This document shows positions 1 through 64,000 of a stretch of DNA of 64,000 nt, in pieces. The stretch covers positions 2,989,001 to 3,053,000 of the forward strand of contig JAQISU010000033.1 in NCBI GenBank assembly GCA_029339505.1, in the 5' to 3' direction. How positions within the stretch are numbered: the stretch's first letter is position 1; each line of letters begins with the position of its first letter. The notes below the pieces were generated by a model, which did not search any database, was not told the DNA's origin, and was given only the letters and a program-made list of their open reading frames with translations. The stretch comes from Unio delphinus. Lineage: Eukaryota > Mollusca > Bivalvia > Unionida > Unionidae. A program made the position numbers and the translations under genes.

Positions 1-3000
1 AATCCGAAAACTAAAAGTAGGAGTTGAAATAAATATTTAGGAACACAATTTCATATTTTACAAGATTGGTGAAGTCACGAAGCTTGAAATACCATTGCAC
101 ACGTAGTGAAGAGAAGACTGTCCATGCACAGTGAGAAGCCTTGTGACTTCATGAATCCTGTAAATATGACATCCAATTCTTCTAATTACAAATAGCTATA
201 TAAATAAAAATGAACCATTATTTACAACCAGAGTAAGGAGTACGCGGGGCCTAGGTCCGACCATAACCGCGCGGGGGCCAGAATATCTGTATCTCGATTT
301 ATATGCTAGTGCAAACACTGAAAAGCGCGGGGCCCACTTGCCACCCCCAAACGCCGATTATGTTTACAACTATTATAAATGTACACAAGAAGGGTGTATG
401 AATACATAAGTAGTTCCTTTCAGGCACTAATAGCTTCAAGTTGACTGTTTCGCATGATGAAATATTAACCAATAGAAATGCTTGTTACTAAGACTTAGTA
501 AAGGTTTGTAATGATTTCAAAACATATAATCCCCTCCGATTATAATTCAAATTCATCATCATCCCCTCTGAGCAGAAACTAACTTTGCATTCATCAAGCC
601 CGGACATAGAGACACAGGGCCCCTAGGCAGTTAACAGAGTCGGGGCCTCTTTTTTTGGTAATTTAGCAAAAACACAAACGTGTCCTCAGTGTGTACCATT
701 TAGGTCTCGTGGGCGGGGCCCCATTCGAGGTTGGTTCCCTAGGCAGAAGTTCGCCGCTGGCATTCATTATCCCTAGCTTTATTAGGACAAATGTCAAATT
801 AAAGTTAAAGAGTGGATTAAATGTTATTAAACAGTGTTAGAGTTAACTTGGGTGTGGTATGTTTGCCCTGGCCGTGGAGATGAACGTACGTCTAAATGCG
901 CATTCCTTTATTTACTGCGAGTCTTACTGAGTGGTTGCAAAACCCTTTCTTTAATAAGAAACTGAGAACGAAAGTCAAGACGGGAAGGGAGGAGGAATAA
1001 AAGCCTTGATGAGGGGACGGGCGTATCTTAAAATTAAATATATCCAAATGCACGGATAAATACTTAGATTGTAGACAGATGATCTAATTGCCTAATACAG
1101 TTGGAAACCTGTTTGCCGAATCCCGAATCGAAATCATTGTTATTTTTTTTACATTTCCCTGATTAGAATTCTGCGTTGGAAAAGCAGTCACAATTCAAGT
1201 TCAGATCAATAAATTTCGACAGTCACTTAGGTTCGGCACACCTATGTGGATCTATGTTTCATGTGTAAGGTAAATAGTATACTTATACCACTGAGGAATT
1301 TATAGCGTTATTGAATCCACGTTGCGAAATACCGACTTTTAATCTTGTTTGCTTGCAGACTGTCTCATTATTTTATAAATTTTATAAATTTCGGATCTTT
1401 AGGAGGCATGAATTTCGAGTGTCCGAACTTATGAATGTACGGATTTAGGTACACGCCAGATTATACAAAATTACGTCACAAAACGGACTAAGTTACCCAA
1501 GGTTGCCACCATACTTTTGATTATTTTTTTAGGAGCTATGATGGCAGACACTGAAATTTAGCAACAGTCAGGTTTATTTATCAACTTGATAATGAAATAT
1601 CTTTCATATACAGGCAGCTCATAAAACGTTTCATTTTAAATTAAAATTCTGACGAAGTAATGAGCAAAAATGATTAGATAAAAATGCGTAAAATACTGAA
1701 CACGTGATCGGGCAAACATAAATATTTCCTGTATGCTATGAAAGCGGCACATCTCCGAATTCTTGTCATTAAACACGGAGTCGGTTTTAGATTACTGGTA
1801 TATATGTATTTCTCATTACAATCAATACCTGGGTTGGTTGGGCATAGTCCGCTGTAGAGCATTTGCCTTACACACTTTGTGTTCGTAAGGAAAGACTTGT
1901 TTTCTTCCTGAAATACATCGCTACAAACCTTGTGAGTAAACACGTACAAATAACATCGTTTTTTCTCTTTTATCTGCAAATGGGAAGGCGGGCACCTCAA
2001 CGGTGCCCAAAAATAAGCTAGGAACACATCCACAAAAGGACAAAACAGAAATCAGTTTTAGAACGTATTTCTATTATACCTTTTGTAAATAAAAAAAAAT
2101 AATATCCATTATATAATGCTGATATGATTTCCTTTCAGAAATCAATGTTTCGGTATCAAGCTGGAATTTGCAAAATCGGAATATCAGTCTAGGCGCCTCG
2201 GTGTCTCAAGAATAGTCTGATGTTTATCGTTCAAAATGAAATCATATTTTCACTGTCAATTTTGCAATCTCTCTTGTTCTTTTGTTTTGGTTTTTCATGT
2301 CTTACAAATAATGATTACAATATCTGACAATAAATAAATATTATCGGTTCTGTGTCTTTGTATTATCTCCACAGACACGGAAATACGAATGATACCAATT
2401 CTTTCTTTACGCGGGCTTATGTAATCTGGTAATGGTGAAGTGCTGAGATACAAAACAACTGGGAAACACAAATATGCTCTGTCGATCAATGTTTGAACAA
2501 CCAAACGGTATTTTCCGGTCACGTGATTATAAAGGCTTCATTTGCATACATTTACTAATAATTTATCATACAAAATCAAGCTGCATGTCTGAATCTACTC
2601 TTGTATTTCTCCGGCAGTTTCATAAATCTATATGTTGTTGTAGTTAGAGCATTTTCGTCGCCTGCGTGTAACCTTTTCTTCCTCCGGCTTACCCCTTTCC
2701 CCAATCCACGACCAATTATTCTACGCGCTCTCATTCACAGATCCGCCTTAATTTGTCGGTCGTTTTCGAGGTACGAGGCACCAGACAGTAAGACAGGATT
2801 CTCCGTGGTTTTAACTTGTAAGGCACGCAATAATTGGTTATATATTAAAAGCAGATTCGGATTATCTATTGATTTCTACGTCATACTTTGATCATGTTAA
2901 GTTTGCAAAATACGTGTTATGTTTTATAAGGACCATATATTCACGAGATCGGATGTGCTTAGTTTATACTCGCATATTTAACAGTTGGTAAAAAGTTATT

Positions 3001-3700
3001 TGCATTTGTAGGCCACATACAATTGGGTCACCAGTGCAGTTTAATATATGATGGGGATGGCAATGTTTTAAATTACGTACAGTGATATAAAATGTTCCCA
3101 GTTTGCACGCTTTATGATTTATCTACATACATTTTATTTCTGGCATTATACCCTTTTCAGACTTTTGCATAGGTCAAAGTCAACCAATGGTCGCGGGACT
3201 TACTTCCCTCATCACTGTTGCTCATGATATCGAAGCGCCAGGGTATTTGCGCCGTTTTTGACGTGCTTTGATTTCATAATGCTTGAGTTAAGACTAGAAA
3301 ATAATATTTAAACAAGGATGGCGACTGTTGTCTCTGACTTTTACATTCAATACAGTTCTTTCTATGAGAGGGTTTCTTTGTTTTAGTAGTGATATCTATT
3401 CGAGATAAGAAAATTTTGATTTAAGAAAAGCGAATATAGGTTAAAGAAAATATACAAAGCTCTGTATTGTTTGTTCTACTGATTACTTCTAACAAACTGC
3501 ACATACCTGGGTTTATGCAATTGGATTAGAAATCAAAGGAATTATTTACGGTATATTGTCCTTTTAAACAGTGGAAATAAAAAAATACTGGTATAACACA
3601 CATCAAGATGACAATACATTTTTAACGATAATTTACATATCTTATGCACCTGAAAAGAACACCCCAACGAGATAAACGCGCTGTAATGGCTTGTTCATCT
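1..3700. other. Intergenic, no recognised gene
   Basis: I see no convincing coding region. The open frames here are short, lack recognisable domains and have no splice-site context. Two GC-rich islands stand out in the AT-rich background (about 235-350 and 600-745), each with several GGGGCC-type blocks. They resemble the GGGCC-rich interior of the hAT-like MITE at 27102-27258, but I could not find matching terminal repeats or target duplications. Confidence 0.5.
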
Positions 3701-3701
3701 T

Positions 3702-3893
3702 CTTGTTGGGTTTAAGCACACGATAGGCTATACATAGTATTACAGGGTTAGGAAGAATACGGGGAAAAACCCGGGAAGAACCACCGACCCACGAGACAAT
3801 ACTGGCAAACTTTCTCACATACTCGAACCCGCGAGGGCAGAAGTGAGATGTCAGCGATATGTGAAGGTAAGTGCTTTAGACCACTTGGGGCCC
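3702..3893 (-). mobile_element. tRNA-derived SINE, family A, copy 1
   Basis: On the minus strand this starts with a GGGCCCCAAGTGGTCTAAAG-type head resembling a tRNA-Leu/Ser A box. It continues through the body shared with 19210-19461, 56012-56263, 59459-59697 and 63117-63356 (the segments TGAGAAAG, GTGGGTCGGTGGTTCTT and CGTGTGCT), and ends in a CAACAAGA-like tail. The head is degenerate, so it is a SINE rather than a working tRNA gene. Confidence 0.7.
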
Positions 3894-4288
3894 ATTAGTT
3901 TCTTATAGGAGTGAATCAAATTGCAGTGATGCCACATGATAGGTAATCTGATATTGTCTATTCCAGTCAGATGAAATATTATTTATGTATGTATGTATAT
4001 ATATATAGTAATTTGTATAATTCGCTCCATTCCCTATGCTATACGAATCACAACAGTTGTCTATTCTGATGTTAAACAAGCAAGAAAGTAAACACTCTTT
4101 TTTGTTATCTTTTATGGAAGGGGGAACATTGACTGCATGTCACTGCTTGTTTCAGGTTCTATCTGTTGAGTTTGTTTATGGTGATGCCTACCTTTTGTTG
4201 GTTACGCAATTAATGATTTACTCCAGTTTTGAGAAGAAAAAAAATTGGCGCGAGGAACCTTGGGTTGTAAATCTGACATTGAGCCATA

Positions 4289-4505
4289 TTAATATACCGT
4301 ATATAATCGCTTTTAAGACTACTCCAACTGCAAACTTCATAGACCCAGATCTGCCGTCGCACAATGATGGGTATGTGCATTTAGAATTACTGAGAATAGC
4401 AAGCAATATAGACCCTGATATGCATGTGCAATATGATACGGCAGATCAGGATCTTTGTTCATTGCAGTTTGACTCGTACTTGTAAGTGAACAAACACTAT
4501 GAATA
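4289..4505. mobile_element. Foldback MITE family C, copy 1
   Basis: Inverted ends are visible. The left side runs ACCGTATATAATCGCTTTTA then CTCCAACTGCAAAC; the right side contains GCAGTTTGACTCGTACTTGT, its approximate reverse complement. Inside are paired AGATCTGCCG / GGCAGATC blocks. The same pattern recurs at 7049-7175, 13785-14000 and 48165-48380. An open frame at 4036-4485 crosses this element and is not a gene. Confidence 0.65.
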
Positions 4506-5344
4506 TTTGAATGGATTACTACCATTTCCAGTTAAATCTGAATGAAGTTACGATACAAAAGAAAATAATGAATGAAGTTACTTAATGGTACGAGTAAGTT
4601 CTGACATATTTTGACATGTGGTTACCGAGCTTAAATTGAACCCTTTATATAAATGTACAGATGTTTTCAACGGGTATTTAGAGGAAAAATTCAATATACT
4701 ATGATTGAGTGGTATCAAAAGTGAATAACTAAGACGATATTATTTATTATGTTTGAAATGGCAATCCTGCTACTTTAATATATCTTCATGAATATGTAAT
4801 GGTCTGAATTCCTTATCATTGTGTTAAAGGTAATTTGAACATATACAACAGCAACAAAACTAAATCAGAATTGAAGTTTGTCTGTTGAACTAATGTTATT
4901 TTGAAAAGTCTTATTGGAAACGTTAAAACGTGTAGGATCAACTATTAACGCGATTTCTGATTCTTAACGAGAACGTTCCAGGCAGAAATGCGCGGCAAAA
5001 CAAGTTTCTCGTCTGATTGAATCAAAGTGATGTTGAGCGGAAAGCAATATTTCATTATGCGGATTTATTTTAGAGACAGTCAAACCATCTTTAAAAGTCA
5101 CCTGTATACATACATCACATGTCTTCTATTGCCATTTGTTAAAAAACTGACCTCTACTTAGCAACCGTCTGTTTTGAGGGTGAACTTTCGTTGCTTTCCT
5201 AAGATGATTGCTAAAGACCGGTTTGGTTTGTACTTGACGTAATTCTAACTCAGGACAGAAGTCCTTATTTGTTATAGCAAATCTAAACATACTCAAAAAT
5301 ACATTATTTAAAACAATAAGACATTTAATCACGGTACGGTCAGA
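4506..5344. other. Intergenic, nothing recognised
   Basis: AT-rich sequence between a MITE and a minisatellite. I see no domain-bearing frame, RNA gene or transposon end. Confidence 0.5.
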
Positions 5345-5703
5345 TTGCACACCGTGAAATACTGGTCAAAATGAATTGCACACCGTGAATACTGGTCAAA
5401 GAGAATTGCACACCGTGAAATACTGGTCACAGTGCATTGCACACCGTGAAATATTGGTCAAGCTAAATTGCACACCGTGAAATACTGGTCAAAATGAATT
5501 GCACACCGTGAAATACTGGTCAAAATGAATTGCACACCGTGAAATACTGGTCAAAATGAATTGCACACCGTGAATACTGGTCAAAGTGAATTGCACACCG
5601 TGAAATACTGATCACAGTGAATTGTACACCGTGAAATACTGGTCAAGCTAAATTGCACACCGTGAAATACTGGTCAAAATGAATTGCACACCGTGAAATA
5701 CTG
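5345..5703. repeat. 31-bp minisatellite, about 12 copies
   Basis: Tandem copies of a unit centred on ATTGCACACCGTGAAATACT followed by GGTCAAAATGA. Most copies are 30-31 bp; some lack one A in GTGAAATACT, giving 30 bp versions. Copies differ mainly in the last 6-8 bases (AAAATGA, AAGAGA, ACAGTG, AGCTAA), and this variant order is itself partly repeated, which suggests duplication of multi-unit blocks. A shadow frame on the minus strand is not a gene. Confidence 0.9.
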
Positions 5704-7048
5704 CTAAAAGTGACCTAATTATTTTAACAAATGAGTATAGTCATTTCATTAAACATTTACGTATTAAGTTGTTTGGCTATACAAACGGTATCATCTAAAA
5801 AAGTGAACTTTGTTGTTGGTGCTAGACGAACAGACGAAATATAAATCAATAAGCCTATTTGCCGTATGAAATTTTAGGAAAGCTTGACGAATATCAGACA
5901 CTGTGTAAATCCCAGTATATTACATATAAAGTTATTAATATATATTTGACTGAGAGTTTACAGGTCACGTTTTCTAGTAGTTTATGCACGCATGAATGTA
6001 TTAAAGTAATCAGATCCGTCCTGGTGTAAAACGTTTTTAAATAAAAGTGTTAGTAATGTACAAAATGAAGCCATTCCCACATTCCAGTTCTTTGAAGACA
6101 CCTGAGACTTTGTCGTCTACAATTACCGCAATGAGAGGTTTACTCACTCGCATGAAATCAAAGCCTACAATGTCCACATCCATTTCAAGGCCAGGCAATG
6201 ATGGCATCTTAATAAGAAATTTATAAATCAATATAATGGAATTTGATCTTTTCTGCTCATGCTGTCCACGGCAAATCTAGCAGCGGTTTAAGATATATAA
6301 TAACTATTATGTTTACCCCGCCAGCATAATGACAATCGCTAACACGCACTAACTTGTATATCTTGATTTGTTCCCACTTTCGCCGTTATTTACACTTGAC
6401 CACTTCACTGATTTTTCTACTACACTCTTTACTACATATGGAAAAAGAGAGAAAATTGGATACCATGTCTAGAAAACCAAGGAAAAGCCTTTTTAGTTTT
6501 TGAATCCAGAATTTTGTGTTAAATGCGGGGTACGGAGGGGGTAACGTTAAGTCCTTCTTGAAATGTAGTCATATGTTCTAAGCTCCGTTCTCTCTGGCAC
6601 TCATGTAGTACATGGAATGTTTAATTATGCAGAGAAGGTCTCTGGAATTTAATATTAGCACTCCATTTTGAAAGAAATGCATGCCATGGATTTAGATAGA
6701 TTTGTTAAGGGTTTGTGATAAAGTACAAAGATATATAGTTTTGAGTAAGCCTGGCGGAGTAAGTTAGTAATTATGCATTCTAGTAGCGCACTTTTATTAG
6801 ATTCCAAACAAGTTTAAATAGTCGACCTGTGATGTTCAAGAGAATTTGTACAGGTTCACAGTTGGTGTAAAACTGTAACAACCATACCAGTGGAATCGAG
6901 AACTCAACAAACAATAAAAGTCACAACATTTGATTTGGATTTTATGTATTCGCATATAAATGGTGTCAAACAATAAATATCGTACATCTTGATGTGACGA
7001 GGCATACTATGGTTGTAGATCAGGTTCTGTGCTGTTTCTTCTGCTGAT
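5704..7048. other. Intergenic, nothing recognised
   Basis: No supported gene. The short minus-strand frame at 6037-6231 has no recognisable domain and no splice or promoter context. Confidence 0.45.
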
Positions 7049-7175
7049 TAGACATAGCAAACTGCATAGACCCCGGTCTGCCGGCGCATACTACGATGAT
7101 TTATCTGGGTCTACACAGTTTGCAGTTGAATCAAACGTATGGGAGAGTATATATGGTAAGACTGCATTGATTATA
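7049..7175. mobile_element. Foldback MITE family C, copy 2 (partial)
   Basis: Contains GACCCCGGTCTGCCGGCGCA followed closely by an inverted GGGTCTACACAGTTTGCAGTT and ATATATGGTAA-like end. It is shorter than the other family C copies because the centre is missing. Confidence 0.55.
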
Positions 7176-7708
7176 GTCGGGGATATTAAGTGAAACACGA
7201 TTTCCAAACAGAGTGCTTTGTGTATCTTTTGGATCAAGGATATTTCACCCGGGATATAATCGTCATCTTTGTGAATCTCATCAACCTTTTTCTGAGTGAA
7301 AATTCGTGGATGTTTGGTAAACATTTATCTCTCACTGTCAGTTCTGAGAATACTGACCTTGTCTGTTGTTTAAACTGCTCGTACTTTCACTTTTTATCGT
7401 AAGGATACATTCTAGTATAAACTGGGTAGTGATATTTTTGGTTATAAGGCCAGAATTAGTGTTATCATATTTCTATAAAGTACGATATTTGACAGACTTC
7501 TAAACTCTGCAGATTGTACATTCAACCAATCATCTTTTGTTTGCATGCCTCATGAAACGGCAAGCAAGTGCCCATGGTCTTATTTTGGTCCTAAAAAAAT
7601 ATTTCGCGGTAATATGCTGTCTTTTGAATGCATGTTTCTAGTAGTAGTAGTAGTTGCAGCAGTAGTAATAATAGCAACGCAAATGAACATTTGTCTTTTG
7701 TCCCTGCC

Positions 7709-7733
7709 GGCGGGGGGGGGGGGGGGGAGGGGC
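7709..7733 (+). repeat. Poly-G tract (16 G)
   Basis: An uninterrupted run of 16 G (7712-7727) followed by AGGGGC. It is a potential G-quadruplex former on the plus strand and a likely place for sequencing length error. Open frames crossing it on both strands are artefacts of low complexity. Confidence 0.8.
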
Positions 7734-8440
7734 AGGCTTTTTTTGCGCCGTCGTCTATTCGAATTTAGAAACTCCACATTTATTTCTCGCACAATAAGGT
7801 AAATTACATCCCACGAAAAGAATACAAGTATAAATTCACGTTTGACCATGATGCTAATTGTTCCTTGAATCAATTGATTGAAAGTGAATAGTTTAAACGT
7901 TGCACACTTTTTAAAATAGGAAATAAGCATATATATTTATATGATATATACAAACAGAGGGAAAGTATATTGAAAACCCAAATAGTATAATGATATAATG
8001 AAACATTCTTCAGAGAGGATCTCGTTGCTATCAGGTGAATTGTTAATGTTCGTAGATGCCACTGTCGTCGATGTGAAGATGTCATCATTGAGATAACTGA
8101 TAAGCAAGTGTCAAATACTGACGCCTTAATCTATCGATCTTCTTTCTTTCTTTTTGATAGATAATCGAAGAGCCAGCCCTGGGACTTTCTTCACACAGAG
8201 GCAAGTGTAATCCATAAAAGGATTTCTCAGAGAAAATATAAAACGTATTGTGGCCATCAATATTTTGCTAGCATCCACAAATCTAATTTCTGGCCATCTG
8301 ACAGTTCATCACAAGGTACCGGGAACTAAATCCATTAAATTTTGCAAAAGTGTTTAAGCTACAATTTACAGACAACAAAAGGTACCAAACAGTGTTCATG
8401 CTTGTATGGGCAGATGTATAGTACTGCAACACATACATAT

Positions 8441-8453
8441 ACTTTTTCTTTAG
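8441..8453 (+). promoter_or_regulatory. Candidate 3' splice site in the 5' UTR of the TRIM-type gene
   Basis: ACTTTTTCTTTAG immediately precedes GAACAATAAAC. A pyrimidine-rich tract plus AG 65 bases upstream of the start codon is what is expected if a 5' UTR intron is removed before a single coding exon. This is inference from the consensus only. Confidence 0.45.
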
Positions 8454-8518
8454 GAACAATAAACTTTATCCACTTGAAGAAGAGAAACAGGTGTTAGGAA
8501 CCCTTTCACGGGGACAAA

Positions 8519-10426
8519 ATGGCGACCCCTGACATTCTTACTCCCACCGGTGGTGTTGCTGAGGACCTGGCAACGTGTTCGTTATGTGGGCAAATTTTTA
8601 CTGAGCCACAGTTACTCTCGTGTCTTCACACATTCTGTCGTTCCTGTCTGGAGGACCATATTTCAAAATCAACAGATTTAAATGGACAACGCGGCTTTAA
8701 GTGCCCAACATGTGACGCAAAGATCGAAATTCCACTGGGAACGCAACCAGGAAATTATGGGGCGCTTTTTCACCACGATTCTTTTATGGCGAAGTTAGTC
8801 GAGCTAATGTCTGCAACGAAAGATGACAAGCATTGCGATATTTGCAAACGACGCCAGGAGACTGCCACGTCATCCAGTATATCTCCTGCAACCGATTGGT
8901 GTCTCGATTGTTCTGATGCATTTTGCGATGTTTGTCTCAAAGTCCATCTTCACGGCAAACTGACGGCCACACATACAGTCTTAAAACTGGATGATTTAAG
9001 GCAACTTCCGTTGGAGAGCTCGATGAGGAAGAAGAACAAGACGCCATGTGATGTCCACGGAGAGCTTATTACTCTGTTCTGTGTAGATTGTCGTGAACCA
9101 CTTTGCGTACAATGCATGGCTGTATCCCACAGACGATGTGAGAATGTCATTACGGTGGCTGATGCAATGAGGTCAAGATCTGACGTCAGTGACGTCATGA
9201 CCAAGCTCAACGCTCTACAGATTGCGCTGGATTCAGTTGATGGCCTGGGCGATCTGGAAAAGAAGCTCGAGGAAACAATTGCATCGGCAAGAAACGACAT
9301 CAGATCCCTCAGTAACTCCCTGTGTGAATCCATCAGACGACAGGAGGAACGTTTGTTGAAGACTCTTGACGAGAAGGCGGCAGAAGCGCGCTCACTACTT
9401 AGGGACAGAATCGAACCTAAGAAGGCAAGCCTCAAACAAATCAAGGCTGCTGACAAAAGAATGAGGGTCCTTCTGAAATACGGTAGTGATGTTGAGATTC
9501 TATTGGGCTATAACCAAGTTCAGAAGCAAATGGAAGCAAGCGAAAACTCCACTGGAACACTTAATCCGAACTGTATGCAAGTTAAAATATGTTTTTCCAC
9601 CAGTGAACCGGTAGAAAAGTTTCTTAAAGACTTTAAATCACTGGGCGAAATTGGCCTTGACACCGGTGCAGAAATTGGATTATCTTCATGGGGTGTCACT
9701 TGCACATCTAACGAGGACATCATCGTCACTGATTGTCAAAATCTCAGAATTCAAAAGTTCAGCAGAAATGGCGAACTCGTGGACCATATTCAACTTGATG
9801 ATGAGCCGCGCGACATAACTACATGTGGTGATACTGATGACGTAGCCGTGACAGTGATTGGTCGAATCATCATGTTCTTGTCCACACGCTCTACTTTGCG
9901 TCTGTTGAAAAAGACTAAGACAGAACGCCAGTATGATGGTATCTCATATAGCAGAACTGACGGATACCTTGTTACAAGCTGCGTGCGCGAGAAAAGAATT
10001 GACGTGATTCAGCTCGATGGCGCCATTGTGCGCTCATTCTGCAAAGATTTAGCTGGGCAATTCATATGTGATGAACCAAGGTATGTCGAAGCCTCTGTCG
10101 ATGGAAACATAGTTATTTCAGATATTTCCAATAATCTTGTAAAATGCATCAATATGGACGGTTATACAGTTTTCACTTACAAGCCAGATTCCGACAAGGA
10201 ATTAAAAAATCCACAAGGAATATGCGTGGATAAAATCGGAAACATTTTTGTGGCAGACAATGGTAATAACAGGGTTCAACTGTTGACCAGTTACGGATCT
10301 TTCCAGCGTTTCATTCTTCAGAAAGAGTCTGGATTAGAACATCCATGTGCTATTAAGGTCAGTAGTAGCAACCGACTGATTATTGTACAGAACGATGGCA
10401 TGGTTAAGGTGTATAGTTACTCATAG
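8519..10426 (+). CDS. TRIM-type RING/B-box/coiled-coil/NHL protein
   Basis: Probable E3 ubiquitin ligase or RNA/protein scaffold of the TRIM-NHL class (635 aa, one exon). A C3HC4 RING spans residues 20-65 (C20, C23, C35, H37, C40, C43, C62, C65). A first B-box-like zinc module lies at about 106-152 (C106, C109, C128, C131, C136, C139, then His), and a B-box 2 at 177-207 (C177, H180, C188, C191, C196, C199, H204). A charged coiled coil follows at about 225-330. The C-terminal half (about 395-635) contains NHL/beta-propeller repeats, clearest in the segments ending NIVISDISNN and NIFVADNGNNRVQ. The start sits in a good Kozak context (ACAAAATGG). Intronless TRIM genes with NHL ends are strongly expanded in bivalves, several linked to immunity; the closest vertebrate relatives are TRIM2/3/32/56-like. 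No frame break is seen. The exact orthologue cannot be named. Confidence 0.92.
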   Translation: MATPDILTPTGGVAEDLATCSLCGQIFTEPQLLSCLHTFCRSCLEDHISKSTDLNGQRGFKCPTCDAKIEIPLGTQPGNYGALFHHDSFMAKLVELMSATKDDKHCDICKRRQETATSSSISPATDWCLDCSDAFCDVCLKVHLHGKLTATHTVLKLDDLRQLPLESSMRKKNKTPCDVHGELITLFCVDCREPLCVQCMAVSHRRCENVITVADAMRSRSDVSDVMTKLNALQIALDSVDGLGDLEKKLEETIASARNDIRSLSNSLCESIRRQEERLLKTLDEKAAEARSLLRDRIEPKKASLKQIKAADKRMRVLLKYGSDVEILLGYNQVQKQMEASENSTGTLNPNCMQVKICFSTSEPVEKFLKDFKSLGEIGLDTGAEIGLSSWGVTCTSNEDIIVTDCQNLRIQKFSRNGELVDHIQLDDEPRDITTCGDTDDVAVTVIGRIIMFLSTRSTLRLLKKTKTERQYDGISYSRTDGYLVTSCVREKRIDVIQLDGAIVRSFCKDLAGQFICDEPRYVEASVDGNIVISDISNNLVKCINMDGYTVFTYKPDSDKELKNPQGICVDKIGNIFVADNGNNRVQLLTSYGSFQRFILQKESGLEHPCAIKVSSSNRLIIVQNDGMVKVYSYS

Positions 10427-10761
10427 GATCTATGCATGCCGTTCCGAATATGTTTCCTGCAAAAACGTTTCATTGGCCAGCTTTTGCATTATGTTTTATG
10501 CGGCTGATATACTTTTTGTCGTCTCTTGTTCACGAGTTCGTTTTATTCTTACCGTTGAATTTATTTTTCGGTGACGGCCTAAGTATCTGGTGCGTGCGCA
10601 GTTAAATTCCTAAGAATGATTACGAAAGTGGAATTGCTTTATCCTACGAATGATGGACAATACTAGCTTTGTTCGAGATTTAGGATTTGAAATTGTTTTA
10701 AACTTAGCACCTGACATCAATGTGAACACCTTTATTCATCTGAACAGTCCCAGAATTTCCA

Positions 10762-10767
10762 AATAAA
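10762..10767 (+). terminator. Polyadenylation signal of the TRIM-type gene
   Basis: AATAAA about 340 bases after the stop codon, the first canonical hexamer downstream, followed by T-rich sequence. It implies a 3' UTR of about 350 nt. Confidence 0.5.
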
Positions 10768-11019
10768 CTGTAAAGATACATTCAATATTTTGATTTCATT
10801 CTCAGCTGCAATCATGAGGATATAGATCATCGACTCAGCCTGAAAATATATAGAATCATGGATATTATGGACGTTTTTTTATTAATGTGATCGTTTCATT
10901 AGAAAGTGTGGTTATGTTTGGTGAAAACATGTACCCAAGATTCACCAGACTTCAAATATAGTTATGGCAAGCCTACACGACACGGTACGTTTGTGTTAAT
11001 CAAATTTACAGACTTCCTT
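10768..11019. other. Intergenic, nothing recognised
   Basis: AT-rich spacer after the TRIM-type gene. The short frame starting at 10906 has no recognisable content. Confidence 0.4.
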
Positions 11020-11475
11020 AAGCTGACAAGCTTTGATATCCATCAAAATGCATCCGTCGTCGAAGGAATGAGTGATTCAGATCTCTACTTTAATTAAATC
11101 TACAACCTTCACTGAAGTAAAAATTGATTAAATATTTACTTCAGTCAAACCTACAACAAAAGAGTGATTCAGATATCGAATTCAATTTTTAAAAAATACA
11201 AAATTTGCATAAGGAACTATTGATTAAAATATTTACTTTATTTAAATCTGCAAACATTGCCAAAGAAACGAGTGATTCAGATATTGAATTCAATCAAATA
11301 TTTCTTCGAAGGGACGATTGATTTATATATGACTTCAGTCAAATTAGCAAAAGTCGCCAGTGATTGAAATATGGACTTAAATCAAATCTGCAAACTTCGC
11401 CAAAGACGCGAGTGGTTCAGATATTGAGTTCAGTAAAAGATAGAAATTTCGTCGAAAGAACGAATGATTTAATCT
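11020..11475. repeat. Degenerate tandem repeat, about 70-bp unit
   Basis: At least five diverged copies built from GAGTGATTCAGATATTGAAT, ACTTCAGTCAAATCTGCAAA and TTCGCCAAAGA-like words occur in the same order. Copies differ by many substitutions and indels, so this is an old array. Confidence 0.7.
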
Positions 11476-12493
<1,018 letters not shown>

Positions 12494-12749
12494 CACACAC
12501 AAATTAGGCAAATTTCAACTTAACACCTGAACGTAATAATTTCATTTAAATAACGTGTATTTGATTACATTAGAGAGTATAAACTTTAATATTTTCTTAT
12601 TTGTTTGAAAGATCGTGTGTATTCTATATCCAAACTCGATATCTCAACCTTGTATTATGTATATCATTTTTATACAGCGCTTTTCCATTATGATTATATA
12701 TGAAGATGCAAATAAATCAGATACAATACTGTTTAAGGTTCCTTTTTTA

Positions 12750-12751
<2 letters not shown>

Positions 12752-12795
<44 letters not shown>
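12752..12795. repeat. (CT)n microsatellite
   Basis: About 44 bp of CT dinucleotide, followed 100 bp later by a short TTA run. Confidence 0.95.
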
Positions 12796-12799
<4 letters not shown>

Positions 12800-13228
12800 T
12801 TCTTTCTGCGTTTCGGTTATTAAAAACTTTCTGCATTATAGCGTAGCCGCTATATATATATTTTTTCCCTTTCTTCTTCTTTTGTTATTATTATTATTGG
12901 TTTTGTGTTGATGATGGTAACTTGGTCGTGGTAATTGTACTAGTTGTAGTCAGTGGTGGATACAATATAAGATCACGGTATGTGGAGAGTGTCGATCAAA
13001 TCCATAGTTGTCCCTTTAGGGGCAAAAGGAACCAGCATTTTCGAGACACAACATCGTAGGAAAAATTACTGATCTGCCCTTGACAGTGAAGGCACTGACG
13101 CTGGTTGAGTTAAATTACCAATATCCAAATGGTGTCATTTTTCTTTTTTGTTACGACATCCTCTTTGAATCGGACTCGTGTGTCTGTGTAGCGACACATA
13201 ATTCTCGCTGAACTAGATTTAGTACAGA

Positions 13229-13229
13229 A

Positions 13230-13310
<81 letters not shown>

Positions 13311-13322
13311 CTCTCTCTCTCG

Positions 13323-13396
<74 letters not shown>
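13229..13396. repeat. Compound (ATCT)n-(CT)n-(AT)n microsatellite
   Basis: About 20 ATCT units, a short CT run, then about 68 bp of AT. After it, the words ATATCGATCTACATACAT occur twice, so the flank is itself duplicated. Confidence 0.95.
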
Positions 13397-13398
<2 letters not shown>

Positions 13399-13784
13399 CT
13401 ACATACATACATAATATATATCGATCTACATACATGCATAACTATTGTAATAATTTTGAAAACAATTTTAAAAAGGCATCTTAACAAAAGAGTCTAAATG
13501 AATGTGTTACATGTATGCCTTTGAACGCGCTCGCCTGAGTGTATACGTCTGTGTTCATTCTATATTCTAACAAGCCATGTGTCCATCTGGTTATTATACA
13601 TTGTACGTTGGTCAAAGTGCCAAATGCAAAGAGTGGTACACTTGTTGTTTCAATTTTGTGTCTAACAAAGAATATACAATTCCTTAAGAAGTTATTCTGT
13701 TTTCACTAATAATCCTATGATTTCTTTATAACGATATAAAGACATTATGTGTTTACTAATACAATAGGAATGTTTATATATCAT

Positions 13785-14000
13785 CAATACTCGCTTTTTG
13801 TGTCGAGTCAAACAGCAAACAACAAAGATACTGATCTGCCGAAGCATAATGAGACTGCAGAATAGGGTCTATGTTGTCCATTCTAGTGATTGCTGGTAAT
13901 CAATTGCACTGACCCATATCTGCCGGCGCATTATGCGACGACAGATCTGTGTATGTGCAGTTAGCGGTTGGACTCGTTTTGTACACGAATATAGACGGTA
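13785..14000. mobile_element. Foldback MITE family C, copy 3
   Basis: Left end ATACTCGC...GTCGAGTCAAACAGCAAAC; right end GCAGTTAGCGGTTGGACTCG then TTTTGTACACGAATAT. These are imperfect inverted repeats of about 40 bp. The inner GATCTGCCGAAGCATAATG and CTGCCGGCGCATTATG blocks are family hallmarks. Confidence 0.75.
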
Positions 14001-15653
14001 GCTTTATTTTCTTATTTCATCTGAACACATTCTATAAAACACCTTCCATTCTTCGAAACGAGTCAGCCATTATTTGGAAATACAATACAATCAGATCATA
14101 TTGACACCAGGTCGCACCGATTGCGTTTTCATAATGTATCGAAACACTCAACTGTCTATTGATTTGCTTCATAACAAATGCCTTTTGAAGGACCATTTTA
14201 CATTATTTAATCGTACCATAACCTGCATGCTTTTCTATTTCTCAATATGCAAACACTGAAGTGTCACACCACAAAAAACACATACTTTATATTCATTGTG
14301 CTAAAAAGTCCAAAAACGATTATGTGGAAACTAGTTTTAGCCTTCTCAAGCTGAATCTGTAGAGAAAATGTGTAAATCATTAAAAATAGGGCAAAAACGA
14401 CCCACCCTTGTTAATTCATTAAAATGGACGCATGCATGTTATTTTTAAGATAGAGAAAGTGTTGATGTCACTGAGATTATGACGTCATAATACTCGAGAC
14501 GGGAAAAGACTAATGACTTATATAGAGCTAAATTGTTCTTAACAATTTCTTTTACTGATATATTAAAGTTGTTAAATTGGCGTGGACTATTTTCATCCTT
14601 AAATTTATTTAGTTTATTTTTTCCTTCAGCCCTCACATAACCTCCTAGCACCCACAAAAGATTGGCATTCATGTCTTGCCAGAATCAAGAAATTAAAATA
14701 GTTACAAATCCAATAATAAAGGCGAAGATTTACGACAAAGAAGAGAGCGAGGGGGAGCTCATAGAAATAAAATTAAAACACGAAAAATAACAGGAAAACT
14801 TGTACAACGGGTTGTATAAAATTAACCTATCACAGGTTTATCGAGAATCTATGCGAAACTAGAAGAACTCAATGTTATGAGAGAAAACAATCTTTTTTTC
14901 TATTATATATCTATCTCAAATCCGGTGCATGCGAATATAAAAAAATTAATTGTCTGGTAGTAACTTTTGGTGGACAGTTTAGAAGTATTTAACCGACAAA
15001 CACCAAACACGTTCCCACCTTACCATCACCATAAATCCATCTTCAAAGCATGTGTAATAATTGTTTATATATATGATAAGCTGATATACTATTGACATGT
15101 AGACATTATTAAAAGGAAACGAGTCTTGTCGAGTTTCCTTTTAATGAAAAATTTATACAATGACTGATATATCATTGATACAGCGTACATCATGTACATA
15201 TATTTTATTTATATTACATACAAATGTATTGTTTGATCTTTTTATTGACCGAGTAAATAAACTTCTCACATCCCCGAGTGTGTCCAAATCAAAATGTAGT
15301 TCTATGCCTTTTGTGGCTATTCACAGACACCTTTGCATATTGGTACGTTAATTATGTTATTTTCTAGTTTCTATTTTTCTTCACAATGATTAAATCAGTA
15401 TAATACACAATTATGATTTAAACACGGACTATGCTTTTAATGATAAAGGTAGAGCACTACAAACACTTGGTTAATTACGCCATTCATATGAACGCTTAGC
15501 CATTCACGTACCGGCGAATGGAAATTAATGTGGAAAACAAAAATTTTTTTTTACCACCAATCATAAGTGTAAAGACATCGTGTGATGAGACAAACGAAAA
15601 TTCAATACGCTCGTCATTTTATAGATTTTAGCCCCTATCTTGATTACGATTGG

Positions 15654-15654
<1 letters not shown>
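14001..15654. other. Intergenic, no supported gene
   Basis: No domain-bearing frame of useful length. A minus-strand frame at 14445-14672 contains LALYKSLVFSRLEYYDVI, which resembles the thumb region of LINE reverse transcriptases, but it is too short to call. Around 15105-15145 AAAAGGAAACGAGTCTTGTC is followed by its inverted partner GAGTTTCCTTTTAATG, a 12-14 bp stem of unknown role. Confidence 0.4.
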
Positions 15655-15701
<47 letters not shown>

Positions 15702-15703
15702 GC
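15655..15703. repeat. (GA)n then poly-G tract
   Basis: About 34 bp of GA dinucleotide followed by 12 G. Confidence 0.95.
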
Positions 15704-16639
15704 TTTGGAAATTTCATATTTAATCAATAATAATCGATTTTTAGAACACTTTAGTATGTTTAAGAAACAACAACAAAGCATTACATAAATCACAACAGTA
15801 TATGTACCACGTAACCGAGAATTTTACCACATAATGTCGACATGGTTTGTAACTTTGTATCATTGATAAGCACTGTAGATAAATCCCAAGGAAAGTGCAC
15901 ACATATCATTACAACACACCATATTCTTGTAGGTTACTTGGTGTAACATCTATTTCAAACTTTTAATCCAGTCCAAATTCCTTTTATCGCTAACTCCGTT
16001 ATGCATGAAAGGGGAGGGGAGAGTTATTATATTAGTTATTATTCTCCCTTCTTGCTTCGTTAACTCTAATTATCCAGACTAGTACTTCATCATCTGACTT
16101 GACTCTGTACTTCTTAAGCTGTAAATACAAGTTTCACACACTGACAATTCTTTGTCCTTCACGAAGTAAATCGTTTCTGCCGTTTGGAGTGTTCCACTAC
16201 CAATAGTAGTCTCTCTTAATTGTCTTGCATTTCGTTCAAGACGGCTTCGACGTACATAACACTTTCATACATATCGAAACTAAATTCGTCCTCTATCACT
16301 GGGTATTCCATACAATGTTTCCTATCATCAAGCAGCGTTTGTAATTTAAAAGTTTTGCTTTTCACTTATACCCCTATGCCATATTGTATTAACTCTGTTA
16401 GTGGTTTAAGGAAGTCTTTCTAAATCAAGTACTTAGAAAACCTTCTGTTCTGACCTCCCATGTACATTATTTGCCTCACTCCTCTGCCTCCTTTTTAAAT
16501 GGAAATTGTAAGATTTGAAAACTTTTATGGTTTTGTCTATGTTTAGTTTCTACCCTCTGCTGAAATCACGTCCTCCAAAAAATGTCAATTCAGCTGTTAG
16601 CGATTTCCAAGATTGATGTAATACCTTTTCCACTCTGGA
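15704..16639. other. Intergenic, nothing recognised
   Basis: T- and C-rich in places. I see no gene or transposon end. Confidence 0.4.
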
Positions 16640-17420
16640 TTGGTTCTTCCAAGTTTAATAGCATCCACTTTGGACATTTCTTCCATGTTTAATATCATCG
16701 CCACCCTTCACATACGCTATTCCAAGTTTAATATCATCCATTCTTCACATACGTTATTCCATGTTCAATAATTTACTGCTCCGGTGACCTAGTGGTTCGA
16801 GCGTCCGCCGCGGAAGCGGAAGGTCGTTGGTTCGATCCCTGTCCGAGTCATACCAAAGATTTACAAAAATTATACTAACAGCTGCCTCGCTTGACGCTCA
16901 GAATTAAGAAGTTAGTGTTAGGACTGGTCGGCCTGGTGTCAGGATAATGTGAACGGGTGGGATATCATACTACATGTCTGCGGCATGATACCCAAGTGCT
17001 AGACATCACTATAAACTGCCTCACCGCAGACATCGTAGCTATATGACTGAAAAATTGTTAAAGCTACGCTAAAAAATCTTAAACAAACAAACAAACAAAG
17101 TTTAATATCATCCACTCTTCACATATGTTCTTCCAAGTTTAATATCATCCAGTCTGGACATATCTTCTTTCACGTTTAATATTATCTCCACTCTCAATAT
17201 ACGTTCCTGCATGTTTAATATCATCAACTCTGGACATATAGTCTTCCATGTTTAATATCATTCCCACTCTTCACATATGTTCTTCCAAGTTTAATATCAT
17301 TCCCACCCTGGACATATGTTCTTCCATGTTTAATATCATCAACTCTGGACATGTGTTCTTTTTCATATCTTTTTCCAAGTTTAATATCATCCACTCTGGA
17401 CTTATGTTTTCAACGTCTTA
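16640..17420. repeat. Minisatellite with a SINE inserted in it
   Basis: The words TTCCAAGTTTAATATCATCC and ACTCTGGACATATGTTC alternate from about 16645 to 16777 and resume at 17100-17420, giving about a dozen copies of a 38-45 bp unit. The interruption is a complete family B SINE (16778-17100). A frame at 17248-17463 is translated minisatellite. Confidence 0.85.
16778..17100 (+). mobile_element. tRNA-derived SINE, family B, copy 1
   Basis: The tRNA-like head has an A box (GTGACCTAGTGGTTCGAGCG) and a B box (GGTTCGATCCC), then a unique body with CAGCTGCCTCGCTTGACGCT, CTGGTGTCAGGATAATGTGA and ATGTCTGCGGCATGAT, and an (AAAC)n tail at the end. An inverted, more diverged copy lies at 19637-19897. 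Confidence 0.88.
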
Positions 17421-18345
17421 CATAAACACATTACTATCATCTATACAGATTAGACACGTATAGCTTTTTTTTCCCCACCGGTATCTGATGGTAGCATGTT
17501 TAATAGGTCTCGCGTTTCCTGCATCGATGGTTGAACACGTCAAGAATCTAGTTTGTTAATGTTGCATTCTTAGCATCAATTGCGTGCTCATCTAGTGTTG
17601 TCGGTCACGAATCTGTATTAAAAAAATTAAGGCGTCCAGAAGTTTTGTCAGCATTTTATAATTATTACCCATTCTTCTTTCCTTCTTGGCTGTTATCTCC
17701 TCCTCTATTGCCAAGCAATCGTACGTTTATTTCCTTCTTCACCACCAACCCCCACCACACCCTCACCCCTTCTCTCTTGAGGTAACTTTTACTTTATCTT
17801 GAACTCTTCTTAGTTTGGACTGCTGCTCTCGTTATAATCCACTATTACATGCTAAGATTGTTTTCACACGTTGTTACAACATGTTTTGCTCTCTTAACCT
17901 TGTTTCTCTATCGGCAATTTAACAAATCAGACATTTGCCGATATGTGCCAGCTTCACTTGATAACATTCATTAAAGATCAAAAAATATTAGAGTGCACCT
18001 CAGTATATCAGATGTCAGCAATTTGAGACAACTGATTTTGCTACATGCTCACACCTGTTTTCAATTCGCACTTGTCCTCTTTTACTTTGTTGTTTTTCAC
18101 CATTGTTCTTGACATTATTAAACTTTGCATCTTAATTGGCACCTTCTAGCCAATATCGTACCGATGTGCCAAACAATGCAAACTCAGGTTTCAGAGAGGC
18201 GTTGTCATGGTAGATACATGTGCATCAGTGAGCAGTGGGAACTACTGCCAACATCCCGCATCAAAGGTCGCTGGCAGAGAAGTCAGTACAATCGACAGTC
18301 TAAGGCAGAAACGAATTTATTTATTGACATTATTGTAACTAAATG
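17421..18345. other. Intergenic, nothing recognised
   Basis: No supported gene. The frame at 18125-18361 runs into the 103 bp repeat below and shows no domain. Confidence 0.4.
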
Positions 18346-18862
18346 TTGGCTTGTTCAATAATAAAGAGGTGACGTGTGATAAGAAAACCTTACCAATCAT
18401 AACCCAAACAAGAATTTAGAAATTGAATGTTGGTCCCTATCACCAAGCTGATTGAATGAGACACTACTAGATCAGGGGACACAACTGTTTCTGTGACGAT
18501 TCTTATTTTATGATTGGGCTATGTCCCTGGTATTATATTGGTTATCATTGTTAATGAAATCGGGTAGGGTTCCAAGCGAAATAATGTGCTCCATAATACA
18601 CATAAATGTTTTAAATTTGAGTGTCAGGCATATAAAATGTTATATATGATTATAAATATACTCATCAAATAACCAATCATAGATCTAGAGAACGGAGTAA
18701 GCATGATGTGAAGAGAGAACACACATAATACATTTACATCAAAATAGGCATGTGTATCATTGGCTTGTTCAATAATAAAGAGGTGACGTGTGATAAGAAA
18801 ACCTTACCAATCATAACACAAACAAAAATTTAGAAATTGAATGTTGGTCCCTATCACCAAGC
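18346..18862 (+). repeat. Pair of 103-bp direct repeats
   Basis: 18346-18448 and 18760-18862 are near identical (two visible mismatches), both starting TTGGCTTGTTCAATAATAAA and ending CCCTATCACCAAGC. The 311 bp between is unrelated. They could be a recent local duplication or the long terminal repeats of a tiny non-autonomous element (TRIM-like). No primer-binding site or polypurine tract is obvious. Confidence 0.9.
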
Positions 18863-19200
18863 AAACTCAGATATACTGGTACAATGAAGACTTGCGAACA
18901 AAACTTCAAAAATAAAATTAAGAAAGTAACCTGATTAAAATTTACCAACAAAGAAATTACTCAATAACAGAACATTATGAAGAATATAAATCTTAAATTC
19001 AATTGATAAATTAAATTATTGACATTATAAATCATACATTGGCTAAATACATTTTAAAATCTGTCAAAGGACAATGCTGCATCTTGAAAAACATTTATCT
19101 TTAAGAATAAATACTAAATAAATAACAGAACAACAAACATTTAAAATAAAGGTAAAAGCTACGCCCCTCCTGGCGATTATTTTATCTAGCTTTTCTCTGA
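18863..19200. other. Intergenic, nothing recognised
   Basis: A-rich spacer ahead of a SINE. Confidence 0.4.
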
Positions 19201-19209
19201 TATACTACC

Positions 19210-19461
19210 GGCGCCCCGGGTGGCCGAGTGGTCTAAAGCGCTCTCAGTTACGATCACTGCCATCTCACCTTTGCGTGGGTTCAAGTCTAAGATTCGGATA
19301 ACGCAGTTATGTGAGAAAGCTTGCCAGTAGCTTCTCGTGGGTCGGTGGTCCTTTCCGGGGGTTTTGGTGGATGTTCTTCCTCCACCAATAATACTGGCCG
19401 CCACGTATAACCCTATCGTGTGCTGACAAATGGCGTTAATCCTACAACAACAAAATTCTGC
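19210..19461 (+). mobile_element. tRNA-derived SINE, family A, copy 2, with target duplication
   Basis: The head is CCGGGTGGCCGAGTGGTCTA with a B-box-like GGGTTCAAGTCT, then the family A body and a CTACAACAACAAAA tail. It is flanked by the 9 bp direct repeat TATACTACC (19201-19209 and 19462-19470), the expected product of LINE-driven insertion. This is the cleanest copy for defining the family boundaries. Confidence 0.9.
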
Positions 19462-19636
19462 TATACTACCCAAATGATGCTGGGTCTCGTCGATTGGAAA
19501 ATTTGGCTTGCTGAAACAATCCTGCAACTATTACACGTATAAACGGCTTAGCATCACTTACTGCTTGTAAACGTTTACAAAATCAGTGAACGAGTGTGTG
19601 TGCCCTTTTATATATAAAAAATCAGTGATATCGCTA

Positions 19637-19897
19637 CGATGTAAGCAGTGTCGCAGTTTATAATGATGTCTAACACTGAGGCATCATGCCGGAGACATGT
19701 AGCACGATGTCCCACACAGTCACATTATCCTGACACCAGGCAGACCTTTCTTAATACTAACCTCTTAATGCTGAGCGCCTAGCGAGGCAGCTGTTAGTAA
19801 GAGTTTTATAAGTCTTTGGTATGACTTGGCCGGGCTTCGAACCCGCGATCTCCCACATCCAAAGCAGACGCTCTAACCACTCGGCCAAAGGAGCGGT
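19637..19897 (-). mobile_element. tRNA-derived SINE, family B, copy 2
   Basis: Read on the minus strand, the head CTTTGGCCGAGTGGTTAGAG and the B box GGGTTCGAAGCCC are followed by the same body words as copy 1 (CAGCTGCCTCGCTAGGCGCT, CTGGTGTCAGGATAATGTGA). The head keeps a good internal promoter but no tRNA cloverleaf downstream, so I do not call a tRNA gene. Confidence 0.85.
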
Positions 19898-20717
19898 GTA
19901 AAATGCACGCGTACATATGATGTTAGCAGATGGGCATATCCGAAGAGCAGGTCCTGTTGCTCTATTGGTATTTTTTTTATCATGTAGATACAGTACGTGT
20001 ACAAAATTAGTATCGCGACGATCTTAATTATTTTTTAACCTAATTTGTAAGATAAATTCAACAAAGACTAAGTTTTGACATAATAAGAGGTAAAGACACA
20101 GCAAATGAAACAATTGCAAGCTGAGAGACTTACGCGATGCGCACAGTCAGTGGGTTACATACAAATTACAGACAGCTGCAAGTCACTTATGCAAACTTGG
20201 GAACAGGTTGAATATCAAACTGTTGGATTAAATGGCATCCTTTTGGTTAATGTAAACCGTGTAAGAAATTAGAACTCTTTGTAAAAGTTGCAGCCTTATG
20301 CAGGATGCCATTTCCAAAATTCCTGGATCTTAAACACCGAATACATGGAACTTAAAACCAGTCAGAAGATTGTTGTTGCAGTTTTGGAAAACCAAAATAT
20401 TTCATTTAGACTAAAAATCTGCGCAAATAGAGAATGATCTGCAACTAAATGAAAATATTTCGCAAAATTAGCATAATGAAAAAATAACGATATGCTGGTA
20501 TGATGCCATTTGTTTATTAAAATGTGCAATTTTGCTGCATGCAAATAGTTCCGGATCCCACCTGCCACCAGTGATACGCTCACCGATGTTTGGTAACATC
20601 CATATCTAGCTTAACATTTCAAATGGCCACAAAATAGGTTGTGCTATTCCACGTCGATTTACAAGTAGACAAACATATGATTAGACCCAGAAATATAATC
20701 AAACTTTAATGACTAGG

Positions 20718-20719
<2 letters not shown>
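19898..20719. other. Intergenic, nothing recognised
   Basis: No supported gene or transposon. Confidence 0.4.

Positions 20720-20777
<58 letters not shown>
20720..20777. repeat. (AT)n microsatellite
   Basis: About 58 bp of AT dinucleotide ending in ACACACAC. Confidence 0.95.
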
Positions 20778-20786
<9 letters not shown>

Positions 20787-21383
20787 AGTCAATATCATTA
20801 TACTTGCACCGTAAACATTTGTATGGTGGTGTCCAACGAGGTCTTCATGAAACTAAAGTAATAGAATTAGAAGGCGATGACAGCCATAGGGTATTAACCC
20901 TAGCAAAATCAATAACGATTCCGAAATCACAAGGCCAGTTTATGGGGGCAGAAGTCTATATAACTCTTTGGATAACGTTAAAGGCTGGAGACTGAAAATT
21001 TGAGGCTTCGCATCCTACCATCGGATCCGCCTAGGTACTTAAGCTAATTGATTCTGTAGTATATATGCATTGTATATTTTAGGTATTTTTCAAATAACTT
21101 ATAATTCCTTAATAATTGGTATAATTTGAATTACAGACTTTACAGCTTGACCTCACATCAGATGTGTTTGTATAAATAAAACAAAAAAAATCTACTAGCT
21201 CGGATTTGAAATTTTCACTTCTCCGGGCTTCAAAAGTGAATTGAAATAAAAGAGCTATGTTTTGCTTGTCATATATGTTGTCATTAATTCATGACAGTTT
21301 TAAAAGCTGGTATTGGCCTATTCTGGCAAAATTTATATTTTAATAACCGCTAAAGTTAGTGCGCTTTCGACTAGTTCAGGCAC
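20778..21383. other. Intergenic, nothing recognised
   Basis: No supported gene; the frame at 20804-20995 shows no motif. Confidence 0.4.
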
Positions 21384-21448
<65 letters not shown>

Positions 21449-22085
21449 GACTTTGTATAGCGCCTAATCTTTAGAAGCTCTAAGCGCTTTACAACATCTC
21501 TAATGATATTAATACAAAAACAATAAACAAAAACAAACACCATTAAATTGGAAAACAAACGACGCTGAAAATATTAAAGTAGAAAATATTTTTGAGTCTT
21601 CAATTTTGTTCTTACAGTCGAAAAAGGTGAGTTTTAGAGCACTGTTGAAAGGGATCACTGTATTTGTGTCTAATTTCAATGTTCAATTCATTCCACATTG
21701 CTAGGTCCTGGTATGCAAAAGAACGTTGTCCATATGACTTCGCTTTCATAGTGGGAATAATGAGTATACGATTGTCAGAAGAGGAGTGTAAGTATCTTGC
21801 TGGTGTGTACACACGGGTGAGGCCGGATAGGTATGCTGGACTGGAGTCCGTCACTGAAACGTAGCACAGAAAACAAATTTTGTGTTTGATTCTGGATTGA
21901 ATGGATTGCCAGTGTAGGGTACAGATCAGCGGGTGGGTGTGCACCGATCGTGATACTCTAAAGATGCTCCGAGCAACTGTGTTTTGAACGTTTTGAAGTT
22001 TCTGCTGTAGATATTGAGACGAACTAGACAGAACTGAGTTACAATAGTCCAGTCTTGAAAGTACTAATGAACACCATTGGAGCAA
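21384..22085 (-). mobile_element. 5'-truncated LINE (CR1/L2/Jockey-like) with (ATT)n tail
   Basis: The minus-strand frame 21612-22085 (157 aa) has the thumb-to-C-terminal pattern of non-LTR reverse transcriptases: SRLDYCNSVL, then LQNVQN, LHWQSIQSRIKHKI, a proline-rich AYLSGL, YGQRSFAYQDLAMWNEL and a final FQQCSKTHLFRL. The catalytic YxDD region is missing, so this is a 5' truncation. Downstream on the same strand come a short 3' UTR with AAGCGCTTAGAGCTTC and GGCGCTATACAAAGTCC and a perfect (ATT)n tail (21385-21444). The same 3' end recurs at 50681-50785. The element is not autonomous. Confidence 0.85.
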
Positions 22086-22129
22086 AACAAACTTTAAGTC
22101 TCATAGAGGGAGCCATTCATGGTAACGGA

Positions 22130-23769
22130 GAAGAAGGGTGGATAGAACTACCGTATCCGGGTAGGAGACAATAAAACGTTGTACCTCCTAAATCTCCTGA
22201 AACGTTACCGTGAAAGAGTAACACCCACAGAGTTCATAGTTGCTACTGTTGTATCGGAAGAAGTCGACAACAACGGAGGAGAGGCGGAAGTACTCCATAG
22301 TTATCTTTTCATGAGGGAATAAACCTACGTCGACGTGGCGCTTAAAGAGCAACGTAAGGAAGTGGAGTCGTTACTCCTAGATTATTCAAGCGTCTTAACA
22401 GATTGACCTGGCAAGACGGAGTTGGAAGAGTTCACCCTGAAATTGCTAGATGAGAAAACAGTAAAGTTAAAAACCATATCCGCTACCATATGCAAAATTA
22501 GAAACTGTCTGAAATGAAATTCAAGCTATGATAGACTTGGGAGTTATAGAACCAGATGAGTTGGCGTATAGCTCTCCTGTTGTGTTAGTACAGAAGAAAG
22601 ACGTTACACACAGATTTTGCGTCGATTACAGGAAGTTGAACAGGATCACGAAATTCCTATTGGAACTTTTACCTTACCCTGAATCCTTATTTGCCGGGGT
22701 GACCAATGCGAAGTATTTTTTCGATAATCGATACTGGCAAATACCATTTCGAAGTGAAAACAGAAAGACTCGCCTTCCCAACTCCATATGGGACCTACCA
22801 GTGGGTGGCCATGCCATTCGGGGTCTAGAACGCCCAGTGTCTTCACGCGTATGATACGAAAATTACTTGAACCATTAAGAGGGACTGGAGTTTCAGACTT
22901 GATGGACGATGTACTCTTAGCAACAGCTACTTGGGGACGATCATATCATTCTGCTGAAAAACGTTTTTGAACGACTTCGACAAACGGGGCTGACCGCACG
23001 ACCATCTAAGTGTCATATAGTGTTTAGAAAACTAACATATCAAGGTCATAACCTCAGCAAAGACACGTTAACGTCAGATAGTTCAAAGGCAGACCAGCTT
23101 AGGGTCGCAGTACGACCGACCAATAACACGAAAGGTCGATCTTTCTTTGGACTAGCAAGGTATTATGGTCGATGTGATGCTAACTTCAGCGCTATTGCAA
23201 GCATATTGACTGACCTAACTCGGAAAAAAGCTCAGCCGAACGTTGTATGGACACACACGTGTGAACGAGCGTTTGAGATGTTAAAGGACAGATTGACGTC
23301 AGACGCTGTAGTGAAATTACCTTTTGTGAAGCGAGATTTTGTCTTACGTATTGACACTTGTGATAGAGGTTTAGGGGCAGTGCTGTTACAAGAAGATGAC
23401 GGAAGTTTATTCCCAGTTGCTTATAGTAGCAGGAAATTGTAAACTGCCGAACACAATTATTCGGTCTCTGAAAAAGAATGCTTAACTGTTATCTTTGGGA
23501 TATCTAACTTTCAATGATACCTGTATGGACGGAAGTTTATTTTGGAAACGGACCACCAACCACTTGCCTATTTAGCTCAAGCTAAGTTGACAGATGGACG
23601 ATTAATGAGATGTTCATTATTTCTACAGCAGTACAAAGTCCATGTACGTTATATTAAAGACAGCGAGACTGTAGGAGCTGACTGCTTAAGTAGACTAGGG
23701 ACGTCTGAGGAGAAGGGATTACCCGAGTGTCAGGTTACGCGAGTTATGAGTCCGTTATCCTTTTTATAG
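22130..23769 (+). pseudogene. Decayed Ty3/gypsy pol (reverse transcriptase and RNase H)
   Basis: A degenerate Ty3/gypsy (Metaviridae) polymerase gene. About 22330-22500 encodes the linker before the polymerase in fragments. 22528-22854 has the start of the reverse transcriptase, with GVIEPDE, SPVVLVQKKD and RFCVDYRKLNRIT. The continuation around 22860-22920 keeps a recognisable LMDDVLL (catalytic YxDD changed to LMDD) in another frame. 23020-23442 carries the connection and RNase H start (LGAVLLQEDDG, PVAYSSRKL). 23542-23769 carries the RNase H end with ETDHQPLAYL and GADCLSR. Frames are broken repeatedly, no integrase follows and no paired LTRs are visible, so this is an inactive fragment. 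Confidence 0.88.
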
Positions 23770-24879
23770 TATTGTATAAACCCCGCTTGTCAAAGGGTAA
23801 GTGTTAAGTCCCACTTTGTGAAGGGGTATTGTACAATATATAGTAATAATAACTATAACCCACTCCTTTTTGGTATTCGTTATCTAAGAGATGACCGCCC
23901 TCGATATAATTGCCCGATTCGAGTATGAGAATGGATAGAGAAAACTGAGAAGGTAAATTGAGCAAACAACTACGAGGCCCGGTAAAGATAAACAAACAAT
24001 TTAATCAAATACATACACAATTATGAAACTTCCTTTCATTAGGAATACACGCTGTTTAGAAATACACTTTCACAGAATTACAATAAAATTTGAAATAGAT
24101 TCATACAAATTAGCTGATCTATTGCTGATAGTTTTAAATCATCATAGGATCGAGTGGTACAATCGAAGTAAATGCCTTGTTTGATTTCATAACCTGCTAT
24201 TCCTCGATCCTCGTTCCCTGTTCCGTTCAACGTTGGTTCTAGAAGACACTGTCTCGTCCAATCTCTAGATACTCTGCACCCGTGGATGTTTCCGCTTGAT
24301 TCCGGACTTGTCCAATGTATCATGCGTTCACTGCAATTTCCGTTTCCCAATTCCTTTTCCCAAGTGTACGTCGCAATTTACGTAACTTCACGATCTTCCA
24401 AAAAGCTATTTTCTCCCTTTCAAAAGAAAATTAAAACAATCCTAAGTCTCTCGTTACAATGGTTACAGTTGAGACTTTCCATTATTCCTGGTCCGAAAAT
24501 CAGATATTTCTATCAGTAATAACAACTTTAGAACTAGTAATTAACTACACATGTCCTCAAATGAATGTAGTTACACACATTACGAATTATACATCGAGGC
24601 TTTGATGTCAGGCCCCTAATTTACACAACACATAAATTGAATACACTGTCGCTAAATCATCTATGAAATCAAAATTCGGTGAATTCCCATGTATTCTCGT
24701 AACCCATTACTAATGTAATACATTACATTTTTAGAACATAATCATTATGCAAACAAGATGATAAATTCAAGAATTAACGTAACACTTTCTATTCATAACT
24801 CTGCATAGTGTTTTACGACATAAATTAACACTACGTCATTCTTAACTAAGAATTAAGGTAAGAATTTCAATTCAGAATT
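23770..24879. other. Intergenic, no recognised gene
   Basis: The sequence after the gypsy fragment could contain a decayed LTR, but I see no TG...CA pair or duplicate copy to prove it. Short frames on both strands (23804-24519) have no domains. Confidence 0.4.
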
Positions 24880-25108
24880 CAAAAAGCACATTAGTATACA
24901 AATGTATCAAATGAAATTATGTAAGACTATTTTCAATTCATTATTCAAAACACATAATTATACAAATGTATCAAATGAAATTATGCAAGACTTCCAATTC
25001 ATAATTCAAAACACATAATTATACAAATGTATCAAATGAAATTATGTAAAACTTCCAATTCATAATTCAAGACACATAATTATACAAATGTATCAAATGA
25101 AATCATGC
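24880..25108. repeat. 60-bp tandem repeat, four copies
   Basis: The unit contains ACACATAATTATACAAATGT, ATCAAATGAAATTATG and ACTTCCAATTCATAATTCAA. Spacing is 60-61 bp and the last three copies are nearly identical. Confidence 0.9.
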
Positions 25109-27093
25109 AGACCTGTAAAGTAAAGCAAACATCATATAAATTGCATCAACAATATGGGTGGAATTGTGACAGTACCTTTGTGTTTCTGGTATGTCCCTCC
25201 CTTAGTTTGGCGGGTTTTTCTGGACCACGATTTCTTAACGGACGTATTTCTCTCAAATAACATCCGGAGCCTTAGTAAATAATTCTACCTCTGGTTCTCT
25301 CTCTTGCAAAGAAATTTTCAGACTAACTTCTGATTTCGCTATATCGCCGATATGATGTCCTACGAATTTTCGTGTGAAAACACACCCCTTATTTAACCGT
25401 GACCAATCAGAATTAAATGTATTTTCTCGCGCTTTTTTCTAAAAGTCGCTTACGTCTGGTCAATATGACATGCTTGTTTTTATGTAACAGAATCCCTGCG
25501 TTTTCTCAAGTCTGACACTTTTCGTGAAAAATGAAACTTTAAAATGTCGCTAGCAGTCAGTCTGATTGCTGAGTAAACAAGGTTTAATTAGTACAACGGT
25601 TGCACTCTACTATACAGACCCCCCACCCCCCACATAGACACGACGTGTCTCCATAAATCTAACCAATGGTTCATTGGCCTCAACTAATGTTTAATTAATA
25701 GATCTCCTGAAATCAGCCCCTTCACACTGAGGTCGTGTAACTGAAACAAAATAGATCTCCAAAATTTTGGAGAGCAAAATCTCTGATTTTACTCTTCAAA
25801 AGAGGGGCCTATGTGGAGTGGCAAATTTCTGGCGATCAAACAAGAATACGTTAGTTGAGACCCGAAAACCCTTAATTAGATTTCTGGGCAACATGCGCGT
25901 ATAATTCGCCATATTGCCATCTTCGAAATGTCCTTTCGAGAGGGAAATGTTATTCTTAATTAAGCATTTGTTTACACAGCAGCAAGACGGACTCTTAGGG
26001 ACACCGTAAATGTTATTTCGTTATTTTCATGGTAAAGTTGTCACAATTGAAAAATCAAAGAAACTCTGTAACTATCAAACTATCAGATCAAGCTGACCAC
26101 GATTTTGGGCCTCTGAGAAAAGTCAGCAGAGAGATTTCACTGATTATTTACACTAATTAAGGGGCGTGTTTACCCCACGCAAAATTACCTGTTTTCATAT
26201 CGCCTCATCGAAAATGTTAATCAGTCTAAGCTTTTCTGCAAGAGAAATCAGAGTAGGCTCCAAGGGATTTGCAAGACATTTCCTTGTAAAAACTGGTGTC
26301 CAATGAATCCGGCGAACTAATTTGGATGGACGTTGAAAGCAAAGGTAGTGTGACAATTTCGTGTAATTTGTTGATGTCATATATAATGCTTTGCTGAATT
26401 TATTTGTATTTGCATGAAATATGTTCTAATACATTCGTATAATAATTTGCTTTATGAAGTATAACTGTGTTGAGTTTATGCCTAAGAAGTCGTACATTAA
26501 TCTTTAGATATGTTTGATGATTTGTTTAATTTGTCATCTTTTTTGCATAAAAAGTAGGTTCTAATAATTTAATGCATTACTTTACTTAATATGATTACGA
26601 GAATCCGTGTGACTTCACCGAATTAAGAAGATTTCACGTATGATTATAAGTGAGTGCGAAATGACGTAGTAACTGATGTAATGTATCTCAATATTTGTCA
26701 TTTGACTAACTAGGGTCATTATAGGGCACGAGGAGTCGATTGATATCCTCAGCATCTGTTTAGCACCGATAGAAAATTTTAATAACAAGTAGGGGCTATT
26801 GCAAAATCCCCGGTATCATAAATAAAAGGAAATTTAAGTTGTCTCTATTTATATCTATTTCAAAGGGAGAAAATAGCTCATGAGACGTGTAATCTTGAGA
26901 CTTGGTATCCCTGAGACTTAAAATCCTGTGACGTAATCATGATACATTTATTCTTAAGAGAAATTCCACTTGTGACATTACTCCCTTATATAAAATAAAA
27001 CCTAACCCAGTCAGTGAAAATGTATCTTGGGGTAAATATTGTATATAGCTAAGTTTCCAGAGAGTCTGCACGTTCTAGTACCGTATATGAACG
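25109..27093. other. Intergenic, nothing recognised
   Basis: Nearly 2 kb without a supported gene, RNA or transposon end. A C-rich tract sits at 25618-25630. Confidence 0.4.
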
Positions 27094-27101
27094 GCTACCA
27101 A

Positions 27102-27258
27102 CAGCGCCGGATTAAGCACCGTGGAGGCTCATAGGCAGTCAAACTTTTGGGGCCCCAGACCCACGGTCACGGTCTCATGGGGGCCCCTGATGGGGCCCAT
27201 AAAAGTCGCGGGGCCCATAGGCAGTTGCCTACTCTGCCTAATGGGTAATCCGGGACTG
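27102..27258. mobile_element. hAT-like MITE with perfect 8-bp target duplication
   Basis: A 157 bp element with inverted ends CAGCGCCGGATTA and CAGTCCCGGATTA (reading inward from each side) and a GGGGCC-rich interior. It is flanked on both sides by GCTACCAA (27094-27101 and 27259-27266). CAG-type ends plus an 8 bp duplication are characteristic of the hAT superfamily. It has no coding capacity. Confidence 0.9.
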
Positions 27259-27459
27259 GCTACCAAAACATTTTTGGTGATGTGGCGGTAGCCGTGGTAG
27301 TAAGGGCACTGGAACGTGCAGGTCGGGCGATAGTTTGATCTCGCATAAAGAGATCCTAGGTTTGATACCAAGCAGAAATCCAATATAGGACGAATAATTG
27401 ATATTGCTTATTTAGCGATAGGCTGTCAATATTTTTAGTAATCAAGATCCCTAGATTTG

Positions 27460-27466
27460 TGAAGCA
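27460..27466 (+). other. Left candidate target-site duplication of the Polinton
   Basis: TGAAGCA here matches TGAAGCA at 43519-43525, just outside the right terminus. Polintons usually make 6 bp duplications, so GAAGCA (27461-27466 and 43520-43525) is the best reading. On the left, two extra bases (GC) separate it from the start of the terminal repeat, within a GCA triplet run. Confidence 0.7.
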
Positions 27467-27468
27467 GC

Positions 27469-27664
27469 AGCAGAGAGGGTGAATCCTACAACATTTTTTG
27501 TTTTTATTTTTGATTATACCCCCTCCAAATAACACTAGACCCTTCTCGCGAATAACTAGAAAAAAAATGAGTCTGAAAACATGAGATTCGCATTCGCGAA
27601 TCATAAAATGTCGCAACGTCGTTGTCACTCACCCTCTCTGCTGCTATGGGTTAACCGAATATTT
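27469..27664 (+). repeat. Left inverted terminal repeat of the Polinton
   Basis: 196 bp that matches the reverse complement of 43323-43519 with only scattered differences, starting AGCAGAGAGGGTGAATCC as expected for 5'-AG Polinton ends. The repeat is itself a foldback: its inner edge carries TCACCCTCTCTGCTGCT, the inverse of its outer edge. The stop codon and last codons of the packaging ATPase lie inside it (27651-27664). Confidence 0.93.
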
Positions 27665-28316
27665 TATCAAGTCCGATACGATATCGTGTCCTAGGGTCTG
27701 CTAAATTTATTGTCACAAATCCGTGTGGTTTTGACTGAGCGTGACTAAAGAAATTTCTAAATTGATTATGATTCATATCACCGCTGCACCAGGTCTGATG
27801 AATATTTCGTAGCGTATGAGTATCAACGCCGTTAAATACACACAACACATTGCAGTTATCTCTGATCACTTTTGGTATCTGAGTGTATCGTTGAGTGACA
27901 TAGATCACATCAGTGTTTTTATGCCTGCCTCGGGAAAATATTCTAGCAGGATTTTTTTGATTATCTAACATGATATCATCGTATACCACTAAATTGTTAA
28001 TACTTCCATCAATAGCATCAATGCTCGGGGCTTCCTCTATATCAGTAATAAACTCAATAAAATCTTCATCGATTTGAAATTCTTTTGCTTTCTCGTTAAA
28101 ATCCTTTAGCACTTCATAGCATCGCTGATCGTCTACACTCGGGGCTATTAAATACAATTTGTTCCATTTCATCCATCTCGTTATCAAATTAAGTAGCAGT
28201 TGTGTCTTTCCGCTTCCAGATGGTCCGATTATAATCATTCTAATTGAATTCGGCAACATTTCATGATGTTTAATAGGTTCCCTTCGTCGGGTAGCTGAAT
28301 AATCAATTATATTCAT
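27651..28316 (-). CDS. A32/FtsK-HerA-type DNA packaging ATPase
   Basis: 221 aa, full length for the Polinton/NCLDV A32 family. It is expected to pump the element's DNA into preformed capsids using ATP. Walker A is GPSGSGKT (residues 31-38), Walker B is LVVYDD (about 109-114), and a VTQRY sensor segment follows near residue 140. The start codon is 17 bp from the divergent zinc-ribbon/PLA2 start. The last codons and stop fall inside the left terminal repeat, so the right end carries a mirror copy of that tail with no gene attached. No frame break is seen. Confidence 0.93.
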   Translation of the reverse strand: MNIIDYSATRRREPIKHHEMLPNSIRMIIIGPSGSGKTQLLLNLITRWMKWNKLYLIAPSVDDQRCYEVLKDFNEKAKEFQIDEDFIEFITDIEEAPSIDAIDGSINNLVVYDDIMLDNQKNPARIFSRGRHKNTDVIYVTQRYTQIPKVIRDNCNVLCVFNGVDTHTLRNIHQTWCSGDMNHNQFRNFFSHAQSKPHGFVTINLADPRTRYRIGLDKIFG

Positions 28317-28333
28317 GCCGTTATATATAAATT
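28317..28333. promoter_or_regulatory. 17-bp divergent promoter gap with TATA-like core
   Basis: The whole distance between the ATPase and zinc-ribbon/PLA2 start codons is GCCGTTATATATAAATT. It contains TTATATATAA, which reads as a TATA-like element on both strands. Any promoter here must either use very short leaders or lie within the opposite gene. Confidence 0.45.
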
Positions 28334-28531
28334 ATGGATCTATATTGTGTGAAGTGTAAAAAACGTACTGGCACAGATGACTTGACGACGATTACAACTA
28401 AAAATAACCGATCAGCGCTTTCTGGTAAATGCGTACAATGTAGTACAAAGAAGTTTAGATTTGTTTCTAAACCCAAGGAACTCAAGGAACCTTTAAAAAA
28501 AAACGAGGAGGTGATATCGCAGCCAAGCTAA
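28334..28531 (+). CDS. Zinc-ribbon N-terminal part of the broken zinc-ribbon/PLA2 gene
   Basis: A 65-aa frame with two CxxC pairs (residues 5-8 and 33-36), a small treble-clef/zinc-ribbon, followed by a lysine-rich linker. The frame ends in a nine-A run (28495-28503). Beyond it a different frame continues with a glycine and lysine rich linker, and after a six-A run (28543-28548) a third frame holds the phospholipase A2 domain. It is most simply the first segment of one protein of about 170-180 aa with the PLA2 segment listed next. Alone, it could be a separate small zinc protein. Confidence 0.7.
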   Translation: MDLYCVKCKKRTGTDDLTTITTKNNRSALSGKCVQCSTKKFRFVSKPKELKEPLKKNEEVISQPS

Positions 28532-28542
28532 CTAAACTCCCT

Positions 28543-28865
28543 AAAAAACCCCATGGGCAAAATACCCTGGAGAAAAGCACCTTCCAGGATATAGCTACTG
28601 TGGACCGGGAACAAGACTTGATATCAGACTCAATGATCAAAATCAGCCCCGACCCGGTGAGGAACCAATAAACGCAATTGATAAGGCCTGTCACCTTCAT
28701 GATGTATCTTATAAAAGCAGTAATCTGCAGCACAGGCATCTAGCAGATGTGAAATTAATTCATGCGTTAAATGCTATTTCTGATAAATCTTTCAAAGAAA
28801 AATTGGCTTCCTTTTTGATAAAATCGGCTATGAAAAGTAAATTGATGTTAGGTGCTGGTAATTAA
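28543..28865 (+). pseudogene. Parvovirus-type phospholipase A2 domain (frame-broken)
   Basis: An open frame without its own start codon, ending at TAA 28863-28865. It has the calcium-binding loop YCGPGT (28596-28613) and, about 28 residues later, the catalytic CHLHDVSY segment (His-Asp codons 28698-28703). This order and spacing match the PLA2 domain of parvovirus VP1, which hydrolyses phospholipids during endosomal escape. A helical tail follows, rich in Leu and Lys. In virions of this kind it would be exposed during entry, which is inference from the parvovirus case. It is separated from the upstream zinc ribbon by two A-run frame breaks. The integrase start codon follows 8 bases after the stop. 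Confidence 0.82.
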
Positions 28866-28872
28866 TAACAAC

Positions 28873-29823
28873 ATGGAATCTATTTATTATTCCCCAAGAG
28901 GATACTGGAGGGGTAAATCAGCAATCCATAAACTCGCTAGCGCTGCAAAAGTGAAAAAAACCCCTGCGGCTCATTGGTTATCCAAACAGGCACTATGGAA
29001 AATTTATCTACCACCGCCTAAACAAATTCAATTCTCGCATTTTGATGTGACAGTTCCTAATGAAGTTCATCAGGCTGATCTATTATTTCTGCCACATGAT
29101 CGTGGTTACAAATACGCATTAACCGTAGTTGATATTGCAAGTCGATACAAAGAAGCAGAACCGTTAAAAACAAAATCAGCCACTGAAGTGGCTTCTGCAT
29201 TTGAAAGGATTTATCGAAGGAGTCCTCTGCACTGGCCAAATCTATTACAAATTGATCCGGGCAAGGAATTTCAGGGTGCAGTGTTATCAATAATGAAAAA
29301 TCATAAAGTCACTATCAGACGAGGACATACTGCGCTACATCGTGATCAGGCCATTGTAGAACGGTTTAATAAAACCCTTGCTGAGCGGTTATTTGGATAT
29401 CAATACGCAAAAGAATTCATCCAAGAAAAAAGATCCCGTGAATGGGTTAAAAGGTTACCAGCTGTGATTACTGCACTGAATAACGAGATTACTAGAACCA
29501 TCAACATGAAACCTATCAACGCGATTAAAAAGAAGTCGATACCTGAAAAACCACAAAAGGATTTTAGCGTTTCCCAACCAATTCTTGGTAGTAATGTCAT
29601 TGTGAGGTACTTATACGAACCAGGAGAGCTTGAGGGTGGCACAAAAAGGGCTACTGATCCTATTTGGAGTGTTACTGCACACAAGATATCTAGTATAACA
29701 CGATCTACGGGTAGACCTCCAATCTATAAACTGGATTCAACTGCCCCTCAACGGGGTTTTACTAGACAACAATTACAAGTGATACCTGAGGATACTCAAT
29801 TACCACCGCATGGGCTTAACTAG
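28873..29823 (+). CDS. Retroviral-type (rve, DD35E) integrase
   Basis: Inserts the linear element into host DNA. The frame opens at a GTG at 28852, but the first ATG (28873) gives the conserved Polinton start MESIYYSPRGYWRG. Protein of 316 aa with an N-terminal helical segment (about 1-50), an RNase H-fold core with D69 (in HQADLLFLP), D128 (LQIDPGKEF) and E163 (QAIVERFNKTL), spaced D-58-D-34-E, and a C-terminal SH3/chromo-like region (about 240-310). All three catalytic residues are present and the frame is intact. Its stop overlaps the stop of the convergent HNH segment: TTAACTAG (29816-29823) serves both strands. Confidence 0.95.
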   Translation: MESIYYSPRGYWRGKSAIHKLASAAKVKKTPAAHWLSKQALWKIYLPPPKQIQFSHFDVTVPNEVHQADLLFLPHDRGYKYALTVVDIASRYKEAEPLKTKSATEVASAFERIYRRSPLHWPNLLQIDPGKEFQGAVLSIMKNHKVTIRRGHTALHRDQAIVERFNKTLAERLFGYQYAKEFIQEKRSREWVKRLPAVITALNNEITRTINMKPINAIKKKSIPEKPQKDFSVSQPILGSNVIVRYLYEPGELEGGTKRATDPIWSVTAHKISSITRSTGRPPIYKLDSTAPQRGFTRQQLQVIPEDTQLPPHGLN

Positions 29824-30031
29824 CACCCTTGCGTCTATTGCACTCAAGACAAGTCAACATCACATTATTTCTGACATGACCGAGATTGTTATTTTTTCTG
29901 TCAACGGTGATTTGGCGAGGATCCTTATCCGAATACTGCCAACGCATTATACAATTGCAACTTGCGCAGTGATTATTTTGTTGTTGCTTCAAAGTGATTA
30001 TTAATTCAGCATCAATATCAAATTCTCGTTG
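29816..30031 (-). pseudogene. HNH endonuclease domain, C-terminal part of the replicase (frame-broken)
   Basis: Past the stop of the helicase frame, an adjacent frame stays open to TAA at 29816-29818. It encodes a compact HNH nuclease: a first CxxC zinc pair (CASC, about 29956-29967), TVDRKNNNLGH with the catalytic-type Asp-Arg and His, NNVMLTC and a second CxxC (CLEC, 29840-29851) ending NRRKGAS. This frame joins the lysine-rich end of the helicase frame at an 11-T run on the plus strand (30032-30042), so the nuclease is most simply the C-terminus of the same protein. It has no good start codon of its own. Possible roles are processing of termini, recombination or a homing-type activity. Confidence 0.78.
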
Positions 30032-30777
30032 TTTTTTTTTTTGTCTTGTTGTTTGTAACCGGAGAGTTTTTTATCAATAATATCATTATCATCGCCAATG
30101 ATTTCATCATCGCCACTGGCTTCGCCAACGACAATTCTTCGAAGTTGATTTATTTTTCGTACTCTAGACACTGCGAGATAGACTAAATTCGACCATTCTA
30201 TGCGATTATCTACCATCCAAACAATTGTATCCGATATAGTCAATCCCTGTGAAGAGTGTATTGTTGCTGCATAACCTAGCGTCCATGGGGATTTATTAGC
30301 ACGCAATGCATCTTCAACAACATTCATATCAACCAGCATAATATCATTTAATACGAGAATCTTCTTTTCACGCCCTGACTCTGTCAGGCCTGGAATATCA
30401 ACTTCGATGTTCTGTTTTCGTGTATCCGATGGCCTATAACAGAGGGGCACTGGAAGTGTTGCAAATTTTTGTTTATGCAATTCAAATAACTTCATCTGAA
30501 GTGTGTCCCTGACTATTTTTCTACTTGCAATGATTAAATCATTTGGTCTCCACGCTTCCCAAAACTCATTCATGGGAGTTTCTGAAATTATTTCACGCGC
30601 TATTTCACACTGGATTTTATCCGGTTGTAATCTAATTAGTTTCTTAAATTCTTTTAATTCATTGTCAAGTGATCTATGATCGGTATCAATTTCTTCATAA
30701 TAGTCTACAAAACCCTTTAGCCATTCATGGGGGGATGCACCGACAAATGGTGGTGGTTGCCCGTGATCACCGCACAT
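30001..30777 (-). CDS. SF1 helicase C-terminal half (replicase, second segment)
   Basis: 258 aa opening at the motif III segment MCGDHGQPPPF, then motif IV-V regions and YAATIHSSQGLTISD with YLAVSRV (motifs V-VI of Pif1/RecD/UvrD-like helicases). It overlaps the end of the polymerase/helicase frame by 11 bp in another register. Walker A and B lie in the upstream frame, so neither half could work alone; this is one helicase split at a five-T run (plus strand 30784-30788). The tail is acidic then lysine-rich and ends just after an 11-T run, with the HNH frame beyond. The in-frame ATG at the start of the motif may be coincidental. Confidence 0.85.
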   Translation of the reverse strand: MCGDHGQPPPFVGASPHEWLKGFVDYYEEIDTDHRSLDNELKEFKKLIRLQPDKIQCEIAREIISETPMNEFWEAWRPNDLIIASRKIVRDTLQMKLFELHKQKFATLPVPLCYRPSDTRKQNIEVDIPGLTESGREKKILVLNDIMLVDMNVVEDALRANKSPWTLGYAATIHSSQGLTISDTIVWMVDNRIEWSNLVYLAVSRVRKINQLRRIVVGEASGDDEIIGDDNDIIDKKLSGYKQQDKKKNNENLILMLN

Positions 30778-33280
30778 GACGACTTTTTAATAACAACCAC
30801 TCAAGAAATATTTTTAAGACATCTTCGGACACTGTGTCTATTTCGTCCCACATGATGAATTCAGGGATAAATTTCTCTCCCATGCGCTCAGGAGTCCATT
30901 TATCTCCCTTCCATCTAAAGAAACTATGATAAGTGCAGGCATTTACCCCTCTCTGTATCATTTCTCTTGCAAGTCTGTGAGTCGGTGTTAGTACAATCAT
31001 GTTTGGATTGGAAACACGAAATAACTCAATTACCCGGGTTGTTTTTCCTGACCCACCACAGCCGTTTAAATAAACTGTTTTATACAGGCATATTGGATCA
31101 GAAATCGGTGGTGCACTAGAAAATTCTGAACACTGATTGCTTTCTAAGTAATTATTTTCAATGGTAACATCTGCTGATGGAATATAATCATGAAGCATTT
31201 CTTTCTTAATTCTCCATGACCCCCAATTCTCGTTGCCAGTAGCCTTAAAATCAGCCATTTTGCTATTTATGTAAAATGAGTCAGTAGCAACTCTAACTGC
31301 GGTGGTAGGAAATCTATTGATCATTGAAAAAAAATTAATAGAAGCATAACCAAGCATAGAAGCTCTCAAAGGTGTGTACTGCGGATTGTATCCATCAGTG
31401 TAAATAACAATTGTACCCAATTTGGTTCCATCGGACATAAATGCGTCCTTACGATTGACATATAGGCCCCTATTCGTTAAATCCATAATTACAAAATCGT
31501 ATTCAGCATTGTCTATAATCAATCGTGAAGAATATCTCGTATTATCATCTTTACCACCTTGGGTAAATTTACCGATTATTCTTCGTCCAAGGTCTTTTGC
31601 TTCATTGTTTCTGATTTCAAATAACTGTTGGGACCAATCCATGATTTGTTGTTCACTGAAATTTGGAAACAGTTTTCGCTCTTCGCTAATTATTTTTTCT
31701 AGATCAGGTTGTGGTAACCAGACTGATTTCTGTGCTCGATAGGATATAATTGCTTCACTGACAATTAATGATTTTAACATCTTACAATCAAGCATATACC
31801 GTAATAACACTATTGGCATCCAGTGTTTTTCAGACATGTGTTTACCAATCCAAAGATAACTACACGGATGAAGTCCTTCAGCCATTTCAAATGATACTAC
31901 ACAAGCGAATCCGGTCAAATCGAAATGTGGCAGTGGTCCATTAATAGCAACACGGGTCATTTCGTGTGTAGGGTGTCCAAATCGTTTGAAATATTTCTCG
32001 CATTCTCCATACCCAAGAAAACTTCCTGGATAACACGCAATCATATCAACGGAAATAACGGTATCAGCGGTGTATTTTGTATTCCATAATCCTCCATGGC
32101 CGTATTCAAGACAAGACAATTTGACATCTGATAAGAACTCACTTCGGGTTGGTTTCCACGCGTTTTTCTTTCTAGCAAAATGTGCTGCAACTGATGGAAG
32201 TGTAAAACAGTTTGCTAATAATTGATCGTTGTCTTCCCCTTCCCCAGAAAACTCACTAGCTAGTTGTTTCATTTGATTATGCAGCTCTTCAGTACGGTAC
32301 AATTCTCCGTTGGGCCTTACAAACTGATCAAATCTACATTCTTCGTCTGAAGTACTATGAAATAGCCACATTGACACGGGATCGTTTTTACTCAAATGAT
32401 AAATAGCATCAAATAATTTCTGCTCTGAAAAAAACTCTTCGGTTCCAAACAGAGTTTGGGATAGATATTTTACGGTTCTATCCCGTGGGAATATTGTTAC
32501 TGCAGATGACCACGCGTGTTCGTTATGATCAATAATCTGTATTGGGGTTCCATTTTTATTATATTTCGATTCGTATAATACTTCTCCGGTGATTGTCCTT
32601 ACCGATATTGGAAATCTCAATGATGTTTCTAATTTGGCTATATCTTGAATTGTTGCCCCATGCTGTTTCACTGTCAGTTCCCATTCGGTTATTTTTTTTC
32701 GTCTTAGATCAGTTAGTTTATTTCCCCGGGACGCATTTGTGAAGTGTTCTATTATTCGTGTTGCTACACAATTGAGCCCTGTCGAATATTTCATGGGTGC
32801 TAGTTTTGAAATATCAGGTTTTTCATTGAGCGGATAGATCCCGTAAACAACTGCTGTGACAGGATAAGATCTTTCGTAGTAGGGTTTATCAAGTCCAGTC
32901 AAAATTCCTGGTTTTGAATCCTGATTCACAGTGACAGTTTTTTTGCCCTTAAGAATAGGCTCGTATTTGTCCCTAATGATCCATTTTCCATTATCACGGA
33001 TAAGGAATTTTATTCGAAAAAAATTTCTTTCTTCCCCAAGACGTGAGATTATCACTGCTGCTTTTTCATCATTCATGGTAGCGTCAACAACACCATCAAT
33101 TCGAAATGTTGACCAACAATGAGCTGCCCCATCACGCTTGAATTCATTAAAACAGTCTCTGATTTTACTAATCAAGGTTCTATCAAGAATTTTATTCTTT
33201 GGTGTATCAGAAACTCTATCAAGATTGAATTGAACACTTTTCCAGGGCTTAATTTTCGATAATCTCTCGAACTCCTCCAT
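30767..33280 (-). CDS. Family B DNA polymerase fused to SF1 helicase N-terminal half
   Basis: 837 aa replicase. The polymerase region includes motif A (SVDMIACYPGSFLGYGE, residues about 409-425, aspartate in the DxxxxYPS position), a motif B-like lysine segment (RIIGKFTQGG, about 567-576, with ASMLGYASINF near 640-650) and motif C (ATDSFY, 665-670). I see no clear 3'-5' exonuclease motif set in the first 390 residues, and the polymerase part is shorter than usual protein-primed Polinton polymerases. From residue 735 a helicase begins with Walker A (GCGGSGKTT, about 740-748), a TPTHRLA segment (765-771) and Walker B (IMWDEID, 809-815). The frame then ends in an off-register tail. The start is 24 bp from the divergent cysteine-rich gene. 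A polymerase joined to a helicase is unusual for Polintons. Confidence 0.93.
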   Translation of the reverse strand: MEEFERLSKIKPWKSVQFNLDRVSDTPKNKILDRTLISKIRDCFNEFKRDGAAHCWSTFRIDGVVDATMNDEKAAVIISRLGEERNFFRIKFLIRDNGKWIIRDKYEPILKGKKTVTVNQDSKPGILTGLDKPYYERSYPVTAVVYGIYPLNEKPDISKLAPMKYSTGLNCVATRIIEHFTNASRGNKLTDLRRKKITEWELTVKQHGATIQDIAKLETSLRFPISVRTITGEVLYESKYNKNGTPIQIIDHNEHAWSSAVTIFPRDRTVKYLSQTLFGTEEFFSEQKLFDAIYHLSKNDPVSMWLFHSTSDEECRFDQFVRPNGELYRTEELHNQMKQLASEFSGEGEDNDQLLANCFTLPSVAAHFARKKNAWKPTRSEFLSDVKLSCLEYGHGGLWNTKYTADTVISVDMIACYPGSFLGYGECEKYFKRFGHPTHEMTRVAINGPLPHFDLTGFACVVSFEMAEGLHPCSYLWIGKHMSEKHWMPIVLLRYMLDCKMLKSLIVSEAIISYRAQKSVWLPQPDLEKIISEERKLFPNFSEQQIMDWSQQLFEIRNNEAKDLGRRIIGKFTQGGKDDNTRYSSRLIIDNAEYDFVIMDLTNRGLYVNRKDAFMSDGTKLGTIVIYTDGYNPQYTPLRASMLGYASINFFSMINRFPTTAVRVATDSFYINSKMADFKATGNENWGSWRIKKEMLHDYIPSADVTIENNYLESNQCSEFSSAPPISDPICLYKTVYLNGCGGSGKTTRVIELFRVSNPNMIVLTPTHRLAREMIQRGVNACTYHSFFRWKGDKWTPERMGEKFIPEFIMWDEIDTVSEDVLKIFLEWLLLKSRHVR

Positions 33281-33304
33281 ACTATAATTAAAACAAGTAT
33301 TTAA
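33281..33304. promoter_or_regulatory. Short divergent gap between replicase and zinc protein
   Basis: Only 24 bp (ACTATAATTAAAACAAGTAT then TTAA) separate the two start codons; it contains TATAATTAAAA. As at 28317-28333, the element packs divergent starts around a TA-rich core. Confidence 0.35.
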
Positions 33305-33646
33305 ATGAAAGATTTAAGTATAATGAATCATTGCAAATGGCTTATGATTGGATCAGTGACACCGTGTAACAAATCATGCAGAAATGAATTCTGTTGGTAT
33401 CATATGCAAAGCTTTCGTCGTGGAAGCCTTGGTCCGTTACCCTGTATTCGATGTGGGGTTGGGGTCAGGGGGAAGTCGCAATTATGTCTTATGTGTGGCG
33501 GCAAAAGATACAGGGAACTAAAACGCTATTATGATAAAAGAATAAAAAATACTGTCATTGACCCCAACGATGACAAAATCATAAAGACTCCTCAAGATTA
33601 TATACAGAGACTTATAATTAAACCAAACAATGAATTAGAAAAATAG
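33305..33646 (+). CDS. Cysteine-rich zinc-binding protein, followed by an in-frame 45-codon extension
   Basis: 113 aa with paired zinc ligands: C10, C21, C25, C30 and H33, then CxxC pairs C47/C50 and C61/C64, resembling two linked zinc ribbons or a TRASH/FCS-like finger. The internal ATG at 33323 (MNHC) is an alternative start. The TAG stop at 33644-33646 is followed in the same frame by 45 sense codons ending at TAG 33782-33784, with coding-like composition (segment NRRLKNPVGFVVFDQ). Either the first TAG is a nonsense change, or it is read through. I do not recognise a precise family; a role in nucleic-acid binding or early regulation is a guess from its place beside the replicase. Confidence 0.7.
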   Translation: MKDLSIMNHCKWLMIGSVTPCNKSCRNEFCWYHMQSFRRGSLGPLPCIRCGVGVRGKSQLCLMCGGKRYRELKRYYDKRIKNTVIDPNDDKIIKTPQDYIQRLIIKPNNELEK

Positions 33647-34690
33647 TGTTATTATACAAATGAACCAAGAATTCAGACCTCACCCGTGCTTGTTAATTAT
33701 GAAGCATTCCGTAATGGTATTATCAGAAACCGCAGATTGAAGAATCCAGTTGGATTTGTGGTATTTGATCAGTCAGATAGATAGATTAATATGTGAACAT
33801 TTAATGTTCTCTGTAGGTGTTGAATGATAACTTAATTCTTGAATAATAGAATCAAGGATGGTTATATTGATTCCAATTCTCAGAATAATTCTTTACCATT
33901 TCAAAAGAGACAGGACAAAAAATTCGATTTTCGTATGTCTATAACACCAAGAGAGACAACTCTTAAATATAACCAATGGATATAACCAAGGGAGTTATCA
34001 TTGTGATTTAGCGGCTGGGTATTGTTTTATAGGAAAAGAAATATTTTCTTTTTTTTTAGTGTTTAAGTCAAATATTCTGTCTCACGTGCGATTAATGCGT
34101 ATTTCATAAACATAGGATGTGATCCGGAGATGCAGGCGTTACAGGATAACACACGTGTATACTTTTTCCCTTAGTTTGTGTTAACTTGTTTTATGGGTTA
34201 TTGCGATTCAGCGGCTGGGCATTGTTTTGTAAGAAAAGAAATGTTTTCAAACAATTATATTCTTTGTTTTAGTGTTTAAGTCAAATATGCTGTCTCATTT
34301 AAATACTGTGAAACACCATTAATAAGTAATTCAAGAAAATAAAATAGCATACCTTGCGGATTGCTGTATTAATTCCCTTTATATACTCTCTCCCTTAGAT
34401 GGTGTCGGGTTGATAAGGGAGGGAATAACAACCCCTCCCACCTTAAAAATTACATTACAGTATGGCGTGGGTTATTTCCCCCTAAATTGTGATTCAGCGG
34501 CTTGGGCTATAATTAATTAGAAAAGAAATCAAATATAAAATGTTTTCAAACGATTATATTCTTTTTTTTAGTGCTTTATGCAAATATTCTGTCTCATTTA
34601 AATACTGTGAAGCACCATTAACAAGTAATTCAAGAAAAGAAAATAACACACTCTGTTGATTGACGCTGCTGTATTAGTCACCTTATATAC

Positions 34691-34865
34691 TAAATGAAAG
34701 GTTTAAAGCTGGGGCTTTCAAAGGCCAATCCGACCAGTCAAAAAATAACCCACGCCATTGACACGTGTGCGTGGTTGACTTTTACTCAATCATGCAACCG
34801 GGTTTAATTTCATGGGTTGCTTTGATTGGTCGAATTGGCCTTTGAAAATCAGCCCCGTCGTTTCA
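34691..34865. repeat. About 175-bp imperfect inverted repeat (foldback)
   Basis: ATGAAAGGTTTAAAGCTGGG-GCTTTCAAAGGCCAATCCGA on the left pairs with TCGAATTGGCCTTTGAAAAT-CAGCCCCGTCGTTTCAT on the right. The centre includes GACACGTGTGCG. CCAAT-type boxes occur in both arms. It could be a regulatory hairpin or a nested MITE. Confidence 0.8.
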
Positions 34866-34919
34866 TGTTTGATATGTCTGTGCCGTCCCATCATCATTAC
34901 ATCATCATTGAATTATAAT

Positions 34920-35095
34920 CCACCCTTAATTAAGTTAATTAAGTATATGTATACCTACAATCTGAATGGAGATATATACGGTATTTGTGCTGTCCTTAAT
35001 TAAGTTAATTAAGTATATGTATACCTACAATTTGCCACAACACTCGAGTGGAAATATATACGGTATTTGTGCTATCCTTAATTAAGTATATGTTG
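34920..35095 (+). repeat. Direct repeat with TTAATTAAG core
   Basis: CCTTAATTAAGTTAATTAAG followed by TATATGTATACCTACAAT occurs twice, with a shortened third start. Each is followed by GAAATATATACGGTATTTGTGCT-like sequence. Confidence 0.85.
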
Positions 35096-35589
35096 TGACG
35101 TCACCCCAAGCATATCTTCTGGGCGGTCTAAGATGGCGTTTGCCACGTTAGGCCTCCCTTCCGGAGATGTATGTTTCGGGTTTCCTTTGGGCTTACTTGG
35201 ATGTGAAGGCAACCAAGGAGTTCCAAAGATGTGTTGTCGTATATATGTAACCTCTAGGTCATTTCACGTAAACATACCCTCTTGTGATTCTAACCCGTTA
35301 TTTGACGAGTTAGATTCACTCTTAGGGGAATATATTTCCGGTGAATGTAAATATAAATGACCTAAAATAAATAACATCCATGGATGTAATTAGCTCTCCG
35401 TCACATTTGGGTAGCCCCGTATGGTGTTCAAAAATGAATTACCGGCCAAATAGTGTCAAATCGAGATCGAAGAAATCTCAGAAAAAAAATGGAAATACTC
35501 ATAGAAAGAACCCTATGAAAGACACAGTGGCCTATATCAAGGGGGCCAAATGACTGATAACCGCTCATCATGGTTGTTATTTATTTTTG

Positions 35590-35765
35590 TCTGCATTTAT
35601 ATTTATATATACAGACTGAATTTTAAAAAAGATAGTTATATATACAGACTGAATTTTTAAAAAAGATATTTATATACAGACTGAATTTTTAAAAAAGATA
35701 TTTATATATACAGACTGAATTTTTAAAAAAGATATTTATATATACAAACTGAATTTTTAAAATAT
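35590..35765 (+). repeat. 34-36 bp tandem repeat, five copies
   Basis: Unit TATATATACAGACTGAATTT followed by TTAAAAAAGATATT. It ends about 50 bp before the next gene, so it could act as an upstream promoter array. Confidence 0.9.
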
Positions 35766-35816
35766 TAACGGCTCTTTTATTTTTGAAAAATGAATTAGAA
35801 ATATGTATTATCATAT

Positions 35817-36173
35817 ATGAATTCTGAAAATATGAATAGCATCATAGTTGAAATTGGAAAATTGAAAAATCAGGATATTAAATTGTCAGATGGGTTAAAT
35901 CCTGATCAAATCAAGTCGGATTTTCAGGATATAGAATACGGAGTTAGCACTAACAAGTATATGTTACCAAAGAAATATGCACTCATCAAAAAAATTCAAA
36001 ATTCTATTCGAGACTCTCTTGCATTTTCCAGTGAAGTAGGTGTGCTTGTTCCGTTATATACTATCGTGGAAGGAATACGAAAAGAATTGGGTAACGAATA
36101 TGAATTGAAAAAGGAAGTTAATTCTAAAATTAGAAACTTACGAGCGTTAATTCAAGAAAATGAACTATTTTGA
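35817..36173 (+). CDS. Hypothetical Polinton protein, 118 aa
   Basis: First gene of the rightward block. It is charged and mainly helical by composition, with segments YALIKKIQNSIRDSLAF and LKKEVNSKIRNLRALIQ that look like amphipathic helices. No cysteines, no membrane segment and no family recognised. A near-start ATG at 35832 is an alternative. The gene is followed by two stem-loops (36207-36225 and 36255-36273). Confidence 0.55.
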   Translation: MNSENMNSIIVEIGKLKNQDIKLSDGLNPDQIKSDFQDIEYGVSTNKYMLPKKYALIKKIQNSIRDSLAFSSEVGVLVPLYTIVEGIRKELGNEYELKKEVNSKIRNLRALIQENELF

Positions 36174-36206
36174 TTGACCGACCCTCAAAAGATTTTGTCA
36201 GACAGT

Positions 36207-36273
36207 AAAATCTCCTTGAGATTTTCATTTTTTTTGTCATTTTTTGATTGAATCAGTGAAAATATTTCACACT
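36207..36273 (+). terminator. Two stem-loops after the 118-aa gene
   Basis: AAAATCTCCTTGAGATTTT (36207-36225) is followed by a T-rich stretch (TTTTTTTT from 36229), and AGTGAAAATATTTCACACT (36255-36273) has a 7 bp stem. Similar hairpins follow other genes of this block. A role in 3'-end formation is inference. Confidence 0.5.
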
Positions 36274-36369
36274 GCGAAAATAAAATAGAATCCTAACTTT
36301 TAAGAACTTTTTCCCATGTAAAATCGACTACTTGACCCTACGAGGTTTTTTGATGAAAATCGATGAAAA

Positions 36370-37026
36370 ATGACCAAACATCACTGAAAACTAGATGCAA
36401 TTAAGAAATTTATACCAATTCGTGACTCTGTCAGGAATAAACTGCAACAACGACAGAGTTTACAAACTGATTTTGCTCTGGGGTCTGAAGAATTGTTTAA
36501 ACCAGTAACCACAGCAACGAAGGGCGTAGAGCGTGCTTTACTGGGAGATGGTCCCGAGACGGGAAAATCTGTTATTGGTGAACTTGAAAAACTAGCAGCG
36601 AAAACTGAACAAACTGAAAAAACTGATCCGAAAAAAACGACTGTTTCTCTGTTGAATAAATTTACTGATCATGCTAAAATATTAATAAAAAAACCTAGTT
36701 TATTGAAATCAAAGGATTATCAAGCCTTTGGTAATTTTGCTGCTCAAAGTTATAATTCAGAAAAAGATTTTTTAAAGGACGAGTATAAAAATGATAGAAT
36801 ATCAAGTAATGATTGGTTCGATTATTTGTATAAACTAAATAAAGGGATTGGTCGTTTGAATAAGGATGAGATAGGATACAAGGAATTTAAAAAGGGAATT
36901 AGTAATTATAAAAGAGAACAAATAGAAGAGCGACAACGAGAAATAGAAGAACGGCAAGAACTAAAACGTCAAACACCAACACGTAGACAAACAAGAAGAC
37001 AAAAAAAAACAACAACTACCACCTGA
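36370..37026 (+). pseudogene. Charged virion-block protein, N-terminal part (stop-interrupted)
   Basis: The open frame is free of stops from 36388 to 37026 but contains no ATG in its first 100 bases. An in-frame ATG at 36370 is cut off after five codons by TGA (36385-36387). From 36493 the protein reads FKPVTTATKGVERALLGDG, then a lysine-rich helical middle (LLNKFTDHAKILIKK, NDWFDYLYKLNKGIGRLNKDE) and an Arg/Gln/Glu-rich tail. The frame ends after a nine-A run (37001-37009). The following 110-aa frame repeats the tail wording (a second QTPTRRQ-coding block), so 36370-37380 is probably one gene with breaks. Function unknown; core-protein-like composition. Confidence 0.6.
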
Positions 37027-37047
37027 TGATGATGATTTAGAAGAACG

Positions 37048-37380
37048 ATGTCAAACACCAACACGGAGACAAAAAAACAAGAAGACCCTAATGATGATTA
37101 TTTACAAGAAACGGATTTAGAAAAACTAGATGAAGCAGCTGGTTATAGCGGAAGTGGACTGCAAAATCCAAGGATTGGAAACACTTGTCCTGATAGTGTT
37201 ATCAATGATATATCACGATTAGATGTTCTTGTAGGAGGATTCCGAGCTGGAAATAACTCGCCAGAAATAATTAATGAAGCAGCTGATATCTGTAGACGGT
37301 TATTTGCCGGCGGTATCATGGATATCAAAACATATCGAGATTTCATTGACGAGTTAGCAAATGGGTATCATAGTGATTAA
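37048..37380 (+). CDS. C-terminal part of the charged virion-block protein
   Basis: 110 aa acidic at first (EDPNDDYLQETDLEKLDEAA), then a glycine-containing hinge and a helical end (SVINDISRLDVLVGGFRAG, EIINEAADICRRLFAGG). The first codons lie in DNA that duplicates 36968-37000, and a seven-A run (37071-37077) marks a probable second frame shift relative to the upstream segment. It could be an independent small gene, but the repeated tail coding and close spacing favour one protein. No family recognised. Confidence 0.6.
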   Translation: MSNTNTETKKQEDPNDDYLQETDLEKLDEAAGYSGSGLQNPRIGNTCPDSVINDISRLDVLVGGFRAGNNSPEIINEAADICRRLFAGGIMDIKTYRDFIDELANGYHSD

Positions 37381-37382
37381 AT

Positions 37383-37404
37383 AACAATTGAAAACACTAT
37401 TGTT
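37383..37404 (+). terminator. Stem-loop after the 110-aa frame
   Basis: AACAAT (37383-37388) pairs with ATTGTT (37399-37404), followed by TTTATA. It begins only two bases after the stop codon. Confidence 0.5.
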
Positions 37405-37413
37405 TTTATAATA

Positions 37414-37845
37414 ATGATCATCCATTACAATCATGATAAACCAACCCTCGTCTATGTAGTTAATTCACGGTTTCCAGTTTATAAAGCATACTATGGAGAT
37501 GGCCTCGGCAATACCATTTTAGGATTCTTTTCAAGAATGGCCCCAAAAGTGATGCCGTTAGCTAAACAATTATCAATGAAAGCCATTGATGTTATTCGTG
37601 ATAAGGGTATTAGTACTGTTGGAGATCTTACCGGGAAAGCGTTTTCAACTGCGAAGGATAAAATAACATCATTAGTGAGGCGAAAAAAGAAACCGTTACC
37701 GTCTACAGAAGAAATGCCTGCAAGTGTTAGTAAAATTATAAATAACGCAGTAGATGAAAAACTAGCGTCGATGGTAAATCAAGGAGACCAAAGCAATATT
37801 GCAAATATGATAGCGGGAAGTGGCTTTAGAAAACTACGTCGATGA
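37414..37845 (+). CDS. pVI/pX-like minor virion protein (putative)
   Basis: 143 aa directly upstream of the capsid gene. After a short N-terminus comes a glycine-hydrophobic amphipathic segment (YGDGLGNTILGFFSRMAPKV, about residues 27-46), then helices (AKQLSMKAIDVIRDKG) and a basic KRKK-type linker, ending GSGFRKLRR. The pattern of GLG-aromatic helix, long helical middle and Arg/Lys-rich end is seen in adenovirus pVI/pX-like and Polinton capsid-associated proteins, whose helices disrupt membranes or bind DNA. The assignment is by pattern and position, not clear homology. The stop codon starts an inverted repeat (37843-37861). Confidence 0.6.
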   Translation: MIIHYNHDKPTLVYVVNSRFPVYKAYYGDGLGNTILGFFSRMAPKVMPLAKQLSMKAIDVIRDKGISTVGDLTGKAFSTAKDKITSLVRRKKKPLPSTEEMPASVSKIINNAVDEKLASMVNQGDQSNIANMIAGSGFRKLRR

Positions 37846-37861
37846 AATCCTACGGATTTTC
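37843..37861 (+). terminator. Stem-loop overlapping a stop codon
   Basis: TGAAATCCTACGGATTTTCA starts with the TGA stop of the preceding gene. AAATCC (37845-37850) pairs with GGATTT (37854-37859). A second short palindrome CGCTAGCG follows. Confidence 0.5.
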
Positions 37862-37917
37862 ACGCTAGCGTTTTTCACGATGAAAATCACGATTTAGACT
37901 CTGATAAATAGAATAAA

Positions 37918-39387
37918 ATGTTCAAAAGGTCACCTGATCCAGCATTTGATATGGATGCCCCAGTTGGCAAGAATGATTCTGTACGCGATTTTCAATTTTA
38001 TTCTTATCACGCAGTGCAACCAGATCTCCGATCGCGAATTGAACTTCAAGTTCATGATACCAGTAAATATTTTCTACCGTGTGAGGCATTCATTGAAGTA
38101 GAAGGAGAACTTGTAACAAATGATGCTGCACATAATGATCCACCATATGACATTAACTCAAATGTCCGAGTTGGTTTTGTTAATAACGGCATCATGGCGT
38201 TATTTGAAAGCGCTAGATATCTCATTGATGTAAAAGAAATTAAATCCATTGACCGTGAAGTTGATATGGCCACAACAATCATAGGGTTAGCAAGATATTC
38301 TGATGATTATTCAAGATCAGCGGGTCCATCTATGATGTTTGCAAAGGATACCTCTGATAACGCTGATCACCTTCAATTCATTAAAGTGTTAACAGCACTG
38401 GGTACTGCAGAAGGCAATCAACAAGAAGCAGCTAATCCAGAACGTCGAACTAGACCCGCAGCTGCGTTTGATATTCTCGGAGGCGTTAATGGTAATCTCA
38501 ATTTAGGATTTGCAACACGCGTAGCAACGTTGCATGGGCAGCGTCGACGATTTTCATGTGCGATTCCACTGCATCATATATTTGGATTCTGTAGAAACGT
38601 CCGAAAAGTTATTTATGGAGCGAAGCATACAGTAGCACTTGTACGAAAGGGTACTGATGATGATGCAATCTGGCGTAATGCTGGGGTTGCTCCCGGTAAA
38701 GTCATTTTAACAAAACTATCATTATGGATGCCAGTGTTAACTCCATCAATCACAGAAGAACAGCGACTACTATCATTTATGGATCAAGGAGGAAAGTCGT
38801 TGTTGAGTTGGTTATCAGTGACTACGGATATTAAACTGGGTAATGTTGATGGTACATTCACATGGCACCTGGCATCAAAACAAGGGGTTTCAGCTCCACG
38901 TCATATATTTATTGCGTTACAGAATGCTGCGCGAGTTGGTAATCAAGAACGAAGTCATATGATATTTGATCAGTTAGGTGTTAATGAAGTCTCGCTGAGA
39001 ATAAACGGACAGCAGGAACCATCCGAGGATATACAACTTGATTACGGTCAGAATCATATTGCACGTGTCTATCATAACCTGTTGTCATTTATGGCACGTG
39101 ATCAAAATGTGGATACCGGTTTGCAAATATCACAATTGGATTTTAAAAGCCTCTATCCGATTTATTACTTTTCATTGGAACATCTTGATTTGATGAGACA
39201 ATCTGTCGTTGATATACACTTTAGAGCCCGTGTAACCCGTCCGACTGGTGCACCAGTTGCTGGGGTACATCCTATCCTTATCCCGAATTATAGAGCGGTT
39301 GCTGTCATTCTCAGTGATAAATCAATGTTACTTGAAGGTGTTGGTGGAAGAATGAGAGTGGTAGATGCCCCAGTAGAAAACATGTAA
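37918..39387 (+). CDS. Major capsid protein, double jelly-roll
   Basis: 489 aa, intact, the central gene of the virion block and the main shell protein of the PRD1-adenovirus lineage. Recognisable features are an N-terminal segment RDFQFYSYHAV, a proline-cysteine PLHHIFGFC block followed by KVIYGAKHTVALVRK (about residues 217-245), alternating beta-strand patterns throughout and a conserved IDREVDM/arginine-rich middle. The protein has no signal peptide or membrane segment. It is expected to form trimeric capsomers; assembly would need the protease and the penton-like protein in the same block. Its start has ATAAATAGAATAAA just upstream, a TATA-like run. Length and order fit Polinton capsid genes. 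Confidence 0.92.
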   Translation: MFKRSPDPAFDMDAPVGKNDSVRDFQFYSYHAVQPDLRSRIELQVHDTSKYFLPCEAFIEVEGELVTNDAAHNDPPYDINSNVRVGFVNNGIMALFESARYLIDVKEIKSIDREVDMATTIIGLARYSDDYSRSAGPSMMFAKDTSDNADHLQFIKVLTALGTAEGNQQEAANPERRTRPAAAFDILGGVNGNLNLGFATRVATLHGQRRRFSCAIPLHHIFGFCRNVRKVIYGAKHTVALVRKGTDDDAIWRNAGVAPGKVILTKLSLWMPVLTPSITEEQRLLSFMDQGGKSLLSWLSVTTDIKLGNVDGTFTWHLASKQGVSAPRHIFIALQNAARVGNQERSHMIFDQLGVNEVSLRINGQQEPSEDIQLDYGQNHIARVYHNLLSFMARDQNVDTGLQISQLDFKSLYPIYYFSLEHLDLMRQSVVDIHFRARVTRPTGAPVAGVHPILIPNYRAVAVILSDKSMLLEGVGGRMRVVDAPVENM

Positions 39388-39390
39388 TTG

Positions 39391-39432
39391 AAAATCCGAA
39401 GGATATTTCCATTGAATCGTTTTACGATTTAG
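39391..39432 (+). terminator. Stem-loops after the capsid gene
   Basis: AAATCCGAAGGATATTT (39392-39408) and AATCGTTTTACGATT (39414-39428) are two consecutive inverted repeats in the 64 bp gap before the next gene. Confidence 0.45.
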
Positions 39433-39451
39433 AATCAATCTATTATGTATA

Positions 39452-39862
39452 ATGTCATATAGTGTTATTAGTGTTACGTTAACTCCTGGTCAAATCAAAA
39501 AATTGCAATCAGAATCGGCTAAAAAATGTGGAACCACAATCACGTTGAAACCTAATCAAATGACTGGTGGTGCAAATAAATTATCGCTGACAACTCGTCA
39601 GGTGAAACATTTCAATGATGCTTTCAAGGATAAAAAAGGTGTTCAGATTACTCTTTCTGCGGCTGCTATCAAAAATATGATTAAAACAGGCGGTATATTT
39701 CCATTGTTAGCTGCAATACCAGCATTGATTGCAGCAGCAGCCCCAGCGGTGGCTAAAGCAGCGGCGTTAGGAGCCGTTAGTACTGCAGGAGGAATGGCGT
39801 TGAAAAAGGCAGCTGGACAAGGATATAAAAAAAGAGACGATCCGTTCACGGATTGGGTCTAA
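39452..39862 (+). CDS. Membrane-active minor virion protein with GG-hydrophobic segment
   Basis: 136 aa. The first two thirds carry a thrice-repeated short pattern, visible as SVTLTPGQIKKL, KLSLTTRQVKHF and QITLSAAAIKNM, each a small beta-turn-helix unit. Then come GGIFPLLAAIPALIAAAAPA (residues about 81-100), an Ala-rich hydrophobic helix after a double glycine, and a lysine-rich end. Proteins with this arrangement are common in Polinton virion blocks and resemble adenovirus pX/pVI in the GG-hydrophobic part. A membrane or vertex role is inference. The stop codon lies inside the first unit of the 45 bp tandem repeat shared with the protease start. Confidence 0.7.
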   Translation: MSYSVISVTLTPGQIKKLQSESAKKCGTTITLKPNQMTGGANKLSLTTRQVKHFNDAFKDKKGVQITLSAAAIKNMIKTGGIFPLLAAIPALIAAAAPAVAKAAALGAVSTAGGMALKKAAGQGYKKRDDPFTDWV

Positions 39863-39985
39863 GACTACCAGGAACCCCGTATTCATGGTACAGCGGAAAA
39901 GGTCTAAGACTACCAGGAACCCCGTATTCATGGTACAGCGGGAGATCCGTTCACGGATCAGGCCTGAGACTACCAGGAACGGTTT
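39856..39985 (+). repeat. 45-bp tandem duplication at the junction of two genes
   Basis: GGTCTAAGACTACCAGGAAC followed by CCCGTATTCATGGTACAGCGG occurs at 39856-39900 and 39901-39941. A shortened third copy (GAGACTACCAGGAACGG) ends near 39981, and GATCCGTTCACGGAT occurs both before (39839-39853) and within (39945-39959). The duplication supplies the stop of one gene and the start codon plus repeated basic N-terminus of the next. Confidence 0.9.
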
Positions 39986-40481
39986 ATTAATTCAGAAATC
40001 TTCAATTTCCGAACCTATGGTTCCCAAATCTTCGATGGTTCCAATGTCCAATTTTGATTTAATGGATGCGGCTAAAAAACTAGTGATTAAAAATTTCAGA
40101 GGTGTTTTTATGAAAGATCAATTACCACATCAACCAAACAAAACTGAAACAGGTATTATTAATCTCGATAACAGCACCGGACCTGGAACTCACTGGGTTG
40201 CATACGCTATTGATCCACGTGGGATTGTCTATTTTGATTCATATGGATTAGCCCCACCAAAAGAGTTTATGCGTTATATAAAAACCCTTCCAATGAAGAC
40301 TTGGTATTCTACGCTACCAACACAACAAATCAATGACCCACCAATATGCGGCAGTGAAGTATTAAATGTCCTTGATGCTATTTCTAACTCCTTGGGTAAC
40401 CCAAGGGGGAAACCACCTCATATTGTCGTAAATGACTACACCAGCAATCGCTTTTTAGAGAGAGAAAGAGTTTTACAATAA
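39885..40481 (+). CDS. Adenain-like (C5/Ulp1 fold) maturation protease
   Basis: 198 aa cysteine protease expected to trim capsid and core precursors. The catalytic order is visible: H103 in GTHWVAYA, D118 in VYFDSYG, Q148 in TQQIND (oxyanion) and C155 in PICGSEV. The first 55 residues are basic, low in structure and internally repeated because of the 45 bp tandem duplication. The core begins near SNFDLMDAAKK (about 55), so a start at the second ATG (39930) or at MVPMSN (about 40032) is possible. The frame is intact. The next start codon follows after a single base, suggesting co-transcription or coupled translation. Confidence 0.9.
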   Translation: MVQRKRSKTTRNPVFMVQREIRSRIRPETTRNGLLIQKSSISEPMVPKSSMVPMSNFDLMDAAKKLVIKNFRGVFMKDQLPHQPNKTETGIINLDNSTGPGTHWVAYAIDPRGIVYFDSYGLAPPKEFMRYIKTLPMKTWYSTLPTQQINDPPICGSEVLNVLDAISNSLGNPRGKPPHIVVNDYTSNRFLERERVLQ

Positions 40482-40482
40482 C

Positions 40483-41430
40483 ATGATTGATATTTGGGGG
40501 AGACCTCTGAAACCCAAACCCGATGGCACTGCAACCCCTGATTCTATCAAGGGTATAACAAAAAAAATTAAAGATGAAATAGCTGAGACATTGAATTTAG
40601 AAAGTGTTGAACCCAATGAAATAGTTGTATTTCAAGATCGCCAGGGTAAATTGAAATCTAGTAATATTTCTCTGGATGATATTTTAGTTAAACAACAAAA
40701 CGCAATCGAGAACACCGTTGCGTTATTTTCCGATCAGGGTAAATTGAAAACCAGTAATATTTCTCTGGATGATATTTTAGTTAAACAACAAAACGCAATC
40801 GAGAACACCGTTGCGTTATTTTCCGATCAGGGTAAACTCAAACCGGGTGTACTCGTTTCGACGATTACAGATCGGTTAAAAATTCTCAACGATGAGTTAA
40901 ACAATTCTGTGGTTGTACTAACAACACTTGAATCTAGAATTGAAGAACACATAAAACAGTTTACCGCATTTCGTAGAAATATCATTGATAAATTTATTGG
41001 AACTACATTCGATAAAATTGAACTAAAACTCCCTGATATTAAAAAATCCATCGATGAGACGAAAACTTTCATCGAAGCCGTCAAAGGTGATTTTTCGAGG
41101 ATGATAACAGTCATTGAAAAAACAAAAATTCCTCATGCGAAAACCAACAATGTAGTATACACAATCCAACACGGATCATTTGAGTGGACACCTGAAAATA
41201 ACAAATTAGACATCACTGCAACAGTTAAGGGTATTTATCGATTAACAATAGTGAGAACGACTCAATTTAATATTTCATCGTCCAGTTCATCCGGGGTCAA
41301 TAATACGATTTCAACGATCATCGACAAGGATACAACTGAACAGTTCACGTTAATAGCTACTGATAAAAATTTGGTTAGGGTTACAACAACGTGGTATGTG
41401 GAATTCGTAGCGGATTTAAGTAAATCGTAA
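40483..41430 (+). CDS. Coiled-coil fibre-like virion protein
   Basis: 315 aa. A short N-terminal tail with MIDIWGRPLKP is followed by two identical or nearly identical 31-residue units (QGKLK...ALFSD, about residues 54-115, 93 bp each) and the start of a third, then a long heptad region (about 125-215) with Leu/Ile spacing. The C-terminal head (about 220-315) is rich in Thr, Ser and beta-type patterns (WTPENNKLDITATVKGIYRL). Tail, repeated shaft and beta head are the plan of trimeric virus fibres. Receptor-binding or spike function is inference; a structural scaffold is the alternative. Intact frame, one base after the protease stop. Confidence 0.62.
   Translation: MIDIWGRPLKPKPDGTATPDSIKGITKKIKDEIAETLNLESVEPNEIVVFQDRQGKLKSSNISLDDILVKQQNAIENTVALFSDQGKLKTSNISLDDILVKQQNAIENTVALFSDQGKLKPGVLVSTITDRLKILNDELNNSVVVLTTLESRIEEHIKQFTAFRRNIIDKFIGTTFDKIELKLPDIKKSIDETKTFIEAVKGDFSRMITVIEKTKIPHAKTNNVVYTIQHGSFEWTPENNKLDITATVKGIYRLTIVRTTQFNISSSSSSGVNNTISTIIDKDTTEQFTLIATDKNLVRVTTTWYVEFVADLSKS
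40642..40827 (+). repeat. 93-bp in-frame tandem duplication
   Basis: Two copies (40642-40734, 40735-40827) differ at only a few bases (AAATCTAGT versus AAAACCAGT), so the duplication is recent and preserves the reading frame. Confidence 0.92.
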
Positions 41431-41459
41431 TTGAAAACGATAGCGTATTTAAAATAAAA

Positions 41460-41962
41460 ATGATTTCATCATCGCAATATCGCTATGATCAGGTCAGAGA
41501 GTATCAAACTAGACTCAAAACCTTGTCTGAGGAGTATGCAATGAAAATTAAAAAATATAGCAGGAGAATTACCGCAATTGATGTTACTGTGTACGCTGTG
41601 AGTGGTGTAATCACCGGAGCCGGTATTATACTGTCTTCAGTGACAATGATGGCTCCGATAGCTGTTCCAATTTGCATTTCTGCGGCAACAACAATCGCTG
41701 GAATTATTTCAATAATCACAAAAAAATATCCTCATGCAGCCAACGGAAACTACAAGACTACATAATTCAATTTCATGTTGTGTCCACTGCATACTCGCAA
41801 TTATCCTCATTGATATCGTCATCGCTCGATGATACAATTATATCAGAGAGTGAGTTTTCAGCGATGGTAGATATATATGATTCTGCGATGTCAAAATTAG
41901 AAGTACAAAAACATGAGTATAATAACAATGACAACACAGATGGAATTACTTCAACAAATAGT
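41460..41962 (+). pseudogene. Two-helix membrane protein of the Polinton virion block (one frame break)
   Basis: The first frame (41460-41765, 101 aa) has an N-terminal charged helix (VREYQTRLKTLSEEYAMKI), then two hydrophobic segments (about AIDVTVYAVSGVITGAGII and MAPIAVPICISAATTIAGII). At a seven-A run (41720-41726) the frame changes. The continuation in the overlapping frame (from 41727) has a soluble helical end with SQLSSLISSSLDDTIISESEFSA, a pattern I recognise from many invertebrate Polinton hypothetical proteins (two membrane helices plus an acidic SxxEF end). The overlapping frame runs on to 42106, but its last part covers the start of the next gene and is probably not protein. A role in an internal membrane or entry is unproven. 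Confidence 0.65.
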
Positions 41963-43277
41963 GGAGACCACAAACCCAGTACAAACAAGCATGATCTCAA
42001 TAACCTCAACGAATCCAGAATTCAGTGTGAATTTCCCCTCTCCGGTCCCAGTGAAGGAGATAGCGCTAGCAAAATTACGAGTATACCACAGTTGGCCAAA
42101 TATTAGGTCAAAATCATTTGGTGGTCAACAACCCAATAATTCACTGGTATTTGCAAATAAGAATAAACCCGACGGTACCCCAGACTGGAATGTTGTTTCC
42201 ATACCAACCGGATCATATCAAATTGAACAAATCAATGATGAATTCGCGCGTAGAATAAAATCGATTACTGGAGTAGAGTCAAAAATAGCTATAACAGTTC
42301 ATGTGCCGACACTATCATCTGCCATTGAAATAAGCACAGAAGGATACGTCGTAGATATCTATCAGAGTTCTATTAGAACCGTACTAGGATGGCCTGAATT
42401 ACCACCCGGTGGAAAAACCGTTAAATTACCAGAACCACAAAAAACTGATTATATCACCGACAGGAAAAAATCTGATAATCCAGTAAAGAGTTATAGAGAT
42501 TATGACAAATTGAATTTTTTCACTGAAAAGATAGATAAGGGAGGGGAGAAATACTACATAACTCGACAGGATAAAATCACTGAAAACTTCACAGCATTCA
42601 ATAACGATATTTCGTTGTTGTTAATATCCCTTAAATCCGGCTCTCTCACCCGAGATGAATTTATCAGCGTCATAGAAACATGTAACAGAATCCTCAGTGA
42701 CATTTATATATTTCATTCACTAATTATACGAGAGGTAGCCCTTGCCAGACACCCTAACACGAAAATAGAATTTACGACAAAATATCATATAAGCGTAGAA
42801 AATATTTCCGAATTCAATCTACCAGGATATAATCTCTTAGAACTACAAAAATCTCTCAGTGATGCCATCGATGAAGGTTTCAAAAAAATCCATGATACGT
42901 GGAAAAAAACAGCATCACCGGAAATAAAAATCCTCAAACATAATAATGACCCAGATGGTGGTGGCAGGCATATTGCTCCGTTCAATGTGAATATTTCAAC
43001 GGTGATTGCGCTCAATTTAGTATGTGATGTGATCGAAGGAAGCTATCAAATAAATTTAGAGCGATCAAATCAAGCTCAGCAGGGATATATTTTGTATTCA
43101 TTTGCACCAACAGCTCCTCCAGGGTTTTTAATAATTGAGTCCCCGGTGAATCCAGTCTATATGCGATGTCATAATAATTCATTAACCAGAATTAATTTCA
43201 AACTCACTGACCAGTCTAATAATCTGATTGATTTACAAGAGGAGGTTTTACAAATTAGTCTGTTTGTAAAGTCCTAA
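41913..43277 (+). CDS. Probable penton/minor capsid (vertex) protein
   Basis: 454 aa, intact, last gene of the block. The N-terminal part (EFSVNFPSPVPVKEIALAKL, then VYHSWPNI and PTGSYQIEQINDEF) and the far C-terminal part (INFKLTDQSNNLIDLQEEVL) match a protein type found throughout animal Polintons. A less conserved helical insertion with a charged YITDRKKSDN segment and a DEF-containing helix lies between (about 180-330). By elimination (capsid, protease and ATPase are assigned) and by its beta-rich ends it is my candidate for the single-jelly-roll vertex protein. ATG at 41928 is an alternative start. Its stop TAA is at the centre of the palindrome GTCCTAAGGAC. Confidence 0.65.
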   Translation: MSIITMTTQMELLQQIVETTNPVQTSMISITSTNPEFSVNFPSPVPVKEIALAKLRVYHSWPNIRSKSFGGQQPNNSLVFANKNKPDGTPDWNVVSIPTGSYQIEQINDEFARRIKSITGVESKIAITVHVPTLSSAIEISTEGYVVDIYQSSIRTVLGWPELPPGGKTVKLPEPQKTDYITDRKKSDNPVKSYRDYDKLNFFTEKIDKGGEKYYITRQDKITENFTAFNNDISLLLISLKSGSLTRDEFISVIETCNRILSDIYIFHSLIIREVALARHPNTKIEFTTKYHISVENISEFNLPGYNLLELQKSLSDAIDEGFKKIHDTWKKTASPEIKILKHNNDPDGGGRHIAPFNVNISTVIALNLVCDVIEGSYQINLERSNQAQQGYILYSFAPTAPPGFLIIESPVNPVYMRCHNNSLTRINFKLTDQSNNLIDLQEEVLQISLFVKS

Positions 43278-43298
43278 GGACTTTCATCCTGAAAGGAT
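43271..43298 (+). terminator. Palindrome containing the stop codon, plus hairpin
   Basis: GTCCTAAGGAC (43271-43281) is a perfect inverted repeat with the TAA stop of the penton-like gene in its loop. ATCCTGAAAGGAT (43286-43298) follows. Both are before the right terminal repeat. Confidence 0.5.
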
Positions 43299-43322
43299 TT
43301 TCGTCGTAGTAAGGACTAGATC

Positions 43323-43519
43323 AAATATTCGGTTAACCCATAGCAGCAGAGAGGGTGAGTGACAACGACGTTGCGACATCAACGAAAACGCGAATGCGAA
43401 TCTCATGTTTTCAGACTCATTTTTTTTCCTAGTTATTCGCGAGAAGGGTCTAGTGTTATTTGGAGGGGGTATAATCAAAAATAAAAACAAAAAATGTTGT
43501 AGGATTCACCCTCTCTGCT
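43323..43519 (-). repeat. Right inverted terminal repeat of the Polinton
   Basis: 197 bp inverted match to 27469-27664. The one region of real difference is a short segment near 43378-43390 (TCAACGAAAACG here versus TTTATGATTCG in the inverted left copy). It ends GGATTCACCCTCTCTGCT, the exact inverse of the left terminus, followed by GAAGCA. Confidence 0.93.
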
Positions 43520-43525
43520 GAAGCA

Positions 43526-44737
43526 TAAGGATACATATTATACTCTTAAGAGTAATTCTCTTTAGGTCAGTGCTTGGAGTAAGGTGACTTTACTCACATA
43601 AAATAATACCAACATTGTGGCAGCCATTTTCTCGAATCGATTGCCCAAGGGGCATTGGGAAAAGGAAATGGTTACGTCGGTCATAGTCGGAATATAGCCA
43701 TTTTACCCAAAAGGGGTTTGATAAAAACTAAACTAAGGGTACCATTAAACGGAAGGGGGATGGGCGGTGATGTGGAGCCTACACAATTCAGGTTCAAACA
43801 TTGTTCTATATCTCATCGAAATAAGGATAAACATTTATATTTCCATGTTGTATCATGATGCTATCGGTGTGCAATAGTCGACTGATTTGGAACTAAATTT
43901 TCTCATTTAATTATAATTCGTATAAAAAGCAAATAAAGTTTTACGATTGAATTATCTAGTGATTTTATTTTATAAAATGCCATTTGTATTGCTATAATAA
44001 AATTCTTCTTTATCTAAATAAAATCAGAAATGAACGGCTTGAACATTTCAGTGTTTCACAATGTAGAAAAATAACATAAATTACAAAGCAACGATTTCTC
44101 GTATACCACGCTATGTGAACGAGATTTGAATTCATAAAAATTGTATGTATCAGTAACTATATTCAAAAATCACAAGTTTCTATATTATAAAACAATGTTG
44201 GAAAATAAACTAAAATACCGGTAGCTGCATTCACACTACACGCGGGCTGGAAACTCATTGACAAACCAGTTATTGGAACGTAAAACGTATTCTAGTGATT
44301 TATGTTAGATACTTTACTAGAATCTCGATGCATTTAATTGTTTTAAAAACGCAATTATGGAAAATAACTCAATTTTCTTTTGAAGCATGCAATATTCTTT
44401 ATTATTTTATTCTTTATTATCAATTATGAATTATGTATATCGATTTTTTTTAGTTTAATATGAAGAATAGAATTATTGTTTAAATTACTTGCTGTCAACT
44501 TCACGCTCAATATTAATTGCTTGGGAATGAAATACCTTAGAAGCTGCAAAATATGATATATCAGTACTTACGAAACGACATTTAATAACAAAGTAATTTA
44601 GGTATTACTTATAAATATTGAATTCTTACTATATTTTAAGTACAATCTGTCTTTCTATCATGGTTCAATTGATATTTAATTAATTATGTCAAGTTCAAAA
44701 TGAGAGAGAATTTAGCATCGTATGAAGCTGGTATGCT
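43526..44737. other. Intergenic, nothing recognised
   Basis: AT-rich host DNA right of the Polinton. The frame at 43655-43858 has no domain. Confidence 0.4.
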
Positions 44738-45052
44738 TTAGATAAGTACTATAATTGTATGTGTAATTCTATGTAGTGGGTATTGTTTGGTCTTGACAAT
44801 AAAGTGTTGGACCATTGTGGCTTCAGACTTCTGATCTTCTCTTCCAGCTTGAACCCAGTACCTTTCCGCACCCCAGCGATGTAACAACACCCTCATCGAC
44901 GGAGTGATGCGTTCGCAAAGGAAGGCCAGAACGACACCTTTATTTATCTCTTTTTCGACCTGAGAGTGACCATCAATAATACAGTTTAAAAAAAGCAATA
45001 TAACAACAAGATAGCAGCTAAAGAGCTGTGAATTATTAATTTTAACTAGCAT
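44738..45052 (-). CDS. Possible small secreted protein or first exon (low confidence)
   Basis: A 104-aa frame starting MLVKINNSQLFSCYLVVILL has a credible signal peptide (hydrophobic core about 11-24, cleavage near GHSQ). The mature part is basic and has one WGAERYWVQAG segment with no family I know. No neighbouring gene supports it; it may be a chance frame or a first exon whose splice donor I cannot place. Confidence 0.25.
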   Translation of the reverse strand: MLVKINNSQLFSCYLVVILLFLNCIIDGHSQVEKEINKGVVLAFLCERITPSMRVLLHRWGAERYWVQAGREDQKSEATMVQHFIVKTKQYPLHRITHTIIVLI

Positions 45053-46893
45053 CTGGGACTATTTTACGCGCAACAAATAAAATGTGCTGCAAGTATGAAA
45101 TAATTTGTTCTTCTTATTTCTCTCTAAAATAATCCCAGTAAATTAGAAAGGATGTGATAAACATAATCTAAAATGGGTAATGATTTAGTATTATTTAGGA
45201 AACTAGTTGTGTAATGCCCAGATTATGCTCAATAACGTATTTCATAAATTCATTATTAAATCATTACCCAATGGAGATCCTCGATCATTATCATGACTTC
45301 TGTCTTCTTTAAACTCATCATGAAAAGTGTAGTAACACCACCTCAATTAATACTGACCCGTGGTGTGAGGAAGACAATGTGATTTTTTCCAGATATACGA
45401 GTCAATATCTGGCCACTGATTTATTAGATTGACTGAAACACATTCTGACATAGTAGCGTTATCTCTCAATAGAAAAATAATTTTATTGCTAGTGAACTTG
45501 AGCAGTATGGTGGAAGATAGCAGCGCTTTATAAAGAAGAAAAACATGATAATCATAAGACAGTTAAATCATTATAAAACAAATCAACTTAAAATGTATCA
45601 TAACAATTTGATATAGTTTTGGAATGTTAGTGTTCGAGTTAATATTAGTTAAGTAAAAAGTAACTGATGGTTTTAAATTCGACTTTTACATATATAGCCG
45701 AAATTCTTTTCTACAAGGATATTTATACTTTGAAACTCTGACAGCTATCGGCCGCTGCACTCTCTGCACTCATATTTATAGCCTCGTATTCAATCACATG
45801 ACATCAGTTAGCCAATCAAAGCTTTCGTTCTCGGGGCCAGACATGGCGGTAACCAAGTCAAGTGTTCAAACTGAATGGGGAAATGCCTCTGACCACAAAA
45901 TTAAGACAGAAATAAGTTATCCTCTCAGTCTTCCCAGGTGTACGTTTTTGCTTTTAATCTTATTCGTGGATTCATACCTATGAGTGTGTAGAACGGAACA
46001 TAACGGACAAGTGAATTTTGATGCGAATCTAGCGCGAGTGCAACGTACTGGTGATACAACGACTTGTAATAGAGTTAGAAACAGTCCGTATTAAATTAAA
46101 ACTATTTTGCACAGTACTATAAAATAGTATGTTCTTCATAGCCAAGAACTTACAATAATGAACAGTAACATAGTTATAACTTATTGTTCCTTAAACGTCT
46201 GACAAAAGAAATGTGATTCTTCAGATGGGCACATTGATTCCATCACTATCTCCTGTCTTGCTGCCTCGGTAACAAAACTCAGCCGGATGGTTGAAGTCAC
46301 TATTTCATGGCCTACCATCAGATTTTTCCTGCTTTGATATTCCAAACTTCAAGAGTCATGAAGATTTTCTTACCTAAACTATTCATTAACAAAAATTCCA
46401 GTACGACACAAACTTGGTCCAGCTTGAAAATGAATAGGACCAAATAACCGCTAACAAGCGAACTCTTTAACTCAACATTGATCTTTCTGGTCTTGTAGAG
46501 TTGATGCCATTGGACGAATTCCATGACACTCATGAAAACAGCGTGACATTACGAGGACCAGAACAAGCTTTTATACTCACACTGATTATAAACACAGAGT
46601 ACACATCCAAAGAAGAATGCAGACGGCGATATAAACGATGGGGTGGGGATGTGTTCAGAAATGGAAAGAGCAATTCATACATGGTAGATATTTTCAGCGA
46701 CAAATAAAATGAGGTGATCAAAATACCAGTTTGATTGGTCAAATGTTATCTCACACCCAACATTTAACATCAAATTATCTTAAAACATTGAATGGACAAC
46801 GTTCGTGCATGCAAAAGTTCATTCATAATATTATTAAGGTATTACACAATTGTGAAATGCATAACGTTTTTCTTACTTTGTTTCACGCTGTTT
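45053..46893. other. Intergenic, no supported gene
   Basis: Short frames on both strands (45798-45983, 46318-46742) lack motifs. 45720-45860 contains GC-richer sequence with ATGGCGG, possibly a promoter or first exon, unproven. Confidence 0.35.
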
Positions 46894-47506
<613 letters not shown>

Positions 47507-47593
47507 AAAGGGAATGTAGTTCTTAAAAGTGTGTGGTATTCTGGTTTATTGAGTTAGGTAGTACAACATTTAAGCACAGGCAGGAAATTAACA

Positions 47594-47786
47594 CAGAGGC
47601 GTAGCTAGGGGGGGGGGTGCAGGGGGGTACATATGTCCCCGGGCGCCAAAGTACAGGGGCGCCAAAATGAGGCTTTCAACGTTACATTACCATAAGTAAA
47701 CAAGGGTAATTAATCGATCACATGATCGCTGGGGCGCCAATTTTATAGTTCGTCCCCGGGCGCAAAATATCATAACTACGCCTCTG
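47594..47786. mobile_element. hAT-like MITE, CAGAGGCGTAG family, copy 1
   Basis: 193 bp with inverted ends CAGAGGCGTAGCTAG and CAGAGGCGTAGTTAT (reading inward), flanked by a perfect 8 bp duplication AATTAACA (47586-47593 and 47787-47794). GGGGCGCC-rich interior. A related copy lies at 61611-61774. Confidence 0.93.
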
Positions 47787-47794
47787 AATTAACA

Positions 47795-48164
47795 TCAATT
47801 AATCGTGTATTCAAACGCTATAGCTCGTATAAGAAAGTTAGCATGACTCACGCGGTATTTCTAATGGAGACGTCAACAGTCATATCCATACATTTAGGGA
47901 AGTGAAATTAAAAATTCTAATAAAATCCTTTTTTCCTCAATGTGATAAATCGACTCCAAAAATAAACTAAATTTGGGAGTTTTCGATACTGATAGTCGAA
48001 GATTATAACTCTTAAAAAAATTATGCTACAAGAAACAAGCCAAACAAATCAACGTCGCGAGTCACCATCAAGATGATGTAACCACGTGATGCGGCGTCAT
48101 GCATTCGTTATTCGTGCCATTTCGATTAAACCTTTAAGTTAAATGACAGGTATGTGAACTATAT
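47795..48164. other. Intergenic, nothing recognised
   Basis: AT-rich spacer between two MITEs. Confidence 0.4.
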
Positions 48165-48380
48165 TACCGTATGTGCTCACTTATAAGTCGAGTCAAACTG
48201 TAAACAACAAAGATACTGGTCTGCCGTAGCATAATGCGCCGGCACATCAGGTTTATGTTGTTTGTTCTATTGATTACTACCTATATAGACCTAGACCTAC
48301 ATTAAGCAATGACAGATCTGGGGTCTGTGCAGTTTGCAGTTGGACTCACCTTATAAGCGAGTAAAGACAGTAATAAGGTA
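48165..48380. mobile_element. Foldback MITE family C, copy 4
   Basis: The best-preserved ends: ATTACCGTATGTGCTCACTT then ATAAGTCGAGTCAAACTG on the left; CAGTTGGACTCACCTTATAA then GCGAGTAAAGACAGTAAT on the right. These are inverted over about 45 bp. Paired GGTCTGCCG / AGATCTGGGG blocks lie inside. Confidence 0.8.
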
Positions 48381-48471
48381 ACTTGATGAATACGTTTGAT
48401 TCCAGTTTCATAGTCAATCTATATTATTTAATCACATATATGTTAATAATCCTAAAAGTATAAATACTAGA

Positions 48472-49399
48472 TTAGTATACAGTCTGAGTTTTGTGGACTA
48501 CTTGGGTCTCTTTAGTCTTTAGTCTTCTTCTGTGAACCTTTGGAAAGAGTGGGACAGGGGAGGCAAACCTTACAGCCTTATTATCAAGTACTGCATCTTG
48601 TACCGAATCATCAGTAACACGTTCCTGTTTATCCCTCTTTTTCTTCCTAACAGATGCCATTTGTGTAATAAAAGGAGTCAGTTCATCTGAGTCACTGCTA
48701 GCATCACTATCGATCTCAGTCGGTTTTCTTTTAGTTTGCTTCATCATTTTCTTGGATGCAAGGGACATGTTTTTCTTGCCGTCTTCCGATTCAGTCAAAA
48801 CGTTGTTGGGGGTTAGTCTCGGCTTGTGGACGGAATATCCTAGTTGGATATCACTTTTATCTCGTTCGGTAAGTTTGGTGTACGGACGAGCCATGCTTTG
48901 AAATACCAGAGGTTCTTTGTCGTTCATCGCTTCTTCCCAAACATTTCGCTTTTTCTTTGACTTTAAAACAAATGCATCTATAGTCATAAGAGTTGACGGT
49001 GTTCGAGAACGTGACCTAAGCGGTCTCATATATCCGGGAACTTTTGAATCATCCTCATTTCTTTCGATATCTTCGTTTATCATAAGCGTCATTGCGCGCT
49101 TAATGATACCAGAAGATGGCAAGCGTTCTACCAGTATAAGTGGATCGTGATTCAGAACTCCGCTACATTTTACAAAGTGTTTCTTTTCTTGATTTCTCAC
49201 CTTCTCCATTTTTCTAATTTCTGTATTAATTTTGTTCAATCGAGAATTTAGAAGTTTGTCTTGTTTGGCATGACTGTTGACCAGACACTCTCCGAATTTA
49301 CTAAATCCAGGGTTCCGGGCTGCTTCCATTGCTTTCTCGCGTTCCATCCATGCTCGACGCGAGGTGAAGTTGCTCAAACGAAGTTCTCTCTCAAGTTTC
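48472..49399 (-). CDS. Last coding exon of a charged coiled-coil host gene
   Basis: On the minus strand a good acceptor (TATATTTATATTGTTATGGCAG) ends at 49400 and the exon continues open for 309 codons to a stop at 48472-48474. The exon begins with a heptad-rich stretch (KLERELRLSNFTSRRAWMER, EKAMEAARNPGFSKFGECL), then a basic region with nuclear-type motifs (LKSKKKRNVW, TKRKP, SVRKKKRDKQE) and a Ser/Asp acidic patch (IDSDASSDSDE). No known domain. It is probably a nuclear or cytoskeletal protein, but I cannot name it. The AT-initiated start predicted inside the intron is not real. Small upstream exons are proposed at 49598-49630 and 53683-53718. Confidence 0.7.
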
Positions 49400-49597
49400 C
49401 TGCCATAACAATATAAATATAATAGTTTTAAAATCAAGGGTAATGGAACAAGTAAACGATAAGTTTGATATATGCCTGTAATGTGAATGTCTTCATATTA
49501 AACAAAATGCCGACGAATTTCTTACATTTTGCACCGGGGACATTGTAACGTTCACCGTATTAACTTCTAAATAATATGAATTAAAACTATTACTTGC

Positions 49598-49630
49598 CCT
49601 TTTCATTTGAATTTCGTACAATTCCTTCTC
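49598..49630 (-). CDS. Candidate small exon of the same gene
   Basis: The minus strand has acceptor TTTGATTTAATTAG, then 32-33 nt encoding EKELYEIQMKR, then GGCAAGTAAT. In the frame starting at the first base, its 32-nt form joins the next exon in phase and continues the heptad pattern. The donor is not GT: it reads GC (33 nt, out of phase) or GG (32 nt, in phase). This could be a GC-type donor with a one-base error, or not an exon. Confidence 0.35.
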
Positions 49631-50089
49631 CTAATTAAATCAAAAACATCAATGTATGCAAAGTTAATTTATATGTCTTATGGTGATTCATACTAGCGTC
49701 ATATCATTTTTTAAATTATTAATTTGTCATTAACAATTTCATGTGTTTTGTTTGAAACGTCATTACATTTTCAACAGGACGTACATACCATTCATTCGGT
49801 TGGTTTTATAAATGTAACTATAATTTCAGGAGTTATCTTCATCCCACAAAGTTAGAATTCGCGATTTATTTAATTATACAGCCTCATATTAAATACAGTG
49901 AAAAGGTAATTTAGTGTAAATAACATGTTAATTCAAACAAAACTTGAACATGCATTTTCTTTTCTTCCCTTTAGTTTCCAAAAACGGCAACTCTTGTAGA
50001 AATGTTGCATCATGGTGAAGCGTCGTTTCACCGCCACAGAGAATGCCAGATTATAATGACGCCGTACTTTAATTTGACATATCAGGTAG
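49631..50089. other. Intron or intergenic, nothing recognised
   Basis: AT-rich, with no frame or repeat of note. It lies between candidate exons of the minus-strand gene. Confidence 0.4.
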
Positions 50090-50490
50090 CACTGGATATT
50101 CTTCGACTTCTATATCCCAAAATGGATATATGTATATAAACGCACGTGCAATCCCAGACATGGAGTTCCATCCTAATATATGGAGCTAGATTAAAGTCTA
50201 TATGTGCACGTGCAATCCCAGGCATAAAATTCCGTCTTAATATATGGAGGATATCTATATATGCACTTGGAATGCCATGTATGGAGTTAAATATTGATAA
50301 GTAGAACCGAGTGAAGCTCCACGTATATGCACGAAATCTCAAATATGAAGTCCGAGCCAGGTATATGGAGTTCATCAAAACGTCTTATATATGCAGACAG
50401 TGACGTATATAGATTAGAGTCATATGCCAATATATTAAGTGGATTTAAACTAGCTATCTGAGCATACAATCCCATGTATGGATCCCTAAC
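50090..50490. repeat. Degenerate repeats with TATATGGAGTT words
   Basis: TATATGGAGTTCCATCC, TATATGGAGCTAG, GTATGGAGTT and TATGCACGTGCAATCCCAG recur about every 60-70 bp. A sharper array with related wording lies at 50985-51095 in the opposite sense of the TATATGG word. Confidence 0.65.
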
Positions 50491-50680
50491 TTTATCTAGT
50501 ATATCTCATACAGTTCAGTCCCTTCCTCAACTTTGGTAACCCAACCGGGTCATATAATGCGATATTTTACCAATATTGTACCGGTCCGTATCCGTTTACT
50601 AGTCACGCGCTAGTTCGTGGAGTTGCATCTTTCTAAGCTGTTTATCCCCACCAAAGGATCGATACTCCTTTGGTATAACA

Positions 50681-50692
50681 AAATAATAATAA

Positions 50693-50749
<57 letters not shown>

Positions 50750-50785
50750 GATTTTGTATAGCACCTAATCTTTAGAAGCTCTTTA
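50681..50785 (-). mobile_element. LINE 3' end remnant with (ATT)n tail
   Basis: (AAT)n followed by GAGGATTTTGTATAGCACCT and AATCTTTAGAAGCTCTT. This matches the 3' end of the LINE at 21384-21480 but stops after about 50 bp of unique sequence. Confidence 0.8.
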
Positions 50786-50984
50786 GACAAAGTAGTTCTG
50801 AACGGTCTAATGGTAATTTATAGATTAGTTTTATCGCCATCAAATGGTGTATTGCCCACAGATTCGCTTCAGTTCAGATACCTTTTCTGTGGTATTTACC
50901 CGTCAATGAACTACCATAAAGACTTAAGCACCCTACAGTAGTTGTAAAATATGAAGCCGATAGAAACTCCATATATGGCATACA

Positions 50985-51095
50985 ATCCTATATATGACGT
51001 CTATATGAAATACAACTCCTTATATGGAGTCTATGTGGAATACAACCCCTTATATGGAGTCTATGTGGAATACAACCCCTTATATGGAGTCTATC
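50985..51095 (+). repeat. 30-bp tandem repeat, three copies
   Basis: Unit ACAACCCCTTATATGGAGTC followed by TATGTGGAAT, with a diverged first copy (ATACAACTCCTTATATGGAG). The 30 bp period keeps reading frames open on both strands but I see no gene. Confidence 0.9.
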
Positions 51096-51343
51096 TGTAC
51101 GTGAGTGAAACTTATATGAAAAGTTTATATCTGGGATTATTACTTCATACACATATACACATCCAATCATTATGTTAAGGAAGAAAACAAAATTAATGAA
51201 ACGAACAAAGCGTTATCAGAAGCTGTTAATTACATGCCATCATCGGAACCCTTGCAATACTTTTTTGTAGTGATGTAACTTTTAGATCACGTTTCCTATG
51301 AGTACTTACGCTTATTTGTGTCCAAAATACGAAGATGTTATTC

Positions 51344-51345
<2 letters not shown>
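51096..51345. other. Intergenic or intronic, nothing recognised
   Basis: Short AT-rich spacer. Confidence 0.4.
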
Positions 51346-51412
<67 letters not shown>

Positions 51413-51419
51413 GTGGGGT

Positions 51420-51500
<81 letters not shown>
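51346..51500. repeat. Compound (AT)n-(GTAT)n-(GA)n microsatellite
   Basis: About 54 bp AT, three GTAT units, then about 80 bp GA. Confidence 0.95.
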
Positions 51501-51503
<3 letters not shown>

Positions 51504-52754
51504 CGCCTTATAGCATTAGCTTCAAACATACACTATTAAAACAAGTTCAAGTGAGTAAACAAAAATCATGGCAACTCAGAAAAGAAAATTAGCAATGCTA
51601 GTAGCGTATATTTAAATAACCCGCCTTAGCGCCTTATAACTTGATTTACCAGCTCATTACGAACTGAGACTTGGGCATCTGCAGGGAAAGGGAGGATAGA
51701 AGGGCCCTGTAAAAATTCCTGCGGACTCCCATGAATGTAGATTAAGGTTTACACTGTTAAATACGGTAATTCGTACTGTGTTGGCTGTGTTGTCAATGGA
51801 AAATGTTCTATACATCAAAATTCAATACGAACTTCTATTGAATCTCGTGTAGTCTACGGATTAGAATAATTCCTGTATCAATGGCATGATTTAGATGGTT
51901 AGACAGCACAGCTGAATTTCATTAGCGGAAATTGCTTTTATCGTTTTTTTCCACAATTCTTTTGTTCAAAAGGTAACACTGCATAACATACTTAATACCT
52001 GAAGATGAAAGTACCCCACCTGGAAGGATTGAAATTTACCTGCTCATGTATGTCGGCTCAAATACATATCAATCAATTTTTTTGAAGAAATCAAACCATC
52101 CGTTTAATCTTACTTCCCTTATATGAACGAAAACACACACATCGAAAAGATAAGGAAAAGATAAGTTTGGATGTTTTGAAGAATGCTTTCCAATAATCGA
52201 AGTACTTCAACAAATCTATAATCCCAGATTAGAACCAGAAAATTGGACGACGGATTGGTTGCGAAAAAAAATCACCTTCGAAAATTTAAACTGTTAGCAT
52301 CAGAATAACTTGAATAACATTATGTCTGAGGGGGGGGGGGGAAGGTAGCTTAAAATAGAAAGGCAGTAGTTCTATCAAAGTACGGACACTTCACTCTTAT
52401 GTTAATTTGACACTGATGAAATCTACAAACACTAAAACGCGTGACATGAACATGTAATAATACCGCTGTGCTGTAGACGCCGAAACTTCTCTGTAATGCA
52501 AAATAAATATAAAAGACGGAAGCAAAGTAAACATTTCAATAAATAAAAATAAAATGAGTTTGTAAAATATATACGCATACTTTGTAATTTGTTTAAAGTG
52601 TCGATAACAAGTAGGACTGTATTGAACGATAGTTACCTGAGTTTTATTAGATCATTAATTTTTATTTTCTCTCATTTTGCTTGTTTCTTCCATTTTTCTG
52701 AGATTCAAGTATATCAATGCTAGTCAAAATACAACCCGCAAAACTGAAAAGGCA
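51501..52754. other. Intergenic or intronic, nothing recognised
   Basis: No supported gene. A 12-G run occurs at 52330. Confidence 0.4.
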
Positions 52755-52853
52755 GGTGACCTGGGGGGGGGGGGGGGGGTATCCATTAATTTAAAAAAAA
52801 AATACTTTAAAAATCACTTGTCCGGACCGCATCCTGGATGGCGGTGCCACATG

Positions 52854-53264
<411 letters not shown>

Positions 53265-53682
53265 CCCCATACGCATAAGGGTGTATTATTCCCGGAATGA
53301 AATGCCAACGGATTTTTGTTTTCTTACACTTTAAAATGATACGCTCAGGTCTCGTCTAAACCAGTACAGTATAGTCATAACTACAACTAGCCTTTATTAA
53401 AGACTCTCGCGTGTACGTCACTTTAAACCTGAATACCATCTAAGTAAAGTAGCTTTAGAAATTTAATCGCATCTAAGTAAATCTGTTCTTTTGAAAGAAA
53501 ATCGCTTTCAGAAAAGCATCCCATGCTACACTTGGCCATGTTAATTGATTGACGCTGTGGTAGCAGACATTTAAATTATTTCCATTGTGCTGTATTCTCC
53601 AAGTTAGCTTCAATAAAATGAATATATTAACAATAGACCCAACAACTCGTGGGATGTATTCAAACGGATGAAATAAACTTAC

Positions 53683-53718
53683 CTTGACATCCTGACCTTT
53701 AATCTTTAACTTCTTTAT
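53683..53718 (-). CDS. Candidate 36-nt micro-exon of the minus-strand gene
   Basis: On the minus strand, TTTTTGTTCAG precedes 36 nt encoding IKKLKIKGQDVK, followed by a consensus donor GTAAGTTTAT. The length is a multiple of three and the phase (0-0) agrees with the candidate exon at 49598-49630. The 3' splice context is good. It is proposed as an upstream exon of the 48472-49399 gene. Confidence 0.5.
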
Positions 53719-53774
53719 CTGAACAAAAATGAAATTTGTCAGAAAACTAGGAATAAAGAAATGTAAAATATGGT

Positions 53775-53865
53775 GCAGCAAAATTAAAATACCCAGAAAA
53801 CACAAGAAAATTAAAATACCCAGAATACACAAGAAAATTAAAATACCCAGAAAACACAAGAAAAA
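53775..53865. repeat. 28-bp tandem repeat, three copies
   Basis: AAAATTAAAATACCCAGAAA followed by ACACAAG, within the intron upstream of the candidate micro-exon. Confidence 0.88.
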
Positions 53866-53998
53866 CTTCACATGATAAAGACTGTTAAGTGATTTATCAT
53901 TTGTCCTATGATTTCCACTGCCTTATAATAGATTATATGTTCGTATTCAATAATGACGGATCCTTTATTATGGGATAACCTTTTTTTCTCCAAGCTTC

Positions 53999-54101
<103 letters not shown>

Positions 54102-54176
54102 TTACTAATTCAGACTGTGCTGATATACTATCGATTTGTTTCTACTAGATAATATTTCATTATAAAATAAAACAGG

Positions 54177-54490
54177 CAATGTAGTCGTAGAGATCATGTC
54201 TCATTCAATATACACATTCATGCATAAAGTCGTCTAGAGCATCCATGATTAAAAGAATACATGCAAACAATTCGGTTAGATATGTCTCGTTCAAGATACA
54301 TAAGCTGCTAACAAGTCGTAAAAATCATGTTCCATTAAAACTACGCAGACAATCAAATCGTCTAAATCTGGTCTCATTTAAATTTCAGAGGCAAACAAGT
54401 CATCTGAATCATGGCTAATTCAAAATGAACATAGCAAACAAGTCGTATAGACCATGTCTCATTCAAGATACACTGGCAACCAATTAGTTC
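54177..54490. repeat. Degenerate about 52-bp tandem repeat, six copies
   Basis: The words ACAAGTCGTCTAGAATCATG, TCTCATTCAAGATACA and GGCAAACAA occur in that order with many substitutions. Confidence 0.7.
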
Positions 54491-56011
54491 AGTTTTTAAT
54501 TAAAGGCGTCGTCTGGATTTAATGACCAAAAACTGTTTTTATCTGTCGTGCAATAAATATGTATATAATGAATAGATAGCTAACATTGAACTGTATACAA
54601 TAACCCAATCTGATTAAATTAAAAATCTACCTATACTCCATTATGTCGAAGATATCCATTTAAATTATTATGACAATAAATAAATATAAATAGACTGGAG
54701 TACGTAGATATATTTTATTTTTAAAGAATATTTCATTTTAATATTTAAAAAGAGAGTGAAACACATTTCAAGTACCGTTTTAATTTTTTTTATTTTCATT
54801 CGATGCACACCAAGAGCAGTTAATGAGAAGCAATTTATTCATTAAAAATATTTATTAAGATCGTGTGGACTGTCCTTGAGAAGTTTTAAATTTTTGACAG
54901 TTTCACTCAATTTTCATATACAGTGAAATCTTAAAGTATTAAACGCACCATTTTTGAAGTTATAAGATTGAAAATTTACCAAAGATACGAATTAAGTTTT
55001 TCAAAATTAGATATATGAATAATTTACATTATTGCATGTGACTAAGAAAATAGGTTGACTATTTACGTTTTCGGTTTCTCTGTTTTTGAACTATTCTTTC
55101 ATATTCCTGTACCCAAAGTCTAGATCACGCACTCCTGGAAATAAACACAAACTAATGTTGAAACTTAGGCATAAACAATATAAAGCAATTGCTCTTTTTC
55201 TACTTTGCATTTTTCATTAAGGGATATAATAAATACAAATATTAAAACATTATCCCCAGACATAAACATGCTTACAAATAGATATGTGTGTACATGTATT
55301 ATCATGCGCTTTGTGGAAGTATCAACCTTATGCGCGAGGTGGGGGTTGGGGTGGTGTATATTTATTACAATATTTTGATATTCGTATATAGCAGCTAATC
55401 ACCAACATAACTGGGACATTCCATTTTCGATTTGCCAAGCAATAAAGACGACCTAATTTCGTCACACTTACCTAAACTGATTACGACACGAATATCAGGT
55501 TAGAAACAGTGTTCTAATAACTTGTTTTGCTTTATATGACATTCAAGGACACATTACAATGAGACAGTGGTGATGTTAATTCTACTTGGACAAAACCCAT
55601 ACAAATCTAATAGCCATGCATTTGCGTTGATGTTATCTGCCTCGGTACTTAATATAATATATATAGATAACGGATTATATACTGTTTTATTAGTTTGCAC
55701 GTATCAGAATTACATTAGTAGACCTTAGTAATAGGCATTGTCGTTAGATATAATACATTAATCCCTCACTCTACAGTCCCTTGGTATATCGTTTCCTCTC
55801 ATACAGTTAACATCTGGTCATGTATGCCTCTTATTTCACAGAATTTTAGTTTGTCTCTTTTTTTTTTTTTTTTAACAATTTCACTTACGTTAAGACGATG
55901 GTTAATAAGATCCAATTATAATGTTATATCATATAATTCAGTACCATATTGTTACTTGTTTTATTCATTATCGTGACGTCTACTTCTTGGAATATTCCTC
56001 GCTATATGGTT
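54491..56011. other. Intergenic or intronic, no supported gene
   Basis: A minus-strand segment at about 55068-55120 (acceptor-like GGGTACAG, then EYERIVQKQRNRKR coding, then GTAAAT) could be another exon of the minus-strand gene, but its frame is hemmed in by stops. I see nothing else. Confidence 0.35.
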
Positions 56012-56263
56012 CGGGGCCCCCGGGTGTCTGAGTAGTATGAAGCGCTTGCCTTTATTGATCACTGCCATCTCATCTTTGTCCGCGTGGATTCGAATCTCGG
56101 GTTCAGCCAATGTGGGTCTGTGAGAAAGCATGCCAGTAGGTTCTCGTGTGTCAGTGGTTCTTACCGGGCGTTTTCCCGCTTTTTACTCCACAATTAGACC
56201 CACCGCCATGTATCGTGTGCTGAACAACGGCGTTAGGCCCACAACAACACCAACAACATTATA
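56012..56263 (+). mobile_element. tRNA-derived SINE, family A, copy 3
   Basis: Head GGGGCCCCCGGGTGTCTGAG, B-box-like GGATTCGAATCTC, the family body and a CACAACAACACCAACAAC tail. Imperfect flanking duplication TATATGGTTCG / TATAAGGTTCG. Confidence 0.85.
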
Positions 56264-59200
56264 AGGTTCGCTCACTCATAACGCGGGTATTTTGTACGGT
56301 TTCCATAAACAGCGTTACTTCTATGGATCACTGCACACATTCACAACTTTAATGTTTTAAGATGTTAAAACATGTATGCGTTTGTGTTTTCATATTTGTA
56401 TGTATTTATATTTATACAATATTCGTTTTTATACAAGACACGTTTTGGTCTAAATTAATTTAATGTTTCCAAAAAGGTGTAAAATGCGCTCAAACTGCAT
56501 GGCAGTAACTATGCCAACATCTTCGCTGTAAATCACTGGTGATGTAGAAAACAAATACAGACAGTAGAGCAGGGCAAAGGATAACCGCCACAAAATAGTC
56601 GAAAATTGGTAAGACCAGTCGAACGAAGGCAGGTAAGATGTAGTACAGTCCCATGACCCGCTGTACTATCGACCCCTCTGACGATTGTATCTGCCAGTCT
56701 GGAGAAGCTGACAACGCGTGTAACTATGTAAAGATCTCTTATAAACGTTACGTGCAACACGTCATATAGAGATATACATCACAAAGCAAGCAGTAACCAT
56801 AGCAGTAACCATACTTCAGATGATGTGCGCCCGCACTCAGGGGCAAGGAGGAGAGGTACATGCCTACCCCCCCCCCACCTCCGGATTTCATCTCTAAACA
56901 TGTTTTGGCCTACACGCCATGAACGGATACTGGTTTTTGAAGGTTTTTCCATCTGATTCAAATCAGATATCTACTCTTTACCTAAGACAGCAGTGGTCTG
57001 GTTTTAATCAGGTTGAATGTTTTTTAATCGTTGAATGTAAAATTAAAATTTTAAGATCACTCCAATTCTGAGTTGAAATTTTTAAAATATTTTGCAAACA
57101 TGAAATTATACACTTTAGAAAGTCTTTCAAAATCCATCACGTGACGAATTCCACCATAATTCGAAGAAACATTGACGAAACATTGAAGCTTTGATGTTTG
57201 ACACCTGAATCAAGGTCAAAAAGGACAGGCATGCTAACAAATAAACCCGTATTCTACAAAGCAATCGAAAGCTTCAAAAGCCTAGTGTCTCCTGTATGTC
57301 AACAGTAGAGCCTAAATAAACATGTAGTCCACTTAGAATTCCACTAATTGAGCAGGAATATCAAAGAGAACTTTGGTCAACAAAGTAATGAATATTTAAA
57401 GTAAATGAGAAAATGCTCGTTCCACCTCGTGAACACGATGGCACTTTTATATTAAACTATTGATTTAAAGCGGATCAGTTCAACAAGAATTTCATTGGAC
57501 ATTAATTGCTTGGATGATTGTGTCACTCTACCAGTCTTTACTCTTCATGGTACGACCCCTAGCAGAACTCTTGTTGCAATTTCAGCCGACAACGTGACGA
57601 ATGTGCATATTATGTCTTTAAAACAAATAATTATTTAGACCCCGATCCGACCAGTCTGAAACTCCTCAAACACGTAGAATATGAATGGGTTCATTCACTC
57701 TCCAAAATTAGTTTTACAAATCTCTTTACGATATCTGAGAGTTGGAATATGGTCAATATTGTATCAATACATAATAATTCATCGACTTATTTCAATATTT
57801 AATGTCATATGGAAAGCGTTTAATAGTCATATTTAAAAAGACGTTTAACTTCTTGACAAAATCAAATTTATAACCAAGTCAAAATCTTGATTCCTTCCTG
57901 TAGATTCAACTGTCGTTTAACTGACACATCTCTATAACAGACTATGTGATGCACTTGTCGAAAGTAAATAAATTCGAGTGATTTTCTTTTACATAAGGCC
58001 ATTGAGTGTGACAAAAAGCTTTTACACAAAGAGTGCCACAGGAAACTTTGTTTCAAATTGTCAGAGCAAGTACGACTTGCTAGAATTTAATCTGATTTCG
58101 TCAACAATACAAGTCATGTACGGACAATAGTCACACATGAATCATATCGGGGTTGGGAAATTTTCAAGGAAATGTCGTTGATCCTTTACTCTTTTTGGTG
58201 TATACAAATAATACTGTCGGTGAAGTTGATACTGGCATCACATTATTTGCAGATGAACTAGTCATAGCAGAATTATCAATATTATAGATTCTGCTGCAGC
58301 TAGCTAGCCATGCACAAAATAAGCAGCCGGTAAGTTTCGTTCCAAGACAGATTTTAACGATGGTAATGTATAACAGTACTCACATACCTGGTCATGGTGT
58401 TCCCTAATAGTGGAAACAGGACTAATCGCATTAATTATATACTTGAATGTCTAAATTTTACTCACCTTTACTGGCATTTGCTAACAGTATTTGAGGTAAT
58501 TGTACCAGGAAAGACATGATTAAGCTAGAAGAACTAAATATTGCTGCCCTACGAATTATTAAATGTACAACCATATTAATAACAGTATACACACTGCCTG
58601 TGTTAAGGAAACCGTTTGAGACATAAACATACATTGCATAACTTAGTCCCTGATGATCTGCATTATGTTTATTTCCTTCAATTAGCGAGTTACGTTAAAT
58701 GTCTAGACATCATAATACATAGCTAATGTTAGGGTCGGAAGAAAACTTTTTTTTCTTCAGAAATCCTTCGTGCAGTCTTCTCACTAGAGACCTACCACTT
58801 TATTTTTTGGGGGGGAGCATGATTTTCTTTCCAGCCCAGGATACTTTTTATGAAAAGAAATATAGATTCAACTATTTATATTTTCCGCACAAAACAGAGT
58901 AAGAAGGTTTGTTAAGCATTCTTGGGGTTGGATATTTTTAAATAAAAAATCAAATCCTTCCCAATACCCCCACAAAAAGATTAGATAAAATGGTCGGTCC
59001 CGTATTTGTTGAAATTAGCTTCCAAGAAACTTTTCGTGACTCAATTGTTTTCACCAGTTCGAAAGGCTATTCAGATGTATATTTGTACCTAGCAACATTA
59101 AAACAGATTCACTCATGTGTATAACATAATGGTGTGATTCACACTTATTTTATTGCCAATAAGATAGCAAATTTGTACACCAGACAAAAGAAACAAAGTT

Positions 59201-59458
59201 TTTCAACTCACAAATGTCTCTCCATTATTAACTTCACAAAACAATGAATTAGTATGCAGGAAAGTGTTGTGACAAATGTGAAGACACGTGATGTACAAAT
59301 ATAATTAACCGAGGAATGAATGACAGAGAAGAATGGAGTGATAGCTTTTGTTGTTTCCCAATTAGATAATTTAAGTGTTGACATTTGGAAAATTGAACAA
59401 TTACTTTAGTCCATTTGAACGTATTCTAAATCCTGTAATTATTTGTTGTAAAACCTTA
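56264..59458. other. Intergenic, no supported gene
   Basis: About 3.2 kb in which the short frames (56490-56961, 57868-58056) have no recognisable domains. C-rich tract at 56868-56878 and G-rich tract at 58810. Confidence 0.4.
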
Positions 59459-59697
59459 TTCACCAGGTGGCCTAGTGGTTCAAAGCGCTCACCTTCATCG
59501 ACCATTACTATTTCATCCGTCTCAGGTTGGATTTTAGTCTTGGGGTATGGGAAATGTGGGTACGTGAGAAAGCTTGCGATCTGCTTCCCGTGGGTGGATT
59601 GTTCTTAATGCGGTTTTTCAGGATTCATTTTCCAACAAGTAAACTGGCCGCCATATGTTATCTATCATGTACTTAATTTTTTTAAGGGCACAATAAA
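59459..59697 (+). mobile_element. tRNA-derived SINE, family A, copy 4
   Basis: CACCAGGTGGCCTAGTGGTT head, then TGTGGGTACGTGAGAAAGCT, GTGGGTGGATTGTTCTTAA and ACTGGCCGCCATATGTTAT. The tail is decayed to GGGCACAATAAATAC. Confidence 0.75.
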
Positions 59698-60652
59698 TAC
59701 AAACTTATATGAACATTCACGTAATACATATTTTTAAAACTAACTCTGCCAGAGTTAAGATGTTTAAGATAACACTTTCTACTTTCAAACAAGATATATG
59801 CTGGATACTTAACATGTCAGTAGTATTCGCTGTAAATGCCAGATATTCCGCATTTATACATGCCATTCTTTTTTAATAATAAATCATTGTTTACACCTTC
59901 CACTCGTTATAAAAGGCAACTTCTTTAAGACCTTGACTAAACGGCAAGCATCCCTGTGATCTTGTCAACAGGAGGGTTACATTTCCGGTTAATTTCCTTG
60001 TCTTTTACTTAATACATAGTTATACGGGACGGGAAATTCGTATAAATCGACCATATTATGAAAACAAAGTAACAATTCCGCAAATTATAATTATTTGAAG
60101 AAATAGTTTAATAATGATGGAAGTATAATTTAACAGACGGAATAATATATCTGGTATCCAAAATAAGATCTAAACCGACATGGAATTGTAAATTGTGACA
60201 TACATGCATGTATAATTAGACATATCATAGCTTAACGTGACAATATCAGTAGAAGTAAACGCGGAACAATTATTTATGAATTATCGACATTATCTAAAAT
60301 GTTAATAATGATACATGAAACCGATCTTGATGTTAAAGACAGAGTGAATGGAAGTTCTAATGTCACAGGTAAATCAGTGTTAATGCGAATCTGAAGGAAT
60401 AATGAATATATTGTATTAACGATACTCGTATTGAGTATTACAATAAATATCAATACCAGAGCCATCTATGTCAAGAAGAAAGAAGAAAAAAACTAGGAGC
60501 AGACAATAATGTTGGAGATGTTATGTACAAGAAAAATCAAATAAAGTACGGTAAAGAAGTTTCGAAATCAATATTTCATGTACATGATCATGACTAGAGT
60601 TTTCATCGTCAAACGCAAAACCTGACAAGAAACTGAACTGAAATTAACCTTA
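59698..60652. other. Intergenic, nothing recognised
   Basis: No supported gene. Confidence 0.4.
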
Positions 60653-60888
60653 GTAAGCCTCTGAACTTGAACAGAACTATACAGAAAAGTTCAGTTCCTA
60701 TAGCCTCTGAACTTGAACGGAACTATACAGAAAAGTTCAGTTCCTATAGCCTCTGAACTTGAACGGAACTATACAGAAAAGTTCAGTTCCTATAGCCTCT
60801 GAACTTGAACGGAACTATACAGAAAAGTTCAGTTCCTATAGCCTCTGAACTTGAACGGAACTATACAGAAAAGCTCAGTTCCTATAGA
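60653..60888. repeat. 46-bp minisatellite with internal foldback, five copies
   Basis: Unit GCCTCTGAACTTGAACGGAA followed by CTATACAGAAAAGTTCAGTTCCTATA. Three middle copies are identical. Each unit can fold on itself (CTGAACTT with AAGTTCAG, or GGAACT with AGTTCC). Confidence 0.93.
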
Positions 60889-61602
60889 TTCTAGTGGTAA
60901 CTAAGGATAGTAGTTGTGAAAATTTGAAGTGGAGGACAACATGATACATTCCATGGCAAGTGTTTAGTTTGGTGTTTTGAGGCACAGCAACACAGTTAGG
61001 TTATTTAGTGTCGGGGCATTTGCAGAAGGGAAAAACCAAGGTGGCTGAGCCAGGCTGGTCCAATGGTAAGCGTAAAAGTAAACATAATTTAGAAAATAGA
61101 TCTTACACTAGATACTGGAATAAAAGCTCAAATAAAGAATACGAATTTCAAAATTTACGTGTAAAATGAAGAAATAAATGCAAATAAATATAAAACGATG
61201 AAACAATGCACCCACTAAAATTGTTCTAGCAGGAACCCAAATTATGTCTATAATATAAATTTATTTTGTAATCACAACACCTGTATTTTGTTTACAATAG
61301 ACAAAGAAGGCAAAATCGTACCCAAAATAGACTATTTCGTCAAATTAAGTAGCCTTTCAAAATTACTGCCCACGGGCAATTTTGTCTGTCACAAATAAAT
61401 TCAGGTTAACAAACAAGAAGTGAGCCGCATGAACGACCAGAACTTGAGAAGAGTTAAAAAAAATATATACGGCAAAATTCAAATAATTTAATATCCAATG
61501 TCCTGCCAATGATTCTGAATCATCCAGAAAGGGGGGGGGGGGGAGGGAATCACTTCTGCCAAAAGTCGGAAAAAAATATGTGATGAAGTATCATTCCATT
61601 GT
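60889..61602. other. Intergenic, nothing recognised
   Basis: No supported gene. G-rich tract at 61531-61547. Confidence 0.4.
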
Positions 61603-61610
61603 GTAAGAAA

Positions 61611-61774
61611 CGGATGCGTAGCTAGAGTGTTTGGAGCCCGAGGACAAGATTCATTTTTACGCTCCCCCCCCCTCCCTCAACACTGCAGCAAAAGTTCCAC
61701 ATGCAACCAATTTCAAAGCCCGTTTTGGAGCCCACGCTAGTCTGTCCCCCTCTCCCCCTCCCCCCACGCCTCTG
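61611..61774. mobile_element. hAT-like MITE, CAGAGGCGTAG family, copy 2
   Basis: 164 bp from CGGATGCGTAGCTAG to CACGCCTCTG, with a C-rich interior. A perfect 8 bp duplication GTAAGAAA is present at 61603-61610 and 61775-61782. The left end has drifted from the family consensus (CGGATGCG for CAGAGGCG). Confidence 0.88.
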
Positions 61775-61782
61775 GTAAGAAA

Positions 61783-63116
61783 CGATAAAGATATAAGCAT
61801 CATTTGTATAATAAAGATCAGCCTGCTTTCTACCATGTCTTACTAGATTCAATCGCTGAAGTTGAAATGACATCATAAAGGCAAAAAGGGTGGATGATTA
61901 TTACTTATGAATAAAGATATCAATAATGCTTGTTTTCGAAAGAAAATGATTGCTTTGTTACCTTGATGAGACGTGTCTTCGAGGACAGAATAACATTTTT
62001 GAACGCTGTGCCCTGTTCTTATTTTACTCTTTGACGAATACATTTGAAGATGATACTTACCGTCTTTGTGGTAGATGAATGTTAAATTGTTTCCATGACG
62101 GAGGCACCTTTGTAGATGTATGTTATGCAGTGGTGCATTCAAGTACACGGGCTCTTAACAAGAACTACACATAAATAAAATCCCAAAAGATGGAAGCTTG
62201 AATATTTTATATGATCGCCTCATTCGAGTTTACAACTGTCACATATCATAAATCTCGCCATATCGACAGTCGTTATCCAACTGAGATTACAGATATTGAT
62301 TTTGGGGATCCGTATTACCTTAGCTGTGAGAACGTGAGAAACGGTACCATTAAGTTTTACAACACTTAGAGTCCTTGATAAAGATCAACCTGTGTGTCTT
62401 TAACGGACCCGAAATTAGACACGATCTTCACCAGTAGTACCGTTTATCCCCGTGCATTAAACACTCATACAACCTCGAAATGCACAGACCATGATATGTA
62501 GCCTCACACTGCGCCAAAAGATTGCGGTTATGAAATTACAGGTAGGGTAAACGTAAACGACTAATAATGCACTATGCTAAAGTAAATCTGCGTCACCGTT
62601 CGTAGCGCGATGCGTATTGAATACGTGCTAATACGATACATATGTTTTATCAGTCAAAAGACGTACAGTCATTGAAGGTTTTGTAAAAGATTATAGTTTG
62701 CTATAGGCCTTGAAAATTGGACGGTTTATGTACATCAGGCTTAACTGGAAGACTGTATCTGTCGTGAATGTTGAGTTACAAGATTAGAGGGATTCCAAAT
62801 GAAGCAATCTGCACCTTTCGCACTGAAATGGGAGCTTCTAACTCAAAGACATCTTCAGATTGGAATACCAGAGTTATTGAAAACGTATCATGTATACAAT
62901 AAATGTATCCAGGATTGCTTTAAGGTGTATAGACTGGAATATTGCAAAGCAATCGTCAATGTGATGTCTGAGAAGAGATTGGCGACAAAAGACGGAGTTA
63001 AAAGCGTTACACTTTAAAACGAAATGAACGGACATGAAAACGGAAAACGTTAAATCATTGTATGAATGTGTTGTTTGGACAGATTGACGATTTTTGTCAA
63101 GAGATAGGGAGAGAGC
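61783..63116. other. Intergenic, no supported gene
   Basis: On the minus strand, GACG|GTAAGTATC near 62061 looks like a splice donor, but I cannot place an exon. Other frames carry no domain. Confidence 0.35.
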
Positions 63117-63356
63117 GTTGTTGTTGTTGTTGTTGTTCTTGTAAGGTTTAACGCCATTTTTCAGCACACGAAAGGATATACATGGCGGACAGTATTAATG
63201 GTGGAGGAAGAACACGGCAAATCCCCCAGAAAGAACCACCGACCTACGAGAAGCTACTGGCAAGCTTTCTTAAATACCCATAATGGCCGAACCCACACAG
63301 AAGTGAGATGGCAGTGATCCGAAACGGAGAGCGCTTTAGACCACTCAGGGCCCCTG
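63117..63356 (-). mobile_element. tRNA-derived SINE, family A, copy 5
   Basis: On the minus strand: CCAGGGGCCCTGAGTGGTCT head, B-box-like TGGGTTCGGCC, family body and an (AAC)n tail of seven units at the left. Possible imperfect flanking duplication GAGAGCG / GTGAGCG. Confidence 0.85.
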
Positions 63357-64000
63357 GAGTGAGCGTAAAAATAATATAGAGATAGATTGGTGGTTGGAAT
63401 AATCAATGAAAGAAAGAAAATGAAGGATAATGTTGATCTTTTCAGACGTAAAGCATTAAATAACTAATGCATTTAACTATAATAATGCCACATACTCCAT
63501 CCGCGTTCATTACCATTATGCTGTCACGCTTCGCATCCACGTTAAAATATCGCGTAAATAGGTAAATAAACGAATAAATAGATAAATAAATAAATTACAA
63601 ACACTGCTAATACCATTCTTACAGGTAATATCATGATCCAAATGCAATATATTTCCACTCAAACAACAAACAGAGATGATCCAAATGCAATATATTTCCA
63701 CTCGCATAACAGAAATTAATTTGTGCGATTATGCTGTTCAACAACAGACATGGAAAAATAGAATCGTGCTGTTTTTTTAATAAAAGACTATCCAATTTAA
63801 ATCGTGCAGATCAGATAACAGACCTAAAATGCTTAAGAAATGGTCCCAATTACGTCACTTCTTCCCGTCTGCTGGAGAACGCCGTCATAATCCTTTTTTC
63901 CACGTAAACGAAGGCTAAACGCTTACCCATCAGACCATACAAGACTGAAGAATTTGCTTTCCAACCCGGATTCTTATTTTATATTTTTATACCAAGATAA
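63357..64000. other. Intergenic, nothing recognised
   Basis: A 31 bp direct repeat containing GATCCAAATGCAATATATTT occurs at about 63633 and 63677; no gene. Confidence 0.45.

What the first reader, a model, noticed from the sequence alone, without database searches (positions are those of the whole stretch)
29816..33280. Polinton replicase that joins a family B polymerase, an SF1 helicase and an HNH nuclease
Seen directly: polymerase motifs A and C, then Walker A and B in one frame, helicase motifs III-VI in the adjoining frame, and an HNH zinc nuclease in a third, all collinear on the minus strand and separated only at T-runs (30784-30788 and 30032-30042). Known Polinton polymerases are protein-primed PolBs with an exonuclease domain and no helicase partner in most lineages. 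Here I see no clear exonuclease motifs, and the element seems to carry its own unwinding and nicking/processing activities in one polypeptide of about 1150 residues. I have an unverified impression that similar joined proteins occur in other eukaryotic genomes, so novelty needs a search.
Basis: partly seen in the sequence, partly recalled or inferred. Interest (0 to 1): 0.9.

Follow-up and report, generated by a model that had tools for sequence, protein, structure and literature searches.

The report
Polymerase-helicase-nuclease replicase of Polinton-like element
A virus-like mobile element in an animal genome carries a replication gene that combines a DNA polymerase, a DNA-unwinding motor and a DNA-cutting domain; the design is already known from relatives in single-celled organisms, and here its close relatives turn up in sea slugs and soil fungi.

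Summary
Inside a 16-kb Polinton-like element (inverted repeats 27468-27674 and 43313-43520; A32 ATPase, retroviral-type integrase, double-jelly-roll capsid, adenain-like protease) the minus strand carries, in order, a polymerase, an SF1 helicase and an HNH domain, in three frames broken at two A-runs. Relatives show one protein: of 14 proteins of 1000 aa or more found with the polymerase ORF alone, 13 run on through the helicase into the HNH; the other ends before it. A model of an intact relative matches phi29 protein-primed polymerase and then Pif1/RecD2 helicases; no exonuclease domain is recognisable. The N-terminus has a conserved Cys and His and a weak OTU-protease match. This is the published layout of Tlr1-like helicases (pPolB-S1H fusions with C-terminal HNH or GIY-YIG), so the architecture is not new. 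What the passages I could read do not report is the range: the whole fusion in Elysia sea slugs and Glomeromycotina, its polymerase part in a mussel and a coral, and an HNH kept in 38 of 43 long members. Membership rests on architecture and fold; no tree with Tlr1 proteins was possible. The window copy is broken; intact relatives exist.

The parts
27468..27674 (+). left terminal inverted repeat of the element
   Evidence: 197 of 208 alignment columns identical to the reverse complement of 43313-43520, one gap
43313..43520 (-). right terminal inverted repeat; flanking bases AAGCAG (left) and AAGCAT (right) are a candidate 6-bp target-site duplication, 5 of 6 matching
30767..33280 (-). 837-aa ORF: N-terminal domain, OTU-like region (C171, H252), protein-primed PolB palm, helicase Walker A and B
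   Evidence: model of relative P0001:
32516..32770 (-). OTU-protease-like segment from C171 to H252/H255
   Evidence: in 43 proteins of 1000 aa or more, chosen without motifs, Cys 40, first His 40, second His 37 (three gaps each); weak fold match to a tymovirus OTU protease
31277..32047 (-). palm motifs A (DMIACYPGS), B-like (RRIIGKFTQGG), C (VATDS)
30842..31063 (-). helicase Walker A (GCGGSGKTT) to Walker B (WDE)
30767..30788 (-). first frame break, at a five-A run of the coding strand just before helicase motif III
   Evidence: the 13 complete relatives are uninterrupted here
30001..30777 (-). 258-aa ORF: helicase motifs III to VI
30001..30042 (-). second frame break, at an eleven-A run of the coding strand, between motif VI and the HNH
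29816..30034 (-). HNH domain with two Cys pairs; its end overlaps the integrase end tail-to-tail by 8 bp
27651..28316 (-). A32-type packaging ATPase
   Evidence: Pox_A32 E 5.7e-16
28852..29823 (+). retroviral-type (rve) integrase
   Evidence: rve E 2.8e-7, 31.2 bits against a cut-off of 32.6
37918..39387 (+). double-jelly-roll major capsid protein
   Evidence: PF21738 E 2.2e-16
39885..40481 (+). adenain-like cysteine protease
   Evidence: Peptidase_C5 E 0.0032, below cut-off
41913..43277 (+). 454-aa ORF, perhaps the penton/minor capsid protein
   Evidence: ORF only, no family match; identity is a guess from its place

Best explanation
The locus is the replicase gene of an endogenous Polinton-like virus in an animal genome. 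In intact relatives it encodes one protein of about 1050-1370 aa: a variable N-terminal domain, an OTU-like cysteine-protease region, a protein-primed family B polymerase palm without exonuclease, a Pif1/RecD-like SF1 helicase and a C-terminal HNH domain. Most likely mechanism: the N-terminal domain primes synthesis at the inverted-repeat ends, the OTU-like region frees that primer from the polymerase, the palm copies DNA while the fused helicase opens the duplex ahead, and the HNH cuts a branched or nicked replication or integration intermediate. Shown by sequence or model: order and fusion of the parts, polymerase and helicase folds, no recognisable exonuclease, conservation of the key residues. 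Inferred: protein priming, self-cleavage, polymerase activity despite the lost first Asp of motif C, and any role of the HNH. The copy in the window is interrupted twice and as read is not a single gene.
Confidence: 0.82

Rival explanations
1. An independent fusion: the polymerase-helicase join arose separately in this animal/fungal lineage and is not orthologous to Tlr1-like helicases.
For: Independent helicase-polymerase fusions are known (the dinoflagellate OmPLV has the reverse order and an exonuclease). No Tlr1 sequence was in my alignments, and the only structure of a virus discussed with Tlr1-like helicases that is named, Tetraselmis viridis virus S1, is rank 43.
Against: Same domain order, same missing exonuclease and first Asp of motif C, and same C-terminal nuclease position as described for Tlr1-like helicases. 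The best viral-structure match (unnamed, 999 aa) aligns over 1131 columns.
Confidence: 0.15
2. The HNH is a passing homing endonuclease that invaded the gene and has no part in replication.
For: Published view for the nuclease domains at the C-terminus of Tlr1-like helicases (intein invasion); the same place holds HNH or GIY-YIG in different elements.
Against: Among 43 proteins chosen by length alone, 38 keep all eight HNH core residues, in animals and fungi; two of the other five end early and three are fungal gene models with other tails. Some of the 43 were found with queries that contained the HNH, but 13 of 14 found without it have it too. Identity is like the rest (0.67 against 0.74 and 0.73).
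Confidence: 0.3
3. Three separate adjacent genes, or a programmed frameshift product.
For: Three open frames in the window, breaks at A-runs.
Against: Relatives are uninterrupted at both places; the first break would split the helicase between Walker B and motif III.
Confidence: 0.04

Closest known systems
Tlr1-like helicases (pPolB-S1H fusions) of PLVs, the Tlr1 element and transpovirons (PMC11071308: section 10 whole, other parts as passages)
   Same: vOTU-palm-SF1 helicase order, no exonuclease, first Asp of motif C missing, C-terminal HNH or GIY-YIG
   Different: Hosts (sea slugs, Glomeromycotina; polymerase part also in a mussel and a coral) against the PLV, ciliate and giant-virus systems named in the passages; the nuclease is HNH wherever one was recognised here; N-terminal domain not matched
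Tlr1 element of Tetrahymena (passages of PMC4642659, PMC3671162, PMC12721341)
   Same: RVE integrase, packaging ATPase and capsid genes together with the fused SF1 helicase
   Different: GIY-YIG instead of HNH; ciliate host
Canonical Polinton/adintovirus with pPolB
   Same: inverted repeats, RVE integrase, A32 ATPase, DJR capsid, cysteine protease; protein-primed palm; OTU-like region
   Different: canonical pPolB keeps the exonuclease and has no fused helicase
OmPLV Helicase SF1-pPolB of Oxyrrhis marina (PMC12721341, passages)
   Same: SF1 helicase fused to pPolB in a PLV
   Different: reverse order, exonuclease kept, no vOTU found

Membership tests
Tlr1-like helicase (pPolB-S1H) | protein-primed PolB palm with TPR1 and TPR2 | tested here: met
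   best fold match is phi29 polymerase up to its residue 499, a span that holds TPR1 and TPR2 by recalled boundaries; a range gives first and last aligned residue only
Tlr1-like helicase (pPolB-S1H) | exonuclease domain absent | tested here: met
   only 157 residues lie between H255 and the motif A Asp, where phi29 has 249 residues before its motif A Asp (recalled), so a whole exonuclease does not fit at its usual place; of five phi29 alignments two start at 180-184, two at 122 and one at 99, with 0-20 more residues in the earlier-starting ones; a simple Exo I pattern found nothing in the first 430 residues of 3 proteins; looser Exo II and III patterns gave scattered hits
Tlr1-like helicase (pPolB-S1H) | C-terminal SF1 helicase in the same protein | tested here: met
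Tlr1-like helicase (pPolB-S1H) | first Asp of motif C missing, second kept | tested here: met
   first position Ala 40, Thr 1, Cys 1, gap 1; second Asp 42, gap 1, of 43
Tlr1-like helicase (pPolB-S1H) | OTU-like cysteine protease next to the palm | tested here: inconclusive
Tlr1-like helicase (pPolB-S1H) | C-terminal HNH or GIY-YIG | tested here: met
Tlr1-like helicase (pPolB-S1H) | groups with Tlr1, PLV and transpoviron proteins in trees | not tested
   no such named sequence was retrieved
Polinton/Maverick element | terminal inverted repeats and 6-bp target-site duplication | tested here: inconclusive
   repeats clear; duplication matches 5 of 6
Polinton/Maverick element | RVE integrase, A32 ATPase, DJR capsid, cysteine protease | tested here: met
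   integrase and protease score below their Pfam cut-offs
Polinton/Maverick element | canonical pPolB with exonuclease and no fused helicase | tested here: not met
   the only polymerase found is the fused one; the largest other ORFs of the element are 489, 454 and 323 aa. Hence 'Polinton-like'
HNH endonuclease | Cys pairs and HNH-family similarity | tested here: met
   7 of 15 pieces match Pfam HNH, best 1.9e-4; PacI best solved relative, E 0.0035
HNH endonuclease | canonical DH general base | tested here: not met
   DR in 52 of 52; Arg 38, Ile 2, Asn 1, gap 2, of 43. PacI also shows DR (alignment)

The most novel reading that the evidence does not exclude
Animals and arbuscular mycorrhizal fungi host a lineage of Polinton-like viruses whose replicase is an exonuclease-less pPolB-SF1 helicase in which an endonuclease-VII/PacI-like HNH, with Arg in place of the usual His, has become a fixed working part of replication, for example by cutting branched or terminal intermediates, and is not a homing parasite.
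Probability: 0.4. Interest if true: 0.6.

Novelty: new member of a known kind. Interest (0 to 1): 0.4.

Why it matters
It extends exonuclease-less polymerase-helicase replicases, described for PLVs, Tlr1 and transpovirons, to Polinton-like elements of sea slugs and Glomeromycotina, and probably of other animals, which blurs the line between animal Polintons and PLVs. Intact proteins would let the proposed trade of exonuclease for helicase, the activity of a palm lacking the first motif C Asp, and the role of the HNH be tested.

Tried and rejected
Four viral-contig scans (alignments A1 and A4, the capsid protein, the ATPase) gave no confirmed relative. The genome-contig scan gave one locus, L001, 3152 bases, from an archaeal MAG, with a frame-broken relative; I read it as eukaryotic contamination and used it no further. 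The window's own genome could not be searched. PDB by sequence gave nothing below E 0.2 for the 837-aa ORF and weak Pif1-family matches (best E 0.014) for the 258-aa ORF. Foldseek of the N-terminal model gave no match below E 0.1, so a terminal-protein fold was neither found nor excluded. Tree: fungal and animal labels each need 2 changes on 41 rows (29 rows without label), so single origins are neither shown nor excluded; the Rhizophagus irregularis row has a very long branch. Rejected: separate genes; programmed frameshift; a new kind of replicase.

Selection effects. In one search the 35 proteins were chosen by patterns that contain the OTU-like Cys and the HNH residues, so those counts were partly built in; I therefore recounted on 43 proteins chosen by length only and use that count. 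The 14 typed pieces were chosen by an HNH pattern, so most of its invariant columns are built in as well. The Mantel test used 33 of 102 proteins, the tree 40 of 102 plus the window ORF (rows over 900 residues cut to the first 900).

Full report
What is there. The element spans about 27468-43520: inverted repeats, 197 of 208 alignment columns identical with one gap, at both ends, with AAGCAG and AAGCAT outside them as a candidate 6-bp duplication (5 of 6). Between them lie an A32-type ATPase (E 5.7e-16), an rve integrase (2.8e-7, just under the cut-off), a double-jelly-roll capsid protein (2.2e-16) and an adenain-like protease (0.0032, below cut-off). The flank holds a TRIM-type gene at 8519-10426 (RING, B-box, NHL), which with the relatives below points to an animal host; the species was not determined.

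The replicase. The minus strand reads polymerase motifs and Walker A and B in one 837-aa ORF, helicase motifs III to VI in a 258-aa ORF, and an HNH in the third frame. The breaks are at runs of five and eleven A of the coding strand.

One protein. The three pieces match successive parts of P0001, 1168 aa, without interruption (69%, 75% and 93% identity). Searching with the polymerase ORF alone gave 36 proteins; 14 of these have 1000 aa or more, and 13 of the 14 continue through the helicase into the HNH, while P0004 ends before it. Two further searches, whose queries contained helicase and HNH, raised the set to 102. With simple patterns, 36 of 102 carry polymerase motifs A and C, Walker A and motif VI in one frame, and 33 of 36 the HNH, in the same order; the three others are a missed pattern, a truncation and a frame loss. 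The remaining 66 lack at least one of the four patterns; many are short. On the 43 proteins of 1000 aa or more, chosen without any motif, 38 keep all eight HNH core residues.

Hosts. Named in the listings are Elysia crispata and E. marginata (sea slugs), Sinanodonta woodiana (mussel), Desmophyllum pertusum (coral) and the Glomeromycotina Racocetra, Cetraspora, Gigaspora, Diversispora, Ambispora and Rhizophagus; most rows have no name. The whole fusion is seen in Elysia (P0063, P0071), Gigaspora (P0078; some residues in gaps) and Rhizophagus irregularis (P0099, 1328 aa, 28% identity, same HNH at its end). The mussel and coral proteins (561 and 557 aa) show only the polymerase side. Polymerase, helicase and HNH distances correlate (r 0.79-0.88; 33 proteins), as expected if they have travelled together.

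The HNH. Single members match Pfam HNH (7 of 15, best 1.9e-4) and Endonuclease_7 (4 of 15); P0012 matches the PHROG endonuclease VII family at 3.8e-13; the profile's best solved relative is PacI (E 0.0035). The usual DH reads DR in 52 of 52 proteins matched by a pattern that left the second residue free, and PacI too shows DR in the alignment. I recall PacI to be an active nuclease with an unusual active site; that is not from a call. So activity is plausible but open.

What is known. PMC11071308 (section 10 whole, abstract part and passages) describes Tlr1-like helicases of PLVs, Tlr1 and transpovirons as vOTU, pPolB palm with TPR1 and TPR2, SF1 helicase and C-terminal HNH or GIY-YIG, with exonuclease lost and the first Asp of motif C missing; it predicts polymerase activity and reads the nucleases as intein invasions. 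That is this protein's layout. PMC12721341 (passages) describes a reverse-order fusion with exonuclease. PMC10120064 (passages; [quoted passage not shown] PMC12220804 (passages) reports helicase-GIY-YIG and N-terminal HNH-helicase fusions in algal PLVs and related elements. PMC7805220 (passages) mentions an earlier described Polinton of Rhizophagus irregularis and a helicase-bearing element in the fungus Allomyces, so fungal elements as such are not new. PMC11071296 (passages) has a 'HelPol' gene that is unrelated by its description. The 2016 paper that named the fusion, and the adintovirus paper, are not held. In the listings of the paper searches and in passages of eight papers I saw no account of this fusion in animals or Glomeromycotina; with the key paper missing that is a weak statement.

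Judgement. The element is Polinton-like, with the ordinary pPolB replaced by a Tlr1-like replicase. What remains of interest is the animal and fungal range and the kept HNH. On checking, I mended the count of phi29 alignments, the length of the second A-run, the partial state of the mussel and coral proteins and the selection effects; the odds stand.

Noticed in passing
27468-27674 and 43313-43520: Each terminal repeat carries its own first 15 bases again in inverted form (CAGCAGAGAGGGTGA ... TCACCCTCTCTGCTG, at 162-163 of the repeat), so that one arm could fold on itself.
   Followed up: partly
29816-29823: Integrase and HNH reading frames end tail-to-tail with an 8-bp overlap.
   Followed up: no
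33305-33646: Divergent 113-aa ORF with CxxC pairs like a zinc ribbon; no Pfam match.
   Followed up: partly
40642-40836: 93-bp tandem duplication, 98% alike, inside the 315-aa ORF.
   Followed up: no
39856-39941: 45-bp duplication, 100% alike, across the start of the protease ORF.
   Followed up: no
35599-35762: 34-bp AT-rich tandem repeats, 4.9 copies, ahead of the capsid gene cluster.
   Followed up: no
23020-23442: Reverse-transcriptase RNase H fragment of a retroelement beside the element.
   Followed up: no
L001:370-2805: Frame-broken relative of the replicase in an archaeal MAG contig, and P0087 in a Thiodiazotropha MAG: probably eukaryotic contamination.
   Followed up: partly
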